Part shown: in pieces, positions 1 to 48,311 of the stretch
Layout of the letters: every line of letters starts with the position of its first letter
Numbering within the stretch: position 1 is the first letter of the stretch
Source of the DNA: Candidatus Doudnabacteria bacterium
Lineage (GTDB): Bacteria; Patescibacteriota; Doudnabacteria; UBA920
Assembly (NCBI GenBank): GCA_003151625.1
Contig: PLYC01000032.1
Coordinates: 52,037-100,347, forward strand
DNA: 48,311 nt
Reading direction: 5' to 3'
Program-made: the position numbers and the translations under genes
The notes under the pieces: generated by a model
What the model was told of the DNA's origin: nothing
The model's input: only the letters and a program-made list of their open reading frames with translations
Database searches by the model: none

Positions 1-140
1 TCGCCTTCGTGCACGGCGCCGATTTTGTGAATCATACCGGTGTTGTACAAAACACCTTCGGTAACCGTGGTCTTCCCCGCGTCAATGTGCGCGATAATCC
101 CAATATTACGGGTATGGTCTATAGAATATTCTCTGGGCAT
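1..140 (-). CDS. fusA: Elongation factor G, N-terminal fragment (runs off window)
   Basis: The first 46 residues are visible, beginning [20 protein letters not shown], followed by the G1 P-loop AHIDAGKTT and the start of switch I. This is the EF-G GTPase that drives ribosomal translocation. It is the third gene of the rpsL-rpsG-fusA (str) order, all on the minus strand. The start ATG is complement 138-140; the rest lies beyond the left edge. No SD is visible. The sequence just upstream is AT-rich and made of repeated AAATCT-like words that also precede glyA and tatD. Confidence 0.95.
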
Positions 141-210
141 AAGTTAAATTTAAGATTAAAGATTTTAGATTTAAGTTTGTTTTGCTTGTAGTTAGCCGAT
201 TTATCGGCTG

Positions 211-239
211 TTTACAAAATTCCTGGTATTTGCTATTCT
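211..239 (+). promoter_or_regulatory. Sigma70-type promoter of the 79-aa mini-gene
   Basis: TTTACA (211-216), a 17-bp spacer and TATTCT (234-239), followed by GGG. The same arrangement, TTTACA-N17-TATTCTGGG, drives the mini-gene at 2530. The expected 5' UTR begins with a small hairpin, GGATGT/ACATCC, at about 241-255. Confidence 0.65.
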
Positions 240-290
240 GGGATGTCCAACATCCGGCAATCGGTCGGAAATAGGACGGGAAGGAGGATT

Positions 291-530
291 ATGCCGAAGA
301 TTCGAGAAGGAAAGCTCGATGATGATTCTAAGTGGCGAAGGGGAGACAAGTTCCGAATCATTGCCGTAAATCACAAGTTTCAACCGATACCCCACTTTTC
401 AGCTCCTGAAGTAGGGCAAATCTACGAGGTAGTATGGTTTGAGGGGAGACCTCGGCTCGACCTCACATCGGGCTACACCACCTACCGTCCGTACACTTTG
501 AACGGGTTTACCCTCGAACTGGTGACCTAA
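291..530 (+). CDS. Orphan mini-protein, 79 aa, unknown function
   Basis: Starts at ATG 291 because AGGAGG (282-287) lies at ideal spacing; a longer reading frame upstream has no SD. The product (MPKIREGKLDD...) is soluble and charged, has no membrane segment and no motif I recognise; a central WFEGRPRLDL stretch and many Tyr/Thr give a beta-rich look. It stands alone with its own promoter and a hairpin terminator, on the strand opposite the str operon. Its codon use is richer in GC than the neighbouring ribosomal protein genes. It belongs to the mini-gene class described in the findings. Function unknown. Confidence 0.6.
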   Translation: MPKIREGKLDDDSKWRRGDKFRIIAVNHKFQPIPHFSAPEVGQIYEVVWFEGRPRLDLTSGYTTYRPYTLNGFTLELVT

Positions 531-536
531 CGTAGG

Positions 537-586
537 ATGCCGACACCGGCCGCAGCATTGCGGTACGGGTTGGCATTCTTTTTTTG
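537..586 (+). terminator. Intrinsic terminator of mini-gene 291-530
   Basis: Imperfect stem ATGCC(g)AC...GGTTGGCAT (537 to about 577) followed by CTTTTTTTG. It lies seven bases after the stop codon. Confidence 0.7.
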
Positions 587-690
587 TCTAAATTTTCAAA
601 GTTCCGATCGCAGATTTTTTCTGCACGCAGATTACGCGGAGCGCGATTAGCGACATCTGTGTCATCTGCGTTTTATCTGTGATCTAAAAT
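587..690. repeat. Degenerate word cluster (CGCAGAT) in the 3' UTR of rpsG
   Basis: Read on the minus strand, the word CGCAGAT or ACAGAT recurs about six times in roughly 90 bases directly after the rpsG stop, and the stop region itself (CGCAGATAA) is one copy. No coding capacity or terminator is seen. It looks like slippage or word-duplication sequence. Confidence 0.5.
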
Positions 691-1374
691 TTATCTGCGG
701 TTAAATCTAGCAAAATGCGCAAAAGCCTTGTTCGCCTCTGCCATTCTGTGCACGTCTTCGCGCTTTTTCATGGCTATACCAGTCTTGTTGTAGGCATCCA
801 TTATTTCTCCGGCCAAACGTTCGGCCATACGCATACCTTTTTTGCTTTTAGCCGCGGCCAAAAGCCAACGCATCCCTAATGTGGATTTTCTGGGTTCCTG
901 GACTTCCATTGGCACCTGGTAGTTGGCACCGCCAATGCGGCGGGATTTTAATTCCATTAAAGGAGCGACATTTTTTAAAGCAATATCAAATACGGCTCTT
1001 CCGTCTAATTTTTTATCTAATGTAGCGGAAGACCCTGAGCTTGTCGAACGGGGGCCGTCCAATTTCTTTTCCTGTTTTGGGGCGTCCGCGTGGACAACGG
1101 GCTTTTCAACAACTGTTTTAACTTCGGCGGCAGCTTTTTTATCGGACGCTTTGGCTTTGGGATCAACAGCCTGTTTTATGGGCGCTGATTGAGAAGCTGG
1201 CATTGCGGCAATTTTCTCGCCGACAATGTCCAAGGCATCGTAAAAAATCTTGCGCGCAACATTCTTTTTTCCGCGCTCCATTATGTAATTTATAAATTTG
1301 GCATATTTAACCGATCCATATTTAGGATCCGGAGCCGGGACATGTTTATCGTAACTTCTGGATTTTCTTGGCAT
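691..1374 (-). CDS. rpsG: 30S ribosomal protein S7 with an internal insertion
   Basis: uS7 binds the 3' major domain of 16S rRNA and nucleates the 30S head. The start is the ATG giving [20 protein letters not shown] (complement 1372-1374); the further-upstream TTG is unlikely. Conserved S7 blocks: [15 protein letters not shown] near residue 16, [15 protein letters not shown] near 141, and the C-terminal [16 protein letters not shown]. The protein is 227 aa against about 156 for typical bacterial S7. The excess is a Lys/Ala/Pro-rich linker at residues ~57-124, between helices, which contains a dispersed repeat (see 1001-1068). The core looks intact, so it should be functional. It lies between rpsL and fusA. 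Confidence 0.93.
1001..1068 (-). repeat. In-frame dispersed repeat inside rpsG with flanking direct repeats
   Basis: The segment contains the 'gttcgacaagctcagggt' type element, translated as [12 protein letters not shown]. It is flanked by 14-bp direct repeats with two mismatches (1001-1014 and 1055-1068), both translated as KKLDG. Flanking direct repeats of this kind look like a target-site duplication. Confidence 0.6.
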
Positions 1375-1484
1375 AGTTTTTAGGTAGAAGCGAACCAATA
1401 CGCGAATTAATCATGCGAAGGTAAACGCGAATTCGCTTTTATTTTCGCGTTGCAGACTTCGCGTCTGTTTTCGCTTCTATTAAT

Positions 1485-1898
1485 TTATTTCTTCTTAGTT
1501 CCATACTTAGACCTGCTCTTCTTTCTCCCGTCGACTCCGAGAGTATCTAGTTTTCCACGAACAATGTGGTAGCGGACACCAGGCAAATCTTTTACACGTC
1601 CGCCACGGATCATTACAACGCTGTGTTCCTGCAGGTTGTGGCCAATGCCCGGAATGTAAGCAATCACTTCCATACCGTTGGTCAGCTTAACCTTGGCCAC
1701 TTTACGCAAAGCCGAGTTCGGCTTTTTCGGCGTAGTGGTATAAACCTTTAAGCACACGCCGCGCATAAATGGCGCGCCGGTTTTTATGAATAATGTCTTG
1801 TTCTTTATTAAGTTCTGTCTGCGCATTAGCGCCGGCGACTTGCTTTTGTAAGCAAATGGGTGCCGACCCTTACGCACTAACTGGTTGATTGTGGGCAT
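1485..1898 (-). CDS. rpsL: 30S ribosomal protein S12
   Basis: uS12 sits at the decoding centre of the 30S subunit. At 137 aa it starts [15 protein letters not shown] and carries the near-invariant [20 protein letters not shown] (the streptomycin-contact lysine region) and [20 protein letters not shown]. About a dozen extra residues lie between SKSPA and [10 protein letters not shown], as in the longer S12 forms. GGAG occurs a few bases before the ATG. First gene of the str operon; about 110 bp downstream of a terminator-like hairpin that ends the candidate ncRNA at 2008-2307. Streptomycin sensitivity is not deducible here. Confidence 0.96.
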
Positions 1899-2007
1899 TC
1901 TTTCTCCACTAATTCACGAATGTCACCAATTTCACGAACACTGGTTTAGTGTAATTCGTGTTATTAGTGAATTCGTGGATAAATTATTATCTTGAATAAA
2001 TATAAGG

Positions 2008-2307
2008 CATAAAAAAACTGACAAAAGATGTCAGATCTTCTGCTTTCGCATTTTAGGTACCCCGGCCTTCGCTTAAAGCTATGGCGGGTCAGTCTATCAA
2101 TGAATGATAATGTGACCGATCTCCAGAAACCTGTTGGAGTTGCTTCCCTATGTTTGCGACCGATAAAAGGTAATTCCCGCTTTCACGGGGGTTTCTTATT
2201 TACCCCTCACCAATTTGTTAATTGATTTAGGGATTGTCGCTGAACCAGAATATTGACCAAAATGGTTAAGATTTAAAACCTTGCCAAATTGGTGTGGGGT
2301 TCAATTA
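2008..2307 (-). ncRNA. Candidate ~300-nt structured RNA or str-operon leader
   Basis: A strong promoter (2313-2340) reads leftward into a stretch with no ORF that ends in a perfect 6-bp hairpin, CTGACA/TGTCAG (2018-2034), followed by seven U. Inside, reading minus: a long stem pairs ACCCCaCACCAATTTG near the 5' end with CAAATTGGTGaGGGGT about 90 nt later. Smaller hairpins follow: CCCG/CGGG with loop TGAAAG, and CTCCA/TGGAG. One copy of a dispersed 'gcc-ttcgc-taaagc' repeat lies near the 3' end. It matches none of the RNase P, tmRNA, 6S or SRP signatures I looked for. It could be an independent ncRNA or a terminating leader of rpsL-rpsG-fusA. Confidence 0.5.
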
Positions 2308-2312
2308 CTGCT

Positions 2313-2340
2313 ATTATACCAACTTTGCTAAAAAAGTCAA
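2313..2340 (-). promoter_or_regulatory. Strong sigma70-type promoter (minus strand)
   Basis: TTGACT (complement 2335-2340), a 16-bp spacer and perfect TATAAT (complement 2313-2318). One of the best promoter matches in the window; it points at the candidate ncRNA and the str operon. Confidence 0.75.
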
Positions 2341-2357
2341 CAACAATTTTTGTATAC

Positions 2358-2451
2358 GGCGTCATCCTGAGGGAGTGCAGCCGACCGAAGGATCTCGTTA
2401 ACTTTAAAGAGATTATTCACCCTCAGATGCATTCGGGTTCAGAATGACGCC
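2358..2451. repeat. Dispersed GGCGTCAT...ATGACGCC inverted repeat
   Basis: A 94-bp imperfect inverted repeat with ends GGCGTCAT and ATGACGCC, containing 'ctgagggagtgcagccgac'. A near-identical left half is found in frame inside leuS (about 20448-20500), and a related element lies at 22212-22312. Confidence 0.65.
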
Positions 2452-2462
2452 GGTAAAGTGCC

Positions 2463-2491
2463 TTTACAAAACTCTCTCTCTTTGGTATTCT
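2463..2491 (+). promoter_or_regulatory. Promoter of mini-gene 2530-2817
   Basis: TTTACA (2463-2468), 17-bp spacer, TATTCT (2486-2491), then GGG. Same layout as the promoter at 211-239. Confidence 0.65.
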
Positions 2492-2529
2492 GGGCTATCG
2501 CATCCGCGACAAAAGGAGGAAATCAATCG

Positions 2530-2817
2530 ATGGCGGAAGATACTTGCAACAGCTGGCCTACGCTAAGAGAGTACCTTTCAACAGAGACAACAACCCATAT
2601 GTGTCCAGGGTTGGAAGAACGCCAATCATTCTATCGAGACGGCCGTTTCTACCAAGTAGTGGGGTTTGGGATAGACGCTCCCATCTACGATGAAGACTTT
2701 GATGGCTATCTGGAAATTCTGAATGAAGCCAACTACTGTCTGTTTTGCGGGGCTAGGGTAGCTCCGCTGCCAGCAGATGGTCCTCTTCTCAAGGGACTTC
2801 CCCGCCTCGCTTTATAA
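2530..2817 (+). CDS. Orphan mini-protein, 95 aa, Cys pairs, unknown function
   Basis: Start chosen at ATG 2530 because AAAGGAGG (about 2511-2519) precedes it. The product has an HMCPG motif near residue 23 and YCLFCGARV near residue 69; the CxxCG resembles half of a zinc ribbon, and with the upstream Cys could form a partial metal site. No membrane segment. It has its own promoter and a GC-rich hairpin terminator. The codon use (CTC, GGC, CCC common) differs from the AT-rich neighbours and suggests recent acquisition or different selection. I do not recognise the family. Confidence 0.6.
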   Translation: MAEDTCNSWPTLREYLSTETTTHMCPGLEERQSFYRDGRFYQVVGFGIDAPIYDEDFDGYLEILNEANYCLFCGARVAPLPADGPLLKGLPRLAL

Positions 2818-2834
2818 CGCCGCCCACTCAACCC

Positions 2835-2890
2835 AAGCGCCGACACCCAACCGCAAACCAGCGGGAAAGGGTCGGCGCTTGAACTTTTTA
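2835..2890 (+). terminator. Intrinsic terminator of mini-gene 2530-2817
   Basis: Stem AAGCGCCGAC(a)CC (2835-2847) with GGGTCGGCGCTT (2869-2880), followed by GAACTTTTTAT. Confidence 0.75.
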
Positions 2891-2902
2891 TAAAGGGTTC
2901 GT

Positions 2903-2960
2903 GTGTCAAAGGTGCTCTTTGACATTTGGATATCGCAGTGTCAAAGAGCGCCTTTGACAC
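2903..2960. repeat. Nested TGTCAAAG palindrome, copy 1
   Basis: Two small hairpins, each TGTCAAAG/CTTTGACA, arranged as mirror images around 'tttggatatcgcag', so the whole can also fold as one 22-bp-arm hairpin. The right arm supplies the last six codons and the TGA stop of the M50-like gene 2941-3507. Nearly identical to 3539-3596. Confidence 0.85.
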
Positions 2961-3507
2961 TTAAAAAATATTTCCAGTAACCGGATTTTTTTAGGCAAAT
3001 TAAAAGTAAAATCAGCTGGATTACACCAAGCGTAAAAGCTGACGCCACAAATAAACTTTGATTCCACCCTAAATACTTCGCGGCCACCAAAGGTTCCTGC
3101 AAACCGGTAAAACGAAGGCCTAATATATAAGTCAGCATATCTAAAAACATCAGCGAGCCAAATAAAGCAATTGTTTCTAGTACAAAATTGCGGATTTTTA
3201 AAAAATATAAAGCATAAATTAAAAACAGAAAAAATATAGATGCCAGCCAGGTTGTACCGGACCCCATTAGCGTTACCCAGCCGAACGACCCGAACCGCAC
3301 AATGGTGTAAGCCACCTGTCCCAAAAACCCATGAAAACCGTGATAAAAGACTCTCGGGTAGACCTGCATCCCCAAAAATTCTATTGACGTAACCTGGCCG
3401 CCAAATCTTATCGCGGTTATAGCGTGTCCCGACTCGTGAATAACTAAATTCGCGGCCACCATTAGAACACCAATAATCAAAGCGGTAAAAATTCTTTTAA
3501 ATGGCAT
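2941..3507 (-). CDS. M50-like membrane metalloprotease-type protein, 188 aa
   Basis: Integral membrane protein with an N-terminal hydrophobic segment that contains NLVIHESGHAITAIRFGG near residue 21. HESGH is the HExxH zinc motif in a membrane setting, as in M50 (site-2 protease type) peptidases. Several more hydrophobic segments follow (about 85-105, 112-130, 150-172). The usual C-terminal DG motif of M50 is not evident, so proteolytic activity is uncertain. It sits in tandem with a clear M50 protease (3596-4222). The C-terminal residues (SVKGAL) are encoded by an inserted palindromic repeat. Paralogue or complex partner of its neighbour is inference. Confidence 0.7.
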   Translation of the reverse strand: MPFKRIFTALIIGVLMVAANLVIHESGHAITAIRFGGQVTSIEFLGMQVYPRVFYHGFHGFLGQVAYTIVRFGSFGWVTLMGSGTTWLASIFFLFLIYALYFLKIRNFVLETIALFGSLMFLDMLTYILGLRFTGLQEPLVAAKYLGWNQSLFVASAFTLGVIQLILLLICLKKSGYWKYFLSVKGAL

Positions 3508-3538
3508 TTATTTTTAGTTTTAAAAATCTACAAATCCG

Positions 3539-3596
3539 GTGTCAAAGGTGCTCTTTGACATTTGGATATCGCGATGTCAAAGAGCACCTTTGACAC
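3539..3596. repeat. Nested TGTCAAAG palindrome, copy 2
   Basis: Differs from copy 1 at only a few positions, including the same 'tttggatatcgc' spacer. It begins exactly at the stop codon of the M50 gene 3596-4222. Likely a repeated terminator-like or REP-like element. Confidence 0.85.
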
Positions 3597-4222
3597 TAAA
3601 GCCCTAAATCAATCCTAAATATTCTACTATACAAACCTAGTACCGGCAGTAAAATATTCTCCAGCCAGCCGAGGTATAAAAATATCAAAATTAAAATAAA
3701 TCCCCAGCGCTCAAGGCTTAAAATTTTGTTCATCCATTCGTCGGGAGCCAGAGCCACTATAATTTTACTGCCATCCAGCGGCGGAATGGGAATTAAATTA
3801 AAAGTCCCCAAAAGCAGGTTTACAAAAATCGCGTCCACTAAAATCGGATAAGCAATGGCATTGGCAAGACCAACCTTAATAATTAACCCGCAAATGACAG
3901 CCAGCGCAAAATTAGAAAACGGGCCGGCCAAGCTGACTAAAATCATACCGAGCTTCCGCGGGTGCAACTGGCTAAAATTCACCGGCACCGGCTTAGCCGC
4001 GCCAAAAATTATCGGGTGCGCAGTAAACGGCGCTTGCGCGAAATACATCAACGCAGGCAAAAGAATTGAACCGTAAGGGTCTATATGGGAAATAGGATTT
4101 AAAGTAATCCTCCCGGCTTCCCTGGCCGTATCGTCCCCCAATCTTTCCGCCATAAGCCCATGACAAACCTCGTGCACAATGGCGGAAAAAAGCAGGATTA
4201 TAAGAATTATGATTATGTCCAA
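3596..4222 (-). CDS. Site-2 protease family (M50) membrane metalloprotease
   Basis: 208-residue membrane protein. The first segment carries HEVCHGLMAERLGDDTA (zinc HExxH), followed by RITLNPISHIDPYGS, and a later segment has FNLIPIPPLDGSKI, the NPxPxLDG zinc/active-site motif. This is the standard short M50B/Rv-type layout of 5-6 membrane segments, cleaving substrates within the membrane. The start is TTG (complement 4220-4222) with AAGGA about seven bases upstream; no ATG fits. Likely housekeeping intramembrane proteolysis; substrate unknown. Confidence 0.88.
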   Translation of the reverse strand: MDIIIILIILLFSAIVHEVCHGLMAERLGDDTAREAGRITLNPISHIDPYGSILLPALMYFAQAPFTAHPIIFGAAKPVPVNFSQLHPRKLGMILVSLAGPFSNFALAVICGLIIKVGLANAIAYPILVDAIFVNLLLGTFNLIPIPPLDGSKIIVALAPDEWMNKILSLERWGFILILIFLYLGWLENILLPVLGLYSRIFRIDLGL

Positions 4223-4300
4223 TGTAAATCCTTAATCTTTTATCCATTATCCTTAACCGTTTTAGTCAAAGATAAATGATAAAGGATAATGATAATCTTC

Positions 4301-4329
4301 TTGACCATTATATCAAACTGTGTTAAAAT
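4301..4329 (+). promoter_or_regulatory. Promoter of rpmB
   Basis: TTGACC (4301-4306), 17-bp spacer, TAAAAT (4324-4329), 39 bases before the rpmB ATG. No SD precedes that ATG. Confidence 0.7.
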
Positions 4330-4368
4330 CTACTAGTTACTAAATTCTAACTTCTATCTACTAATTCC

Positions 4369-4542
4369 ATGCCCAGACAATGCACCCAATGCGGTAAAAT
4401 TTATTCCCGCACTATAAAGCGTTCCCACAGTATGAGAGCCTCCATTCGCAGGCTGTTGCCTAATTTGCAGTACGCAGTTTTTGACGGAAAAAGGGTAAAA
4501 GCCTGCACCAGATGCATTAAAACCAAGGCTAAGGCAAAATAG
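4369..4542 (+). CDS. rpmB: 50S ribosomal protein L28 (57 aa, zinc type)
   Basis: Starts MPRQCTQCGKIYSRTIKRSH and ends in KACTRCIKTKAKAK. The CxxCGK near the N-terminus and CTRCIK near the C-terminus form the Cys4 zinc site of the C+ form of bL28. The RSHSMRASIRRLLPNLQ block is the conserved L28 core. It is shorter than the 63-78 residues usual in other bacteria. Monocistronic: own promoter upstream and a strong terminator 14 bases after the stop. Confidence 0.9.
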   Translation: MPRQCTQCGKIYSRTIKRSHSMRASIRRLLPNLQYAVFDGKRVKACTRCIKTKAKAK

Positions 4543-4555
4543 TTTTATGATTAAA

Positions 4556-4580
4556 GCCCCGGATAACCCCGGGGTTTTTT
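4556..4580 (+). terminator. Intrinsic terminator of rpmB
   Basis: CCCCGG (4557-4562) pairs with CCGGGG (4569-4574), followed by TTTTTT. Confidence 0.9.
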
Positions 4581-4586
4581 ATTTGG

Positions 4587-4652
4587 TATAATAAAGATAA
4601 TCTTTCCCCTTGAGGGTCATCCTTTGGGACTTCCCGAGAGGATGGCCCTCAA
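4587..4652 (+). promoter_or_regulatory. -10 element and 14-bp 5'-UTR hairpin before the S41-like gene
   Basis: TATAAT at 4587-4592. Then TTGAGGGTCATCCT (4610-4623) pairs with AGGATGGCCCTCAA (4639-4652), with one G-U pair. The hairpin ends 18 bases before the ATG, where it could affect initiation. Regulation is inference. Confidence 0.5.
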
Positions 4653-4670
4653 CCCGAACCAATTAATACC

Positions 4671-5966
4671 ATGAAAAAACTCAATCCCAACACCGTGCCG
4701 TGGATTTTGATAACGCTAATAATAATCGGCGCGGGGATTTTTGCCGCGATAAAAATCAAGGGCAACAAGCCCGCGCCGGCCGCCAGCCTGCCCAAAAGCT
4801 CTTACCTGGCCTTTACCGACGAAGTTTACGACACCATCCAAAAAAATTACTGGGATAAAATTTCAGAGCCGCAGCTCACCAAACTTTACCAAGATGCTTC
4901 CGATAAGGTGTTGGGTAAATACGTACCTTTAACCAGCCCCAATAAGGCCGGGCTGGAAGCTATGATGTCCCAGGCCATGGACGGCTTAACCATAACGCAA
5001 AAAAATCTCTACACTTCTCTCTTGTCCGCCAACGTTTTAAACAACCTGCCGCCGGCCGGCCGCAGCGCGCTTTACACCCAAGCCTCCCAGCAAGCGCTGA
5101 TGTATGAACTCAATAACGTCACGCCGAACCAAAATCTTTACGCCGATTTAGGTGTTAACAACAACGCCACCGAAGCGCAAATCCAGCAAAGCTACCAAAA
5201 GCAGGCAGCGGACTTAAGCGAACAAAACACGCCCCAAGCCAAAGAAAAATTGGCCAAAATCAACAATGCCTACGCGACCCTGTCCAAGCCGTCCAGCAAA
5301 CAATTGTACGACGCTCAAGGCCTCCAGGCCACCATAATCAGCAAACAACTGTCGCCGAAAATTTTTTACATGCATTTTGTCCGCTTTTCGCCGACCACGT
5401 CAATAAAAGAATTTACCGACGCGGTCAACGGCATAAATAACCGGCCGGACGCGCTGATTTTTGATTTGCGCGGCAACATTGGCGGCTACCTGGATTTAAT
5501 TCCGCAAATGCTGGGTTTTTTTATTGGCCAAAACCAGGTTGCCTACCAATTCCTTAATCAGGGCAATTACCAATCGTTTACCACCTCCGCCGACAAATTG
5601 CCCGGCCTCCAGAGTTTTAAAAAAATAATAATTTTAATTGACGGGCAAGACCAGTCTTCCACCGAGCTGCTCGCCGGCGCGATGCAAAAATTTAAGGTCG
5701 GCGTTTTGGTCGGCACAAAAACTTACGGTTGGGGCACGGTGGAAAACGAGCAGCCTTTCCCCATTCCGGACCAGTTTGATTTTAACCAAATTTATTCGGT
5801 GCACTTAGTCACCGCCCTGACAGTCGTAGAAGGCCAGCCGCCAATTCAGGGCAACGGCATTTTGCCCGATATTGACGTTAGCGACAAAACCTGGCCGGCT
5901 AAACTGACGACAGCCACCGGTGACGCCTCACTGACTAAGACCGTGCAGAATCTTATAAGCCAATAG
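4671..5966 (+). CDS. S41-like (Ctp/tail-specific) protease homologue with a J-like domain; catalytic Lys missing
   Basis: 431 aa. An N-terminal membrane anchor (residues ~9-28) predicts an extracytoplasmic location. Residues ~154-218 (LYADLGV...LAKINNAYATLSKPSSKQLYD) read as a DnaJ J-domain without the HPD motif, in the position where S41 enzymes carry PDZ. Residues ~255-405 match the S41 core: DALIFDLRGNIGGYLD, then GQDQSSTELLAGAMQ (nucleophile Ser region, S329/S330) and GTKTYGWGTVE. The last is normally fGKG, whose Lys is the general base; here it is Trp354. It may therefore be a pseudopeptidase or use another base. Monocistronic, with terminator. Confidence 0.75.
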   Translation: MKKLNPNTVPWILITLIIIGAGIFAAIKIKGNKPAPAASLPKSSYLAFTDEVYDTIQKNYWDKISEPQLTKLYQDASDKVLGKYVPLTSPNKAGLEAMMSQAMDGLTITQKNLYTSLLSANVLNNLPPAGRSALYTQASQQALMYELNNVTPNQNLYADLGVNNNATEAQIQQSYQKQAADLSEQNTPQAKEKLAKINNAYATLSKPSSKQLYDAQGLQATIISKQLSPKIFYMHFVRFSPTTSIKEFTDAVNGINNRPDALIFDLRGNIGGYLDLIPQMLGFFIGQNQVAYQFLNQGNYQSFTTSADKLPGLQSFKKIIILIDGQDQSSTELLAGAMQKFKVGVLVGTKTYGWGTVENEQPFPIPDQFDFNQIYSVHLVTALTVVEGQPPIQGNGILPDIDVSDKTWPAKLTTATGDASLTKTVQNLISQ

Positions 5967-5975
5967 GTTATAAAA

Positions 5976-6003
5976 CTCCCTCCATGGCTGGCCGTGGAGG
6001 GGG
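5976..6003. terminator. Bidirectional terminator between S41-like gene and Cys-rich gene
   Basis: CTCCCTCCAtGG...CCgTGGAGGGGG hairpin between convergent genes, with TTTATTTATT on the plus side and GTTTTAT on the minus side. Confidence 0.7.
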
Positions 6004-6008
6004 TTTAT

Positions 6009-6164
6009 TTATTGATGTTCTTGATCTAAAACTTCCTCGTGCTTACCGTCAGTGCAGTTGCATTCCTTTAACGGTTGGCCGTGAAGCGAACAACTTTCCG
6101 CCTGGCAGGTGCCGGGAGTTTCCGATACTCCCCCGCACCCGCCGGTACATACATAGTGTGGCAT
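6009..6164 (-). CDS. Cys-rich 51-aa protein (CPR-type small metal-binding protein)
   Basis: Translation begins MPHYVCTGGCGGVSETPGTC and continues with ESCSLHGQPLKECNCTDGKH. Six Cys (including CTGGC and CNC) and several His suggest a metal-binding knuckle. Similar small proteins with a CTGGC...PG.C...HG.PL pattern occur, to my recollection, in Parcubacteria genomes. It sits convergent to the S41-like gene and shares its terminator. Function unknown. The ATG lies in an AT-rich region with no clear SD. Confidence 0.72.
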   Translation of the reverse strand: MPHYVCTGGCGGVSETPGTCQAESCSLHGQPLKECNCTDGKHEEVLDQEHQ

Positions 6165-6206
6165 AAATTTAAGATTAATTTTTTAATATTACTAATTTAA
6201 AATTAT

Positions 6207-6278
6207 ATCCTTTTGCTTTAGTGTGCCTACCTCCGCTAAAGCTACGACGGGCAGGCTAGTACGTTAATGCAAAAGGAT
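6207..6278 (-). repeat. Inverted repeat downstream of purH enclosing a dispersed GC-rich repeat
   Basis: ATCCTTTTGC (6207-6216) pairs with GCAAAAGGAT (6269-6278). The ~50-bp loop contains a copy of the 'cctccgctaaagctacgacgg' family. It may stop transcription after purH, but no U-tract directly follows. Confidence 0.5.
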
Positions 6279-6288
6279 TATTTTAATT

Positions 6289-7983
6289 TTAATGCCCAAA
6301 AAAACCGCGTGCCTCGAAATCCGGCAACATTATCAAACTAATATTATTTTTTACGCAAAATTCCTTTACTTCCCCATCGCGCACCGAACCGGATGTGGCA
6401 AAAATTGCCTTTATGTCGGCGTCGGCTAAAGTTTGCACTCCGTCCACAAAAGGGAAAAAACTGTCGCTGTAAGCAACGGCGTCTTTTATTTTGTGGCCGG
6501 CATCGGTGGCTCGTTTAATGGCCAACTGGCAGCAGCCAACCCTGTCCTGCTGGCCCACGCCGTTGCCAAGCAGCATACCGTCTTTAACTATTGTGACGGT
6601 ATTGCTGTTTGAAGTAGAACCAATTGCCCAGGCTAAAACTAAATCAGTCTTCTGGTTTTTATTAATTTTTTTATCTCCCACAATTTCCGCCTTTTGCAAA
6701 TCCGCGATAAAACTATAATTCGGCTGGGACAAAAATCCGCCGCGCACATAACGGAACCGCCGATGTTGGTCTAGTGAATTTTTTGAAAGTGTTAACAGTG
6801 CCGGATTCACCATAAACCGGCACTTGTCGCCTTTGCGTTTTAACAAATCAATCGCCCCCGATGTAAAAGAAGGTGCAATTATTCCATCAAGTAGCCTTCT
6901 TCCTTTGTCCATTTTGTGCGTCAATAAAACTTCCGCCAATTTTTCGTCAACCGGAAAATTTACCATAACCAAGCCACCAAAAATCGCGCGCAAATCCCCC
7001 TCCAGCATTTTTTTGATTGCTTCCAACGGCTCATCCGTTACCGCCGCGCCGCAAGGGTTTCCATGCTTAACCCCAACAGCTATCATCGGAACGGTCGCGG
7101 AGCTCTCCCCCTTTGGGGGAGATGCCCGAAGGGCAGAGAGGGTGTTCCCATTCACATCAAACCCCGCCGCAATATGCGTTATAGTTTGCAATAGCCTGTC
7201 CACATCCGCCAAATTATTATAGCTTGGGGCCGTTCCGGCCATTACTTTAAACTCGGTCAAAGATAAAGGATCGTGGATAATGGTTTGCTCCCCATATAAC
7301 CCAGCGGGAGCCTGATAAGCGTTCTCTCCATACTTGCAGGTTAAAATTTCTCGAACAACCATACCCTCATATTTCCCGGCGGAATGATACCTAGCCGAAA
7401 CCAAACAATAATCCGCCACTATGGCTTCCGCTTTGGCCGCGAGCGCCGATATAAATTTTCCTTTGTCCGTCTCACCGCTTTTTAACCAACTAATGACAGC
7501 CTTTCTATCATCGGGATCACAAACCACAATCCTTCCCCCCTTTGCCGCACTTCTTAACATTGTTGGCCCGCCAATGTCGGTTTTCTCAATAACCGCGTTC
7601 CTGCCTTCTTCCCTCTCCCTTTGGGAGAGGGCCGGGGTGAGGGTTCCCTGACTCCACTTAGCAATTTCTTCCTGCAAAGGATACAAGTCCACGCAAACCA
7701 AATCTATAAACGGAATTTTCAACTTTTCCAACTCTTCCCGGTCTTCCTTAATGTTACGCGCCAAAAGTCCGGCGTGTACCTCTCTCGACAGCGTCACCAC
7801 CCTGTGCCCCAAAATTGCCCCGCCCCCAACCAAAGACGCCACGTCGGTAACTTTTATTCCTGCAGATGTTAATTCCTTAGCCGTTCCCCCGCTCGCCAAA
7901 ATATTAAAATCCAAAGCAACCAACTCCTTGGCAAAACTAACTATTCCTTCTTTATTGTAAACCGATATTAACGCTGTTTTCAT
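6289..7983 (-). CDS. purH: Bifunctional AICAR transformylase / IMP cyclohydrolase, with two repeat insertions
   Basis: Catalyses the last two steps of IMP synthesis. The N-terminal MGS-like cyclohydrolase domain starts MKTALISVYNKEGIVSFAKE with ILASGGTAKEL. The transformylase domain has CKYGENAYQ (~216) and VKHGNPCGAA (~305), the folate and catalytic Lys-His motif. 564 aa against ~510-530 usually. The excess includes TLTPALSQREREEG (~114-127) and TLSALRASPPKGESS (~281-295), both translated repeat elements. AAAGGAAAT precedes the ATG. Two bases after the GNAT gene, so co-transcribed. Full purine synthesis is often missing in CPR; no other pur gene is in this window. Confidence 0.93.
   Translation of the reverse strand: MKTALISVYNKEGIVSFAKELVALDFNILASGGTAKELTSAGIKVTDVASLVGGGAILGHRVVTLSREVHAGLLARNIKEDREELEKLKIPFIDLVCVDLYPLQEEIAKWSQGTLTPALSQREREEGRNAVIEKTDIGGPTMLRSAAKGGRIVVCDPDDRKAVISWLKSGETDKGKFISALAAKAEAIVADYCLVSARYHSAGKYEGMVVREILTCKYGENAYQAPAGLYGEQTIIHDPLSLTEFKVMAGTAPSYNNLADVDRLLQTITHIAAGFDVNGNTLSALRASPPKGESSATVPMIAVGVKHGNPCGAAVTDEPLEAIKKMLEGDLRAIFGGLVMVNFPVDEKLAEVLLTHKMDKGRRLLDGIIAPSFTSGAIDLLKRKGDKCRFMVNPALLTLSKNSLDQHRRFRYVRGGFLSQPNYSFIADLQKAEIVGDKKINKNQKTDLVLAWAIGSTSNSNTVTIVKDGMLLGNGVGQQDRVGCCQLAIKRATDAGHKIKDAVAYSDSFFPFVDGVQTLADADIKAIFATSGSVRDGEVKEFCVKNNISLIMLPDFEARGFFGH
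7091..7150. repeat. In-frame repeat element inside purH (second)
   Basis: GC-rich imperfect palindrome with 'ctctccccctttgggggagatgc' and 'ccgaagggcagagag' parts, translated as TLSALRASPPKGESS. The same family is found inside the M24 gene (29461-29585), metG, tatD and the ATP-grasp gene. Confidence 0.7.
7597..7650. repeat. In-frame repeat element inside purH (first)
   Basis: 'ccctctccctttgggagagg' palindrome followed by 'gccggggtgagggtt', translated as TLTPALSQREREEG. Short similar flanks (CAGGGAAC and CAGGAAC in the coding sense) may be a target duplication. Confidence 0.7.
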
Positions 7984-7985
7984 TA

Positions 7986-8519
7986 TTATTTATTTCCTTT
8001 CCATTCATTTTGTAAAATAGACATAAAGTAAGTGTCAAAAAACTTGCCTTTTTGCAAACGGGTCTGCCTTTTTACACCCTCTCTTTTAAAACCTATTCTT
8101 TTATACACTTTTATTGCCCGGGGGTTGTTGTTGTAAACGTCCAGTTCAATCCTGTGCAATTTTAACTTTGTAAAACCGTAATTGATTATTAATCGAGCAG
8201 CTTCGCTTCCCAGTCCTTTATTCCAAAATGTTTTATTACCAATAGTTATCCCAAAAGTCGCAAACTTATGGGCAGGGTTAATCCTGTGCAACCCAATAGT
8301 GCCTATATGGATCCCCTCGATGGTATCAATACACAAAAATAAATCGTTCTTTATTTTTCCACTTATTCTTTCCTTAACCCACTTGCGTTCCTCTTTTAAG
8401 TTGATACCTCTTGTCTTAATAAACTGATAAACCTCCGGATCGTTGAACCACTTAACAAACCGTGGAGCATCGTCCATTTTTACCGGCCGCAATATTACAT
8501 TTTTACCCCTTAAAATCAT
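7986..8519 (-). CDS. GNAT-family N-acetyltransferase (RimJ/RimL type)
   Basis: 177 aa. Begins with the RimJ/L pattern LRGKNVILRPVKMDDAPRFVKWFNDPEV. Acetyl-CoA binding region: FGITIGNKTFWNKGLGSEAARLIINYGF (motif A, with the G.G..A loop), then LHRIELDVYNNNPRAIKVYKRIGFKREG (motif B). The substrate could be a protein N-terminus or a small amine. Precedes purH by two bases. A 12-codon mini-ORF overlaps its start codon (see 8516-8554). Functional link to purH is not evident. Confidence 0.88.
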   Translation of the reverse strand: MILRGKNVILRPVKMDDAPRFVKWFNDPEVYQFIKTRGINLKEERKWVKERISGKIKNDLFLCIDTIEGIHIGTIGLHRINPAHKFATFGITIGNKTFWNKGLGSEAARLIINYGFTKLKLHRIELDVYNNNPRAIKVYKRIGFKREGVKRQTRLQKGKFFDTYFMSILQNEWKGNK

Positions 8520-8554
8520 AAATTCCCTATTGGAAGAGGTGTCCCCTCTTCCAT
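8516..8554 (-). CDS. Possible 12-aa leader ORF overlapping the GNAT start
   Basis: ATG at complement 8552-8554 encodes MEEGTPLPIGNL and its TGA overlaps the GNAT ATG (ATGA). The ORF lies over a 9-bp hairpin, TGGAAGAGG/CCTCTTCCA. It may couple translation to the GNAT gene, or the hairpin alone may matter. There is no SD of its own. Confidence 0.25.
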   Translation of the reverse strand: MEEGTPLPIGNL

Positions 8555-8601
8555 TTGATTTTTATGGCATAATTAATTTTATGCTGGCTACTAATATTAT
8601 A

Positions 8602-9177
8602 TCAAATTTTTACGCCCAGCTTTTCCAGGGTGTTAAAAACCTTCGTCATTGGAAGTCCCAACCCACAGCTAAAATCTCCCTCAATTTTTGAAATTAGGCT
8701 AAACCCCGGACCCTGCAGGTTATAACCCCCGGCCTTGTCAAAAGGGTTGCCGCTTTTTATATAAGCAGCTATATCTTTCGGCGACAGCTTTTTAAAATAA
8801 ATTTTAATTTTATCCACAAAAATTATTACTTGTTTGCTTTTTGCATCGAGTACCGCAACCCCGCTTATAACTTCATGGGATTGGCCGCTAAAAGCCTTTA
8901 GTATTTTTTCGGCTTCCTCTTTGTTTTTTGGCTTGCCAATTGCTTTACCGCGGAACGAAACCATAGTATCGGCCGCAACGATTATTGCGTTTGGATACTT
9001 TTTGGCGGCCGCGTGAGCTTTGCCCAAAGCCAAAAATTTTACCAGCTCTTCATGCTTTAATTTAGGATTCACTACTTCTTCATACCCCGAATCCGCCACC
9101 TTAAACTTAATATCCAAAAGCTTGAATATCTGCTGTCTCCTGGGCGAAGTGGAAGCTAAAATAATCTTCCTGTTCAT
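8602..9177 (-). CDS. maf: Maf-like nucleotide pyrophosphatase
   Basis: 191 aa with the family signature IILASTSPRRQQIFKLL at the N-terminus, VVAADTMVSFRGKAIGKPKN (the ADT and GKP motifs) near residue 66, and DKAGGYNLQGPGFSLISKIEGD near 145. Maf proteins hydrolyse non-canonical or UTP/dTTP nucleotides and are tied to cell-division control in other bacteria. First gene of a likely maf-GNAT-purH transcript, with an 80-bp spacer before GNAT. Confidence 0.93.
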   Translation of the reverse strand: MNRKIILASTSPRRQQIFKLLDIKFKVADSGYEEVVNPKLKHEELVKFLALGKAHAAAKKYPNAIIVAADTMVSFRGKAIGKPKNKEEAEKILKAFSGQSHEVISGVAVLDAKSKQVIIFVDKIKIYFKKLSPKDIAAYIKSGNPFDKAGGYNLQGPGFSLISKIEGDFSCGLGLPMTKVFNTLEKLGVKI

Positions 9178-9217
9178 GAAGTAATTTTAACATAAAAACT
9201 AATAACTTGAAAAGTTA

Positions 9218-9259
9218 TTTTGTTGCACTAATGCTCGGCCGAGCATTAGTGCAACAAAA
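9218..9259. repeat. 42-bp perfect palindrome with CGGCCG centre (A)
   Basis: Every base of 9218-9238 pairs with 9239-9259, with no loop. The centre is GCTCGGCCGAGC. It lies between maf and tRNA-Pro. Two further perfect palindromes with the same CGGCCG centre but different arms are at 21225-21266 and 45124-45159. Confidence 0.95.
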
Positions 9260-9273
9260 GTGCAACAAAATAA

Positions 9274-9302
9274 TTGATATTAATTAGGGTTTTAGCTATA
9301 AT
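9274..9302 (+). promoter_or_regulatory. Promoter of tRNA-Pro
   Basis: TTGATA (9274-9279), 17-bp spacer, TATAAT (9297-9302), 21 bases before the tRNA 5' end. Confidence 0.8.
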
Positions 9303-9323
9303 ATATTAAGTGTGAATAAATAT

Positions 9324-9397
9324 CGGGCTGTCGTATACCGGTAGTACGCATGCATGGGGTGCATGTAGACAGGGTTCAATTCCCTGCAGCCCGACCA
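9324..9397 (+). tRNA. tRNA-Pro (GGG)
   Basis: Complete cloverleaf: acceptor CGGGCTG/CAGCCCG, anticodon stem CATGC/GCATG with loop ATGGGGT (anticodon GGG), T arm CAGGG-TTCAATT-CCCTG, discriminator A and encoded CCA. Confidence 0.93.
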
Positions 9398-9582
9398 GCC
9401 TTCGTCCGCCAAAGGCGGACTACGGCTGGCTTACGCCAGAAGCAGGTTTGTCGAAGTTTGATATATAATAAAAAATCGTAGCGAAGGCTGCGCGCCGAAG
9501 TCAGACGAAGGCGGGCAAAAAAATCAACCGCCGAACGGCGGTTTTTAATTTATCCATCCGCCTTCGCCAAAGCTACGGCGGA
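9398..9582. repeat. Dispersed 'ccgcc-ttcg-cc-aaagc' repeats after tRNA-Pro
   Basis: Several copies of a GC-rich short repeat (tccgccaaaggcggac, ccgccttcgccaaagctacg) surround the tRNA terminator. The same family occurs in tgt, xerC and the ATP-grasp gene. No ORF is seen here. Confidence 0.55.
9526..9546 (+). terminator. Intrinsic terminator after tRNA-Pro
   Basis: AACCGCCG-aa-CGGCGGTT stem followed by TTTTT. Confidence 0.85.
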
Positions 9583-9613
9583 TTGTCAGCTATAAAATAT
9601 TAATATCGTATAC

Positions 9614-9710
9614 AAAAAAAGGCCTCAGATCCTCTTGTAAATAACTCGGCCGTTAAGCCGAAAAACTAACAAGTAAATTGCGCTACGATTTGCGCAAAAG
9701 ATCTGAGACC
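9614..9710 (-). ncRNA. Three-way-junction RNA element with U-tract after mini-gene 9733-9906
   Basis: Outer stem of 11 bp (9621-9631 with 9700-9710). At one position the pair is G-U on the minus-strand RNA but C-A on the plus strand, so minus is the transcribed strand. Inside are two hairpins: TTGCGC/GCGCAA (9678-9697), and CTTGT/ACAAG enclosing TCGGC/GCCGA (9634-9673). On the minus strand the outer stem is followed by seven U (9614-9620). It acts at least as a terminator; the branched interior is more than a terminator needs. Confidence 0.6.
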
Positions 9711-9732
9711 AAAAGTGTTGTGTTAGGAAGTA

Positions 9733-9906
9733 TTATTTTCCCTTTTTTGTTGCTCTATCGAGTCTACGAAGCTCTTTTCGTACCTTCTTCCTGTCGCCCT
9801 TGTGGGCTATGGAGGACGGATCGATTTCCCTTCCGTGAGCGTAGCTTTCCGCTACGTTTGCCCGAAGACGCTCGTGAGCTAATCCTCCTGACCGTTTCTT
9901 CGCCAT
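9733..9906 (-). CDS. Orphan basic mini-protein, 57 aa
   Basis: Start ATG at complement 9904-9906, with AGGGGGTGG eight bases upstream. The product begins MAKKRSGGLAHERLRANVAE and ends in KVRKELRRLDRATKKGK. It is strongly basic (Lys/Arg about one quarter), has no Cys and no membrane segment, and its two charged helical stretches suggest nucleic-acid binding, which is only inference. It is followed by a branched RNA/terminator element and preceded by the long hairpin that ends the next mini-gene. Family not recognised. Confidence 0.55.
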   Translation of the reverse strand: MAKKRSGGLAHERLRANVAESYAHGREIDPSSIAHKGDRKKVRKELRRLDRATKKGK

Positions 9907-10001
9907 CGATTTTACCACCCCCTGATTCTTTCTTCTTTCATTCCAACTGCAAAACTTAGTCCAAAATTTTAGGCTAAATTTTGTGGTTATAACTTCTTTA
10001 T

Positions 10002-10106
10002 AAAAACTGCGGCCGGAAGGAAATCGCAGTTCGACTTGTTTTGCGCGGCACTTATACTCTAAAAAGAGATTGCCTATTTTAGTCGAACTTTGATTTCCAA
10101 CCGGCC
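10002..10106 (-). terminator. Very long hairpin terminator with two symmetric 2x2 internal loops
   Basis: GGCCGG, aa, GGAAATC, gc, AGTTCGACT (10011-10036) pairs with AGTCGAACT, tt, GATTTCC, aa, CCGGCC (10081-10106): 22 paired bases interrupted by two 2x2 internal loops. The 44-nt loop holds a small hairpin, CTCT/AGAG, inside GGCA/TGCC. On the minus strand the hairpin is followed by GCAGTTTTT. It lies ten bases after the stop of mini-gene 10116-10340. Confidence 0.65.
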
Positions 10107-10115
10107 TTGTGCTAA

Positions 10116-10340
10116 CTAGCCCGGCAGCGCATACATAAGGTCACGACGGTCGTGTGCCTCCGGAAAACCCATTCCTACAAAAAGGGAACGAAGCGCTTTG
10201 CGCTCCCTCTCGGTCTGTACTGCCGCTAACACCTTTACATCTTTCTGATGCCGCTTTTCATGTCTTGCACGGCATTTGGCGATTGAATTCGCCTCTGGTG
10301 CAGGCACCGGGGGAACCGGTGCGGCCTCACTACTCTGCAT
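10116..10340 (-). CDS. Orphan mini-protein, 74 aa
   Basis: ATG at complement 10338-10340 with TAGGAGG eight bases upstream. The N-terminus is Pro/Ala-rich (AAPVPPVPAPEAN). The rest is charged and helical (KCRARHEKRHQKDVKVL, TERERKALRSLFVGMGF). No membrane segment, no recognised domain. Upstream, on the same strand, lies a ~730-nt ORF-poor structured region headed by a near-consensus promoter; downstream is a very long hairpin. GC-richer than its surroundings. Function unknown. Confidence 0.55.
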   Translation of the reverse strand: MQSSEAAPVPPVPAPEANSIAKCRARHEKRHQKDVKVLAAVQTERERKALRSLFVGMGFPEAHDRRDLMYALPG

Positions 10341-11076
10341 TTCAACATCCTCCTAAAGTTGGCCGCTTCGCCTTCTTAATTTGCTATGCGGCTTCGCTGA
10401 TTTTAGAAACAATCCATTTTAGCACTCTCGGCCAAAAGAGGGACTGCCCCATCTTCACCCACTTTGCAAGTGAGTACTTCTCGCCACATAGCAGCGGCGA
10501 AGACTGACGGGCAGGGTGACTGAAGAACGATTCCCTCAGAAACTTTTACAAAAGCAGGTGAGCTTTTGTCTGCCCAAACTTTGGGGTGGTACTTCGAGCA
10601 TTCGGCTCGGTTCCTAAGTAGCTTCGAAAGCTCAAATGGTTTGCGCCAGTAATTACTGGACGCGGGATGCAAACCAATTCGAGGCCATCAAAGCCTGCCT
10701 ATCCCTTACTTAAGGGACACCCAACTCTTTGGATAAACCAAAAAAAATTTCTTCGGATAACCGAAGTTTGATGGCTTGGCCATCAAAATAAATTTTTTCT
10801 TGTCTGTCCGGGAAACTGCATCGAAAGGTTAAAAAATTCGGTGCAAATCCACGGACAGAAATGTTTTTTAAAAGAACTCCGCTTTGGCCTAAAATAATAC
10901 CTAGCCTGTATGTAGGGCTAGGTTTGGTATCTGTTTTGATTGCTTTTTACTTTCAGTTACCTTTTAGCCCTATATTTTTGCATCCAAAGAATGCTCTTTG
11001 TAAAAGAGACCGGGAGGACAATAACAATGGAGCAAAAATTCCTGTTCATAATGTATTACTAAACTAATACGTAACT
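10341..11076 (-). ncRNA. Long structured leader or large non-coding RNA candidate
   Basis: About 735 bases without a convincing gene, downstream of a near-consensus minus-strand promoter and upstream of the mini-gene at 10340. Many helices can be seen: TCTGTCCG/CGGACAGA enclosing TGCATCGAA/TTCGGTGCA (10802-10859); GGTTTGC/GCAAACC enclosing CCAGTAATTACTGG (about 10639-10676); CTTCGG/CCGAAG; CCCTT/AAGGG; CAAAAGC/GCTTTTG; CTGCCC/GGGCAG. Two GGCCATCAAA copies compete for one TTTGATGGC (10681-10797), a switch-like arrangement. I cannot assign it to a known RNA family, and an origin on the plus strand is not excluded. Confidence 0.45.
11027..11062 (+). CDS. Possible 11-aa ORF with SD
   Basis: ATG at 11027 preceded by GGGAGGA at 11012-11018; encodes MEQKFLFIMYY. 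It runs against the strong promoter at 11083-11110, so it may be chance. Reported only because of the good SD. Confidence 0.2.
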   Translation: MEQKFLFIMYY

Positions 11077-11082
11077 GCCTAA

Positions 11083-11110
11083 AGTATAACAGTATTAAAA
11101 CGAATGTCAA
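11083..11110 (-). promoter_or_regulatory. Near-consensus promoter of the structured leader / 74-aa mini-gene
   Basis: TTGACA (complement 11105-11110), 16-bp spacer, TATACT (complement 11083-11088). The first ORF with an SD downstream is the 74-aa mini-gene, about 735 nt away. Confidence 0.75.
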
Positions 11111-11173
11111 GGTTGGCTATTTTTTGGCTTATGTAAAGGTAAATGTTTATATGATACTATAATACTTTTCAGG

Positions 11174-11182
11174 TTATCCACA
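11174..11182 (+). promoter_or_regulatory. DnaA-box-like TTATCCACA upstream of parB
   Basis: Exact match to the classical DnaA box in an AT-rich 200-bp spacer (11067-11264) next to parB, which also holds GATATT/AATATC words. A single box is weak evidence for an origin. A second TTATCCACA (on the minus strand) is at 45643-45651, before xerC. Confidence 0.35.
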
Positions 11183-11264
11183 TAATTATAGATATTGATT
11201 GATATTAGGATATTGTAGATATTATTTTAATTTCTTAATATCCTAATTTCCTAATATCTAAATA

Positions 11265-12260
11265 TCAAACCGTCAGGTACCCAACATCTCCGGAAAGCTT
11301 TTCCGCGGCCATTTTGTGGATGAGTTCGCTAAGTTCTTCGTCGCTAAAAAATTCTATGGTAATTTTTCCGCCCTGACCCTGACGGGAAATTTTAACCTGG
11401 GTACCGAGCTTGCCGCGCAGTTCGCTTTCCATAGCCAAAAGTTTGGGGTCAGGCGCGGCGGAATCCATTTGCCGCTTGGTCATAAGCTCGCGGACTTTGC
11501 TTTCCACCTGCCGGACATTTAAGTTTTGGTCTATAACCACTTTATACATCAACAGCATTTTTTCCGGATCGTTCAAACCCAGCAAGGCTCTGGCATGGCC
11601 TTCCATTAGTTTGCCTTCTATAACCGCTCGCTGAATTTCCGCGGGCAGGTTAAGCAAGCGGACAGTATTGGCCACGGCCGGACGCGATTTACCGACTTTT
11701 TTGGCAACCTGATCTTGAGTTAGATTAAACGTCTTCATTAGACGCTCGTAAGCCTGGGCTTCTTCTATGGGATTTAATTCCTGGCGCTGAATGTTTTCGA
11801 TTAACGCAACTTCCAACTTGGTCTGGTCGACCATCGATTCCTTAATAATTGCCGGGACCTTGTCTAAACCCGCCAATTGCGAGGCTCTAAAGCGCCGCTC
11901 CCCCACGACAATTTCATAACCTACGGCCGTTTTGGTAACCACCAACGGCTGAATAACGCCGTGTTCTTTTATGGAGTCGGCCAACTCCCGAAGCGCCGCC
12001 GGTTCAAATACCTTTCTGGGCTGAAACGGATTTGGGGAAATTTTAACGACTTCTATTTCCTGAATATGCGCGTCGGCATAAGAGACTTTTTCAGGATCGG
12101 GCGCGGCATTAACCAATGCCGGCACGACCGCTAAATCCTGCAATACCGAGGTGGCGGGCAAAGACGGAGCATTAGTAGATGCCGCCGTGCCAATTTGCGG
12201 CGCGGCAAAAGAATCCAAAGATTGAATTGTAATGTTGGGCTGGGGAAAATTGTTGTCCAT
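11265..12260 (-). CDS. parB: Chromosome-partitioning protein ParB
   Basis: 331 aa. A disordered, Ala/Pro-rich N-terminus of about 65 residues precedes the ParB/Srx domain: EIEVVKISPNPFQPRKVFE, IQPLVVTK, the CTP-binding GERRFRASQLAGL and LIENIQRQELNPIEEA. A helix-turn-helix follows (LTQDQVAKKVGKSRPAVANTVRLLNLP), then a C-terminal dimerisation region. ParB clamps spread from parS to organise origin segregation. No parA partner lies in the window and I saw no 16-bp parS palindrome. No SD: the start is preceded by AAAATAAAACAGTTT. Confidence 0.93.
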   Translation of the reverse strand: MDNNFPQPNITIQSLDSFAAPQIGTAASTNAPSLPATSVLQDLAVVPALVNAAPDPEKVSYADAHIQEIEVVKISPNPFQPRKVFEPAALRELADSIKEHGVIQPLVVTKTAVGYEIVVGERRFRASQLAGLDKVPAIIKESMVDQTKLEVALIENIQRQELNPIEEAQAYERLMKTFNLTQDQVAKKVGKSRPAVANTVRLLNLPAEIQRAVIEGKLMEGHARALLGLNDPEKMLLMYKVVIDQNLNVRQVESKVRELMTKRQMDSAAPDPKLLAMESELRGKLGTQVKISRQGQGGKITIEFFSDEELSELIHKMAAEKLSGDVGYLTV

Positions 12261-12305
12261 AAACTGTTTTATTTTAACTCTTCATCTACAGTTTCTTAGT
12301 TTGCA

Positions 12306-12345
12306 GCCCTGTACCAGTCGCCGTCAGACGGCTCCGGTGCAGGGC
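12306..12345 (-). other. Stable GC-rich hairpin between tRNA-Leu and parB
   Basis: GCCCTG...CAGGGC closing, then CTGG/CCGG, with inner GCCGTC/GACGGC and short symmetric bulges. No U-tract follows on either strand, so it may be a processing or leader structure of parB rather than a terminator. Confidence 0.5.
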
Positions 12346-12407
12346 ACTCACCACTCTACGCCTCGTGTTCTTGGCTGCGCCATGAACCCGAGTCTGCGAG
12401 TGGTTCG

Positions 12408-12490
12408 TGGTGGCCGAGGAGGGAGTCGAACCCTCATGCGTTATGCGAACGATTTTGAGTCGTTTGTGTCTGCCATTCCACCACTCGGCC
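12408..12490 (-). tRNA. tRNA-Leu (CAA)
   Basis: Class II tRNA on the minus strand: acceptor GGCCGAG/CTCGGCC, anticodon stem AACGA/TCGTT with loop CTCAAAA (anticodon CAA), variable arm CGCATAACGC, T arm GAGGG-TTCGACT-CCCTC, discriminator A and encoded CCA. Confidence 0.93.
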
Positions 12491-12523
12491 ATGTGAAATC
12501 TTATTTATTCTATCAAAATTCCC

Positions 12524-13051
12524 CTAGCGGGTAAAGAGCACAGGCGAAAGCCAATAAATGACCGCCAAAGCCGATAAAACCCCAACCATCCAGCCTACCA
12601 AGACATGCCAAACATAATGATATCCAAGCACCACCCTGCCTAAACCGTCCAGTATAGTTACAAAAACCATTACCGATCCAAGTACAGGAAAAAAATATAA
12701 AATTACCATGGAAACGGAAGCAAAACTCACGGCGTGATCCGATGGGAAGGAATTATGTCTTTCTGTGATCTTGGAGAACAACCAAGATAGCTCGGCGGGT
12801 TTAAAATTCAGCCGCTGATAAGGCCTTTCTTTTTTGTAAACTAGATAAATTAACGGCGAAATTATTAAACGCCCCAAAATAAAAGCGCAGAAAGCAAGGG
12901 CTACTTTTTGCCATTGGCCAACGGCAATTAAATATATTCCTAATGCAAAAATAAAAAGTACGACGTAAATTCCCCACAACTTCCAAAACCATCGGTACCA
13001 ATTACTGGATGCCAAGAGCTTTTGTTGATTTAAATAAAAATCGGAGTTCAT
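12524..13051 (-). CDS. PAP2-family membrane phosphatase
   Basis: 175 aa from ATG complement 13049-13051 (MNSDFYLNQQ). Several membrane segments. PAP2 motifs: YKKERPYQ (C1), SFPSDHAVSF (C2, PSxH) and GRVVLGYHYVWHVLVG (C3). In C3 the family has SRx5Hx3D; here the Arg and catalytic His are kept but the Asp is His. It is probably an undecaprenyl-diphosphate or phosphatidate phosphatase at the membrane; the missing Asp may lower activity. No SD is seen. Confidence 0.85.
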   Translation of the reverse strand: MNSDFYLNQQKLLASSNWYRWFWKLWGIYVVLFIFALGIYLIAVGQWQKVALAFCAFILGRLIISPLIYLVYKKERPYQRLNFKPAELSWLFSKITERHNSFPSDHAVSFASVSMVILYFFPVLGSVMVFVTILDGLGRVVLGYHYVWHVLVGWMVGVLSALAVIYWLSPVLFTR

Positions 13052-13064
13052 CTGTAGCAATCGT

Positions 13065-13092
13065 ATTTCCCATACACTGGAGTATGGGAAAT
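13065..13092 (-). terminator. Hairpin directly after the 2H phosphoesterase gene
   Basis: ATTTCCCATAC (13065-13075) pairs with GTATGGGAAAT (13082-13092), abutting the stop codon of the upstream minus-strand gene. There is no U-tract, so it may be a REP-like or 3'-protecting hairpin. Confidence 0.5.
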
Positions 13093-13698
13093 TTAGGCTT
13101 TAAGTTTAAATTTTTTCAAAATTTTTACCACTTGCCAATACTTATCAATTTCCGTTATCGCGATAGTGTCTGCCATAAAACTTTTAAAGAGATTTTTATT
13201 TTTATTAATTTTCTCCAACAGTGCTAAAAAGTCACTTTCTTTATTTGTTGCCCCCAATGTTATATGGGGGTTATATTTACTAAAAACTCCTATGGCTCCA
13301 TAATTTTTTGCATATTTTTTTGCCAATAAAGTCTGAGGCAGATGGACAAAAGGCATCTCGCCTTTTCTCTGGTCTTTCAATTTTTCTACAACCTGTTTGT
13401 GCAAAATATACAGTTTATTACTTTTGGATGCATTAATACCAAAATATGGGTAATGGCCGTTAGAGCCCACAAAACCTATCGGTACTTTTTTGACTCTTTT
13501 TGCAATTTTATTTACCTCAAGCACGACCTCACTTAGTTTATTTTTATCAATCCTAATATGATATAGGCTAATATGTGGGACAAGCCTTTTGTTATCAACT
13601 ATCCATTTTAATTGAAATTGCGTTTTCAACTTTTTGTTAAAATGGCTTACCGCCCACCTAACATCAGAGGGCGGCAAAATGACAATATCAATAAGCAT
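13093..13698 (-). CDS. 2H phosphoesterase superfamily protein (LigT/2'-5' RNA ligase-like)
   Basis: 201 aa with two Hx(S/T) motifs, PHISLYHIRI near residue 41 and NPHITLGAT near residue 142, the signature of 2H phosphoesterases that act on cyclic phosphodiesters or RNA ends. The spacing and length suit the cyclic phosphodiesterase / 2'-5' RNA ligase-like branch. Lys-rich throughout. Substrate unknown. Neighbours (PAP2 protein, glyA) give no functional hint. Confidence 0.82.
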   Translation of the reverse strand: MLIDIVILPPSDVRWAVSHFNKKLKTQFQLKWIVDNKRLVPHISLYHIRIDKNKLSEVVLEVNKIAKRVKKVPIGFVGSNGHYPYFGINASKSNKLYILHKQVVEKLKDQRKGEMPFVHLPQTLLAKKYAKNYGAIGVFSKYNPHITLGATNKESDFLALLEKINKNKNLFKSFMADTIAITEIDKYWQVVKILKKFKLKA

Positions 13699-13719
13699 AA
13701 TGATTTAATACATTTCTCA

Positions 13720-13800
13720 CCCTCCCCTAGCCCCCTCCCGTCACCCCTCGACAGGTTCGGGGTGACGCTGAGCTTTACCGAATGGGTCAAGGGAGGAGAA
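13720..13800. repeat. Dispersed GC-rich repeat cluster between 2H gene and glyA
   Basis: Contains 'ctcaccctcccctagcccc', 'cccctcgacaggttcggggtgac' and 'cgctgagctttaccgaatg' segments; the middle one is of the family seen inside rpsG. No gene. Confidence 0.6.
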
Positions 13801-13842
13801 ACTACAGGAACACTCCGAGGAAATCTGTTTGATTATATTATT

Positions 13843-15093
13843 TTATTCAATCCCGGGAACAGGAAAGTTTAGGGAAAATTCTTTTACTTGATGGCCAATT
13901 TCGGCGAGATTGTTTTCGTCGGTGCGATGAATCAATGCGGAATCCAGCAAATCGGCAACGGTTTCCATATCCTTTTCTTTGGCGCCGCGCGTGGTAAGAG
14001 CCGGCGTACCCAATCTGATTCCCGACGGGTCCATTGGCTTTCTCGGGTCAAAGGGAATCATATTTTTGTTTATGGAAATACCAACGTGCTCCAAAGTTTT
14101 TTCCGCTTCCTTGCCGGTTATTTGTTTACTGCCAAATAAATCCACCAGCATTAAATGGTTGTCGGTGCCGCCGGAGACAATCCGATATCCCCGATTTTGT
14201 AGAGCGGACGCTAATGCCCGCGCGTTCTTTATAACCTGTTTGGAATATTCCGCGAATTCCGGCTTTAAAGCTTCACCATAAGCAATGGCCTTGGCCGCGT
14301 TAATATGGTCGTGCGGACCCCCCTGGACTCCGGGGAACACGGCCTTGTCTATGGCCGAGGCAAACTTTTCCTTGCACATTATCATGGCGCCGCGCGGGCC
14401 GCGCAAAGTTTTGTGGGTGGTTGTTGAAACCACATCGCAAATCGGCACCGGGTTTTCCAACTGCTTACCCGCGATGAGTCCGGCTATATGAGCAATATCA
14501 GCAAATAAAAACGCGCCAACTTTATCGGCAATAATCCTAAACCTTTTCCAGTCTAAATCCCGGCTATAAGCGGAAAAGCCGGCTAAAATCATTTTAGGTT
14601 TTTCTCTTAAAGCAATCTCCTCCACTTCATCCATATCTATAATCTCCGTCTCCTTTTTGGCAAAGTACGGAATAATGGTATAAAGTTTTCCGGAAAAATT
14701 TAATGGATGACCGTGCGACAAATGGCCGCCCTGGTCTAGAGAAAATCCCAAAACTTTATCGCCGGGATTAAGCAGGCCCATATACACCGCCAAGTTCGCC
14801 GGCGATCCGGAAAGCGGCTGGACATTTACATGCTCGGCGTTAAAAAGTTCCTTGGCTCGGTTAATGGCCAAAGTTTCGGCCTGGTCAATAATTTCATTGC
14901 CGCCATAATATCTTTTCCCTGGATAACCTTCGGAGTATTTGTTGGTCAAAACCGAACCCATGGCTTCCAGCACAGCTTTGGATACGTAATTTTCAGAAGC
15001 AATAAGTTCTATCCCCTCTTTTTGCCTTTGTTCCTCGCGTTTGATAATTTCGTACACCGCCAAATCTTCCGCTTGAATGTTTGGATAGTTCAT
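13843..15093 (-). CDS. glyA: Serine hydroxymethyltransferase
   Basis: 416 aa from ATG complement 15091-15093 (MNYPNIQAEDLAVYEIIKRE). PLP enzyme interconverting serine and glycine and charging tetrahydrofolate with one-carbon units. Seen: IELIASENYVSKAVLEAMG, NKYSEGYPGKRYYGGNE, VNVQPLSGSPANLAVYMGLL, LFADIAHIAGLIAG, and the PLP-lysine segment VVSTTTHKTLRGPRGA. Standard length. No SD; the leader consists of AAATCT-type words like those before fusA and tatD. PurH (IMP synthesis) would use its folate product. Confidence 0.96.
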   Translation of the reverse strand: MNYPNIQAEDLAVYEIIKREEQRQKEGIELIASENYVSKAVLEAMGSVLTNKYSEGYPGKRYYGGNEIIDQAETLAINRAKELFNAEHVNVQPLSGSPANLAVYMGLLNPGDKVLGFSLDQGGHLSHGHPLNFSGKLYTIIPYFAKKETEIIDMDEVEEIALREKPKMILAGFSAYSRDLDWKRFRIIADKVGAFLFADIAHIAGLIAGKQLENPVPICDVVSTTTHKTLRGPRGAMIMCKEKFASAIDKAVFPGVQGGPHDHINAAKAIAYGEALKPEFAEYSKQVIKNARALASALQNRGYRIVSGGTDNHLMLVDLFGSKQITGKEAEKTLEHVGISINKNMIPFDPRKPMDPSGIRLGTPALTTRGAKEKDMETVADLLDSALIHRTDENNLAEIGHQVKEFSLNFPVPGIE

Positions 15094-15125
15094 AATTAGA
15101 TTTAAGATTAAAGATTTTAGATTGT
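15094..15125 (-). repeat. AAATCT word-repeat leader upstream of glyA
   Basis: Sense strand reads AATCTAAAATCTTTAATCTTAAATCT directly before the ATG, split here as overlapping AAATCT/AATCTT words. The same phrase precedes fusA (141-180) and tatD (22171-22195), and in inverted orientation glyS (32018-32045). Confidence 0.6.
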
Positions 15126-15218
15126 AGTAAAAAACCAAAAAATGCCCAAAAAATTGCGCAAGCTGCTTACCAATTCAAAATTCTGTATATAATTTGAAAT
15201 TTTGTCTTTTGCATATAA

Positions 15219-15767
15219 TTAAGCGAGTTTATAAACAAAAAGTTTCTTAAAGTCCGTCTTATTTTTATTTACCGCTATGGTCTCACCCGGAATCCAGGAA
15301 TCAAAACTTACTGAATTGCTAATGACCAAACTTCCGGGCTTTAATTCTTTTTGCAGTTTAGTTTGCAAGGCCGGCATTAGTTCCTTGGGCAGATATAAAT
15401 ATACAACATCGGCTCCTGAAACATCAACAGTAAAAATATCCTGTTCTTTAAACTGAAGATTCTTAAAAAATTTCGCGCTGATGTTTGAACAAAAAATCCG
15501 AAACCGGCTGTCATCAATTCCGTAGACCGAAAGTTTAGGCAACCTTTTTGCTATCCTGACGGCAAAAATTCCTCTGGCGCTCCCTAAATCATAAAAACTG
15601 CCGTTCTCCAAATGCTTACTTTTGATTATATCTATTACCCGATTGGCAACGATCCTATTACTTGTAAAATCCAAATGGCCTATGGCGGAATCTGACATAA
15701 ACACCACATAAGCCAAAGCTGCGGCTAAAACAAAAAAAATCAACAAATACCCGGCGGCAATCCCCAT
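15219..15767 (-). CDS. Membrane-anchored class I methyltransferase-like protein
   Basis: 182 aa. An N-terminal membrane helix (residues ~4-24) is followed by a Rossmann methyltransferase core: FYDLGSARGIFAVRIAKR is motif I (DLGSxxG), VYGIDDSRF the acidic motif II region, and DVVYLYLPKELMP motif IV. The layout resembles the FAM173/ATP-synthase-c lysine methyltransferase group, but that match is only by pattern. Followed by glyA and preceded by an MFS transporter, all minus strand. Confidence 0.7.
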   Translation of the reverse strand: MGIAAGYLLIFFVLAAALAYVVFMSDSAIGHLDFTSNRIVANRVIDIIKSKHLENGSFYDLGSARGIFAVRIAKRLPKLSVYGIDDSRFRIFCSNISAKFFKNLQFKEQDIFTVDVSGADVVYLYLPKELMPALQTKLQKELKPGSLVISNSVSFDSWIPGETIAVNKNKTDFKKLFVYKLA

Positions 15768-15804
15768 ATCTATTATCTTAAATCTTACAACTTTTAACTT
15801 ACAA

Positions 15805-16959
15805 CTAAATGTACATATACAGCAAACTGTATGCCCCTGCTACTGTGAATAATACCATATAATTGTTGGTCAGGCTAAAAAGCAGGGCGCCTATGAGGCA
15901 GGCGGAAAGTTTTCCCACGGCCAGGGATTGCTCAAAAAATACCGCGTACGGCACCACGTGGGTTTGCTCGGCGCGGAGATAGGTCAATGTAGAAAGTGGA
16001 ATAAACATAGTCTCGCGGCTGGTTTTAGACAAAGAGTCGGCGGCAAAAGTCGTCACAAAATTTGTGCAAAAATAACGGCCGAGCCAAAAAATGGTGCCAA
16101 AAAACGCGCCGATTTTTACCAAAACTCGTTTCGTATACTGATCAGTAATTTTCCCCAAAAACAAAGCCACAAAAGTCGCAATAAGCCCCGCTCCGGCGGT
16201 AAGCAAGCCGGTGTCTTTATAATTGGTGGCAATAATGTAAATAAAAATCGGCCAAACGGTGAGCACCAAAAGCTCGTCCCCAAATCCCAAATAGCCCAAA
16301 AACTTTTTTGGAAAATTTTTGTACAGTTCCCATGTTTGACTAAACGAATATGCCCTGGGGGTAAAAATTTCCGCAGCCATCAGCAGCGGAATCATACTGC
16401 CGCAATAAATAAAAGAGGCAACCAAAAAAGCTACGGGCATGCCAAAGTATTGCGCCAAAATTCCGCCCAATACAGGACCCCCAATTTGCGAAATATTTTC
16501 TATGGCGTATATCATACCAAATTCTCGACCGACCTGTTCGGTCTGCCCGTAGTAAGCCATAACGGAATGGAAGCCCGGCCAGTAAAAAGATTTTTGCAAA
16601 GCCAAAACCGGCGCTGCTAAAAATACGGCCGCGGGATGCCCAATGCTGGCCAAAAGCGCCAACCAGTAAAAAATCTGGAACGGCACGCTTAACACTATGG
16701 AGTGGCGGTAGCCGTAGTTGCTTGCAAATTTGCCGCCAAAGGGAATTAATAAAATATAGACAAAATAAACCAGCGCCATAAAGAGCAATATGGCGGGAAT
16801 TTTTAAATGCAAAACGGAATATAAAAAAATCGGCTCAAACAAAGTTATTATGGACAGCGCGAAATTGGAAATCGCCGAGGACGCGTAAAGCTCCCCCATT
16901 TCCTTGCGGACGTCTTTGCTAAAATAATGGGGGAGATGGAAATTTAATAAATTAGACAT
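15805..16959 (-). CDS. MFS transporter
   Basis: 384 aa from ATG complement 16957-16959 (MSNLLNFHLPHYFSKD). About 11-12 hydrophobic segments. The loop after TM2 has GGKFASNYGYRHSIVLS, a form of the MFS signature GxxxDRxGRR. IGGPVLGGILAQYFGMP is typical of the TM5 motif C of antiporters. Substrate unknown. It could be an efflux pump; no linked regulator. No SD is evident. Confidence 0.8.
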   Translation of the reverse strand: MSNLLNFHLPHYFSKDVRKEMGELYASSAISNFALSIITLFEPIFLYSVLHLKIPAILLFMALVYFVYILLIPFGGKFASNYGYRHSIVLSVPFQIFYWLALLASIGHPAAVFLAAPVLALQKSFYWPGFHSVMAYYGQTEQVGREFGMIYAIENISQIGGPVLGGILAQYFGMPVAFLVASFIYCGSMIPLLMAAEIFTPRAYSFSQTWELYKNFPKKFLGYLGFGDELLVLTVWPIFIYIIATNYKDTGLLTAGAGLIATFVALFLGKITDQYTKRVLVKIGAFFGTIFWLGRYFCTNFVTTFAADSLSKTSRETMFIPLSTLTYLRAEQTHVVPYAVFFEQSLAVGKLSACLIGALLFSLTNNYMVLFTVAGAYSLLYMYI

Positions 16960-16975
16960 AATGTATTTTACGAAG

Positions 16976-17109
16976 TACCTGCCCGCCAAAGGCGGTTGTC
17001 ATAGTCGCATTGATGGTAATTATCAGGCATCTTTATTATAAAAATTTGCTTTGGCAGGCGGGCGAAGCTTTACGAACGTACGAACAATGGCAGAATTCGT
17101 AAGTTCGTA
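16976..17109. repeat. Repeat-derived spacer between MFS gene and tsaC
   Basis: 'cctgcccgccaaaggcgg' and 'ggcaggcgggcgaagc' form imperfect inverted copies. The rest is a cluster of TTCGTA/CGTACG words (17075-17130) that continues into the tsaC 3' end. Confidence 0.45.
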
Positions 17110-17757
17110 TTATTTCGTACTTCGTAAACTATTTAAGATTTGTTTTTCGGAAACCGGGCCTTCGCGAAGGATTTTTACCACATCATCAAAAGCGCGAACT
17201 AAAGTGGAAGGTTTGTTTTTAGGCAGCCGTCCGGCATTTATTATAATATCGGGTTTGTAGTTTTGACCTTTAAATTGCGCAATAATATCATCGGCGGAAT
17301 AACAGTCGGTTTGACCGGACACATTAGCGCTGGTGGCGGTAATGGGAGCTTTAAGTTGCCTGGACAAACCCAAAGCAATCAAATTCTTTGGCATACGCAG
17401 GCCGATAGAGCCTGTCTTGGCTGTTAGTATTTTGAATTCTGCATTCTGAATTCCGCATTCTAAAATTAAAGTCAGCGCGCCGGGCCAAAACTTTTTCATC
17501 AATTTCTCGGCCGACTTATTCCAAACCGCGATTTTTTTCGCGTATAAAATGGACGGCACCACTATGTGCACCGGCTTATTAAAACCCCTGCCCTTTATTT
17601 GGTAAAGCTTTTTAATAGCTGAAATACTGCTCGCGTCCACGGCCAAACCGTAGCTGGTGTCTGTTGGGTAAGCTAAAACTTTGCCTTGTTTAAGGGCTAA
17701 AACGCAAGACTGTATAATTTGCTTATGGAATTTTTTTTTGTAATCAATAATTACCAT
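17110..17757 (-). CDS. tsaC: Threonylcarbamoyl-AMP synthase (YrdC/Sua5 domain)
   Basis: 215 aa. Makes threonylcarbamoyl-AMP for the t6A37 tRNA modification. YrdC motifs: AYPTDTSYGLAVDA (~29), KGRGFNKPVHIVV (the KxR...KP substrate loop, ~55) and ITATSANVSGQTDCY (SxN motif, ~139). The segment CGIQNAEFKIL (~101-111) is encoded by repeated GAATTC/GCATTC words and looks like an in-frame insertion in a surface loop. Lone YrdC domain without the Sua5 C-terminal domain. Confidence 0.9.
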   Translation of the reverse strand: MVIIDYKKKFHKQIIQSCVLALKQGKVLAYPTDTSYGLAVDASSISAIKKLYQIKGRGFNKPVHIVVPSILYAKKIAVWNKSAEKLMKKFWPGALTLILECGIQNAEFKILTAKTGSIGLRMPKNLIALGLSRQLKAPITATSANVSGQTDCYSADDIIAQFKGQNYKPDIIINAGRLPKNKPSTLVRAFDDVVKILREGPVSEKQILNSLRSTK

Positions 17758-17764
17758 AAATAAG

Positions 17765-17792
17765 TTGACAAAAGCCGGATTCGGGATAATGC
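17765..17792 (+). promoter_or_regulatory. Promoter of mini-gene 17813-18094
   Basis: Perfect TTGACA (17765-17770); the -10 is weaker (TAATGC at 17787-17792, 16-bp spacer). A strong SD (AAGGAGGT, 17800-17807) follows within 10 bases. Confidence 0.5.
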
Positions 17793-17812
17793 TAAGGTTA
17801 AGGAGGTGTCTC

Positions 17813-18094
17813 GTGACAAAAAGACCTGCTAATTGGACTGCTTTCTTGCGCTATCTCAAGACCCGCTTTCCTCTGGCCGACCATATTCTTGTGGAAGAGG
17901 GTCTGGAACAAATTAAGGCACTGTCCGAGAAAACTAATCAGCCGTCCGCAAAAGTGGGATTGGAATTAATTCTGAAGGCAACCAATGCCTCAGAAATCCA
18001 ACCGGAACTGATACGGGCCCTGCTGGAGATCTTGGAGCGAGAATACGGCGTGCCGGAAAAAGAAATAGCGGAAATGCTCCAAGAGCAAGAATAG
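17813..18094 (+). CDS. Orphan mini-protein, 93 aa, helical
   Basis: GTG start at 17813, five bases after AAGGAGGT. The product is soluble, acidic and predicted mostly helical: FLRYLKTRFPLADHILVEEG, LEQIKALSEKTNQPSAKVGLELIL, then LIRALLEILEREYGVPEKEIAEML. It has the feel of a small two-helix regulator or antitoxin-like protein, but no family is recognised and no toxin is adjacent. Own promoter, strong SD and perfect terminator; convergent with leuS, whose stop codon lies in the terminator T-tract. Confidence 0.6.
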   Translation: MTKRPANWTAFLRYLKTRFPLADHILVEEGLEQIKALSEKTNQPSAKVGLELILKATNASEIQPELIRALLEILEREYGVPEKEIAEMLQEQE

Positions 18095-18099
18095 TGCTT

Positions 18100-18139
18100 A
18101 GACGAAGTCGCCAGCGGTACTGGACTTCGTCTTTTTTTT
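18100..18139 (+). terminator. Intrinsic terminator of mini-gene 17813-18094
   Basis: AGACGAAGTC (18100-18109) pairs perfectly with GACTTCGTCT (18123-18132), followed by a run of T. Confidence 0.92.
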
Positions 18140-21100
18140 AAACAACAAAATTAATTAACCTATTTGGGACGAAAACCGTCCGTTTAACGATTTCATTAAC
18201 TAAGGCTTGCTTAACTGCCTCAAGCTCCAAAGCCTGTGCACTCACCTGATCTTGACCGCTGCCGGTGTCCACTATTAGCTTGCCTTTTATTCTGCCATTA
18301 ATTTGCACAACTATCTCTACTGTCTCATCAATTATTTTTGCTTCATCGTATTCCGGCCACTTTTCCAATTGCAACGTCTTTTTTCCACCAATCAATTGGT
18401 ACAGCTCTTCGCTAACATGAGGAGCGAATGGATACAACAAAATAAAAAACTTCTTTAAATCTTTTTTGGTAATTGGCAAACCTAAAGCTATGATATTTTT
18501 TTTACCTATCTCTCTCTCAGAAGCAGATTTTGATTCAATTAATTCCTCATTAGTCTTATAAACTTCCTTTAGGAAGGACATAAACGCCGATATCGAAGTA
18601 TTAAAAGAAAAACTTTCTATATCTTCGGTAATTTTTTTTATTAATTTATGTAAGGCGTTGCTAACTCTTTCATCTGTAACTTTACTATCTACATAATTTG
18701 AGATGTTTGTATAATTCCAAACGCGATCCAAAAACCTCTTTACCCCAACCACGCTTTTGTCGTTCCAGGCAATGGTGTCTTCGTGAGGGCCTAAAAATAA
18801 TTCAAACATACGCAGCGTGTCGGCGCCGTGGGAAGCGACGATGTGTTGCGGATTCACCACGTTGCCGCGGCTTTTGCTCATTTTCTCGCCGTCCGGACCT
18901 AAAATTATGCCGTGTGGCTTGCGCTTGGAATAAGGTTCGCGCGATGAAACCAAACCCTGATCGTACAAAAACAAATTCCAAAAACGGCTGTAAAGCAAAT
19001 GCAAAGTTGTATGTTCCATTCCGCCAAAATACACGTCCACCGGCGTCCAATATTTTTGCTTTTTTAAGTCGGCAAAAGATTTTTTATTTTTCGGATCCGT
19101 GTACCTAAGCCAGTACCACGAACTGCCCGCCCATTGCGGCATTGTATTGGTTTCGCGTTTTGCTGATGTTTTGCAAACAGGGCACTTTACATTTACCCAT
19201 TTATCAATTGCGGCCAAAGGCGACTCCCCTGTTCCAGTCGGCTCATATTTTTTTACATTCGGCAGCTTTACCGGCAAATCCTTTTCCGGCACAGGCACAA
19301 TCCCGCACTTTGGACAATGAATTATCGGTATCGGCTCGCCCCAATAACGCTGGCGGGAAAATACCCAATCACGAAGTTTGAATTGAGTCGTTGCTTTGCC
19401 AAAAGCCGCTGCCATTTTTGGAATAGCATCTTCTGACTTCATTCCGGAAAATTCTCCGGAATTTTTTAATACACCTGGGCCGACGTACGGTACTGGGGGA
19501 ATAGCAACGCTGATCATCCTAACTTCTTCAGGCTTTGAGATAACATCCGTGATTGATAAATTATATTTAATAGCAAACTCAAAATCCCGCTCATCATGCG
19601 CCGGCACGGCCATAATGGCGCCGGTACCATAACCCCATAACACATAATCCGCAACCCAAACAGGAATATCTTCCTTGGTTGCCGGATTAATTGCTTTAAT
19701 TCCCTTTAACTCCACGCCGGTCTTTTCCTTGCCTTCCGACGAACGATCCATTTCGGACTTTTTCTTTGAGCTTTCGATGTATTTCTGAACGTCTTCCCAA
19801 TTTTCAATTTTCAATTTTGAATTTTCAATTATTGGGTGCTCCGGCGCCACCACCATATACGTCGCGCCGAAGATGGTATCCGGACGAGTAGTAAAAACTT
19901 TAATAGATGGAATTATCGAGGACAAAACTTCCGGTTCTTTTAGTCCAGAAAAGTGCGGTTCCTGTCCCCGCGCTTTGACTAAAGGAACATTCAAATTTTT
20001 AGCAAAAGACTCACCGTCGCTCATCGGGACAACGTAATCGGAGGTGTCAAATAATAAACCAATCTGTTTGGCGTTCTGTTTGATTTTTTTAAAGTCAAAA
20101 CCCTTTTTGCAGGCCTTTGTGACACTAGGTCTTGGTTTATTGTCCAAAAATTTTCCCGAGAATGGGGTACTCACTAAAACCAACTTTTTGATCCTTACTC
20201 CCTGTTCCAGCAAACGCAAAGCCACAACGCCGCCGAAGGAATGACCTACAATAACCGTATTTTCATCCATTTTGCAATTTTTTAATACAAACTCAGCTTG
20301 TTCCTCATCATCAGGTTCCTGAGTATTGGGCATTAATGGCGCCTGAACTTTAAAGCCTTTGTTTTCAAGCTCTGATTTTATCCACGGAAACAAATGGCTA
20401 TCCGGCGAACCATTACGCCCGTGCAATATTAAAAAATTAGGTTTAAGAGATTCTTCGGTCGGTTGCGCTCCCTCAGAATGACGCCGCTGATTATAACCAC
20501 TCATTATGACAGGGAAAGAGATTTCTGCCCCCACTGATTTTCCAATCCAGTTTTCCTGCTGGAGTTTAACGGCGCTTGGCCACTCGGGCAAATTTTTTAG
20601 CCCTTCCAAAAGTTTTTCGGCATACGCCGTAATTTTGAGGTACCATTGGCGGAGTTCTTTTTTCTCCACGACGGTTCCGCAACGCTCGCATTTGCCGTCT
20701 ATCACTTCTTCGTTTGCCAGCCCAGTTTTGTCCTTTGGGCACCAATTAATCAGACCCGTCGCCTCGTAGGCCAATCCTTTTTTGTAAAACTGTAAAAACA
20801 GCCACTGCGTCCATTTATAATAGTTGGGGTCTGTGGTATTTATCTCGCGGCTCCAATCAAAACTTAAGCCCCAAGACAACATTTGTTTTTTGGCGTTTTT
20901 GACATTTTGAGCCGTGGTTATGGAAGGATGTACGCCCATTTTAATGGCATAATTTTCCGCGGGCAGGCCAAAAGCGTCCCAGCCAATGGGAAAAACCACT
21001 TCGTAGCCGCGCATTCGCTGGAATCTGCTGTACACATCCCCAGCCACATAAGGCCTTAGATGTCCCATATGAAGCCCGGCGCCGCTGGGATACGGAAATT

Positions 21101-21215
21101 CCACTAAAATATATTTCTTGGGTTTCTTGGAAAAATCCTTAGCCAAAAAAGCTTTCTTTGTTAACCAAACCTTCTGCCACTTGGCCTCAATTTTTTTGTG
21201 ATTATACCTTTGCAT
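18138..21215 (-). CDS. leuS: Leucyl-tRNA synthetase with an alpha/beta-hydrolase domain inserted in the editing region
   Basis: 1025 aa against ~810-870 for bacterial LeuRS. Class I core: FPYPSGAGLHMGHLRPYVAGD (HIGH as HMGH, 49-52) and GEKMSKSRGNVV (KMSKS). Tryptophan- and Cys-containing modules (LINWCPKDKT, CERCG) and the editing motif VFTTRPDTIFGATYM (~440), followed by GTGAIMAVPAHDERDFEFA, are all present, so charging and CP1 editing look intact. Residues ~237-438 are extra: a translated repeat (RRHSEGAQPTEES), then an RBBP9/YdeN-like hydrolase. A later stretch, ENSKLKIENWED, is a translated AAAATTG word repeat. Minus strand, upstream of nothing obvious; a perfect palindrome precedes the start. 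Confidence 0.95.
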   Translation of the reverse strand: MQRYNHKKIEAKWQKVWLTKKAFLAKDFSKKPKKYILVEFPYPSGAGLHMGHLRPYVAGDVYSRFQRMRGYEVVFPIGWDAFGLPAENYAIKMGVHPSITTAQNVKNAKKQMLSWGLSFDWSREINTTDPNYYKWTQWLFLQFYKKGLAYEATGLINWCPKDKTGLANEEVIDGKCERCGTVVEKKELRQWYLKITAYAEKLLEGLKNLPEWPSAVKLQQENWIGKSVGAEISFPVIMSGYNQRRHSEGAQPTEESLKPNFLILHGRNGSPDSHLFPWIKSELENKGFKVQAPLMPNTQEPDDEEQAEFVLKNCKMDENTVIVGHSFGGVVALRLLEQGVRIKKLVLVSTPFSGKFLDNKPRPSVTKACKKGFDFKKIKQNAKQIGLLFDTSDYVVPMSDGESFAKNLNVPLVKARGQEPHFSGLKEPEVLSSIIPSIKVFTTRPDTIFGATYMVVAPEHPIIENSKLKIENWEDVQKYIESSKKKSEMDRSSEGKEKTGVELKGIKAINPATKEDIPVWVADYVLWGYGTGAIMAVPAHDERDFEFAIKYNLSITDVISKPEEVRMISVAIPPVPYVGPGVLKNSGEFSGMKSEDAIPKMAAAFGKATTQFKLRDWVFSRQRYWGEPIPIIHCPKCGIVPVPEKDLPVKLPNVKKYEPTGTGESPLAAIDKWVNVKCPVCKTSAKRETNTMPQWAGSSWYWLRYTDPKNKKSFADLKKQKYWTPVDVYFGGMEHTTLHLLYSRFWNLFLYDQGLVSSREPYSKRKPHGIILGPDGEKMSKSRGNVVNPQHIVASHGADTLRMFELFLGPHEDTIAWNDKSVVGVKRFLDRVWNYTNISNYVDSKVTDERVSNALHKLIKKITEDIESFSFNTSISAFMSFLKEVYKTNEELIESKSASEREIGKKNIIALGLPITKKDLKKFFILLYPFAPHVSEELYQLIGGKKTLQLEKWPEYDEAKIIDETVEIVVQINGRIKGKLIVDTGSGQDQVSAQALELEAVKQALVNEIVKRTVFVPNRLINFVV
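19902..20507 (-). other. Inserted serine alpha/beta-hydrolase domain within leuS
   Basis: Residues ~237-438 of LeuRS. After the repeat-derived linker the domain runs FLILHGRNGSPDSHLFPWIK, then TVIVGHSFGGVVALRLLEQG (nucleophile elbow GHSFGG, S326), LVLVSTPFSG, LLFDTSDYVVPMSDGESFAK (acid Asp, D390 or D393) and KARGQEPHFSG (catalytic His, about H421). This order and spacing fit the small RBBP9/YdeN hydrolases. It sits just before VFTTRPDTIFG, the threonine-rich editing site. All triad residues are present, so it may be an active hydrolase. Confidence 0.8.
20448..20500. repeat. In-frame dispersed repeat at the insertion boundary in leuS
   Basis: 'ggttgcgctccctcagaatgacgcc' matches the left half of the intergenic repeat at 2358-2451. 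It is translated as RRHSEGAQPTEES directly before the hydrolase domain. Confidence 0.75.
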
Positions 21216-21224
21216 AAATTTTCC

Positions 21225-21266
21225 GCATACTAGTTAAAATCACGGCCGTGATTTTAACTAGTATGC
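21225..21266. repeat. 42-bp perfect palindrome with CGGCCG centre (B)
   Basis: Perfect, loop-free palindrome between the leuS start and the tatD stop. The central AAAATCACGG/CCGTGATTTT half-sites share the AAATCACGGCCGTGATTT core with the palindrome at 45124-45159; the outer arms (GCATACTAGTT) are different. Confidence 0.95.
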
Positions 21267-21270
21267 TTAT

Positions 21271-22170
21271 TTAAATTTTAAACAGATTTTTTGCGTTTTG
21301 GGTTGTTGCCTCCGCTATTTCATCGGCCGTCAGATTTTTTATTTGAGCCACCTTCTCTGCGACAAACCTTACAAAACTCGGTTCGTTCCGTTTGCCGCGG
21401 TTGGGCGGCGGAGTAAGAAACGGGCAGTCGGTTTCCAAGATGATTTTATCGAGTGGCGTCATTCGCACCAACTTTTCCATATTACCGGTTTTGTCAAAAG
21501 TGATTATACCATTAAAGCTTACGTAACCGCCGCGGTCTAAAAACTTTTGGAGGTACTCAAGGCTGCCCGTGAAGCTGTGGACTTCAAATCTTAGGTTGGC
21601 TCCAACCCCCTCCCCGCCCTTCGGGCGGGACTCCCCCTCAGCAAGGAGGAGATGCTCCGCAGTTTTGCTCTCGTCAAGAATCTCAAGCAAATCATCAAAC
21701 AACTCATTATTCCCCTTTTCCGGACGACTGTGAATGACCAAAACTTTATTTAATTCTTTCGCCAGTTTAACCTGCGCCCGAAATGCGTCTTTTTGTTTTT
21801 GTTTAATTAACTTTGGATCCACTCCTTCGGGCATCCTATAATAATCCAAGCCGCATTCCCCTATTCCCACGACTTTGGGATCCCTCGCCAATTTTTTATA
21901 TATCTCGTAATCAAAAACTTCCTCGCGGGTCTGGAAATGCGTTTCTTCTTCATCTACTACCTGCGAGTGTGTGTGCTCCGGGTGGAGGCCGACAACCGCG
22001 TAAACTCCCGATGGAAATTGGTTCGCCAATTCCACGCACTGACTGGATGTATCTATCTGTGATCCGACGTTTATTACCCACACCCCGCTGTCCAAAGCCC
22101 GCTGCAAAACTTCTTTGGCATCGTCTAAAAAAGCGTGAAAATTTACGTGGGCGTGGGTGTCGATTAGCAT
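21271..22170 (-). CDS. tatD: TatD-family metal-dependent hydrolase
   Basis: 299 aa. TIM-barrel hydrolase (DNase/RNase-type in characterised members). Metal ligands: HAH at residues 6-8, GECGLDYYRM (E105), VLVIHSRP (H147), VHSFTGS (H198) and LETDCPFLTPP (D248). Residues ~170-194 (EHLLLAEGESRPKGGEGVGANLRF) are encoded by a GC-rich dispersed repeat and enlarge one loop; the family length is ~255-265. The leader before the ATG has the AAATCT word motif. Lies between leuS and metG; the metG-tatD order is common in bacteria. Confidence 0.93.
   Translation of the reverse strand: MLIDTHAHVNFHAFLDDAKEVLQRALDSGVWVINVGSQIDTSSQCVELANQFPSGVYAVVGLHPEHTHSQVVDEEETHFQTREEVFDYEIYKKLARDPKVVGIGECGLDYYRMPEGVDPKLIKQKQKDAFRAQVKLAKELNKVLVIHSRPEKGNNELFDDLLEILDESKTAEHLLLAEGESRPKGGEGVGANLRFEVHSFTGSLEYLQKFLDRGGYVSFNGIITFDKTGNMEKLVRMTPLDKIILETDCPFLTPPPNRGKRNEPSFVRFVAEKVAQIKNLTADEIAEATTQNAKNLFKI
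21600..21665. repeat. In-frame repeat inside tatD
   Basis: 'ccccctccccgcccttcggg' plus 'ctccccctcagcaaggagg' and 'gatgctccgc'; family member shared with M24, metG and ATP-grasp insertions. Confidence 0.65.
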
Positions 22171-22211
22171 TTCAGATTTAAGATTAAAGATTTAAAAAAC
22201 AAAAGCCTAAT

Positions 22212-22312
22212 GTCATCCCGACCGAGGCGAGTGCATCCGAAGCCGAGTGGAGGGATCCCTCCACTCCGTCCGGCAAAGAATAATGCTCTGAACGGACGTC
22301 GGTCGGGATGAC
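22212..22312. repeat. GTCATCCCGACC...GGTCGGGATGAC inverted repeat
   Basis: 12-bp perfect terminal arms enclose 'gaggcgagtgcatccgaag' and a GGAGGGATCCCTCC palindrome. Located between tatD and metG; related in design to 2358-2451. Confidence 0.75.
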
Positions 22313-22321
22313 ATACTTTAT

Positions 22322-23836
22322 TTATTCTATTCTCGGAAACAACCTCGGAATGTTTTCCAATTTCGGCTCTTTCAAAACCGCTAAAATCTTTTCGCTGGTT
22401 TTTGGTAGGAACGGCTGCAAACTTAGGGCAATTTCGTGCAGTTCCGATAATAAATATTCAATCTCCTTTACCGCTTTTCCCCTGTCAATTTTTATAACTT
22501 TAAACGGTTCATTTTTTTGGATGTATTCGTCGCAACCCTGGATTTTTTTCCAAATTTGGTCGGCGTATTTTTGAAGTTCATAGTTATCAAGCAATACATC
22601 GGACTGATAGGAGGCAATAGGACCGATAGGATTGACGCCGTTACTAATCGCCATCTTCAAAATCCGGCTGGTTAAATTTCCAATGCCGTTGGCTAGTCCC
22701 GCGTTATAGCTTTCCAGAAACTTTCCCCAGGTATAGTCCCCGTCTTCAAAGGTAGAAATTTCTCGCAATAAATAATATCGCAAGGCATCCGTAGCCTGCT
22801 CTTTGGTGAGTCCTTTTGATATCAAGAGATTTATAATCTGATAAGGGTCGGCAACATTACCCAAGCTCTTCGACATTTTTTGTCCGCCGCTGTTTATAAA
22901 ACCGTGGATTATTATTTGTTTTGAGTTAGGCAAACCCGCGCTCATTAGCATTGCCTGCCACATAGCGGATTGTTGGCGGAGGTTATCTTTACCGGCTATT
23001 TGAATGGCGTTGGGGTGTTCTACAGTTCCCCAGAAATCGTAAAACTTAGAACCCTCACCCCAACCCTCTCCCAGAGTGAGAGGGGGGGAAGCAGGGGGCC
23101 ACCCCAATGTCGACACGTAGTTTATTAGCGCGTCAAACCACACGTACATTACATGCGCTTCATCGCCGGGAACCGGCACACCCCAGGACATTTTTTCCTT
23201 TAGCCTGGAAATGGAGAAATCCTGCAGGCCGTTTTTTACAAACTGCTTAATTTCGTTAAAGCGGAAATCAGGCACCACAAATTTGGGATTTTTTTCATAA
23301 AATTCCAAGAGCGGTTTTTCGTACTTGGAAAACCTAAAAAAATAGTTTTCTTCGTCAATGAGCTCAATTTCCAAATGAGGGTGGATTAAGCATCTTCCGT
23401 CCGCATCTAAATCGCTTTCTGTTTTTTCCAACTCACAACCCACGCAGTATTTTATCTTATAAATTTTTTTATATATATCGCCGTTGTCAAAACAGCGCTT
23501 CCAAAATTCCTGCGCCGCGGCAATATGGTGCGCGTCGGTCGTCCGGATAAAATGGATGGCCGGCGATATTCCCAAAGCCGGCATAAGTTGCCTGAATTTG
23601 TCCGCATATTCATCCACGTAATTTTGAATTTCCTTGCCGCGCTCGACGGCCTTGGCAAAAACTTTTTGTCCATGCTCGTCTGTGCCGGTATTAAAAAACA
23701 CATCCTGCTTTAAAACTTCTCCGTGATACCTGGCTATAACATCTGCCTGCACCATTTCCAAAGCAAACCCCAAATGCGGATCGGAGTTAACATATGGCAG
23801 AGTTGTGGTTATGTAAAATTTTTCTTTAGTATCCAT
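22322..23836 (-). CDS. metG: Methionyl-tRNA synthetase
   Basis: 504 aa from ATG complement 23834-23836 (MDTKEKFYITTTLPYVNSDP). The HIGH motif appears as HLGF in PYVNSDPHLGFALEMVQADV. The zinc/connective region KIKYCVGCELEKTESDLD has one CxxC. The KMSKS loop is GGQKMSKSLGN. Anticodon-binding helices follow; no C-terminal EMAP-like tRNA-binding domain. Residues ~247-263 (PPASPPLTLGEGWGEGS) are a translated dispersed repeat. HLGF occurs, to my recollection, in some CPR MetRS, so it is probably lineage-typical. Confidence 0.94.
   Translation of the reverse strand: MDTKEKFYITTTLPYVNSDPHLGFALEMVQADVIARYHGEVLKQDVFFNTGTDEHGQKVFAKAVERGKEIQNYVDEYADKFRQLMPALGISPAIHFIRTTDAHHIAAAQEFWKRCFDNGDIYKKIYKIKYCVGCELEKTESDLDADGRCLIHPHLEIELIDEENYFFRFSKYEKPLLEFYEKNPKFVVPDFRFNEIKQFVKNGLQDFSISRLKEKMSWGVPVPGDEAHVMYVWFDALINYVSTLGWPPASPPLTLGEGWGEGSKFYDFWGTVEHPNAIQIAGKDNLRQQSAMWQAMLMSAGLPNSKQIIIHGFINSGGQKMSKSLGNVADPYQIINLLISKGLTKEQATDALRYYLLREISTFEDGDYTWGKFLESYNAGLANGIGNLTSRILKMAISNGVNPIGPIASYQSDVLLDNYELQKYADQIWKKIQGCDEYIQKNEPFKVIKIDRGKAVKEIEYLLSELHEIALSLQPFLPKTSEKILAVLKEPKLENIPRLFPRIE
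23045..23095. repeat. In-frame repeat inside metG
   Basis: 'ctcaccccaaccctctccc' and 'agagtgagagggggg' halves of the GEGWGEG-type element, translated as PPLTLGEGWGEG. Confidence 0.65.
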
Positions 23837-23897
23837 AAACAAAATAAAAAGGCTATTTAAGCCCTTTTATTATACATTCTATTGCGGTTTTGGACAA

Positions 23898-24227
23898 CTA
23901 CATATTTCTGGGATTTGCCTGTTTAAATTCTTCATAAGGTATTTCTTTTGTGATTGTTTTTTCTCCCTCGGTTCTTCTAACAATAACATACTTACCGGGA
24001 TTAAGTTTAATTTCCTCTTTCGGAGAAGAACCGTAAAGGTCAGTTAAACCTACGTATATCCAACCTGTTTCTGCGGAGCCTGGAACTACAACATTTTCGC
24101 CTGGCTCATAAGCATCAGGGTTGAATTTAAGAACCGAACGTCCCGAATTTTCATGAGTTTGTCTTGTCCTTTCGGTATCGGGATGTAAATTTCTTACATC
24201 ATTTATATCTCTATCTCTATCTCTCAT
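23898..24227 (-). CDS. Hypothetical protein, 109 aa
   Basis: Starts two bases after the AI-2E transporter stop, so co-transcribed. The first codons are a hexanucleotide repeat (AGAGAT three times), giving MRDRDRDIND. The rest is polar with a C-terminal beta-rich half (GWIYVGLTDLYG, KLNPGKYVIVRRTEGEK). No membrane segment or recognised motif. Function unknown; the repeat-bearing start is a possible phase-variable tract. Confidence 0.6.
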   Translation of the reverse strand: MRDRDRDINDVRNLHPDTERTRQTHENSGRSVLKFNPDAYEPGENVVVPGSAETGWIYVGLTDLYGSSPKEEIKLNPGKYVIVRRTEGEKTITKEIPYEEFKQANPRNM

Positions 24228-24229
24228 AT

Positions 24230-25216
24230 TTACCCTTTCTCCCCCGGCCAGAATTCGGTAACCACTACGGTTAAGGCTGTAGCCAAAGGCACGGAAATTA
24301 AAAGACCCAAAACTCCGTAGAGCTGATAGCCAATGAGCAGGGAAAGCAAAACCAGCAAGGGCGAAGTGCCCACGGTTTTTTCCATAATTTTAGGAACCAA
24401 AACATAACCTTCCACTTCGTGTACTAATAAATACAAAATAGCCACCCAAATTGCCAAACTCGGAGCCTGAATAAAGCCAATAAACATTGCCGGAATGGCG
24501 GAAAGGAACGGCCCAATGTAAGGGACAACCTCAAACAACCCCGAAAGCAACGCTAAAACCAGCGCGTACTGCACGTGTAAAATTAACAGGCCGGCATAAG
24601 TAAAAATAAAAATTCCAAAGCTGACGATAATTTGTCCCAAAACCCACATCCCCATTTTGTGTTGGATTTTAGTAATAAGCCCGATCGTAAATTCATGATG
24701 ATGCGCCGGAATTAGCGAAGACACAAAAGTTTTCATCCCCTTTTCTTCCGCCACCAAATAAAACGAAATTACCAAAACCGCAATTGCGTCCAGCGCTCCG
24801 TTAAAAACGCCAAAAGTGTTTTGCACCACGCTGTTGCTGTTGTTAAACCCGGAAAACAAATTGGAAAGAAAATCCTGAACGCTGTACCCCCCAATTTGGG
24901 AGCTAAGCGCGTTGCTGTATTGCGGCAAATTCGCCTCCAAAATTTTTGTTTGCTGAATTACCGGAGGGATCATTAAGCCAATGACCAGAACAGCGATGCC
25001 AATAACCACAACATAAACCATAAACACGCTAATAACCCTGGGAACTTTTCTCGCGTGAAAATAGTTCACCAAAGGATCCATGGCCGAAGCCAAAATTAAG
25101 GCAATTAAAACCAGGACTATAATATCCCTAACCAACCAAATAAAAAGCAAACCCAAAAAGGCAAAAATTACCTCCAAAATTACCTTGGTTGACTTATCTA
25201 GTTCCGAATATTTCAT
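24230..25216 (-). CDS. AI-2E family transporter (PF01594 type)
   Basis: 328 aa membrane protein with 7-8 hydrophobic segments: an N-terminal pair (LEVIFAFLGLLFIWLVRDI), a soluble middle (residues ~90-150), and the C-terminal cluster containing the family's YVLVPKIMEKTVGTSPLLVL motif near residue 270. Members export small solutes or act as Na+/H+ antiporters; the AI-2 role is not general. It begins after a terminator and heads a two-gene unit with 23898-24227. Confidence 0.88.
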   Translation of the reverse strand: MKYSELDKSTKVILEVIFAFLGLLFIWLVRDIIVLVLIALILASAMDPLVNYFHARKVPRVISVFMVYVVVIGIAVLVIGLMIPPVIQQTKILEANLPQYSNALSSQIGGYSVQDFLSNLFSGFNNSNSVVQNTFGVFNGALDAIAVLVISFYLVAEEKGMKTFVSSLIPAHHHEFTIGLITKIQHKMGMWVLGQIIVSFGIFIFTYAGLLILHVQYALVLALLSGLFEVVPYIGPFLSAIPAMFIGFIQAPSLAIWVAILYLLVHEVEGYVLVPKIMEKTVGTSPLLVLLSLLIGYQLYGVLGLLISVPLATALTVVVTEFWPGEKG

Positions 25217-25241
25217 ATAGACATTTTACAAAATTTCCCAT

Positions 25242-25271
25242 AAAAAAGCAAAATCCAGCCTACTGGGCTGG
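25242..25271 (-). terminator. Intrinsic terminator overlapping the stop of 25260-25508
   Basis: CCAGCC (25255-25260) with GGCTGG (25266-25271). On the minus strand it is followed by ATTTTGCTTTTTT. Confidence 0.8.
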
Positions 25272-25508
25272 AGTTTGGGATTTCTCTTCCAAAATTTTTT
25301 TTGCTTCCTTTTTTATGTCATCTAGCTGTTGCAACCCCTCTAAACAATAAACCTTAATTTGTTCTTTTAAAAAATCAGTCAAGCCTTCAGCCTCTAAGTC
25401 TCTCACCAAAATTTTTTGGATAGTTTCGTCCAAGGGAGATCTCTTTATGAGCTCGATAATTTTATTTATTTTATCTTGATTTTCGTTCATATTAGTTTTT
25501 TTCATCAT
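25260..25508 (-). CDS. Hypothetical helical protein, ~76-82 aa
   Basis: Glu/Lys/Leu-rich, predicted all-helical (DKINKIIELIKRSPLDETIQ, then LDDIKKEAKKILEE); no membrane segment. The start is ambiguous: tandem ATGs at 25508/25505 overlap the preceding gene, or ATG 25490 lies one base after that gene's stop; none has a clear SD. Last gene of the nfo transcript, closed by the terminator at 25242-25271. Function unknown. Confidence 0.55.
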   Translation of the reverse strand: MMKKTNMNENQDKINKIIELIKRSPLDETIQKILVRDLEAEGLTDFLKEQIKVYCLEGLQQLDDIKKEAKKILEEKSQTPAQ

Positions 25509-25683
25509 TTAACTGTTCTATAACATCTCTTAAAGTTCTAGTTTCCGGAGCCAAAAATTTGTCCATTTCAGAAAAATTTGAAGGAAAGCCGCCCCTATCT
25601 CGTAGAGCCGAAGAAAGCTTTGTTGAAGGAAAATGTCCATGGGATTCGTTTCTTTCAATCTCTAAACTAAAGTTTTCGCTCAT
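25492..25683 (-). CDS. Hypothetical protein, 63 aa
   Basis: ATG at complement 25681-25683 with AAAGGAAAC just upstream. Polar, Ser/Glu/Arg-rich, no recognised motif or Cys (MSENFSLEIERNESHGHFPS at the start). Fifteen bases downstream of nfo and overlapping or abutting the next small ORF, so part of the same transcript. Confidence 0.5.
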   Translation of the reverse strand: MSENFSLEIERNESHGHFPSTKLSSALRDRGGFPSNFSEMDKFLAPETRTLRDVIEQLNDEKN

Positions 25684-25698
25684 ATGTTTCCTTTCTTT

Positions 25699-26565
25699 TT
25701 ATTTCAAATTATTTCTTAATTTCTTTAATATCTCCATATCCTTTTCCACTTTATCATGTTCAGTTTCAAAAATCAACGGCATGTCAAGGCTTTTTGAGGC
25801 AAAAAATTCCAAAAGCGCTTTAAAACCTGTTTCTCCAATTTTGCCCTGGCCAATATGTTCGTGCCGATCCTTTTTGCCGCCAAATTCTATTTTGGAATCG
25901 TTTATATGGCTCATTTTTAGCCACTTTAGCCCAATTATTTTATCAAAAGACTTAAATGTTTGTTCAACCGCGTCGGCGTCGCGAAGATCGTACCCGGAAG
26001 CAAAAGCGTGCTGGGTATCAAAACATATGCCACCAAAGGTTTTAAACTTTACCAGAGGTTTCATAAGCTCCGCCAGTTGCTCAAACGTTCCGCCAAGCGT
26101 TGCTCCCGCGCCCGCGGCAATTTCCAACAAAAATTGAGTGTCACCTTTGTATTTTTTTAAAACATCGGCCAAACCTTCTTTAGCCTGCTTGAGCGCGGCT
26201 TTTTCACCCAAGTCTTTTCCGCTGCCCAAATGGGTCATTACATATTTTGCGCCCAAGGAATTGGCACGTGACATCTCCTCACCCACAACCGATATGGATC
26301 CGTGATAAATCCTTGCTTCTTTGGAACCAAAATTTACAAAGTAGGGACAATGAACTACGAACGTATCAAATCCATGCTTCTGCATTTCAATCTTAAATCT
26401 TTCAATCATTAAATCATTCAATTCAGATGCCTTTCCTCCCATAGGCGGGCGCGTAAAAATTTGAAAGGTCTCACAGCCCAAAGCGGCCGCGTTCCCCGGC
26501 GCGTTAAAAACTCCTCCCGCGGCGCTAACATGACAACCAATTTTTAACTTTGTGTCTTTAGCCAT
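25699..26565 (-). CDS. nfo: Endonuclease IV (AP endonuclease)
   Basis: 288 aa from ATG complement 26563-26565. Zn-dependent TIM-barrel enzyme that cleaves 5' of abasic sites in base-excision repair. Motifs: KIGCHVSAAGGVFNAP, YVMTHLGSGKDLG (His metal ligand), FLLEIAAGAGATLGG (Glu), ICFDTQHAFASGYD (Asp, His), MSHINDSKIEFGGKKDRHEH and a C-terminal PLIFETEHD. The start overlaps the 3' end of the NUDIX gene by 22 bases, which suggests translational coupling. Confidence 0.94.
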   Translation of the reverse strand: MAKDTKLKIGCHVSAAGGVFNAPGNAAALGCETFQIFTRPPMGGKASELNDLMIERFKIEMQKHGFDTFVVHCPYFVNFGSKEARIYHGSISVVGEEMSRANSLGAKYVMTHLGSGKDLGEKAALKQAKEGLADVLKKYKGDTQFLLEIAAGAGATLGGTFEQLAELMKPLVKFKTFGGICFDTQHAFASGYDLRDADAVEQTFKSFDKIIGLKWLKMSHINDSKIEFGGKKDRHEHIGQGKIGETGFKALLEFFASKSLDMPLIFETEHDKVEKDMEILKKLRNNLK

Positions 26566-27092
26566 TCGGTTATTTTTAAATAATTTTCCGGACTTAAACC
26601 ATTGCACCATTTGTCCGGACGCTTTTCTTTGTCTTTAACGTACATATCAAACGCAAACCACTTAGCCTCGATTGTTTCGTCGTCCAAAAATTTTAAATCT
26701 TTTAGGCCGCCGTCAAACAAAAAAACATAATGCTCGTAGATATGTTTCAGTTCCTCGTTCTTACCTTTTTCGATTAACAATAATTTTTCCGCAGTGGTCT
26801 TAATTCCCAACTCTTCATACAATTCCTTTACGGCCGTATCAACAAAAGTCTCTTCAAATTTTACATGACCCCCGTTAAGCGTTTGCCATTTGTTGGGATG
26901 GACTTTTTTTGCCGGCGAACGCTGGGTGCAAAGAATCATGCCGTCCCTGTTTACCACCCAGACATCGGCCACGCCGTGCCACCTGCGAGTGCCCTCGGAA
27001 CAAACCTCGCTCCGGTAACGCGGATGCATCCTAGTGCCGTCCTCATCAAAACACTCCAGAAGCTCGTCTTTAAATTTAGCGGTATAGGCCAT
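26544..27092 (-). CDS. NUDIX hydrolase (IPP-isomerase/YfcD-like subgroup)
   Basis: 182 aa. The Nudix box, GGHVKFEETFVDTAVKELYEELGI seen as GHVKFEE...KELYEELGI (residues ~73-95), has Lys in place of the usual Arg before E. Upstream, RRWHGVADVWVVNRDGMILC and TQRSPAKKVHPNKWQT resemble the IDI/YfcD group. Likely a nucleotide or prenyl-diphosphate-type substrate; not determined. Overlaps nfo, so a housecleaning-repair pairing is plausible. Confidence 0.88.
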   Translation of the reverse strand: MAYTAKFKDELLECFDEDGTRMHPRYRSEVCSEGTRRWHGVADVWVVNRDGMILCTQRSPAKKVHPNKWQTLNGGHVKFEETFVDTAVKELYEELGIKTTAEKLLLIEKGKNEELKHIYEHYVFLFDGGLKDLKFLDDETIEAKWFAFDMYVKDKEKRPDKWCNGLSPENYLKITEWLKTQS

Positions 27093-27110
27093 AACTTTAA
27101 TTATCCGGCG

Positions 27111-27139
27111 TTAGTGTCAAAGGTGACCTTTGACACTAA
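27111..27139. repeat. TTAGTGTCAAAGGT palindrome, 29 bp
   Basis: 14-bp perfect arms around one base; member of the TGTCAAAGG family (2903, 3539, 32557). It starts at the stop codon of gene 27136-27549. Confidence 0.85.
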
Positions 27140-27549
27140 CTATTTTTACTTTTTTGAGCCAAATCTTCATAAACCTTTTGGTCGCCGTATTCAATGTAGC
27201 CTAAATCTTCCGCGGCCAGCGCATAATTGCTACCCGGCTGATGTTTAATGGCGCACCAGTACCTTTCGGTTTCTTTGGCTATAGCCGCTGTAAACGGCAG
27301 CACGCCGTTGGCATATGCGCAATAGGTACAATATATTTTATCGTACCAGCATAAATAACTCAATTTTTGCCGGTCAAAAATTATATATTTTGACCTTTTT
27401 ACGTAAGGCAGGCCATATATGGGGAAACAAACTCGGTGGTATATCTCAATTACCAAATCCAGCAACAGCATAACCAATAGCGGCATCCATACAAACAGTC
27501 CGGCAAACCAATGTCCAAAAATTCTGTTATGATGTTTTTTATATTCCAT
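27136..27549 (-). CDS. Conserved-looking membrane protein with a Cys-rich motif, 137 aa
   Basis: One membrane segment near residues 14-37 (WFAGLFVWMPLLVMLLLDLV). It is followed by a compact Cys/Tyr-rich block at residues ~68-80 (LCWYDKIYCTYCAYANG) and ETERYWCAIKH near 94. The CxxC spacing could hold a metal or Fe-S centre, or a disulfide. The pattern looks conserved (I have the impression of homologues in other bacteria) but no function is known to me. Follows the M16 gene by 37 bases. Confidence 0.6.
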   Translation of the reverse strand: MEYKKHHNRIFGHWFAGLFVWMPLLVMLLLDLVIEIYHRVCFPIYGLPYVKRSKYIIFDRQKLSYLCWYDKIYCTYCAYANGVLPFTAAIAKETERYWCAIKHQPGSNYALAAEDLGYIEYGDQKVYEDLAQKSKNS

Positions 27550-27586
27550 TGTGTCATTTCGTTTATCTGATTAACTAGAAGCTATC

Positions 27587-28855
27587 TTAAACATCCAGTA
27601 ACTTTTTAAACTGGCTTTCCGTTTTATATGGGCCTATTATAGCCAGGGACATATTTTTATTTTGGAATAAATCTTGCGCGATTTTTTGCACATCTTGCGC
27701 AGTGACCGCGTCTATTTTTTTAAACACTTCAATTGGCGTTTCTATTTTTTTATAAAATGCCGCGTGCTCCATAAACCAATCCAGGCGAACCTGATTGTCT
27801 TCTAGGGCCAAAATTGTTTTGCCTTTAAGATAGTCCTTGGCTTTTTGTAATTCCTTATCCCCGACCTTGGCGGTTTTTATTTTTTTCAGCTCTCCAATAA
27901 TTACCGTTAACGCCTCTTCTATTTTGCCAACTTGCACGCCGCTACCTATATTAAATAAGCCGGTGTCCTGATAAGCGCCGCCGCTGGCTCTAACGTAATA
28001 GCCCAAGCCCCGCCGCTCCCGCACTTCCATAAACAAACGCGAAGACATTCCCCCGCCCAGTATTGCCGACAAAACCGATTGCCCCGCCCCTCTTTTGTCG
28101 CCGTACGCAAACCCTTTAAAACCCAAAGACAAATGCGACTGCTCGGTTTGTTTAAACTGCAATTTCAGCCTTGGCGCGGATTGTTTGTCTTTGGCTTTAG
28201 CCCATCCGCCAAATTTGCGTTTTGGATATTTTTGCCAGTGGGACTTAATTAAACTGTTTAATTTTTTTTGATCGTACTTTCCGGAAATTCCCAAAATCAT
28301 ATTGGATGTTTGGTAATGCCTTAAAATGTAGTCGGCAAACATCTCCCGGGTGAATTTTGTGACCGTTTCTTTTGTGCCGGCAATGTCGCGCCCCAGGGCA
28401 TCACCATGCCACATGGTGCCCTCTAAAACATTCTCTATTTCCGCCATGGGCATATCTTTGTACATATTTATTTCTTCCACTATTACGCCCTTTTCGCGCT
28501 CAAGTTCAGCCGGATCGAACAGCGGATTTTGTATCATATCCGTAAGCACTTCAAAAATCAGCGGCAAATGCTGGCTGGCGGACTTAATGTAAAATTGGGT
28601 ATGCTCTTTTCCCGTATTGGCGTTCATTTCCCCGCCAATGCTGTCTATGAGCGTGGATATTGCCATGGCTGATGGATATTTTTTGCTGCCTTTAAACAAA
28701 AAGTGCTCCAAAAAATGGGAAATGCCGTTTTCTTTTAGCGTTTCGCTCCGGCTCCCCGTCTTCACAAAAAAATCCACCACCACGCTTTCAGCGTCATGGC
28801 TGGGAACTTCTATAATAGTTAAACCATTTGGTAAAGTTTTTTTAGCGTATTTCAT
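27587..28855 (-). CDS. M16 family (pitrilysin-type) zinc peptidase
   Basis: 422 aa, one M16 pair of domains. The inverted zinc motif HFLEHFLFKG (HxxEH) is at residues ~47-56, with the third ligand in EKGVIVEEINMY near 120. The C-terminal half contains RERRGLGYYVRASGGAYQDTG, the R/Y substrate-binding motif of the family. Cytoplasmic or processing-peptidase-like role. Last gene of the glyS operon (four bases after 28860-29159). Confidence 0.92.
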   Translation of the reverse strand: MKYAKKTLPNGLTIIEVPSHDAESVVVDFFVKTGSRSETLKENGISHFLEHFLFKGSKKYPSAMAISTLIDSIGGEMNANTGKEHTQFYIKSASQHLPLIFEVLTDMIQNPLFDPAELEREKGVIVEEINMYKDMPMAEIENVLEGTMWHGDALGRDIAGTKETVTKFTREMFADYILRHYQTSNMILGISGKYDQKKLNSLIKSHWQKYPKRKFGGWAKAKDKQSAPRLKLQFKQTEQSHLSLGFKGFAYGDKRGAGQSVLSAILGGGMSSRLFMEVRERRGLGYYVRASGGAYQDTGLFNIGSGVQVGKIEEALTVIIGELKKIKTAKVGDKELQKAKDYLKGKTILALEDNQVRLDWFMEHAAFYKKIETPIEVFKKIDAVTAQDVQKIAQDLFQNKNMSLAIIGPYKTESQFKKLLDV

Positions 28856-28859
28856 TTTA

Positions 28860-29159
28860 TTAATTTACAATTTCTAAAAATTCACGCATTCGTTTTGAAC
28901 GATCAATAAGACCATCAACCACCTTAGATGTAACTTGCTTCTTTTTATAAGGCCCGTTGTTGTACAACGCTTCGTAAAGCTCATTCATGTCATTCCAAAG
29001 CTTTTGAGCCGCAAGACTTTCTCCGACTGATTTTTTATCTCGATAAGCCTTCCATAAATCCTTCATCTCAGCATCCAACCTCCTATAGTCCAAAACGCGC
29101 TGACTGTTGTGTTCTATTTCCCCGGGATTCGGAGTAATAGGATTCTCATATTTTGACAT
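28860..29159 (-). CDS. Hypothetical protein, 99 aa
   Basis: ATG complement 29157-29159, two bases after the M24 stop. Charged and helical (DYRRLDAEMKDLWKAYRDKK, KLWNDMNELYEALYNNG), coiled-coil-like. No known domain. Conserved position in the operon suggests it is expressed with the two peptidases. Confidence 0.6.
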   Translation of the reverse strand: MSKYENPITPNPGEIEHNSQRVLDYRRLDAEMKDLWKAYRDKKSVGESLAAQKLWNDMNELYEALYNNGPYKKKQVTSKVVDGLIDRSKRMREFLEIVN

Positions 29160-29161
29160 AA

Positions 29162-30346
29162 TCAAAAAATACTATTTTCCAGTTTTGTTGGAACATTTAT
29201 AAATTTTTTTACCTTCCCATTTTCCAAATAGACCAAATCCTCTATTCTAATTCCCCCTAACCCTTTAACATAGACTCCCGGTTCAATGCTAAATACCATT
29301 CCGTCCCGCATGACGTCTTTGGAGTTTGGTGAAAGGTTCGGGAGTTCGTGGATTTCCAAGCCCGTGCCGTGGCCGAGGGAGTGGATGAAGTATTTGTCGA
29401 GGTGTTTTTCGGCGAGAATGTCGACGGCTCGCTGATAAACATCATGGGCTAAAACAATCTCTCCCCTGCTCCTCTCCTCAGAAGGAGAGGGGTGCTCCGC
29501 GATTTTGCCGATAACACGCACAACTGCGGAGCTCTCCCCTCTTGAGGGGAGATGTCGCGAATGCATCTGAACGACAGAGAGGTTGCAAAAATTCATAGAT
29601 TCCAAATACGCCTTCTCCACCTGATTATAGGGCATTTCCAAACGTTTGGGAACCGTTTTTAAAAACACTGTCCGGGTAAAATCACTGCAATAATTTTTGT
29701 ATTTGAAGCCAAAATCCAAGATTATACTCTCGCCTGTTTTTAATAGCTTGTTCGATGGAACATGATGCGGCACCGCGGCGTTGCCCCCGCTTGCCACTAT
29801 GGCCGGAAAACTAATATCTTCCGCTCCCATTTTTAACCCGCTATTTTGTATAAATTTCGCCAGACGACTTTCCGTCATCCCCGGTTTTTTTATTTCCCTG
29901 CGGACCAAATGGAAAACCTTTTCCACAATTTGCATGCTCTTTTTTATCAGCGCTATTTCATCGGGCTCTTTAATCATCCGCTGGTAATCCACCGGGTCGT
30001 GCGCGACTGTAATCTTAATTCGTAATTCTTTATTTTTACTTCTTATGTATTTAACTTCCGAATAAGTAAACTCGCCAAAAACTTCCAACGTCTGATTTTT
30101 TGGCACATACATTCCGACATTCTTGAGAAAGTCAGAATGTACTCCCTCAATTTTCTCCAAACCATCGCCCAAAAACACCATATCCGTGTTAATTCGTCTC
30201 TTATTCGTGTTAATTGGTTTAATTAATAAATACCCGTGCATAAAAGAACGACCTGTTAAATACAACAGGTTTTCTTTTTTCTTAATTAAAATAGGGTTAA
30301 TTAGGTTTTTCCGTAGTTCCGCTATCCGGGGTTGGTTTATAGCCAT
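29162..30346 (-). CDS. M24 family aminopeptidase (Xaa-Pro type) with repeat insertion
   Basis: 394 aa from ATG complement 30344-30346 (MAINQPRIAELRKNL). Pita-bread fold: metal ligands in ILDFGFKYKNYCSDFTRTVF (two Asp), FIHSLGHGTGLEIHE (His), FSIEPGVYV (Glu) and RIEDLVY (Glu). The creatinase-type N-domain fits Xaa-Pro dipeptidase/aminopeptidase P. Residues ~255-295 (MHSRHLPSRGESSAV...PSPSEERSRGEIV) are two translated dispersed repeats in a loop between the ligands. Overlaps the upstream small gene by 50 bases. Confidence 0.9.
   Translation of the reverse strand: MAINQPRIAELRKNLINPILIKKKENLLYLTGRSFMHGYLLIKPINTNKRRINTDMVFLGDGLEKIEGVHSDFLKNVGMYVPKNQTLEVFGEFTYSEVKYIRSKNKELRIKITVAHDPVDYQRMIKEPDEIALIKKSMQIVEKVFHLVRREIKKPGMTESRLAKFIQNSGLKMGAEDISFPAIVASGGNAAVPHHVPSNKLLKTGESIILDFGFKYKNYCSDFTRTVFLKTVPKRLEMPYNQVEKAYLESMNFCNLSVVQMHSRHLPSRGESSAVVRVIGKIAEHPSPSEERSRGEIVLAHDVYQRAVDILAEKHLDKYFIHSLGHGTGLEIHELPNLSPNSKDVMRDGMVFSIEPGVYVKGLGGIRIEDLVYLENGKVKKFINVPTKLENSIF
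29461..29585. repeat. Tandem in-frame repeats inside the M24 gene
   Basis: Two palindromic pieces, 'cctctcctcagaaggagagg' and 'gagctctcccctcttgagg', separated by about 40 bases, with 'atgtcgcgaatgcatctg'. Same family as purH, tatD and ATP-grasp insertions. Confidence 0.65.
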
Positions 30347-30638
30347 ATTCAATAGCCTTATTTTTCATTTTTATTAACAGTCGCTCCGCGTCGCTGCCTA
30401 AAGTGTCCAGATCCTTTAAACTTATACCCGATTTTTCCTTCACTTGGGCCGCCCTATATTTTAAATTTTCAAAAGCCACGAGCTCTTCTGCAAACTCATC
30501 ATCAAATTGTTCCTGAGTTTTTCCTCCTAACTCCTTTAGTTCTCCAATTTCTAACCCGATCGTCATTAGTAAATCTACCAATACTTTGTCAACCTCTGAC
30601 CAGCTTAAAAATCTATCCGGATTTCTTTCATCCCTCAT
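30297..30638 (-). CDS. Hypothetical protein, 113 aa
   Basis: ATG overlaps the glyS stop (ATGA), so it is translationally coupled. Mostly helical and acidic (WSEVDKVLVDLLMTIGLEIG, EELVAFENLKYRAAQVKEK, DAERLLIKMKNKAIEYG). No recognised domain. The 3' end overlaps the M24 start by 50 bases in another frame. Confidence 0.6.
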   Translation of the reverse strand: MRDERNPDRFLSWSEVDKVLVDLLMTIGLEIGELKELGGKTQEQFDDEFAEELVAFENLKYRAAQVKEKSGISLKDLDTLGSDAERLLIKMKNKAIEYGYKPTPDSGTTEKPN

Positions 30639-32017
30639 ATAATTTTATTGGCTAAATAATTTTTTAACTCTTCCACCTTCACCCTCGGCTGTTCCTTGGT
30701 ATCGCGATCACGGACGGTTACAGAGCCGTCTTTTTCTATGGTGTCAAAGTCCACGGTAATGCAAAACGGCGTGCCAATTTCGTCTTGGCTGTAATATCTT
30801 TTTCCAACATTACCGCGGTCGTCCCAGGCCACGTTAAAATGCGGGGAGAGACTGTTGTAAATTTCTTTGGCTTTTTCTACCAGCAAAGGTTTGTTGGCCA
30901 GCAAAGGGAAAACCGCCACTTTGTAAGGCGCAAGCCTGGGAGGCAAAGCCAAATACACGCGGTCAACCTCTTCACGGTAGCTATCGAGCAGTACCATAGC
31001 CATTAAGCGGTTAATACCCACCGCCGGCTCTATGACGTGCGGAATAAATCTTCTGTTCGTATGAGGGTCGGTATAAACCAGTTCCATGCCGGAAAATTGG
31101 CTATGCTGTTTTAAATCGTAATCTGTGCGATAAGCCAAACCCCATAATTCCTTAAAGCCAAACGGAAAATTATATTCCAAATCCTCCGTGCGCTTGCTGT
31201 AAAAACTGCGCTCTTCGTTGCCGTGCTCGCGCCAGCGTAAATTTTCTTCTTTTATTCCTAGAGCGGCGGTAATAAACTTCCACATTTGTTTTTTCCAGTC
31301 CTCAAACAAGTCTTCCCATTTTACAGCTTCGGGATCGAAAAAATATTCTATTTCCGCCTGCTCAAATTCCAGTGTGCGAAAAATAAAATTGCCTTTAGTT
31401 ATTTCGTTGCGGAAAGATTTCCCAACCTGGCCAACGCCGAACGGCAATTTTACGCGAGTGGAATCTAAAATATTTTTAAATGACAAAAAAATCCCCTGCG
31501 CGGTTTCCCCGCGCAAATATACCAGGGACTGAGCTTCCGGAACTATCCCAACGTGGGTTTCAAACAACAAATTAAATTTCCTAACCGGGGTCCAATCAAA
31601 CTTGCCGCAATTGGGGCACTTAATTTTATGTTTTTGAATAACAGCGTCCAGCTCGGCCTCGCTTTTCCCTTCCACCTTCATTTCCGGCAAAGCCTCTTCT
31701 ATTAAATGGTCAGCCCTGGTTCTGGTATGGCAATTTTTACATTCCACCATAGCATCGGCCAAATTAGCCACGTGGCCGCTGGCTACCCAGGTCTTAGGGT
31801 GCAAAATAATCGATGAATCCAAACCCACCATATCGGGGCGCGAGCGGACAAAAGTCTGCCACCAGGCGTCTATAATATTCTTTTTTAACTCCACTCCAGC
31901 CGGCCCGTATTCGTAAGAGTTCGCAAGCCCGCCGTAAATTTCACTGCCCGGAAATACAAACCCCCGGCGCTTACACAAACTGACAATTTTTTCCATTAGA
32001 TCATTGTTTTCGGCCAT
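30635..32017 (-). CDS. glyS: Glycyl-tRNA synthetase (dimeric class II type)
   Basis: 460 aa from ATG complement 32015-32017 (MAENNDLMEKIVSLCKRRGF). Alpha2-type GlyRS. Class II motif 2 (SFRNEITKGNFIFRTLEFEQAE) and motif 3 (VIEPAVGINRLMAMVLLDSY) are visible, plus a CxxC...CxxC zinc module (VECKNCH, IKCPNCGKFDWTP). C-terminal anticodon-binding domain ~360-460 (YKVAVFPLLANKPLLVEKAK). First gene of a glyS-hyp-M24-hyp-M16 operon. TATAAT lies about 40 bases upstream of the start. Confidence 0.95.
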   Translation of the reverse strand: MAENNDLMEKIVSLCKRRGFVFPGSEIYGGLANSYEYGPAGVELKKNIIDAWWQTFVRSRPDMVGLDSSIILHPKTWVASGHVANLADAMVECKNCHTRTRADHLIEEALPEMKVEGKSEAELDAVIQKHKIKCPNCGKFDWTPVRKFNLLFETHVGIVPEAQSLVYLRGETAQGIFLSFKNILDSTRVKLPFGVGQVGKSFRNEITKGNFIFRTLEFEQAEIEYFFDPEAVKWEDLFEDWKKQMWKFITAALGIKEENLRWREHGNEERSFYSKRTEDLEYNFPFGFKELWGLAYRTDYDLKQHSQFSGMELVYTDPHTNRRFIPHVIEPAVGINRLMAMVLLDSYREEVDRVYLALPPRLAPYKVAVFPLLANKPLLVEKAKEIYNSLSPHFNVAWDDRGNVGKRYYSQDEIGTPFCITVDFDTIEKDGSVTVRDRDTKEQPRVKVEELKNYLANKII

Positions 32018-32081
32018 AAAGCTTGAATCTTTAATCTTAAATCTAAGTTGATTATACCAAAATCCCTTTGTTTGGGCAAAA

Positions 32082-32130
32082 AGAAAACCGCGTCCACAAC
32101 TGTCAGACAAGACAGCGGGCAGCGGTGTGG
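32082..32130 (-). terminator. Terminator of mini-gene 32148-32411
   Basis: CTGTC/GACAG (32100-32115) inside CCACA/TGTGG. On the minus strand it is followed by GCGGTTTTCTTTTT. Confidence 0.65.
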
Positions 32131-32147
32131 GTCGCATAATAGCGCAC

Positions 32148-32411
32148 CTAAGATATGGGTTGCCCCGGTGGAATGATGACCTTGGTCAGGTCGACGCCCA
32201 GGTCTCCCTGCCGACGAGATGCCCAGTACTTCCTCATTCGCTCCGAAACCTCCTGCCGCTCGGCAGGATTCATAGACTTCCGGCCCCGGCGCTTGGGAGG
32301 AGGCTTCGGCAAGAGCAAAGAATTACACTGTAATTCTTCGAGCGTCTTTATGACTCGCTCCAGTACATCCACCTCGGCGCGCAATCTCTGAATCGTCTCT
32401 TCCAAATTCAT
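32148..32411 (-). CDS. Small coiled-coil basic protein, 87 aa, possible DNA-binding regulator
   Basis: ATG complement 32409-32411 with a GGGGG-type SD (AAGGGGGAT). Residues 1-28 form a short coiled coil (NLEETIQRLRAEVDVLERVI). A Pro/Arg-rich linker (PPPKRRGRKSMNP) is followed by ERQEVSERMRKYWASRRQ. The GRKSMxxxxRxxxSERMRKYWA pattern resembles small proteins with a GRR-MS-A..R..I..A..KRWA motif that I associate with nucleic-acid binding; that is inference. Own promoter and terminator; mini-gene class. Confidence 0.6.
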   Translation of the reverse strand: MNLEETIQRLRAEVDVLERVIKTLEELQCNSLLLPKPPPKRRGRKSMNPAERQEVSERMRKYWASRRQGDLGVDLTKVIIPPGQPIS

Positions 32412-32490
32412 ATATAGTATCCCCCTTCTTCTTCAAATTGTCCTTCATCGATGATTTTGAACCGTACATTAATCCAAAATCATACTCATC

Positions 32491-32519
32491 AAAGTATCAT
32501 AACTTAACCTAAATGTAAA
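32491..32519 (-). promoter_or_regulatory. Promoter of mini-gene 32148-32411
   Basis: TTTACA (complement 32514-32519), 17-bp spacer, TACTTT (complement 32491-32496). The -35 directly abuts the terminator at 32517-32546. Confidence 0.5.
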
Positions 32520-32546
32520 GGCTCGGCTGTATGGCCGAGCCTTTTT
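32517..32546. terminator. Bidirectional terminator near the tgt 3' end
   Basis: GGCTCGGC (32520-32527) pairs with GCCGAGCC (32534-32541), with TTTTT on the plus side and AAA...TTT context on the minus side. Next to it, GTCAAAG/CTTTGAC (about 32557-32575) adjoins the tgt stop. Confidence 0.8.
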
Positions 32547-32577
32547 AACTTACGAACGTCAAAGATGGCCTTTGACT

Positions 32578-33819
32578 TTATTTGCCTTTTGTATAATCGC
32601 GATAATTTTCCTTCATCTCGTTAAAATAATCGTACTGTATAGCCGTGCGAATTTTAACCATTAAATTCAGGTAAAAACGCAGGTTGTGCATTGTGGCCAG
32701 ACGAATGGCCAGGGGTTCCCCGCTGGCAAACAGGTGGCGAAGATACGATTTGGTGTGGTTTAGGCATAAATAGCAGTCGCAAGTGTTGTCTATTGTGGTA
32801 AAGTCTTCTTTATACTTTTCCAGGCGGATGTCGATGGTGCTATAGCCATCAGCCGTTTGATTTTCCGACTTCCGACTTCCGACTTCCGATTTTGCAGAAA
32901 TATACAACCGTCCATGCCTGGCCTCCCTTGTCGGGATTACGCAGTCGAAAGTATCACAACCCCGGCTTACTGCCTGGACAATATCAAAAGGAGTGCCGAC
33001 CCCGAGCAAGTGCTTGGGCGAGGTCTCCGGTAAAAATGGAATAACGGCTTCCACGGCCCTCATCATTTCGCTATGCGGTTCCCCTACCGCCACGCCGCCA
33101 ATAGCAAAAGCCTCAAAGCCTAAAGCCACCATGTCTTTCGCCGACTGCTCACGAAGATCGGGAAAACTTGCGCCCTGAACAATCCCCCATAATTTTTGGC
33201 CGGGGTTTATTGGATCGCCGTCGATAATAATTTTTTGAAATTCTTTAATGGCGCGCTCGGCCCACCGTTTGGTAAGTGCGATGGACTCTTTACTGCGTTC
33301 GTATTCAAACGGATAACCGGGAAAATCGTCCAATATTAAAGATATATCACTGCCTAAGTTGGCCTGAATATCCACGGATTTTTCCGGGCTTAAAATTTCC
33401 TGCCTGCCGTCCAAGTCGAACTGGAACAGTACGCCGGCCTCCATAACTTTGTATACGCCATCCGCCTTCGCTAAAGCTTCGGCGGATGACCCTCTATTTT
33501 TATCACGGCGGTGGGTCAAACTAAAAACCTGGAAGCCGCCGCTGTCGGTAAATATCGGCCCTTTCCAGTTCATAAATTTGTGCAGGCCGCCGGCTTTGTA
33601 AATAAGCCCGTCCCCCGGCCGTTGCCACAAGTGGTACGTGTTGGCCAAAATAATTTCCGCGCCCCAAAATTTTAGCTCCTCGCTCGTAACCGCCTTTACC
33701 GTTCCCTTTGTCCCAATAGGCAAAAACGCCGGGGTCTGTACATCCCCATGCGCGGTATGTATCATCCCCGTCCGCGCGACGGATGATGGGTCTTTTTTTA
33801 GAATATCGAAGTAAGGCAT
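32578..33819 (-). CDS. tgt: tRNA-guanine transglycosylase with two translated repeat insertions
   Basis: 413 aa from ATG complement 33817-33819 (MPYFDILKKDPSSVARTG). Exchanges G34 for preQ1 in GUN-anticodon tRNAs. Seen: FTDSGGFQVFSL (catalytic base D92), LDDFPGYPFEYERSKES, FDCVIPTREARHG (nucleophile D292) and the zinc site TCDCYLCLNH with MHNLRF. Residues 103-121 (HRRDKNRGSSAEALAKADG) and 310-326 (KSEVGSRKSENQ, a GAAGTCG tandem repeat) are insertions. The ATG is six bases after a TATACT box, so the mRNA may be leaderless. Whether queuosine precursors are made or salvaged is not shown here. Confidence 0.93.
   Translation of the reverse strand: MPYFDILKKDPSSVARTGMIHTAHGDVQTPAFLPIGTKGTVKAVTSEELKFWGAEIILANTYHLWQRPGDGLIYKAGGLHKFMNWKGPIFTDSGGFQVFSLTHRRDKNRGSSAEALAKADGVYKVMEAGVLFQFDLDGRQEILSPEKSVDIQANLGSDISLILDDFPGYPFEYERSKESIALTKRWAERAIKEFQKIIIDGDPINPGQKLWGIVQGASFPDLREQSAKDMVALGFEAFAIGGVAVGEPHSEMMRAVEAVIPFLPETSPKHLLGVGTPFDIVQAVSRGCDTFDCVIPTREARHGRLYISAKSEVGSRKSENQTADGYSTIDIRLEKYKEDFTTIDNTCDCYLCLNHTKSYLRHLFASGEPLAIRLATMHNLRFYLNLMVKIRTAIQYDYFNEMKENYRDYTKGK
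32866..32892. repeat. In-frame GAAGTCG tandem repeat in tgt
   Basis: Seven-base unit (ccgactt on the plus strand) three times plus a partial copy, translated as SEVGSRKSE. Confidence 0.8.
33463..33492. repeat. In-frame dispersed repeat in tgt
   Basis: 'ccgccttcgctaaagcttcgg' family element, translated SSAEALAKADG; the same family, and the same peptide AEALAK, occurs in the ATP-grasp gene. Confidence 0.75.
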
Positions 33820-33841
33820 GAATATAGTATAACGTATTATC

Positions 33842-33860
33842 AAAAGAGGGGCACTCCCCT
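33842..33860 (-). terminator. Hairpin terminator between 33919-34263 and tgt
   Basis: AGGGG/CCCCT stem with CTTTT on the minus strand. It separates the pnp-33919 transcript from tgt. Confidence 0.6.
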
Positions 33861-33918
33861 TAAAGCAAAGAGTAACCCTCTAACCTATTATATTTACTTG
33901 ATCTTGCGAGAACGTCCT

Positions 33919-34263
33919 TTAATTTACTCTTCTTGGATAAATTCTCGCTAATTGATGCTTCCAATCTGATGAATTTTCAGTTATATCCGCAATCATACCA
34001 CTACCTTTTGCCTGGCCATTAAAAAAATCAGCAACTTCTTTTTGGCTTGCGCCGCTATCAATCAATTTTTTTAGTTGCTCTCCTAAAATTTTTGCGGCAG
34101 CAGGATCTCGTTTTGCGAACTCCAAAAAGTCCTCAACACTAACCCCTGCCTGTTGCATTTCCATTTTGAAAGTTCCGCGCTTCCCGGTACCTCCAATATT
34201 ATCGGGTCGGTTATCAGGCCTCATTTGCGGTGGGAGATCGTAAGTTGATGGATGTCTAGACAT
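33919..34263 (-). CDS. Hypothetical protein, 114 aa
   Basis: Starts 14 bases after pnp. Disordered N-terminus (PPQMRPDNRPDNIGG), then helical segments (VEDFLEFAKRDPAAAKILGE, QLKKLIDSGASQKEVADFFN) and a basic tail. No known domain. Co-transcribed with pnp; an RNA-related role would be a guess. Confidence 0.55.
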   Translation of the reverse strand: MSRHPSTYDLPPQMRPDNRPDNIGGTGKRGTFKMEMQQAGVSVEDFLEFAKRDPAAAKILGEQLKKLIDSGASQKEVADFFNGQAKGSGMIADITENSSDWKHQLARIYPRRVN

Positions 34264-34277
34264 ATTTTTTATATTAC

Positions 34278-36530
34278 TTATCTGTCAAAATTCCTTCTCG
34301 GGGGTCTGCCGCCGCCACTGCGTCCGCCGAATGAGGGACGTCGCGGGCGGGAATCGTCAAAGCCGCGATCACCGCCGGAGGAGGCGGAAGCCAGCTGTTC
34401 CGGAGTCGGGGCTGCGGCAAACGGTTTATGGGTAAGGTTTATTCTACCTTGGTCGTCAATTTCAGAAACCTGGACTTTTAGGGTATCGCCGATTTTAACA
34501 ACATCTTCCACTTTATTTACGCGGTAGTTGGCCAACTGGGAAATATGAACAAGACCGTCTTTGCCTGGCAGGACTTCCACAAACGCGCCAAAATCCATAA
34601 GCCTGACAACTTTGCCTTCAAAAATTTCACCGGGCTGGACTTCACGCACAATATCCTGAATCCACTTTACAGCCTTGGCGGAGCTTTCGGCAACGGTTGA
34701 TGTCACCATGACCAATCCAGAATCTTCTATATCAATTTTCACCCCGGGACAGCTGGCAATAATTTCGTTAATTATTTTGCCGCCCGCGCCAATAACTTCG
34801 CGAATCTTGTCGGGCTTTATCATAAACGATGTTATTCGGGGAGCGTAAGGGGAAAGGTCGGGGCGCGGCGCGGAAATAGCTTCTTTCATTTTGCCAATAA
34901 TGTGTACGCGCGCGGGCTTGGCCTGCTCCAAAGCCTGGGCTAAAATGTCTGCACTCAAACCTTTAACCTTCATATCCAATTGCAAAGCGGTAACGCCGGT
35001 TTCACTGCCGGTGACTTTAAAATCCATATGTCCGTTAAAATCTTCTATACCAGCAATGTCGGTTAAAACTTTAAAATTATTTGGGTTTGTTTCGTCCATT
35101 ACCAAACCCATGGCACAGCCGCCAATAATTCCGGTAATAGGCACGCCGGCATCCATTAAAGCCAACGTGCTTCCGCAAGTCGAGGCCATAGATGTTGAAC
35201 CGTTGGATGACATAATTTCCGAAACCAAACGCATAGTGTAAGGAAAAGTTTCCTGCGGAGGAAGAACTACTTCTACGGCTCGTTCGGCCAGCATTCCGTG
35301 GCCGATTTCACGGCGGCCGGGGCCTCTTAGCGGCGCAACTTCGCCCACGCTGTAACCCGGCATATTATAGTGGTGGATGTAGCGCTTGGTGCGGCCTTCG
35401 GTGGGGTCTTCCATTCCGTCCAAAGTCTGTTCGTCGCCTTTACTGCCCAAAGTTACCACGGTTAACGCTTGTGTTTCTCCGCGGGTAAATAAAGCACTGC
35501 CGTGAGTGCGTGGCAAAACCCCAACCTCGCAGGTTATGGGGCGGGTTTCATTTAATTTGCGGCCGTCCACGCGGCGTTCTTTGCTTAATATTTGATGTTG
35601 CTGATATTTTTTTAAAACCTTGTCTATGGCTTTGGCCGCGTCTTTTTCCACGTTTATGCCTTCAATTTCTCCGAGAGAAGATTTTACCGCCTCGATAATT
35701 TCTTTTGTCAGTTTATCAACATTGATTTCACGCTCTTCCTTGCTTTTTACATATATAGCCGAGTCAGTTTTGTCATCGGTTAAAAGCTCTTTAACTTTTG
35801 CCATAACGCTTTCGTGAGGAGCAACTATTATAGGCTCGGATTTTTCCTTGCCAACTTGTTTGACAAATTCAATTTGACACTTTACCAATTCTCCCAAAAA
35901 CGGCTGGGCAAACTTAATGCCTTCCACAATTTCGGCCTCGGTAACCAGCTTGGCGCCCATTTCCACCATAATAATGTGTTCGCCGGTGCCGCAAACTATT
36001 AAATCCATAGTCGATGTAACCTGCTGTTCGTGAGTCGGGTTAACAATATAGTTGCCATCCACCTTACCTACGCGCACGCCGGCGACCGGTCCGTCAAAAG
36101 GAACGTTGGAAATAGCCAACGCCATGGAGCAGGCGTTAACCGCCAGCATGTCGGGCTCGTTTATTCCATCTATGCACAAAACCATAGCCGTAACCTGGAC
36201 GTCGTTGCGCATTCCGTCCGGAAAAAGCGGCCTTAAAGTTCGGTCAATAACTCTGCCTTTTAATATTGCGTCATCGGTAGCGCGGCCTTCGCGTTTTATC
36301 CAGCGACTGCCTTTAATTTTACCGGCAGCATACAGACGCTCCTCGTAATCCATAAGCAGAGGGAAAAAATCTATTCCCTCCCTGGCTTTATCGCTCATTA
36401 TGGTTGTGGCCAAAACCACCGTGTCGCCTACGCGCGCCAAAACCGCGCCGCTGGCCTGTCCGGCCAATTTGCCCGTTTCAAAACTAAAATCGGCCTCGCC
36501 GATTTTGCAGGAAATCTTTTTAGATTCCAT
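34278..36530 (-). CDS. pnp: Polynucleotide phosphorylase
   Basis: 750 aa. Two RNase PH domains (N-terminal KISCKIGEADFSFETGKLAGQASGA; second with ITCEVGVLPRTHGSALFTRGETQAL and GSNGSTSMAS as SSNGSTSMAS), a KH domain (KIREVIGAGGKIINEI, ~585) and an S1 domain (GEIFEGKVVRLMDFGAFVEV, ~650). The C-terminal tail is Gly/Arg-rich (GGRSGGGRPPRRNFDR). 3'-5' phosphorolytic exonuclease. AAAAGGGA is a plausible SD. Normally next to rpsO, but here separated from it by the 36.6-44 kb block. Confidence 0.96.
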   Translation of the reverse strand: MESKKISCKIGEADFSFETGKLAGQASGAVLARVGDTVVLATTIMSDKAREGIDFFPLLMDYEERLYAAGKIKGSRWIKREGRATDDAILKGRVIDRTLRPLFPDGMRNDVQVTAMVLCIDGINEPDMLAVNACSMALAISNVPFDGPVAGVRVGKVDGNYIVNPTHEQQVTSTMDLIVCGTGEHIIMVEMGAKLVTEAEIVEGIKFAQPFLGELVKCQIEFVKQVGKEKSEPIIVAPHESVMAKVKELLTDDKTDSAIYVKSKEEREINVDKLTKEIIEAVKSSLGEIEGINVEKDAAKAIDKVLKKYQQHQILSKERRVDGRKLNETRPITCEVGVLPRTHGSALFTRGETQALTVVTLGSKGDEQTLDGMEDPTEGRTKRYIHHYNMPGYSVGEVAPLRGPGRREIGHGMLAERAVEVVLPPQETFPYTMRLVSEIMSSNGSTSMASTCGSTLALMDAGVPITGIIGGCAMGLVMDETNPNNFKVLTDIAGIEDFNGHMDFKVTGSETGVTALQLDMKVKGLSADILAQALEQAKPARVHIIGKMKEAISAPRPDLSPYAPRITSFMIKPDKIREVIGAGGKIINEIIASCPGVKIDIEDSGLVMVTSTVAESSAKAVKWIQDIVREVQPGEIFEGKVVRLMDFGAFVEVLPGKDGLVHISQLANYRVNKVEDVVKIGDTLKVQVSEIDDQGRINLTHKPFAAAPTPEQLASASSGGDRGFDDSRPRRPSFGGRSGGGRPPRRNFDR

Positions 36531-36620
36531 TGTACTAATCCCTTTTCTTTCAAGATGACGTATGTGTTGACGACGACTTTTTCAAAAAGTCTTCGCTGTA
36601 CCCACACACCATCTGGAAAG

Positions 36621-37019
36621 TTAATTGTTATATTTTGCCAATACTGCGAGTATTTTACCTAAAATTTCGTCCGGTGTAAAGTAGGCTTTTACTAAATAAT
36701 CGTCGGCTCGTAAATTTTTGACCCTTAAAATATCGCTGTTGCTCCAAAGGTTGCTTAAGACTATTACCGGCAAGTCGGCAATTTTTTTGTCGGTACTTCC
36801 GCGGATGCTTTCCAAAACCTGAAAGCCATCCATTTCGGGCATCATTAAGTCCAGCAAAATTAAATCCGGGAGCTTTTCACCTACCATTCTTACCCCCTCT
36901 TTGCCGTCCTGGGCGTGACGAACATCAAAGCCGCTTGCCCCCAGCTTATGAGAAACAATCTCCGCCATAGCGACATCGTCTTCCATTACAATAACATTTT
37001 TTTGTGTTGATTTTGCCAT
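36621..37019 (-). CDS. Receiver-only response regulator
   Basis: 132 aa CheY-like receiver: acidic pocket VMEDDVA (residues 12-15), phospho-acceptor LILLDLMMPEMDG (D57), SNLW (Ser) and YLVKAYFTP (Lys) switch residues. There is no output domain. It is divergent from the plus-strand operon that ends in a histidine kinase, and the 110-bp gap between them carries two opposing extended -10 promoters. A functional pair with that kinase is inference. Upstream of pnp by about 90 bp. Confidence 0.9.
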   Translation of the reverse strand: MAKSTQKNVIVMEDDVAMAEIVSHKLGASGFDVRHAQDGKEGVRMVGEKLPDLILLDLMMPEMDGFQVLESIRGSTDKKIADLPVIVLSNLWSNSDILRVKNLRADDYLVKAYFTPDEILGKILAVLAKYNN

Positions 37020-37043
37020 TTCTTTTTTAAAAATCCCTTATAA

Positions 37044-37084
37044 ATTATAGCATAATGGTAAAAATAAGGGAAATGTGATATAAT
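37044..37084. promoter_or_regulatory. Divergent extended -10 promoters between regulator and operon
   Basis: Minus: TGCTATAAT (TATAAT at complement 37044-37049), toward the response regulator. Plus: TGTGATATAAT (TATAAT at 37079-37084), toward the five-gene operon. Neither has a good -35. Confidence 0.6.
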
Positions 37085-37130
37085 TTAACCAATCTTGCTC
37101 TCATAAACTTACAATTTAAACAAAAAAACC

Positions 37131-38216
37131 TTGGCCGTGACACAAAAATACAAAACCTTACCTGAATTCAAAAATCATGAACAAATTATTGAATTAAACG
37201 ACCCAGATTCAGGTTTGGCGGGCTTTATTTCTATCCATAAATGTTTTCCTCCCTATCCTTCTTTTGGGGCAACAAGGATGGCTTTTTATAAACACAAAAC
37301 AGACGCTTTGAGGGACGCGTTAAGGTTGTCCGCTTTAATGTCTTTTAAAAGCATCATGGCCCAATTACCATACGGGGGTGCCAAAGCTGCAATAATCCAT
37401 CCCTATTTGAAAATGAACCGGCTACAAAAACAAAAACTTTTGACAGCTTACGCAAAAAAAGTAGACGAGCTAAAAGGCCAGTTTATCACCGGAGCCGATC
37501 TTGGTATAAACGAGAAGGACTTAACAATAATAAAAAAAGTCTCCCCTTATATTGTCGGATTAAAAAGCGAGCCGGTTCCCTATACCGCGCTGGGATTATT
37601 TTATGGGTTGGAAGTGGTATTGGAAGAGGTATTTGGAAAAAAAAGTTTGAGCGGCAAATCGTTTGCGATCCAGGGCGTTGGGAAAATTGGCGGAAGCTTT
37701 TTAAAACTTATATACCGGCAAGCGACTAAAATATTTGTTGCTGATACCGACAAGGTTACCTTAATGGAAATAAAAAAACAGTACCCAAAAGTTACGATTG
37801 TCAGTCCCCAAGATATATTTGTACAAAATGCGGATATATTTTCTCCCTGCGCCTTAGGAGGAGCATTAAACAGCGAAACGATAAAAAAAATTAAAAGCAA
37901 AATAATTTTGGGCGGAGCCAACAATCAGTTGGCAGCAGAAAAAATAGGCGTCGAGCTATACAGCAAGGGCATTCTTTATGCGCCGGATTATGTTATTAAC
38001 GCGGGAGGACTAATTAGCGTTACTGACGAGTACGAAAACCCCGTTTTTAATAAACAACGGCTCGAGAAAAAAGTAAAAAAAATTGCCGAAACTTTAAAAG
38101 AAATAATTACTGTCAGCAAAAAACAGCACAAAGCAACTAACCTGATTGCCGATGAAATGGCCGAAGCCAAACTAAAAAAAACATATGAACAACAAACCGC
38201 TATTGCCAGGGTATAA
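37131..38216 (+). CDS. Leu/Val/Phe-type amino-acid dehydrogenase (ELFV family)
   Basis: 361 aa; start TTG 37131 or GTG 37137, no SD. NAD(P)-dependent oxidative deamination of branched or aromatic amino acids, or the reverse amination. Seen: FGATRMAFYKHKTDALRDALRLS, LPYGGAKAAI (catalytic Lys), FITGADLGI, the Rossmann AIQGVGKIGGSFLK, FSPCALGGALN, ILGGANNQLA and YAPDYVINAGGLI. These match leucine/valine dehydrogenases better than glutamate dehydrogenase. First gene of the island operon; it overlaps the next by 32 bases. Confidence 0.88.
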   Translation: MAVTQKYKTLPEFKNHEQIIELNDPDSGLAGFISIHKCFPPYPSFGATRMAFYKHKTDALRDALRLSALMSFKSIMAQLPYGGAKAAIIHPYLKMNRLQKQKLLTAYAKKVDELKGQFITGADLGINEKDLTIIKKVSPYIVGLKSEPVPYTALGLFYGLEVVLEEVFGKKSLSGKSFAIQGVGKIGGSFLKLIYRQATKIFVADTDKVTLMEIKKQYPKVTIVSPQDIFVQNADIFSPCALGGALNSETIKKIKSKIILGGANNQLAAEKIGVELYSKGILYAPDYVINAGGLISVTDEYENPVFNKQRLEKKVKKIAETLKEIITVSKKQHKATNLIADEMAEAKLKKTYEQQTAIARV

Positions 38217-39705
38217 TAGCGTAAAATCTTTATTAAGAGACTTAACAGTAAAGCCTGAAAAATTTTGGCTTAAAAGAGGCGAATCAAAATTACTCAGGCT
38301 TTTTAAGCAATCGTCCCGGCATATTGCCGCCTACAAAAAATTCCTTAAGGCAAATGGTTTTGATCCAAAAAAAATAACCAAGCTTAGGGATATAAGTTCC
38401 GTCCCGCCTGTGGACAAAAATAATTATTTAAGAAAGTACCCTTTGGATTCTTTATGCTGGAACGGCAATTTTAAACACAGTCATTGGATTTTTGCCGCCA
38501 CTTCCGGCAGTACCGGACAACCGTTTTATTTTCCGCGGACAGCCGAACAGGATTTACAATACGCCGCCCTGGCTGAACTTTATTTAGTACATAATTTCCA
38601 AATTGACAAAAAATCCACCCTCTACATAAATGGCTTTGCTATGGGGGTTTGGATTGGAGGCGTGTTTACCTATCAGGCAATCCACGATGTAGCCCAGCGC
38701 GGTAATTATTCTTTAAGCATAATTAACCCCGGCCTCAATAAACAGGAAATAATTAAGGCAGTCACTAATTTAGGCCCTAAATTTGAGCAGATAATTATAG
38801 GCGGCTATCCTCCTTTTGTTAAAGAAACGATTGATGAAGGCCTGGCACAGGGACTTAACTGGAAAAAGTATAAATTGGGATTTGTGTTTTCGGCCGAACC
38901 CTTTAGCGAAAAATTCCGCGACTATATAATTAATACCACCGGTTTAAAAAACCCTTATACCGGGACCCTAAACCATTATGGAACTGCCGACCAAGGGACT
39001 TTGGCCTACGGCACACCGCTATGCATCTTAATTAAAAGACTGGCTTTAAAAAATCCAAAATTGTTTGCCGCCATTTTTCCCGAGGTCCAGCGGCTCCCGA
39101 CCCTAGCCCAATACTTTCCCGAAATGTTCTATTTTGAAGAGCAAAAAGGCCAGTTACTTTGTTCGGCCTACAGCGGCCTGCCATTGTTCCGTTATGACTT
39201 AAAAGACCGTGGTGGGGTAATAACTTTCGGGCAGATGAGTGAAATCTTTGGCTCCGCAGGGATGAACCTGGAACAGGAAGTCCGAAAAGCCAATTTGCTG
39301 GACAGTCTTTGGCACCTACCCTTTGTCTATGTTTACGAGCGCAGTGATATGGCGGTAACCTTATTTGGGGCAAACATATATCCCGAGCATATAAAAGAAG
39401 CCCATTTGCAGTCAAATACTGTTAAACACTTTACCGGCAAGTTCACCTTGGAAGTAAAATACAACAAACACCACTCTCCAGTTTTACACGTCCACACGGA
39501 ACTTAAAAAAAATATCCTCCCGAGTACCCGGCTAAACCGTATTATTAAAGAAGAAATAATTAAAAAACTGTTGGAAAAAAACTCCGAGTATAAGAATAAT
39601 TACGCTATGATGCCTAAAAAAAACAGCCCAAAAATTAAACTTTGGACAAACCAAAGCCCACCGTTCTTTAAGGACGGCGGGAAACAAAAATGGGCGATGA
39701 AATAA
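38185..39705 (+). CDS. ANL-superfamily ligase, PaaK/LuxE-like
   Basis: 506 aa. Adenylate-forming enzyme: ATP loop AATSGSTGQPFYFPR (~108), NHYGTADQGTLAYG (A5 region, ~263) and FRYDLKDRGGVITFG (A8, ~335), with a C-terminal swinging subdomain. It resembles phenylacetate-CoA ligase-like and acyl-protein-synthetase proteins rather than NRPS domains; the acid substrate is unknown. It overlaps both neighbours in the operon (32 bases upstream, 16 downstream), so it is tightly coupled to the dehydrogenase and ThiF genes. Confidence 0.85.
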   Translation: MNNKPLLPGYNSVKSLLRDLTVKPEKFWLKRGESKLLRLFKQSSRHIAAYKKFLKANGFDPKKITKLRDISSVPPVDKNNYLRKYPLDSLCWNGNFKHSHWIFAATSGSTGQPFYFPRTAEQDLQYAALAELYLVHNFQIDKKSTLYINGFAMGVWIGGVFTYQAIHDVAQRGNYSLSIINPGLNKQEIIKAVTNLGPKFEQIIIGGYPPFVKETIDEGLAQGLNWKKYKLGFVFSAEPFSEKFRDYIINTTGLKNPYTGTLNHYGTADQGTLAYGTPLCILIKRLALKNPKLFAAIFPEVQRLPTLAQYFPEMFYFEEQKGQLLCSAYSGLPLFRYDLKDRGGVITFGQMSEIFGSAGMNLEQEVRKANLLDSLWHLPFVYVYERSDMAVTLFGANIYPEHIKEAHLQSNTVKHFTGKFTLEVKYNKHHSPVLHVHTELKKNILPSTRLNRIIKEEIIKKLLEKNSEYKNNYAMMPKKNSPKIKLWTNQSPPFFKDGGKQKWAMK

Positions 39706-40847
39706 CCGTTATGGAATCCAATCCAAAAACAAATCAGGATGTTGCTACGTGGCAGCCTATATATATTAAAACCATCGGTAGTTATAGGCGGGTATTAAAA
39801 AAGCACGGGTTTTTTAATACCCAAATAAAAATAGTTAACGAAACGGCCGGCCAATTGGAAGAATTGTTTTGCTTGCGCAATCCGCAAACCCGATTTTTAG
39901 GCGGCTTTGAAAAAGCACAGTCAACTTTTGCAAAACAGCATTTAAAGACTACCCGATGGTTTTATTTTCCCTGGCTAAATAAACTTGTAGCTTTTTTGCC
40001 GGAAGCTTTACATACTGAACTTCGCACCGGACGAAACCGGAACCTCATTACCAATGAAGAACAAAAACAATTCTATAACAGCCACATAGCGATACTGGGG
40101 ATGAGCGTGGGTAGCCATGTGGCGCTAACAATTGTTCTGACCGGAGGAGGAAAATATTTAACGTTAGCGGATCCGGATACTATTTCCGGTTCCAATATTA
40201 ACCGCATCAGAACCGGATTTCATAACGTCGGCCTTAACAAAACAAAAGCCGTGGCAAGGCAAGTTTACGAAATAAACCCCTACGCCAAAATAAACATTTT
40301 TCCTGAAGGGTTAAATGACTCTAATTTAAAGGCATTTTTTAAACTAAAGTGTGATTTGGTAATTGAAGAAACCGATTTGCCGTATTTGAAAATAAAAGTT
40401 AGGGAATTGGCAAGGCCTTTGGGGATCCCCGTAATTATGGCCGCGGATAATGCGGATGGCGTAATTGCCGATGTTGAGCGCTTTGACCAAAATAAAAAAC
40501 TTCCTATATTGCATGGCTTAATAGGAAATATGTCGGCCGCAGAATATAAAAATATATCGCCGCAGCAATTACCAAAAACAATGGCAAAAATTGCCGGCGC
40601 CAATCTGTCTACAGTAAGGATGCTCGAATCCGTCATGCAAGTCGGCAAAAGTATCTATTCTTGGCCGCAATTAGGAAATGCGGCAACTCTCTGTGGCTCT
40701 ATTCTCGCTTTTATCGCACGCTCTGTTATTTTGGGAAAATCTATTAAATCCGGCAGAACCAATTTTAGCCCACAAGATGTTTTCCTGCCGGCAACCGTTA
40801 CGGAGATAAAAAACCGTAATAAATTTTTAAAAATGTTGGGGCTTTAA
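39690..40847 (+). CDS. ThiF/E1-like adenylyltransferase (MoeY N-domain-like)
   Basis: 385 aa; start ATG 39690 (ATG 39711 is possible). An N-terminal region of ~130 residues is followed by a Rossmann E1 core: IAILGMSVGSHVALTIVLTGGG, LTLADPDTISGSNINRIRTG (Asp for ATP/Mg, Asn-Arg), KTKAVARQVYEINPYAKINIFPEG and DLVIEETD. No CxxC zinc pairs and no clear catalytic Cys, so adenylation without thioester transfer is likely. With the adjacent nitroreductase it matches the two halves of mycobacterial Rv1355c (MoeY), known to me as a ThiF-nitroreductase fusion. Confidence 0.83.
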   Translation: MGDEITVMESNPKTNQDVATWQPIYIKTIGSYRRVLKKHGFFNTQIKIVNETAGQLEELFCLRNPQTRFLGGFEKAQSTFAKQHLKTTRWFYFPWLNKLVAFLPEALHTELRTGRNRNLITNEEQKQFYNSHIAILGMSVGSHVALTIVLTGGGKYLTLADPDTISGSNINRIRTGFHNVGLNKTKAVARQVYEINPYAKINIFPEGLNDSNLKAFFKLKCDLVIEETDLPYLKIKVRELARPLGIPVIMAADNADGVIADVERFDQNKKLPILHGLIGNMSAAEYKNISPQQLPKTMAKIAGANLSTVRMLESVMQVGKSIYSWPQLGNAATLCGSILAFIARSVILGKSIKSGRTNFSPQDVFLPATVTEIKNRNKFLKMLGL

Positions 40848-40854
40848 AAATCAA

Positions 40855-41877
40855 ATGAAAAACCTACGAAAAATCAATACCAATAAACAAGCTTTCAACA
40901 CATTGCCAGATAAAGAAAAAATTCGTATTTTAGCAACTGTTACAAGTTGGGCGCCTTCCAGTCATAACACACAACCGTGGCATTTTTATGTTGGCAACAA
41001 TAAAATACGCATCTCGCCGGACTTCACCAAAAGTCTTCCGATTGGTGATAAAAACCACCGCCAACTCTACATTAGTCTTGGAGCTGCTGTCGCCAATACC
41101 TGCATGGCAGCCGATTGTTTAGGCCTAAGTTACAAAAAAAAATATCTGGAGAAAAATAGTATTTTTTCCATTGAAATATTTTTTGAAAACCTCCAAGCTA
41201 ATAGCTTCAACAACCAACTTTGGCAGGCACTATCAACCAGACACAGTAACCGACTTAAGCTGCTAAAACAAAATTTTAATCAGGAATATTCGAAAAAAAT
41301 TTTAGGACTCGTAAATTCTGAAGTAAATATCCATTTTGTCCAGGAAGAAATACAAAAAAAACAGTTAAAAAATATTGTGGAGGAGGCTCTGGAATCATCA
41401 TTTAACAACAAAAAATTTAGATACGAGCTTTCACACTGGATAAAGCCTAGCCTATCAAAATACTCTGAAGGTATGACTGGATACTACTTAGGTGTCCCTT
41501 GGATAATTTCTTTTGTCATGCCTTGGGTAATCAAAAAATTTAACATTTCAAAAATGCAAAAAAAGATGCATTTAAAATGGATTGACTCGGCTCCGGTTAT
41601 AGGAATAATAACCGGGAAAAATGACGATATTAAAAGCTGGATTCAAGCGGGAGAATTTTTTGGACTTATAGCAACTTTGGCCGAAGAGTTGAAAATTAGG
41701 ACTGGAGTGATGGCCGCCCCAATAGAATCGGCCTATGGGAGAAAACAACTACAAGCATTACTTAATACTCGGGAACATCCCTTAATATTTTTTCGTCAAG
41801 GTTTTGGACCGGCCGAAAAGCATTTCAGCCCGAGGAGACCCCTTGATAAACTTATAACATATGAACTTTGCACTTAA
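40855..41877 (+). CDS. Nitroreductase-family protein (Acg/MoeY C-domain-like)
   Basis: 340 aa. FMN-binding nitroreductase fold: VTSWAPSSHNTQPWHFYV (~29), LYISLGAAVANTCMAAD, WQALSTRHSNRL and the C-terminal GVMAAPIESAYGRKQL with HPLIFFRQGFGP. The APSSHNTQPW signature is that of the Acg-like (Rv2032) and MoeY-type group rather than classical NfsB. Extremely AT-rich compared with the window average. Starts seven bases after the ThiF gene and overlaps the kinase gene by 17 bases. Flavin reduction or oxidation of an adenylated product is inference. Confidence 0.8.
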   Translation: MKNLRKINTNKQAFNTLPDKEKIRILATVTSWAPSSHNTQPWHFYVGNNKIRISPDFTKSLPIGDKNHRQLYISLGAAVANTCMAADCLGLSYKKKYLEKNSIFSIEIFFENLQANSFNNQLWQALSTRHSNRLKLLKQNFNQEYSKKILGLVNSEVNIHFVQEEIQKKQLKNIVEEALESSFNNKKFRYELSHWIKPSLSKYSEGMTGYYLGVPWIISFVMPWVIKKFNISKMQKKMHLKWIDSAPVIGIITGKNDDIKSWIQAGEFFGLIATLAEELKIRTGVMAAPIESAYGRKQLQALLNTREHPLIFFRQGFGPAEKHFSPRRPLDKLITYELCT

Positions 41878-43516
41878 CATAGATATAGTGTCAGTGGGCT
41901 TTGCGGTAGCAACTTCCACTATTTTAGGATTTGCCATATTTTTTTCAAATCCTAAAAGTAAAACAAATCAATACTTCCTCTTTTTTGTTATTACAAACGT
42001 TGGGTGGAGTATTTTCAACTACTTAACCTATCGGGTAACAAATATGGCGGTGCGGCTAACTTTTATTAGATTTGTTCTTTACTTCGCAATCTTCCAAACC
42101 TTTAGCTATTTACTTTTAATGGATACCTTTCCCGATGAGCAAAAAAAAATATCAAAAATTACCAAATATGTTTTAATCCCCTGGACAACATTTGTAGCTT
42201 ATCTTACATTAACACCTTGGGTTTTTTCCGGCATTATCACTAACCCAGACAGTTTAGTTTCCCAACCAATAGTCGCTAAAGGGGTTGTATTTTTTGGTTT
42301 AACGGCAATTTCTTATGTAGTCTGGGGCTGTTTTAAACTGGCAATAAAATTAAAAAATGCTGTTCCTGAAGAAAAAAGACCATACCGCCTCCTTTTGATT
42401 GGAGCCGTAATAATGTTTAGTTTGATAATATTTTTTAATTTTATTGGGTCTTCTTTATTAAAGAACAGTAGTTTTATTCCATTTAGCGCCTTCTTTACAT
42501 TACCTTTTATTATATTTACTTCTTATGCCATCATTAAGCACCACCTGATGAATATCAAAGTTTTCTCTACCGAAATTTTGACTTTACTTTTAGCTCTAGC
42601 AATTTTACTAGAAACAGTTACGGCTAAAAATATTACAGAATTGCTATTTGGTTTTGGCATTTTTATTTTGGTTTTAAGCATTGGTGTATTACTAATTAAA
42701 AGTGTAAAAAAGGAAATTGAGCAGCGTGAGCAGTTGGAAACTTTGAGCAGGGAGTTGGGTGGGGCGAATGAAAAGTTAAAGGCGCTGGATCAGGCCAGAG
42801 CGGAATTTATTACAATAGCTTCGCATCAATTACGCACGCCGCCGGCCACAATAAAATGGTATTTGTCCGCGGCCATGGCCGGAGATTACGGCAAACTCCC
42901 TCCGGAAGTCGCGTCGGTTATAGAAAAAGCCGCCATTACTAATAACCATCTTATTTCCCTTATTGAAGACATGCTGAACGTCTCCAGAATTGAACGCGGG
43001 AAAATGGAATTTCTATTTGAGCCCTCCCAAGTGGAAGAACTGGCCAGCTTTGCCTTTGAACAGCTTATTCCCATGGCCAAAATAAAAAAACTGGATTATA
43101 CTTATACACCTCCAAAAAAACCGTTGCCGGAAATTTTAGCCGACAAAGAAAAATTGCGCCAGGTTATGAATAATTTAATAGACAATGCCTTAAAATACAC
43201 CAAGCTGGGCACCGTGGCAGTGAGTCTGTTTTTAAAAGACAATGAAATCGTGTTCCAGGTTAAAGACAGCGGCAAGGGCATAAGTCCGGACGAGCAAAAC
43301 TCCATTTTCCAAAAATACAGCCGCGGCAAGGAATCCATAAAGCAGAGCGCGGGCTTGGGTCTTGGCCTGTATGTGGCAAAAATTATTGTGGATGAGCACA
43401 AAGGGAAAGTTTGGGCCGAGAGCAAAGGCGAAGGCCAGGGTTCGGTGTTCAGTTTTAGCCTGCCGGTTAACAGCGGCCTTAAACAGACCACTATGGTAGA
43501 TCTTGGCGCGAAATGA
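41861..43516 (+). CDS. Hybrid-composition sensor histidine kinase with 7TM N-domain
   Basis: 551 aa. Residues 1-~285 hold about eight hydrophobic segments in the pattern of the histidine-kinase N-terminal 7TM domain. Then HisKA with FITIASHQLRTPP (phospho-His, ~322), HATPase_c with NNLIDNALKYT (N box), VKDSGKGIS and GLGLGLYVAKIIV (G boxes). No PAS domain, no receiver. From about 42,715 (the coiled coil before HisKA) base composition changes from very AT-rich to GC-richer, host-like use, so the protein may be a fusion of an island-type sensor and a local kinase core. The likely partner is the receiver at 36621. Confidence 0.9.
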   Translation: MNFALNIDIVSVGFAVATSTILGFAIFFSNPKSKTNQYFLFFVITNVGWSIFNYLTYRVTNMAVRLTFIRFVLYFAIFQTFSYLLLMDTFPDEQKKISKITKYVLIPWTTFVAYLTLTPWVFSGIITNPDSLVSQPIVAKGVVFFGLTAISYVVWGCFKLAIKLKNAVPEEKRPYRLLLIGAVIMFSLIIFFNFIGSSLLKNSSFIPFSAFFTLPFIIFTSYAIIKHHLMNIKVFSTEILTLLLALAILLETVTAKNITELLFGFGIFILVLSIGVLLIKSVKKEIEQREQLETLSRELGGANEKLKALDQARAEFITIASHQLRTPPATIKWYLSAAMAGDYGKLPPEVASVIEKAAITNNHLISLIEDMLNVSRIERGKMEFLFEPSQVEELASFAFEQLIPMAKIKKLDYTYTPPKKPLPEILADKEKLRQVMNNLIDNALKYTKLGTVAVSLFLKDNEIVFQVKDSGKGISPDEQNSIFQKYSRGKESIKQSAGLGLGLYVAKIIVDEHKGKVWAESKGEGQGSVFSFSLPVNSGLKQTTMVDLGAK

Positions 43517-43530
43517 TTCCTACTGTCAAA

Positions 43531-43564
43531 AAAACCTTTCCGCGGTTCGCGGAAAGGTTTTTTA
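43531..43564 (+). terminator. Intrinsic terminator of the island operon
   Basis: AAAACCTTTCCGCG/CGCGGAAAGGTTTT stem with GTT loop and T-tract; closes the plus-strand operon. Confidence 0.92.
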
Positions 43565-43582
43565 GTTTAACAAAAACAAAAT

Positions 43583-43990
43583 TTAATTTTCTGGCTTTAG
43601 ACTGCCCAACATTTCGTGCTCAAAGTGAAGCAAAAACTGCACCGGGTCGGGAGTACTGCCAAATAAAATATGCTCCACGCTGTTGCGCTGGCCTCGGTTT
43701 TGCGAGCTTCCCACACCTTTTTGCTGAAACCACTCTTTCCAATTTTCGCTGAATTTTTTGTAACCTTCGGAATTTTCATCCCCGTATTTAGCGTATATGA
43801 TTTCGTATTTGGTTTTGTCGGAAATATTAATGAATTCACTTTTTTCTTCCAAGGTCAAAAATCCGTTTTTCTGCAAAGACTGCTTAATTTTTTGAACAGA
43901 GGGATTGGTATAAACCGCCTGGCAAACTTGCTTGCCCAACTCCAGCCATTCTTTATCAAACTCGTCAAAATTTAAACTTTTAAACCCCAT
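43583..43990 (-). CDS. Hypothetical protein, 135 aa
   Basis: Soluble, charged, helical: FDEFDKEWLELGKQVCQAVY, KIKQSLQKNGFLTLEEKSEF, KFSENWKEWFQQKG. One Cys. No membrane segment or known domain. Lies between rpsO and the island, minus strand, convergent with the kinase gene, and may be part of the inserted block or of the original rpsO transcript. Confidence 0.5.
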   Translation of the reverse strand: MGFKSLNFDEFDKEWLELGKQVCQAVYTNPSVQKIKQSLQKNGFLTLEEKSEFINISDKTKYEIIYAKYGDENSEGYKKFSENWKEWFQQKGVGSSQNRGQRNSVEHILFGSTPDPVQFLLHFEHEMLGSLKPEN

Positions 43991-44034
43991 AGTATTTGTA
44001 TTTTAATAAGTTATAGAATAAACAATTGACGGAG

Positions 44035-44310
44035 TTATTGCGGAACCACTTTAAGCTTTAGTTTTTCGGCCAACTTTTCAAAACGTTTTTCGTCTTCGCT
44101 CTTTAAATAGCGAAGCAGTCTACGCCGGTTGCCGACCATTTTAAGCAATCCTCTGCGGGAATGGTTGTCTTTGCGGTGAGTTTTTAAGTGCTCCGAAACC
44201 TGCTCAATTTCCTTGGTTAGTATGGCAACCTGAACCTCGGGACTGCCGGTGTCGTCCTTATGCGTTTGAAACTTCTTAATTATGGCGTTCTTCTCCTTGG
44301 GAGTAAGCAT
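44035..44310 (-). CDS. rpsO: 30S ribosomal protein S15
   Basis: 91 aa (E. coli form 89). Binds the 16S central domain with S6/S18. Signature [40 protein letters not shown] and [18 protein letters not shown] lies directly before the ATG. The 44311-44486 leader is made of ATATC/GATATT words, including an AATATCG...CGATATT hairpin. Confidence 0.96.
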
Positions 44311-44339
44311 CCTTTGTTCGCCCGATGAATATCGATGCG

Positions 44340-44450
44340 CCTTTCTAGCACGGTATGGGTAGCAATATCATAATATCCCAATATCTATTAATATCGTTTC
44401 GCAGATAACAGCTTTGCGATATTGTTAGATATTCAGATATAAAATTGCTT
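44340..44450. repeat. GATATT/AATATC word cluster upstream of rpsO
   Basis: More than eight copies of AATATC/GATATT or close variants in about 110 bases; similar clusters lie at 11180-11265 (before parB). No ORF. Confidence 0.55.
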
Positions 44451-44486
44451 TGCAAACCCAGACGTGGATTAAATAATATATGTTGA

Positions 44487-45545
44487 TTATACCCAAACTG
44501 CCGGGTTTTGTAAATAGCTAATAAATTCGGCTGTTACATTGAATAGTGTAAGTTCCTCGAATGATCGGAGCCCCGGGAAGCGGTTGACTTCGAGGATGTA
44601 AAATTTTCCTTTGGATTCGAGGATGTCGACTTTGGCGAGTTCGCGGCTAAGGAGGAGGGATGATTGTTCTGCAAGTTGGACTATCTTTTTTATTTTATCT
44701 ACTCCAACTACCTTCCCGCCTTCCACCTTCGCTAAAGCTTCGGCGGACAAGTCGGCGGGACTCCTCCTTGAAAAGGAGGAGAGGCTCCGCGGGATGTCCG
44801 AAGATAACCGCGGAGCTTCCCCTCCTCTTTTGAGGAGGGGTGGACGCGAAGCGGACGGGGTGGTTGGAGTTTGAATTACATTATATTTATCAAAATCCGT
44901 CCTAAAACCGGAATCCAAAATTTTAAATCTTAGCACTACAGGTAAAGCCTTATAGCCTACGGTTATAACTTTATACTCATATTCCGCTTTTATAAATTCC
45001 TGAACCAGCCATTCCTCTTTGGGGTGGAGGGACAGGATAGCTTTTAGATCAGCTTGATTGTTAATTAAAAAGACGTTTTTTGCTTTAAACCCATATACCC
45101 ATTTTAAAATAAACGGATACCCATACTTGTTTAAATCACGGCCGTGATTTAAACAAGTAGTTTTCGGAATGGGTAAACCGGCTTCTCGGAGTTTATAATA
45201 GTCCACCAATTTCCCCTGGCCAAGTTCGCCGTCGACGATAACCGAGTCGACAACTCTTTTGCCGGCTCGTTTAAATTTTTTTGCCAGCTTTATAATTTGC
45301 AGAATGTACTTCGGGCTGCCGTTTAAATAAGGGTCGCGGATATATAAAACATCAAATAATGTTAAATCCACCTTAAACCCGCATGCCAGCAAATCGGCAA
45401 CGTCCATAATCTTGCAGCCCACATTTCCGCCGGAGGCGGATCCGCCTACGGCGGACATAATTCTTAATTCCACATTCTTAATTCCTGCCTCTTCCCTCAG
45501 CCTTTTTGCCGCGTAAACTTTTTTTGATGATATAACTAAAATCAT
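44487..45545 (-). CDS. ATP-grasp (RimK-like) ligase carrying several repeat insertions
   Basis: 352 aa. ATP-grasp core: YKLREAGLPIPKT, YGYPFILKWVYGFKAKNVFLI (ATP-binding Lys), EEWLVQEFIKAEYEYKVITVG and the metal-binding ILEVNRFPGLRSFE near the C-terminus, as in RimK/glutathione-synthetase-like carboxylate-amine ligases. At least four translated repeats: SAVGGSASGG (~31-40), CLNHGRDLN (a CGGCCG palindrome, ~131-139), and a ~50-residue segment with PPLLKRGGEAP...SAEALAKVEGG (~226-277). Frame kept throughout, so probably functional. Substrate unknown. Confidence 0.8.
   Translation of the reverse strand: MILVISSKKVYAAKRLREEAGIKNVELRIMSAVGGSASGGNVGCKIMDVADLLACGFKVDLTLFDVLYIRDPYLNGSPKYILQIIKLAKKFKRAGKRVVDSVIVDGELGQGKLVDYYKLREAGLPIPKTTCLNHGRDLNKYGYPFILKWVYGFKAKNVFLINNQADLKAILSLHPKEEWLVQEFIKAEYEYKVITVGYKALPVVLRFKILDSGFRTDFDKYNVIQTPTTPSASRPPLLKRGGEAPRLSSDIPRSLSSFSRRSPADLSAEALAKVEGGKVVGVDKIKKIVQLAEQSSLLLSRELAKVDILESKGKFYILEVNRFPGLRSFEELTLFNVTAEFISYLQNPAVWV
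44700..44880. repeat. Compound in-frame repeat block in ATP-grasp gene
   Basis: At least three repeat pieces in series: 'ccttcgctaaagcttcggcgg', 'actcctccttgaaaaggagg' and 'cttcccctcctcttttgagg', with 'gctccgcgggatgtccgaag' between. About 150 bases, in frame. Confidence 0.7.
45124..45159. repeat. 36-bp perfect palindrome with CGGCCG centre inside ATP-grasp gene (C)
   Basis: Loop-free palindrome, translated as part of CLNHGRDLN. It shares AAATCACGGCCGTGATTT with palindrome B; the arms (TACTTGTTT) are different. Confidence 0.95.
45428..45485. repeat. In-frame repeats near the ATP-grasp N-terminus
   Basis: 'tccgcctacggcgga' and 'ccgccggaggcggatccgcc' palindromes (SAVGGSASGG) followed by repeated AATTC words (attcttaattccacattc). 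Confidence 0.6.
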
Positions 45546-45642
45546 AAGTGAATCATAGCAAAATTAAGCCCTTAAACAAACGTCGCATAACGTCCAACAA
45601 AAAGGATGAGGGTTGCGTTGTCGTAATAACCGTGGTGGATAC

Positions 45643-45676
45643 TGTGGATAACTATGAGGTCGCATAATGTTATAAT
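45643..45676 (+). promoter_or_regulatory. xerC promoter region with DnaA-box-like site
   Basis: TGTGGATAA (45643-45651) is the complement of TTATCCACA. TGTTATAAT has an extended -10 with TATAAT at 45671-45676. The ATG is at 45683, six bases on, so the transcript is probably leaderless. Confidence 0.6.
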
Positions 45677-45682
45677 TAGAGC

Positions 45683-46801
45683 ATGGAGACCCTAAATCAA
45701 CCTAAAAAATCCCCTACTCCGCTTACTCCCCTGCAAGTCCACATTAACGAATTTTTGGAGTACTGCGAGATTGCCAAAAATCAAAGCTTAAATACCATCA
45801 AAGCTTATGACAGGTATTTAAGAAAGTTTTCCAGATTCGCGGCTACCCTGGGAGTTACGGAATCAAAAAATATTACCCTTGTGCTGGTAAATAAATACCG
45901 GCTCTATTTAAATCGCTTGAGCGACGACAAAGGCAACAGCCTAAAACTAATTACCCAAAATTATCATCTTATTGCTCTTCGGGCGTTCTTGAAATATTTA
46001 GGAAAAAATGACATTGAAACTTTAAATCCGGAAAAAATTGAACTGCCAAAGAACCCCCAGAGGCAGGTGGAATTTTTGGAAAGTGACGAGTTAAAAAGAT
46101 TATTCTCAGCCACAGCCCATGAAAAAGAGGAACTCCCCCGCCTAAGGGATACCGCCATACTGCAAACGCTTTTTTCCACCGGCCTGCGTGTTTCCGAAGC
46201 CGCCGGACTTAGGCGCGATTCCATAAATTTGGAGCGCCGGGAGTTTACCGTACGCGGTAAAGGCAGTAAACTACGCTTGGTTTTTTTAAGCAACGAGGCC
46301 GCGGAGGATATTAAAAAATACCTGGCCAAACGCAAAGACAACAGCAAGGCATTGTTTATTGGGCATTCGATTATAGGAAAGACATCGGATAAACCGGAGA
46401 AAAAAAATGATGAAAAAACTGTAGCCGCCAGACAAAAACTAATGGAAAAAGAAATTCAAAGCCAGTCCGCAGTTTCCCTCCCCCTTCTTGTCAGCCGAAG
46501 CCTTGGCGAAGGAGGGGGCGGGAGGGTTAGGGAGGGGGTAAAAATCATTCCCGGATTAACACCCAGGCAAATTCAAAGAATAATAAAAAAATACGTAAAA
46601 ATCGCGGGCATAGTAAAAAAAGTCACGCCTCACACCCTGCGCCACTCCTTTGCCACCGATCTTTTACAAAACGGGGCGGACATCCGCAGTGTCCAAACCC
46701 TGCTTGGACATTCCAGTATAACCACTACGCAAATTTACACTCACGTTACTAACGAAGGCTTAAGGGACATCCATAGAAAATTCCATGGGAAGAGCAAGTA
46801 G
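45683..46801 (+). CDS. xerC: XerC/XerD-type tyrosine recombinase with repeat insertion
   Basis: 372 aa (family ~300). SAM-like N-domain (HINEFLEYCEIAKNQSLNTI). Catalytic set: STGLRVSEAAGL (R169), RGKGSKLR (Lys), PHTLRHSFATDLL (H317, R320), LLGHSSITTTQIYTH (H343, Y352). It resolves chromosome dimers at dif. The excess is a loop (residues ~230-290) that includes a translated dispersed repeat, LPLLVSRSLGEGGGGRVREG, between the beta-sheet and the HxxR helix. Plus strand, probably leaderless mRNA. A partner Xer is not in the window. Confidence 0.92.
   Translation: METLNQPKKSPTPLTPLQVHINEFLEYCEIAKNQSLNTIKAYDRYLRKFSRFAATLGVTESKNITLVLVNKYRLYLNRLSDDKGNSLKLITQNYHLIALRAFLKYLGKNDIETLNPEKIELPKNPQRQVEFLESDELKRLFSATAHEKEELPRLRDTAILQTLFSTGLRVSEAAGLRRDSINLERREFTVRGKGSKLRLVFLSNEAAEDIKKYLAKRKDNSKALFIGHSIIGKTSDKPEKKNDEKTVAARQKLMEKEIQSQSAVSLPLLVSRSLGEGGGGRVREGVKIIPGLTPRQIQRIIKKYVKIAGIVKKVTPHTLRHSFATDLLQNGADIRSVQTLLGHSSITTTQIYTHVTNEGLRDIHRKFHGKSK
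46475..46540. repeat. In-frame repeat inside xerC
   Basis: 'ccctcccccttcttg', 'agccgaagccttggcg' and 'gggcgggagggttaggg' pieces; same families as elsewhere in the window. Confidence 0.65.
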
Positions 46802-46809
46802 GACAATTT

Positions 46810-46845
46810 AAAAGCCCCGACCTTTCGATAAGGGCTTTTATTCTA
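46810..46845 (+). terminator. Intrinsic terminator of xerC
   Basis: AAAAGCCC (46810-46817) with GGGCTTTT (46832-46839), then ATTCTATT. Confidence 0.75.
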
Positions 46846-46896
46846 TTCTGATAATCATCTTCTCTATAATTCTTAATTCTAAATTCTTACTTCTAA

Positions 46897-47073
46897 TCAT
46901 ACGTACCACTTATACTCACTCATACTGCGCATGGCTTCCTCCATATCCACCTGATACTCCGCCTGATCTTCCTTGTTATAAACCGTCAGCGGAGCCTGGC
47001 AATATGGGCAAATTCCGGGCTTCTCCCGGCTAAAGCCGCAACCGTCACACAAATACATATGAAAGTTCTGCAT
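46897..47073 (-). CDS. Small zinc-ribbon (rubredoxin-like) protein, 58 aa
   Basis: ATG complement 47071-47073 chosen because GGGAGGTGA lies 5-10 bases upstream; a GTG at 47082 overlaps that SD. The product starts MQNFHMYLCDGCGFSREKPG and has CPYCQAPL: two CxxC knuckles (CDGC, CPYC) typical of a single zinc ribbon or rubredoxin-like site. The C-terminal half is acidic (QAEYQVDMEEAMRSMSEYKW). Function unknown; another strong-SD mini-gene. Confidence 0.75.
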   Translation of the reverse strand: MQNFHMYLCDGCGFSREKPGICPYCQAPLTVYNKEDQAEYQVDMEEAMRSMSEYKWYV

Positions 47074-47100
47074 ATTTCTCACCTCCCTCTTTTGTTTTAG

Positions 47101-47127
47101 TTAATGGTTAATGGTTAATGGTTAATT
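47101..47127. repeat. TTAATGG tandem repeat
   Basis: Seven-base unit TTAATGG three times plus TTAAT, 28 bases upstream of the zinc-ribbon gene. The rest of 47128-47329 is AT-rich with no feature that I can see. Confidence 0.85.
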
Positions 47128-47329
47128 GTAAATTGTTTTTCTCCTTTCCCTTCCTACCCTTGGTTTAATACTATTATTAACTTGTGTCAACCCCCCGATA
47201 AACAATTTACGGCCTATGAGAACAAAAATAATAAAGACGCTATGCCTAAGGGAAAATTTGTTTGGTTATTACAAAATTGTAAGCCAATTAAACACAACTT
47301 ATGCACCGGCTAAGAGCTGAATTTCAACC

Positions 47330-47358
47330 TTGAAAAATAACGCGTTTTGTGGTAATCT
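47330..47358 (+). promoter_or_regulatory. Promoter of the tRNA-Arg locus
   Basis: TTGAAA (47330-47335), 17-bp spacer, TAATCT (47353-47358), then the truncated tRNA copy at 47372. Confidence 0.7.
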
Positions 47359-47371
47359 TGATAAAGTTTAT

Positions 47372-47388
47372 GATCGCGTAGCTCAGCT
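47372..47388 (+). pseudogene. Truncated 5' copy of tRNA-Arg
   Basis: GATCGCGTAGCTCAGCT, identical to the first 17 bases of the intact tRNA (47496-47512) but for position 2 (A instead of G). It is followed by two GC-rich hairpins, CTCCGAC/GTCGGAG and CCCCGAC/GTCGGGG (about 47386-47445), in place of the tRNA body. Looks like the boundary of a ~107-bp insertion with a 17-bp duplication. Confidence 0.75.
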
Positions 47389-47495
47389 CCGACGTCCGGC
47401 AAAGCCAAAGTCGGAGCCCCGACCCCCTAAAGAACGTCGGGGTTGGATTTAAAAGTTAAGTGATTCCGCAAAAGATATTACGGTTAAAAAAATTT

Positions 47496-47572
47496 GGTCG
47501 CGTAGCTCAGCTGGATAGAGCGCAAGCTTGCGGAGCTTGAGGTCGCAGGTTCAACTCCTGCCGCGATCACCA
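47496..47572 (+). tRNA. tRNA-Arg (GCG)
   Basis: Complete: acceptor GGTCGCG/CGCGATC (one G-U at pair 2-71), D arm GCTC...GAGC, anticodon stem CAAGC/GCTTG with loop TTGCGGA (anticodon GCG), T arm GCAGG-TTCAACT-CCTGC, discriminator A, encoded CCA. Most bacteria use ACG (modified to ICG) for CGN codons, so GCG is unusual. Confidence 0.9.
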
Positions 47573-47591
47573 CTTAGTGAACCGTGCAATT

Positions 47592-47612
47592 CAACCGAGA
47601 GGGCTAAAAATC
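47592..47612 (+). repeat. Direct repeat flanking the methyltransferase gene (left copy)
   Basis: CAACCGAGAGGGCTAAAAATC; a similar copy, CAACCGAGAGAGGTCAAAATC, is at 48221-48241. GAGAGGG may serve as SD for the gene at 47614. Confidence 0.6.
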
Positions 47613-47613
47613 T

Positions 47614-48216
47614 ATGAAGATAGATTGGTATAAACATTACTTGGAAAAAGGAAAGCTTGTTCTCACAAAGGAAACTTTAGGAGAAAATTTAAAACAAGAC
47701 AAACCTTTCCTGGATATTTTAAGAAAATACGTCCCAGCCCGTTCTAAAATATTGGAAGCTGGCTGCGGCCTAGGGAGGACATGCATAAGCATGTCGATTA
47801 AAAGTTACCGGGTTACTGCTATAGATATAGATGATCGGATGTTATCTCTGGCCCAAATGAGCGCCAAAAATTGTTCTCAAAAAATAGCCTTCAAAAAATC
47901 CGATTTTTTTAATCTGTATAAAATTCTTAAAAAAAATTCTTTTGACTGCATCACCCACCAAGGCGTATTGGAACATTATTCTATAAAACAAATCAGAAAT
48001 GCGCTAAATACCCAACTGAAAATAAGTCCCTTGGTTATCTTCTCGGTTCCAATCGACTCGCCTTACAATAAGAAATATTTCCACGATAATATTTATAGAA
48101 ATCTTTGGAACGAAATTTTCTGGATAAAGAGTATTTTAAAAATTTTTGATATCCGTTACCATAAAATTGCCAGGGATCGTAAAGATAACTTAATTGTTGT
48201 TTTAAAAAGAAAATGA
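47614..48216 (+). CDS. Class I SAM-dependent methyltransferase, 200 aa
   Basis: Motif I KILEAGCGLGRTCISMS (~47), motif II VTAIDIDDRML, motif IV region SFDCITHQGVLEHYS and a C-terminal beta hairpin. Methyltransf_11/25-type small-molecule or lipid methyltransferase; substrate unknown. It follows tRNA-Arg by 41 bases, has low GC, and is flanked by direct repeats, which suggests acquisition at the tRNA locus (inference). Confidence 0.85.
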   Translation: MKIDWYKHYLEKGKLVLTKETLGENLKQDKPFLDILRKYVPARSKILEAGCGLGRTCISMSIKSYRVTAIDIDDRMLSLAQMSAKNCSQKIAFKKSDFFNLYKILKKNSFDCITHQGVLEHYSIKQIRNALNTQLKISPLVIFSVPIDSPYNKKYFHDNIYRNLWNEIFWIKSILKIFDIRYHKIARDRKDNLIVVLKRK

Positions 48217-48220
48217 GCGG

Positions 48221-48241
48221 CAACCGAGAGAGGTCAAAATC
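48221..48241 (+). repeat. Direct repeat flanking the methyltransferase gene (right copy)
   Basis: Second copy of the CAACCGAGAG motif, 629 bases from the first. Beyond it, 48242-48311 holds TATAAT (48271-48276) and an open frame from ATG 48275 to the edge that is too short to call. Confidence 0.5.
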
Positions 48242-48311
48242 CAGATCTGGCGAAAGTTCCCGAAACCCTTTATAATGTTGCTAAGTGGCCAGTCCGTCAC
48301 CGAGGTGGCTC

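Follow-up and report, generated by a model that had tools for sequence, protein, structure and literature searches.

A leader locus between parB and tRNA-Pro

The 48,311-nt stretch of DNA analysed here (the window) comes from a 1.5-Mb Doudnabacteria genome in 34 contigs. Between parB on one side and tRNA-Pro(GGG) on the other, its minus strand carries a near-consensus promoter, a short leader ORF whose last codons enter a predicted antiterminator/terminator switch, a highly structured spacer and two small genes (Table 1). The promoter, a helix-dense strand of ~735 nt, the 74-aa mini-gene and a 22-bp-stem terminator had been recognized in an initial annotation and are all in place. That annotation overlooked the leader ORF, which starts 33 nt past the −10 box, and a terminator nearer to the promoter than the 22-bp-stem one, with a stem spanning 10923-10899. 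Its description of the region as ORF-poor holds for 10890-10346 only.

Table 1 Features of the parB-flanking leader locus, in the direction of minus-strand transcription where applicable
Feature	Position	Strand	Remarks
parB	11265-12260	minus	Flanks the leader locus on one side
DnaA-box-like 9-mer TGTGGATAA	11174..11182	minus	63 nt upstream of −35; putative function
Promoter TTGACA-N16-TATACT	11083..11110	minus	TTGACA 11110-11105, TATACT 11088-11083; read directly in the sequence
Leader ORF, 30 aa, MNRNFCSIVIVLPVSFTKSILWMQKYRAKR	10957..11049	minus	No Shine-Dalgarno seen; similar leaders in 14/22 family genomes
Hairpin within leader ORF, possible pause hairpin	10993..11010	minus	Fold; similar mid-ORF hairpins in relatives by eye
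Segment 2 (AGGGCTA), antiterminator 5′ arm, in last leader-ORF codons	10965..10971	minus	
Segment 3 (TAGCCCT), common to antiterminator and terminator	10914..10920	minus	
Attenuator terminator ACCTAGCC[CTACATACA]GGCTAGGT then ATTATTTT	10891..10923	minus	0/200 dinucleotide shuffles as good
Highly structured spacer RNA	10346..10890	minus	z −11.7 versus 40 shuffles
Bulged hairpin A, common to G002	10803..10859	minus	Of 19 compared pairs, 12 unchanged, 6 changed on both sides, 1 on one side only, none broken
74-aa ORF	10116..10340	minus	AGGAGG at 10354-10349, 8 nt before ATG; no clear homologue found
22-bp-stem terminator after 74-aa ORF	10002..10106	minus	Stem folds with 6+7+9 = 22 pairs
Hairpin module before second small ORF, common to G009, weaker in G016	9941..9991	minus	Match values in text
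Second small basic ORF, 57 aa from ATG	9733..9906	minus	No Pfam match
tRNA-Pro(GGG)	9324-9397	plus	Flanks the locus on the other side

The leader recurs behind parB across the family

With the full 770 nt as query, a DNA search of 97 other genomes brought up no relative; relatives surfaced only by sensitive comparison of parB-flanking loci. parB was found in 20 of the 22 family genomes, and the stretch behind it was examined in 19 genomes besides the window's own. Promoter and leader were present together in 14 loci, the window included (G000, G001, G002, G004, G005, G006, G007, G008, G009, G011, G012, G015, G016 and G021), and the leader was absent behind parB in G010, G013, G014, G017 and G020; among the remaining family genomes, the contig of G003 ends inside parB and two lack a ParB match. 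In each of the 14 loci a TTGAC-type promoter precedes a putative leader ORF that follows it directly, the leaders measuring 22-35 aa across the family loci. A leader profile matched 14 of the 22 family genomes at E ≤ 1.3e-6, with one match per genome, always in the stretch flanking parB. These matches arise by construction, since the profile derives from the same 14 leaders, which DNA similarity and reading behind parB had first brought to light. The profile search returned no match of that strength in the order's other 27 genomes or elsewhere among 379 genomes of the phylum; three weak matches among the latter (E 0.002-0.008) were rejected, since by eye they showed no leader plus terminator.

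A second leader lies farther down in four loci (G002, G011, G015 and G016), and G004 has an additional one elsewhere in its genome (G004:C17; L076 1-3066, reverse; L144 is the same place as L076), where leader plus terminator precede a 162-aa protein with no Pfam or PHROGs match. Among 13 loci examined in a second profile search, ATG, stop and terminator occurred together only in G004:C17. Upstream of that leader is a LuxR-like small gene.

Leader peptides are similar across genera. In 14 leaders (class a) the two other frames are interrupted by 27 and 31 stops over 393 codons each, and neither is open in any of them, so the openness of the leader frame, which in these 14 holds by construction, does not come cheaply here. 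Within the two pairs of leaders that are most alike, third codon positions account for 13 of the 23 nucleotide differences (7/11 and 6/12). Reading revealed no clear Shine-Dalgarno site before the leaders, whereas the downstream genes have them. The reading frame of the second-copy leader L035b is doubtful. In L032, L034, L038 and L043 the leader ATG lies only ~10 nt past the −10 box, and their transcripts may be nearly leaderless.

Overlapping antiterminator and terminator pairings at the leader end

At the end of the leader ORF, segment 2 is complementary to segment 3, which overlaps the 5′ arm of the terminator. We scored such arrangements as the best terminator after a stop codon plus the best helix that uses the same 5′ arm with a partner near the stop. 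Under a relaxed rule, a U-tract of four T applied equally to the stop-codon control, all 18 leaders reached −24 kcal/mol or lower, as did 164 of 3,000 random genomic stop codons, and 12 of the 18 reached −30 kcal/mol (41 of 3,000 in the control). The second-locus leader of G004 scored −22.4, outside the −24 limit; 394 of 3,000 controls reach −20. With a stricter U-tract rule and 200 shuffles each, no more than 1% of shuffles did as well as the leader in 14 of 18 cases, and 3% did so for L041; L031 received no score, and L034 and L043 were no different from shuffles. These three, whose U-tracts have only four T, were recovered only under the relaxed rule.

By reading, at least ten distinct segment-2/3 sequences occur, each still complementary; the arms include AGGGCTA, GGGATTTGG, TAGGGTTTTGGT, GCGGGGT, TTGGGTG, GGGGCAG, TGGGCT, GGGGCA, CGCGGG and GGTGGA, among others. 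The arms change yet every one keeps its partner, which is, on the predicted pairings, a three-way compensatory pattern. These counts were not taken from a MAFFT alignment of the leaders, in which the arms were out of place, and the loops are too variable among leaders for a covariance model. In most leaders a candidate extra helix can form between the early part of the ORF and segment 2, recalling the classical four-segment design. The first 207 nt alone are not unusually stable (fold z −1.8), which is no argument against a switch, because two competing folds may look ordinary by free energy.

A structured untranslated RNA with ordinary intrinsic terminators and accidental leader ORFs might give a similar picture, such pairings being not rare in these genomes, as the random stop codons reaching −24 show; set against the whole set of leaders reaching that score, peptides alike across genera and two closed alternative frames, this account is highly improbable. 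The loci combine leader ORFs, overlapping and mutually exclusive pairings at the ORF end in the leaders scored, pairings kept despite sequence change and a fixed genomic position, and the predicted anatomy of a ribosome-mediated transcription attenuator is well supported. The region is probably the 5′ leader of a small-gene operon under ribosome-mediated transcription attenuation, and from it we infer transcription, translation, stalling and the direction in which the switch responds. RNA polymerase would start near 11076 and a ribosome would translate the 30-codon leader. On reaching the stop codon, the ribosome would cover segment 2, segment 3 would pair with segment 4 and transcription would end near 10891; a stall over the Ile/Val-containing middle codons would instead leave segment 2 free for 2:3 pairing and allow read-through into the spacer and the small genes led by Shine-Dalgarno sites. 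The response would be a small stress operon.

A structured spacer leads into small, mostly unrelated genes

The ~735-nt strand folds at −252.8 kcal/mol compared with −196.2 kcal/mol for shuffled sequences (z −9.56, 0 of 20 shuffles as good), and this signal resides in 10890-10346. Structure returns in the non-coding sequence that follows the 74-aa gene (z −5.0) and the second small gene (z −6.9), and all 13 spacer stretches of eight relatives, chosen rather than comprising every gap, are structured too (z −3.3 to −10.5). Spacers are about 80 to 540 nt long and share almost no sequence similarity, and both length and sequence differ even within a genus. Hairpin A, paired through the folds of the window and G002 rather than through a two-sequence alignment of the spacer start, has nearly the same bulge pattern in both. 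The module before the second ORF matches G009 at 91% over 43 nt (E 8.8e-11) and G016 at E 1.3e-5 in a search among spacers only, and it recurs in different genera with differing ORFs after it. Together, hairpin A and this recurrent hairpin point to selection on the predicted fold. Covariation among relatives is pairwise and concerns one hairpin (A) in two genomes; the spacers form no alignable set. The words of a competing-stem switch proposed earlier for the region are present (GGCCATCAAA twice on the plus strand, and TTTGATGGC); reading the sequence and fold of G002 revealed no such switch there.

For the 74-aa protein, Pfam gave nothing above cut-off and PHROGs no match; among 48 other genomes, two have weak matches to it (G016, E 0.006, on a contig other than that of its parB; G018, E 0.22). 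Small ORFs with Shine-Dalgarno-like sites follow in the loci not cut by a contig end. At least one small ORF with a CxxC motif occurs in 9 of the 14 loci and none in the window, G004, G011, G015 or G021, the last on a contig that ends early. Most of the small ORFs listed are unrelated to one another, with only two pairs similar at E < 0.01, and those of the relatives gave sub-threshold Pfam matches only, several of them to zinc-ribbon families.

The spacer could itself be the product, a large ornate non-coding RNA of the GOLLD/ROOL/OLE kind whose synthesis the attenuator controls, with the small ORFs as passengers. The strong folding in the window and its relatives would suit this, as would the changes on both sides that maintain hairpin A in G002 and a hairpin module shared across genera in front of differing ORFs. 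We nevertheless consider it rather unlikely: the spacer lacks an Rfam match, its length and sequence are scarcely kept, and ORFs led by Shine-Dalgarno sites follow wherever the contig continues. An Rfam scan at gathering and permissive thresholds returned only tRNAs and chance matches; the likeness to large ornate RNAs proposed in the initial annotation, which had matched the RNA to no family, found no counterpart there. Of its two suggestions, the structured leader stands, with a 5′ part that has the predicted anatomy of a translated attenuator, and an ornate RNA is not established.

Candidate signals for the attenuator

Isoleucine is the commonest amino acid in residues 2-17 of 18 leaders (36 of 286, 1.7-fold over six window proteins); threonine and serine are raised 2.3-fold and 1.9-fold over the same proteins, Asp and Glu do not occur and Gly is nearly absent. 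The Ile excess follows partly from the G-poor mRNA, besides any codon need. Four Ile codons stand near the end of one second-copy leader, L043b (MKCVQNSSIIIITP), the only one with such a row, and its IIIITP before the stop looks, by analogy, like a textbook control run.

An ilv-type attenuator of branched-chain synthesis was considered and rejected. No amino-acid biosynthesis gene lies downstream of the leader, where other small ORFs are found, and IlvC (PF01450) was detected in 0 of 22 family genomes but in all 14 control genomes. The switch is therefore not tied to Ile/Val synthesis, an Ile-sensing reading goes without the pathway that normally accompanies it, and if Ile is sensed, it would be as a sign of starvation. 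Most likely the signal is slow decoding or a shortage of charged tRNA, with Ile/Val slightly favoured.

The most constant leader residue is not Ile but Lys in a KAV-like motif, which argues for a constraint on the peptide or on the hairpin. It is conceivable, if somewhat doubtful, that the leader encodes an arrest peptide or senses translation stress in general, such as antibiotic-induced stalling, rather than an amino acid; this would fit the Lys of the K-A/G/S-V-like motif, which varies least across 15 leaders, the one at the second locus of G004 among them. By reading, however, these codons also make up an arm of the hairpin in the middle of the ORF, and an RNA constraint can explain the motif. 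We place sensing of amino acids or tRNA charging about level with, and slightly ahead of, nascent-peptide arrest.

Relation to known systems

Leader-peptide attenuation is a textbook mode of regulating biosynthesis operons. The Doudnabacteria loci resemble the trp/ilv/thr/leu/phe attenuators (for example PMC1262725) in having a short leader ORF just after the promoter, a stop codon beside the segment-2 arm, a 2:3 antiterminator opposed to a 3:4 terminator, and a hydrophobic, Ile/Val-containing leader. They differ from these attenuators in that no amino-acid biosynthesis operon lies downstream and IlvC was not found in the family; in leaders without a visible Shine-Dalgarno site, some of which start about 10 nt past the −10 box; and in the fast-evolving structured spacer, followed by small, mostly unrelated genes. 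With GOLLD, ROOL and OLE (PMC12286853), the spacer shares a long, helix-dense intergenic RNA; unlike them, it has no Rfam match, leads into ORFs with Shine-Dalgarno sites and has conservation of pairing seen in local hairpins rather than in a global fold.

The attenuator anatomy is conserved in bacteria with reduced genomes and no IlvC found, in front of unnamed genes. This makes it possible to ask, in testable form, how such bacteria detect starvation or trouble in translation, and what makes the RNA and proteins that follow a conserved switch evolve so fast. A more speculative reading, which we consider rather unlikely, is that Doudnabacteria, in which no branched-chain synthesis was found, have converted an attenuator of the amino-acid type into a switch for translation stress. 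Such a switch would release a quickly evolving ornate RNA along with small Zn-ribbon-like proteins particular to the lineage; if this is true, the stretch behind parB would hold, in a fixed place, a new kind of stress-response locus. That a conserved switch should be combined with RNA and small proteins that change quickly in bacteria of this sort appears new to us, and a search of a paper library for work on leader peptides or structured RNA in the Candidate Phyla Radiation, Patescibacteria, Doudnabacteria or uncultured bacteria listed nothing relevant.

Upstream box and neighbouring elements

A DnaA-box-like TGTGGAWAA stands 5-6 nt before the −35 element in nine relatives, exact in L031, L032, L033, L034, L036, L038 and L039 and with one mismatch in L041 and L043; in the window and L035 the 9-mer lies farther upstream of the promoter. 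The pattern TGTGGAWAA-N4-7-TTGAC has matches in 30 of 49 genomes, compared with two matches for a reversed control pattern, but it also precedes many other genes and was rejected as a locus-specific signal. The layout of box and promoter recurs at other promoters of the order, including that of what we take to be a LexA-like gene, 'DnaA box' being likewise our presumed name for the 9-mer.

Proximity to tRNAs, to which the initial annotation had pointed, carries little weight, because the orientation of tRNA-Pro relative to the locus differs among relatives, being convergent in the window and some of them and parallel in others. Between maf and tRNA-Pro lies a perfect inverted repeat, TTTTGTTGCACTAATGCTCGG/CCGAGCATTAGTGCAACAAAA (window 9218-9260), a possible two-way terminator and one of the chance matches in the Rfam scan. 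Farther along the window, a purH-like ORF (6289-7983) contains the in-frame stretch TLTPALSQREREEG, which resembles what is presumably a type of repeat-derived insertion known from other bacteria.

Follow-up and report, generated by a model that had tools for sequence, protein, structure and literature searches.

A ligase, ThiF and 7TM-kinase gene block between pnp and rpsO of a Doudnabacteria genome may encode a previously undescribed system of chemical signalling

Several pathways to bacterial oxazolones have been described, namely TyzACB and TrzAS of Mycobacterium, OxzAB of Pseudoalteromonas rubra, and clusters of NasY, ThiF and nitroreductase genes (PMC10404671, PMC12856293, PMC12479983). 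Rv1355c is TrzS, and in vitro the homologue from Mycobacterium smegmatis closes the ring of N-acyl-Trp and desaturates the compound (PMC12856293). The same paper notes that oxazolones are acid-labile, describes their role in bacteria as unsettled, and remarks on their resemblance to signalling molecules. Here we describe a block from the genome of a tiny, uncultured Candidatus Doudnabacteria bacterium of groundwater type; it places related genes beside a membrane kinase and may represent an undescribed chemical signalling system. We found no description of a synthase-kinase system of this kind in Patescibacteria in the literature searched.

The block lies in a window of 48,311 nucleotides, which is the whole stretch analysed. 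A first-pass annotation had described a receiver gene divergent from five tightly overlapping genes, and all of these are present at their coordinates and match Pfam or NCBIfam families. The minus strand encodes a receiver-only response regulator of 132 aa (36621-37019; PF00072, 79 bits), divergent from the operon. On the plus strand are an ELFV amino-acid dehydrogenase with a TTG start (37131-38216; 361 aa; PF00208/PF02812), a PaaK-like adenylate-forming ligase (38185-39705; 506 aa), a ThiF/E1-type adenylating cyclase of the Rv1355c (TrzS) type (39690-40847; PF00899), an Acg/Rv3131-type FMN oxidoreductase of the nitroreductase superfamily (40855-41877), and a sensor histidine kinase with an N-terminal 7TM domain (HisKA_7TM; 41861-43516; PF16927/PF00512/PF02518). 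As read from the DNA, the genes form one operon-like run, with successive spacings of -32, -16, +7 and -17 nt; three junctions overlap as annotated and the remaining one (+7) is near-contiguous. A perfect 16-bp hairpin with A/T flanks 3' of the kinase gene (43529-43563) is probably a bidirectional terminator that closes the operon. Promoters are presumed to lie in the 111 bp divergent intergenic region (37020-37130), where a promoter scan did not rise above shuffles. The Rfam search returned tRNAs and nothing else, and the operon contains no exporter gene.

The block, about 7.0 kb long (about 36605-43578), separates pnp from a small ORF adjoining rpsO. The annotated split of this gene pair is borne out: in a comparison of 30 relatives, rpsO and pnp are normally adjacent in the lineage, often with one ORF of about 130 aa between them. 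Ten block-less relatives, one of them from the same genus, keep rpsO beside pnp, as do nine that carry the cluster elsewhere in the genome; in seven others the neighbour of pnp is the receiver gene, not rpsO. Similarity to the empty sites ends at about 36604-36631 and restarts at about 43578. The ORF at 43583-43990, which had been included in the island, belongs to the ancestral rpsO-ORF-pnp arrangement. A mobile-element origin was rejected because the block edges carry no integrase, tRNA or flanking repeats.

The putative PaaK-like ligase is the central conserved enzyme of the cluster. It has no Pfam match and is assigned by NCBIfam PaaK (2.8e-10), by PaaK matches in a PDB profile search, and by its predicted fold (AlphaFold pLDDT 88.8; Foldseek top match PaaK, 2.3e-23); it carries an SGSTGQP loop and a YGTAD motif. 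CoaE is absent from 5 of 5 genomes checked and no clear ACP was recognised in the genomes checked, which is consistent with a CoA-free ligase, and CoA synthesis seems incomplete. No N-acyltransferase recurs among the neighbours in 80 ligase loci or is present among the window genes; one is found beside ThiF and the 7TM kinase at other loci. Our guess is that the ligase forms the amide in place of an N-acyltransferase.

ThiF matches PRK07877 (the Rv1355c family) with 281 bits over residues 42-359, against a curated cut-off of 476 that is set for the full fusion and not for ThiF alone; its best solved match is TcdA. The adenylation Asp, residue 229, is invariant in 15 aligned relatives and aligns with the TrzS-type EECD of a Rhodococcus Rv1355c-family protein, the residue-level comparison with TrzS covering this Asp. 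The flavoenzyme scores 190 bits against NF047509 (cut-off 199) versus 60 bits against the TrzS model, which places it in the Acg/Rv3131 branch and not the TrzS branch; a single-sequence search of solved structures with it returned no match. It is probably a desaturase. Most relatives have a TrzS-type domain at this position, and a true ThiF-flavoenzyme fusion occurs within the same cluster (L025/L167; 453 bits for the L167 form). Molybdopterin or thiamine synthesis, to which the resemblance to ThiF and MoeY might point, was rejected because Rv1355c/TrzS is the family that matches best and genes for cofactor synthesis do not accompany it. The synthesis of a small amino- or keto-acid-derived molecule, as first proposed, agrees with the match of ThiF and flavoenzyme to the Rv1355c/TrzS (oxazolone) arrangement, and the predicted product class becomes narrower, that is, N-acyl amino-acid or oxazolone-like. 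At distant loci the flavoenzyme is missing, in many cases along with ThiF or a deaminase, so an unsaturated oxazolone cannot be the product everywhere.

The ELFV dehydrogenase carries the catalytic PYGGAK and GADLG motifs and is predicted to convert an amino acid to a 2-oxo acid. The closest solved structures are Trp-DH 5b37 and then Leu-DH, and the best NCBIfam match is the ScyB Trp-DH (NF035922; 284.7 bits, below the cut-off of 600). With that score, and with ScyA/C not recognised, a scytonemin-like pathway was rejected. An amino-acid dehydrogenase had been taken as part of the pathway; it is present here and is one of three interchangeable types, since in relatives the first gene may encode a dehydrogenase, an aromatic-amino-acid lyase or a HisC-like aminotransferase. 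The lyase variant is nearest to the tyrosine ammonia-lyase FlxA (NF053541, 599 bits against a cut-off of 700; HutH, 455). The predicted deaminase type tracks the ligase tree and not the organism tree: it needs one change on the ligase tree (0 of 500 shuffles that low) and five on the pnp tree, where the fit does not beat chance, and on a 119-row ligase tree it needs 7 changes versus 19.2 when shuffled. Small-molecule synthesis is strengthened because the first enzyme swaps among amino-acid-deaminating types in step with the ligase. Tracking of the sensor domain by deaminase type within the order is partial at best, with two changes, and is not claimed; sensors there are about 40% identical regardless of deaminase type.

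Relatives across families and phylum-level groups keep the genes linked rather than scattered. Within the order, the PaaK-like ligase and ThiF have identical distributions, both being present in one set of 20 among 49 genomes. Across the phylum, the ligase is found in 54 of 380 sampled genomes, and 47 of the 54 have a 7TM kinase no more than 10 kb away from it, as detected with a sensor profile that was built from linked kinases and favours linked matches. Well-flanked loci outside the order include the kinase in 21/21 cases, ThiF in 17/21, NTR in 12/21 and a deaminase in 9/21. The kinase is the ligase's most constant partner, and this distribution shows that the genes for the predicted ligase, ThiF and the 7TM kinase keep together throughout Patescibacteria. 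The pairing of predicted synthase and putative receptor kinase, with interchangeable enzymes, recurs in hundreds of related bacteria.

The kinase is the only one of its sensor type found in its genome and has the phosphoacceptor motif SHQLRTP. Its AlphaFold model shows a helical sensor (pLDDT 85.8), for which a fold search gave weak GPCR-like matches, none at E<=0.001. Ligase-free homologues of the kinase lie beside ThiF and/or FeeM/LuxI-type acyltransferases at 15 of 45 loci, compared with 0 of 22 control kinases (p=0.0013); FeeM/Autoind_synth proteins are present at sister kinase loci, and other ligase-free homologues adjoin KAS III, UbiA or alpha-oxoamine-synthase genes. The last of these were rejected as CqsA, scoring higher to KBL/SPT or ALA synthase. 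Sensor domains group by partner synthase type. Between the window and a sister species, whose cassette is of the lyase type, identity is 90% for pnp, 77% for the kinase domain, 40% for the sensor, 36% for the ligase and 38% for ThiF. The constant ligase partner and the ligase-free homologues beside acyl-signal-type synthases strengthen the idea that the kinase senses the product. The receiver is probably its phosphorylation partner; it has no output (DNA-binding) domain, and many relatives (L021, L022, L028, L030, L031 and L035 among them) encode a divergent homologue just ahead of the operon, though the receiver is not universal at that place.

We favour, with somewhat better than even confidence, a reading of the block as a synthase-receptor cassette, in which the kinase would sense an oxazolone-like aryl-acyl amino acid that the other enzymes produce as a signal. 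The dehydrogenase, replaced elsewhere by an aromatic lyase or aminotransferase, would convert an amino acid, probably aromatic, to a 2-oxo or cinnamic-type acid, which the PaaK-like ligase would adenylate and then, with no need for CoA, couple to an amino acid at its amino group. ThiF would then adenylate the free carboxylate, leading to oxazolone-like ring closure, and the flavoenzyme would desaturate the cyclised product. The lipophilic product could be perceived by the 7TM domain, and the kinase could signal via receiver proteins in an autoinducer-like or self-sensing system.

The product could instead be a protective or antimicrobial oxazolone or N-acyl dehydro-amino acid, acting as a pigment, antioxidant or toxin, with the kinase as a stress or membrane-state switch for the operon rather than a receptor, which we consider unlikely. 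A kinase within an operon may simply regulate it. Oxazolones have tentative ties to stress, and N-acyl tyrosines to antimicrobial activity (PMC12856293). However, no single tailoring enzyme is as constant as the kinase, and the receiver lacks a DNA-binding domain. The kinase also accompanies very different synthases, and its sensor clusters by synthase type, a pattern that a general sensor of stress would not have to show. A role in the catabolism of aromatic amino acids or in scavenging nitrogen, with a nutrient-sensing kinase, is very improbable: a deaminating first enzyme and a PaaK-like ligase do resemble arylacetate catabolism, but downstream degradation genes are absent, the deaminase is optional (9/21 loci), such a pathway would have no use for ThiF and the flavoenzyme, and CoA synthesis seems incomplete.

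Coumarate is the chromophore of photoactive yellow protein, and azlactones acylate amines. These points, together with the FlxA-like lyase variant, would suit a product bound, covalently or not, as the chromophore of a light- or redox-sensing 7TM kinase, to which we give equally little credence. Both cinnamic-type acids and arylidene oxazolones are light-absorbing, with 360 nm given for tyrazolones and 400 nm for a tryptazolone reaction (PMC12856293). Yet the membrane helices of 52 aligned kinases show no Lys or Cys with conspicuously strong conservation, for which reason a light-sensor chromophore on a conserved TM lysine was rejected; acyltransferase- or UbiA-partnered variants would give non-aromatic ligands, and many of the genomes derive from groundwater and sediment. 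Least probable is that ThiF is the E1 of a protein-conjugation or anti-phage system. Weak PADLOC E1-E2 matches (46 bits) are set against a best family of Rv1355c (281 bits), TcdA as the best solved match, and linked metabolic enzymes and a kinase. E1-E2 defence was rejected, the E1 match being partial and weak among 7 genes, and E2, JAB and ubiquitin-like proteins not being recognised nearby or in relatives.

Beyond this locus, we hold a broader reading more tentatively, at somewhat under even chances: a phylum-wide family of signalling cassettes in Patescibacteria (CPR) would combine a 7TM kinase with interchangeable synthases, here for a CoA-independent aryl-acyl oxazolone. If so, the kinase would be the first receptor for oxazolone-type molecules. 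Patescibacteria are thought to be metabolically minimal and are known to have lost biosynthetic capacity and to depend closely on other cells, and a communication or host-sensing molecule in them would be unexpected. Dozens of genomes link ThiF/oxidase genes to a putative receptor kinase of the membrane, which makes the signalling idea directly testable, and the cassette suggests that this phylum has many other synthase-kinase pairs still to be explored.

Like the oxazolone pathways, the cluster has a ThiF-type cyclase that falls in the TrzS/TyzB group and retains the conserved catalytic Asp, a nitroreductase-superfamily FMN oxidase (FDO), adjacent in the window and fused in L025/L167, and at times an added methyltransferase. 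Unlike them, it has a PaaK-like ligase and a swappable deaminase in place of the N-acyltransferase, its locus includes a 7TM kinase and a receiver, and the window oxidase is of the Acg/Rv3131 branch. TcdA, the tRNA ct6A synthase, has the ThiF fold and acts on an N-acylated amino acid, whose carboxylate it adenylates and cyclises; the window ThiF shares this fold, with TcdA as its best solved profile match, and differs from the tRNA-acting enzyme in an extra N-terminal region that is common to Rv1355c. The relatives' tyrosine-ammonia-lyase-like enzyme beside a PaaK-like aryl-acid ligase resembles flexirubin FlxA/FlxY and its p-coumarate ligase step, whereas no polyketide genes were seen and scores fall below the curated cut-offs (599 vs 700, 33 vs 520). 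No window enzyme belongs to a known autoinducer synthase family (LuxI, CqsA and others), and both the synthase chemistry and the receiver-only regulator differ from CqsA-CqsS, LqsA-LqsS and ComQXP. As in those systems, synthase genes lie beside a multi-TM receptor kinase, and divergence is concentrated in sensor and synthase, the kinase domain and the flanks being conserved.

The gene calls and the Pfam and NCBIfam matches agree with the first-pass annotation on the genes that lie between rpsO and pnp in this 1.5 Mb genome, and on their families. The five plus-strand genes encode an ELFV dehydrogenase, a PaaK-like adenylate-forming ligase, a ThiF protein, an Acg-type nitroreductase-superfamily flavoenzyme and a 7TM histidine kinase. 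They are tightly packed (junctions of -32, -16, +7 and -17 nt), with a perfect hairpin at the operon end (43529-43563) and the divergent receiver-only regulator upstream, across 111 bp. Catalytic motifs appear intact: PYGGAK and GADLG (dehydrogenase), SGSTGQP and YGTAD (ligase), Asp229 (ThiF), SHQLRTP (kinase) and LDLMMP (receiver).

A comparison of 30 relatives, searched with pnp, confirms that this block splits rpsO from pnp, as proposed. The two genes are neighbours in relatives that lack the block or carry the cluster elsewhere; within the family, usually one ~130-aa ORF lies between them. The homologous ORF in the window (43583-43990, minus strand, 135 aa; no match in Pfam or NCBIfam) had been included in the island. 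However, because this spacer is conserved across the family, island present or absent, it represents the old rpsO-pnp arrangement and lies outside the island. The block sits between the small ORF and pnp in the window and in two relatives (G007 and G018), within a longer insert at the same junction in G002, and with another gene replacing the receiver in G009. Similarity to empty sites ends at ~36604-36631 and returns at about 43578, and the block edges have no integrase, tRNA or flanking repeat.

Gene-neighbourhood comparison found the anticipated linkage of these genes across the order and in many candidate phyla, in mostly metagenome-assembled genomes with neighbours called by custom profiles on simple ORF calls. 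ThiF and the ligase occur in an identical set of 20 of the 49 order genomes. Searching genome contigs with a ligase-alignment profile gave 557 relatives, the best 80 of which are nearly all from Patescibacteria of many candidate phyla, with a few from cyanobacteria and others. Well-flanked ligase loci (n = 49) have ThiF (46), the flavoenzyme (44) and the kinase (42) nearby. The ligase is present in 54 of 380 evenly sampled genomes of the phylum, 47 of which encode a 7TM sensor kinase within 10 kb of it; the best 30 sensor-domain matches in this sample are all ligase-linked, with a profile that was built from linked kinases and favours such matches. Outside the order, a kinase is nearby at 21/21 well-flanked ligase loci (by a full-length kinase profile that would also count a non-7TM kinase), compared with ThiF at 17, the flavoenzyme at 12 and a deaminase (first operon enzyme) at 9. 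Thus, the kinase is the ligase's most constant partner. Some loci consist of ThiF-ligase-kinase or ligase-kinase alone, and the housekeeping surroundings vary, judged from locus sequences (e.g., dnaK-dnaJ or aminoacyl-tRNA synthetases).

Among the ligase homologues L133, L134 and L139, those of Planktothricoides and Nostoc have no ThiF or kinase nearby, and the one in a MAG labelled Pseudomonadota has ThiF and a flavoenzyme. In some ligase clusters, an alpha/beta hydrolase (PF00561; L192:6350-7234, L201:10160-11032) between ThiF and the kinase could conceivably be a signal-degrading enzyme.

Sequence matches assign the ThiF protein to the Rv1355c type, and the adjoining flavoenzyme to the superfamily to which the remaining half of Rv1355c belongs; in one relative's cluster the two are encoded as a single fusion (L025/L167), which scores 453 bits against the fusion model. 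Rv1355c is TrzS. Purified TrzS of M. smegmatis, combined with M. tuberculosis TrzA, first cyclises N-acyl-tryptophan and then desaturates it, and the adenylation Asp is required (PMC12856293). TyzB and TyzC perform the equivalent reactions for tyrosine (PMC10404671). The window ThiF has the corresponding Asp. The best solved-structure match to the ThiF profile is TcdA, an enzyme that acts on tRNA by cyclising an N-acyl amino acid. The ligase has a PaaK fold, based on PDB profile search, predicted structure and fold search. CoaE was not found in the window organism or four relatives (0/5 genomes), and a carrier protein was found in none of these relatives, the window genome alone having a marginal match. 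Given a PaaK-fold ligase in place of an acyltransferase, the absence of CoaE and a carrier protein that is marginal at most, we infer that the ligase would use ATP to join an aryl acid directly to an amino acid, yielding the N-acyl amino acid. The exact reaction predicted for the window flavoenzyme is least certain, since this copy falls in the Acg/Rv3131 branch, unlike those of most relatives.

In relatives, the dehydrogenase position is occupied by an aromatic amino-acid lyase (PF00221, 497-530 bits; nearest curated model tyrosine lyase FlxA, 599 bits, with HutH lower at 455) or a HisC-like aminotransferase, and all three types remove an amino group. Deaminase type changes once on the ligase tree (0/500 shuffles as low) but five times, at chance level, on the pnp tree of the same genomes; a 119-row ligase tree has 7 changes versus 19.2 expected. 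By pnp, the nearest relative is G002 (90% identity); the cassette it carries at this junction is of the lyase type, and its ligase and ThiF are only 36% and 38% identical to those of the window. Because deaminase type follows the ligase rather than pnp, and the G002 cassette differs, there is strong indirect evidence that the predicted ligase substrate is the deaminase product. The window dehydrogenase is nearest to Trp and Leu dehydrogenases and scores under the cut-off of the ScyB model.

The PF16927 7TM sensor occurs in 16/16 kinases tested and is modelled as helical (pLDDT 86). It is single-copy in the window genome, where the two other kinases found match by kinase domain alone. At 45 ligase-free loci, from genomes where the kinase is not near a ligase, ThiF and/or a FeeM/LuxI-type N-acyltransferase (PF21926 up to 63 bits, PF00765 43 bits) lies within four genes of the kinase in 15, versus 0/22 control kinases with ThiF, FeeM, ligase or KAS nearby (Fisher p = 0.0013). 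Other ligase-free kinases lie directly downstream of a KAS III (one locus), UbiA-type prenyltransferase or alpha-oxoamine synthase gene (L225:8010-9143, L230:5937-6794, L232:4126-4986, L234:3730-5013, L265:3839-5086). The FeeM/LuxI-type N-acyltransferases of other Patescibacteria that adjoin 7TM histidine kinases, mostly with ThiF (L222, L224, L235, L242, L259, L260, L262; also L223 and L255), mark candidate N-acyl amino-acid signalling systems. Sensor domains cluster by partner synthase (22 changes versus 37.8 when shuffled), although the tree was quickly computed and has long branches, which makes this result indicative only. The window and G002 share 77% identity in the kinase domain and 40% in the sensor. 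This recalls how dialects diverge in known synthase-receptor pairs, although faster evolution is usual for sensors and this one does not strictly track deaminase type.

Elsewhere in the window, leucyl-tRNA synthetase (18138-21215, minus strand, 1025 aa) contains an inserted alpha/beta serine-hydrolase-like domain (residues ~259-416; PF06821 33 bits, PF00561 28 bits) directly before the editing domain. Repeat-like peptides (e.g., LTPALSQREREEG, SSAEALAKADG and SRSLGEGGGGRVREG; also DNA repeat D6) occur in frame in PurH- (6289-7983), MetG- (22322-23842), aminopeptidase P- (29162-30352), Tgt- (32578-33843), ATP-grasp- (44487-45545) and XerC-like (45683-46801) proteins, which suggests tolerated insertion of repeat elements within housekeeping-type genes. 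A 38-nt palindromic element has two copies (21226-21263, 45122-45159), and a TGTCAAAG-type repeat pair lies at 2903-2964 and 3539-3600.

The cassette, which is widespread in Patescibacteria, is a putative synthase-receptor system of the autoinducer type with a new biosynthetic line. The "signal" could serve to sense self or host, or to regulate a protective compound. No such system was found in the literature searched, which covered few subscription papers or preprints, so this absence is not proof. The nearest known system in logic is synthase-kinase quorum sensing, none of whose known synthases is in the window cassette. Nearest in chemistry are the bacterial oxazolone pathways (Tyz/Trz/Oxz, including OxzAB), whose clusters have an N-acyltransferase as a defining feature, whereas the window cluster encodes a PaaK-fold ligase instead.
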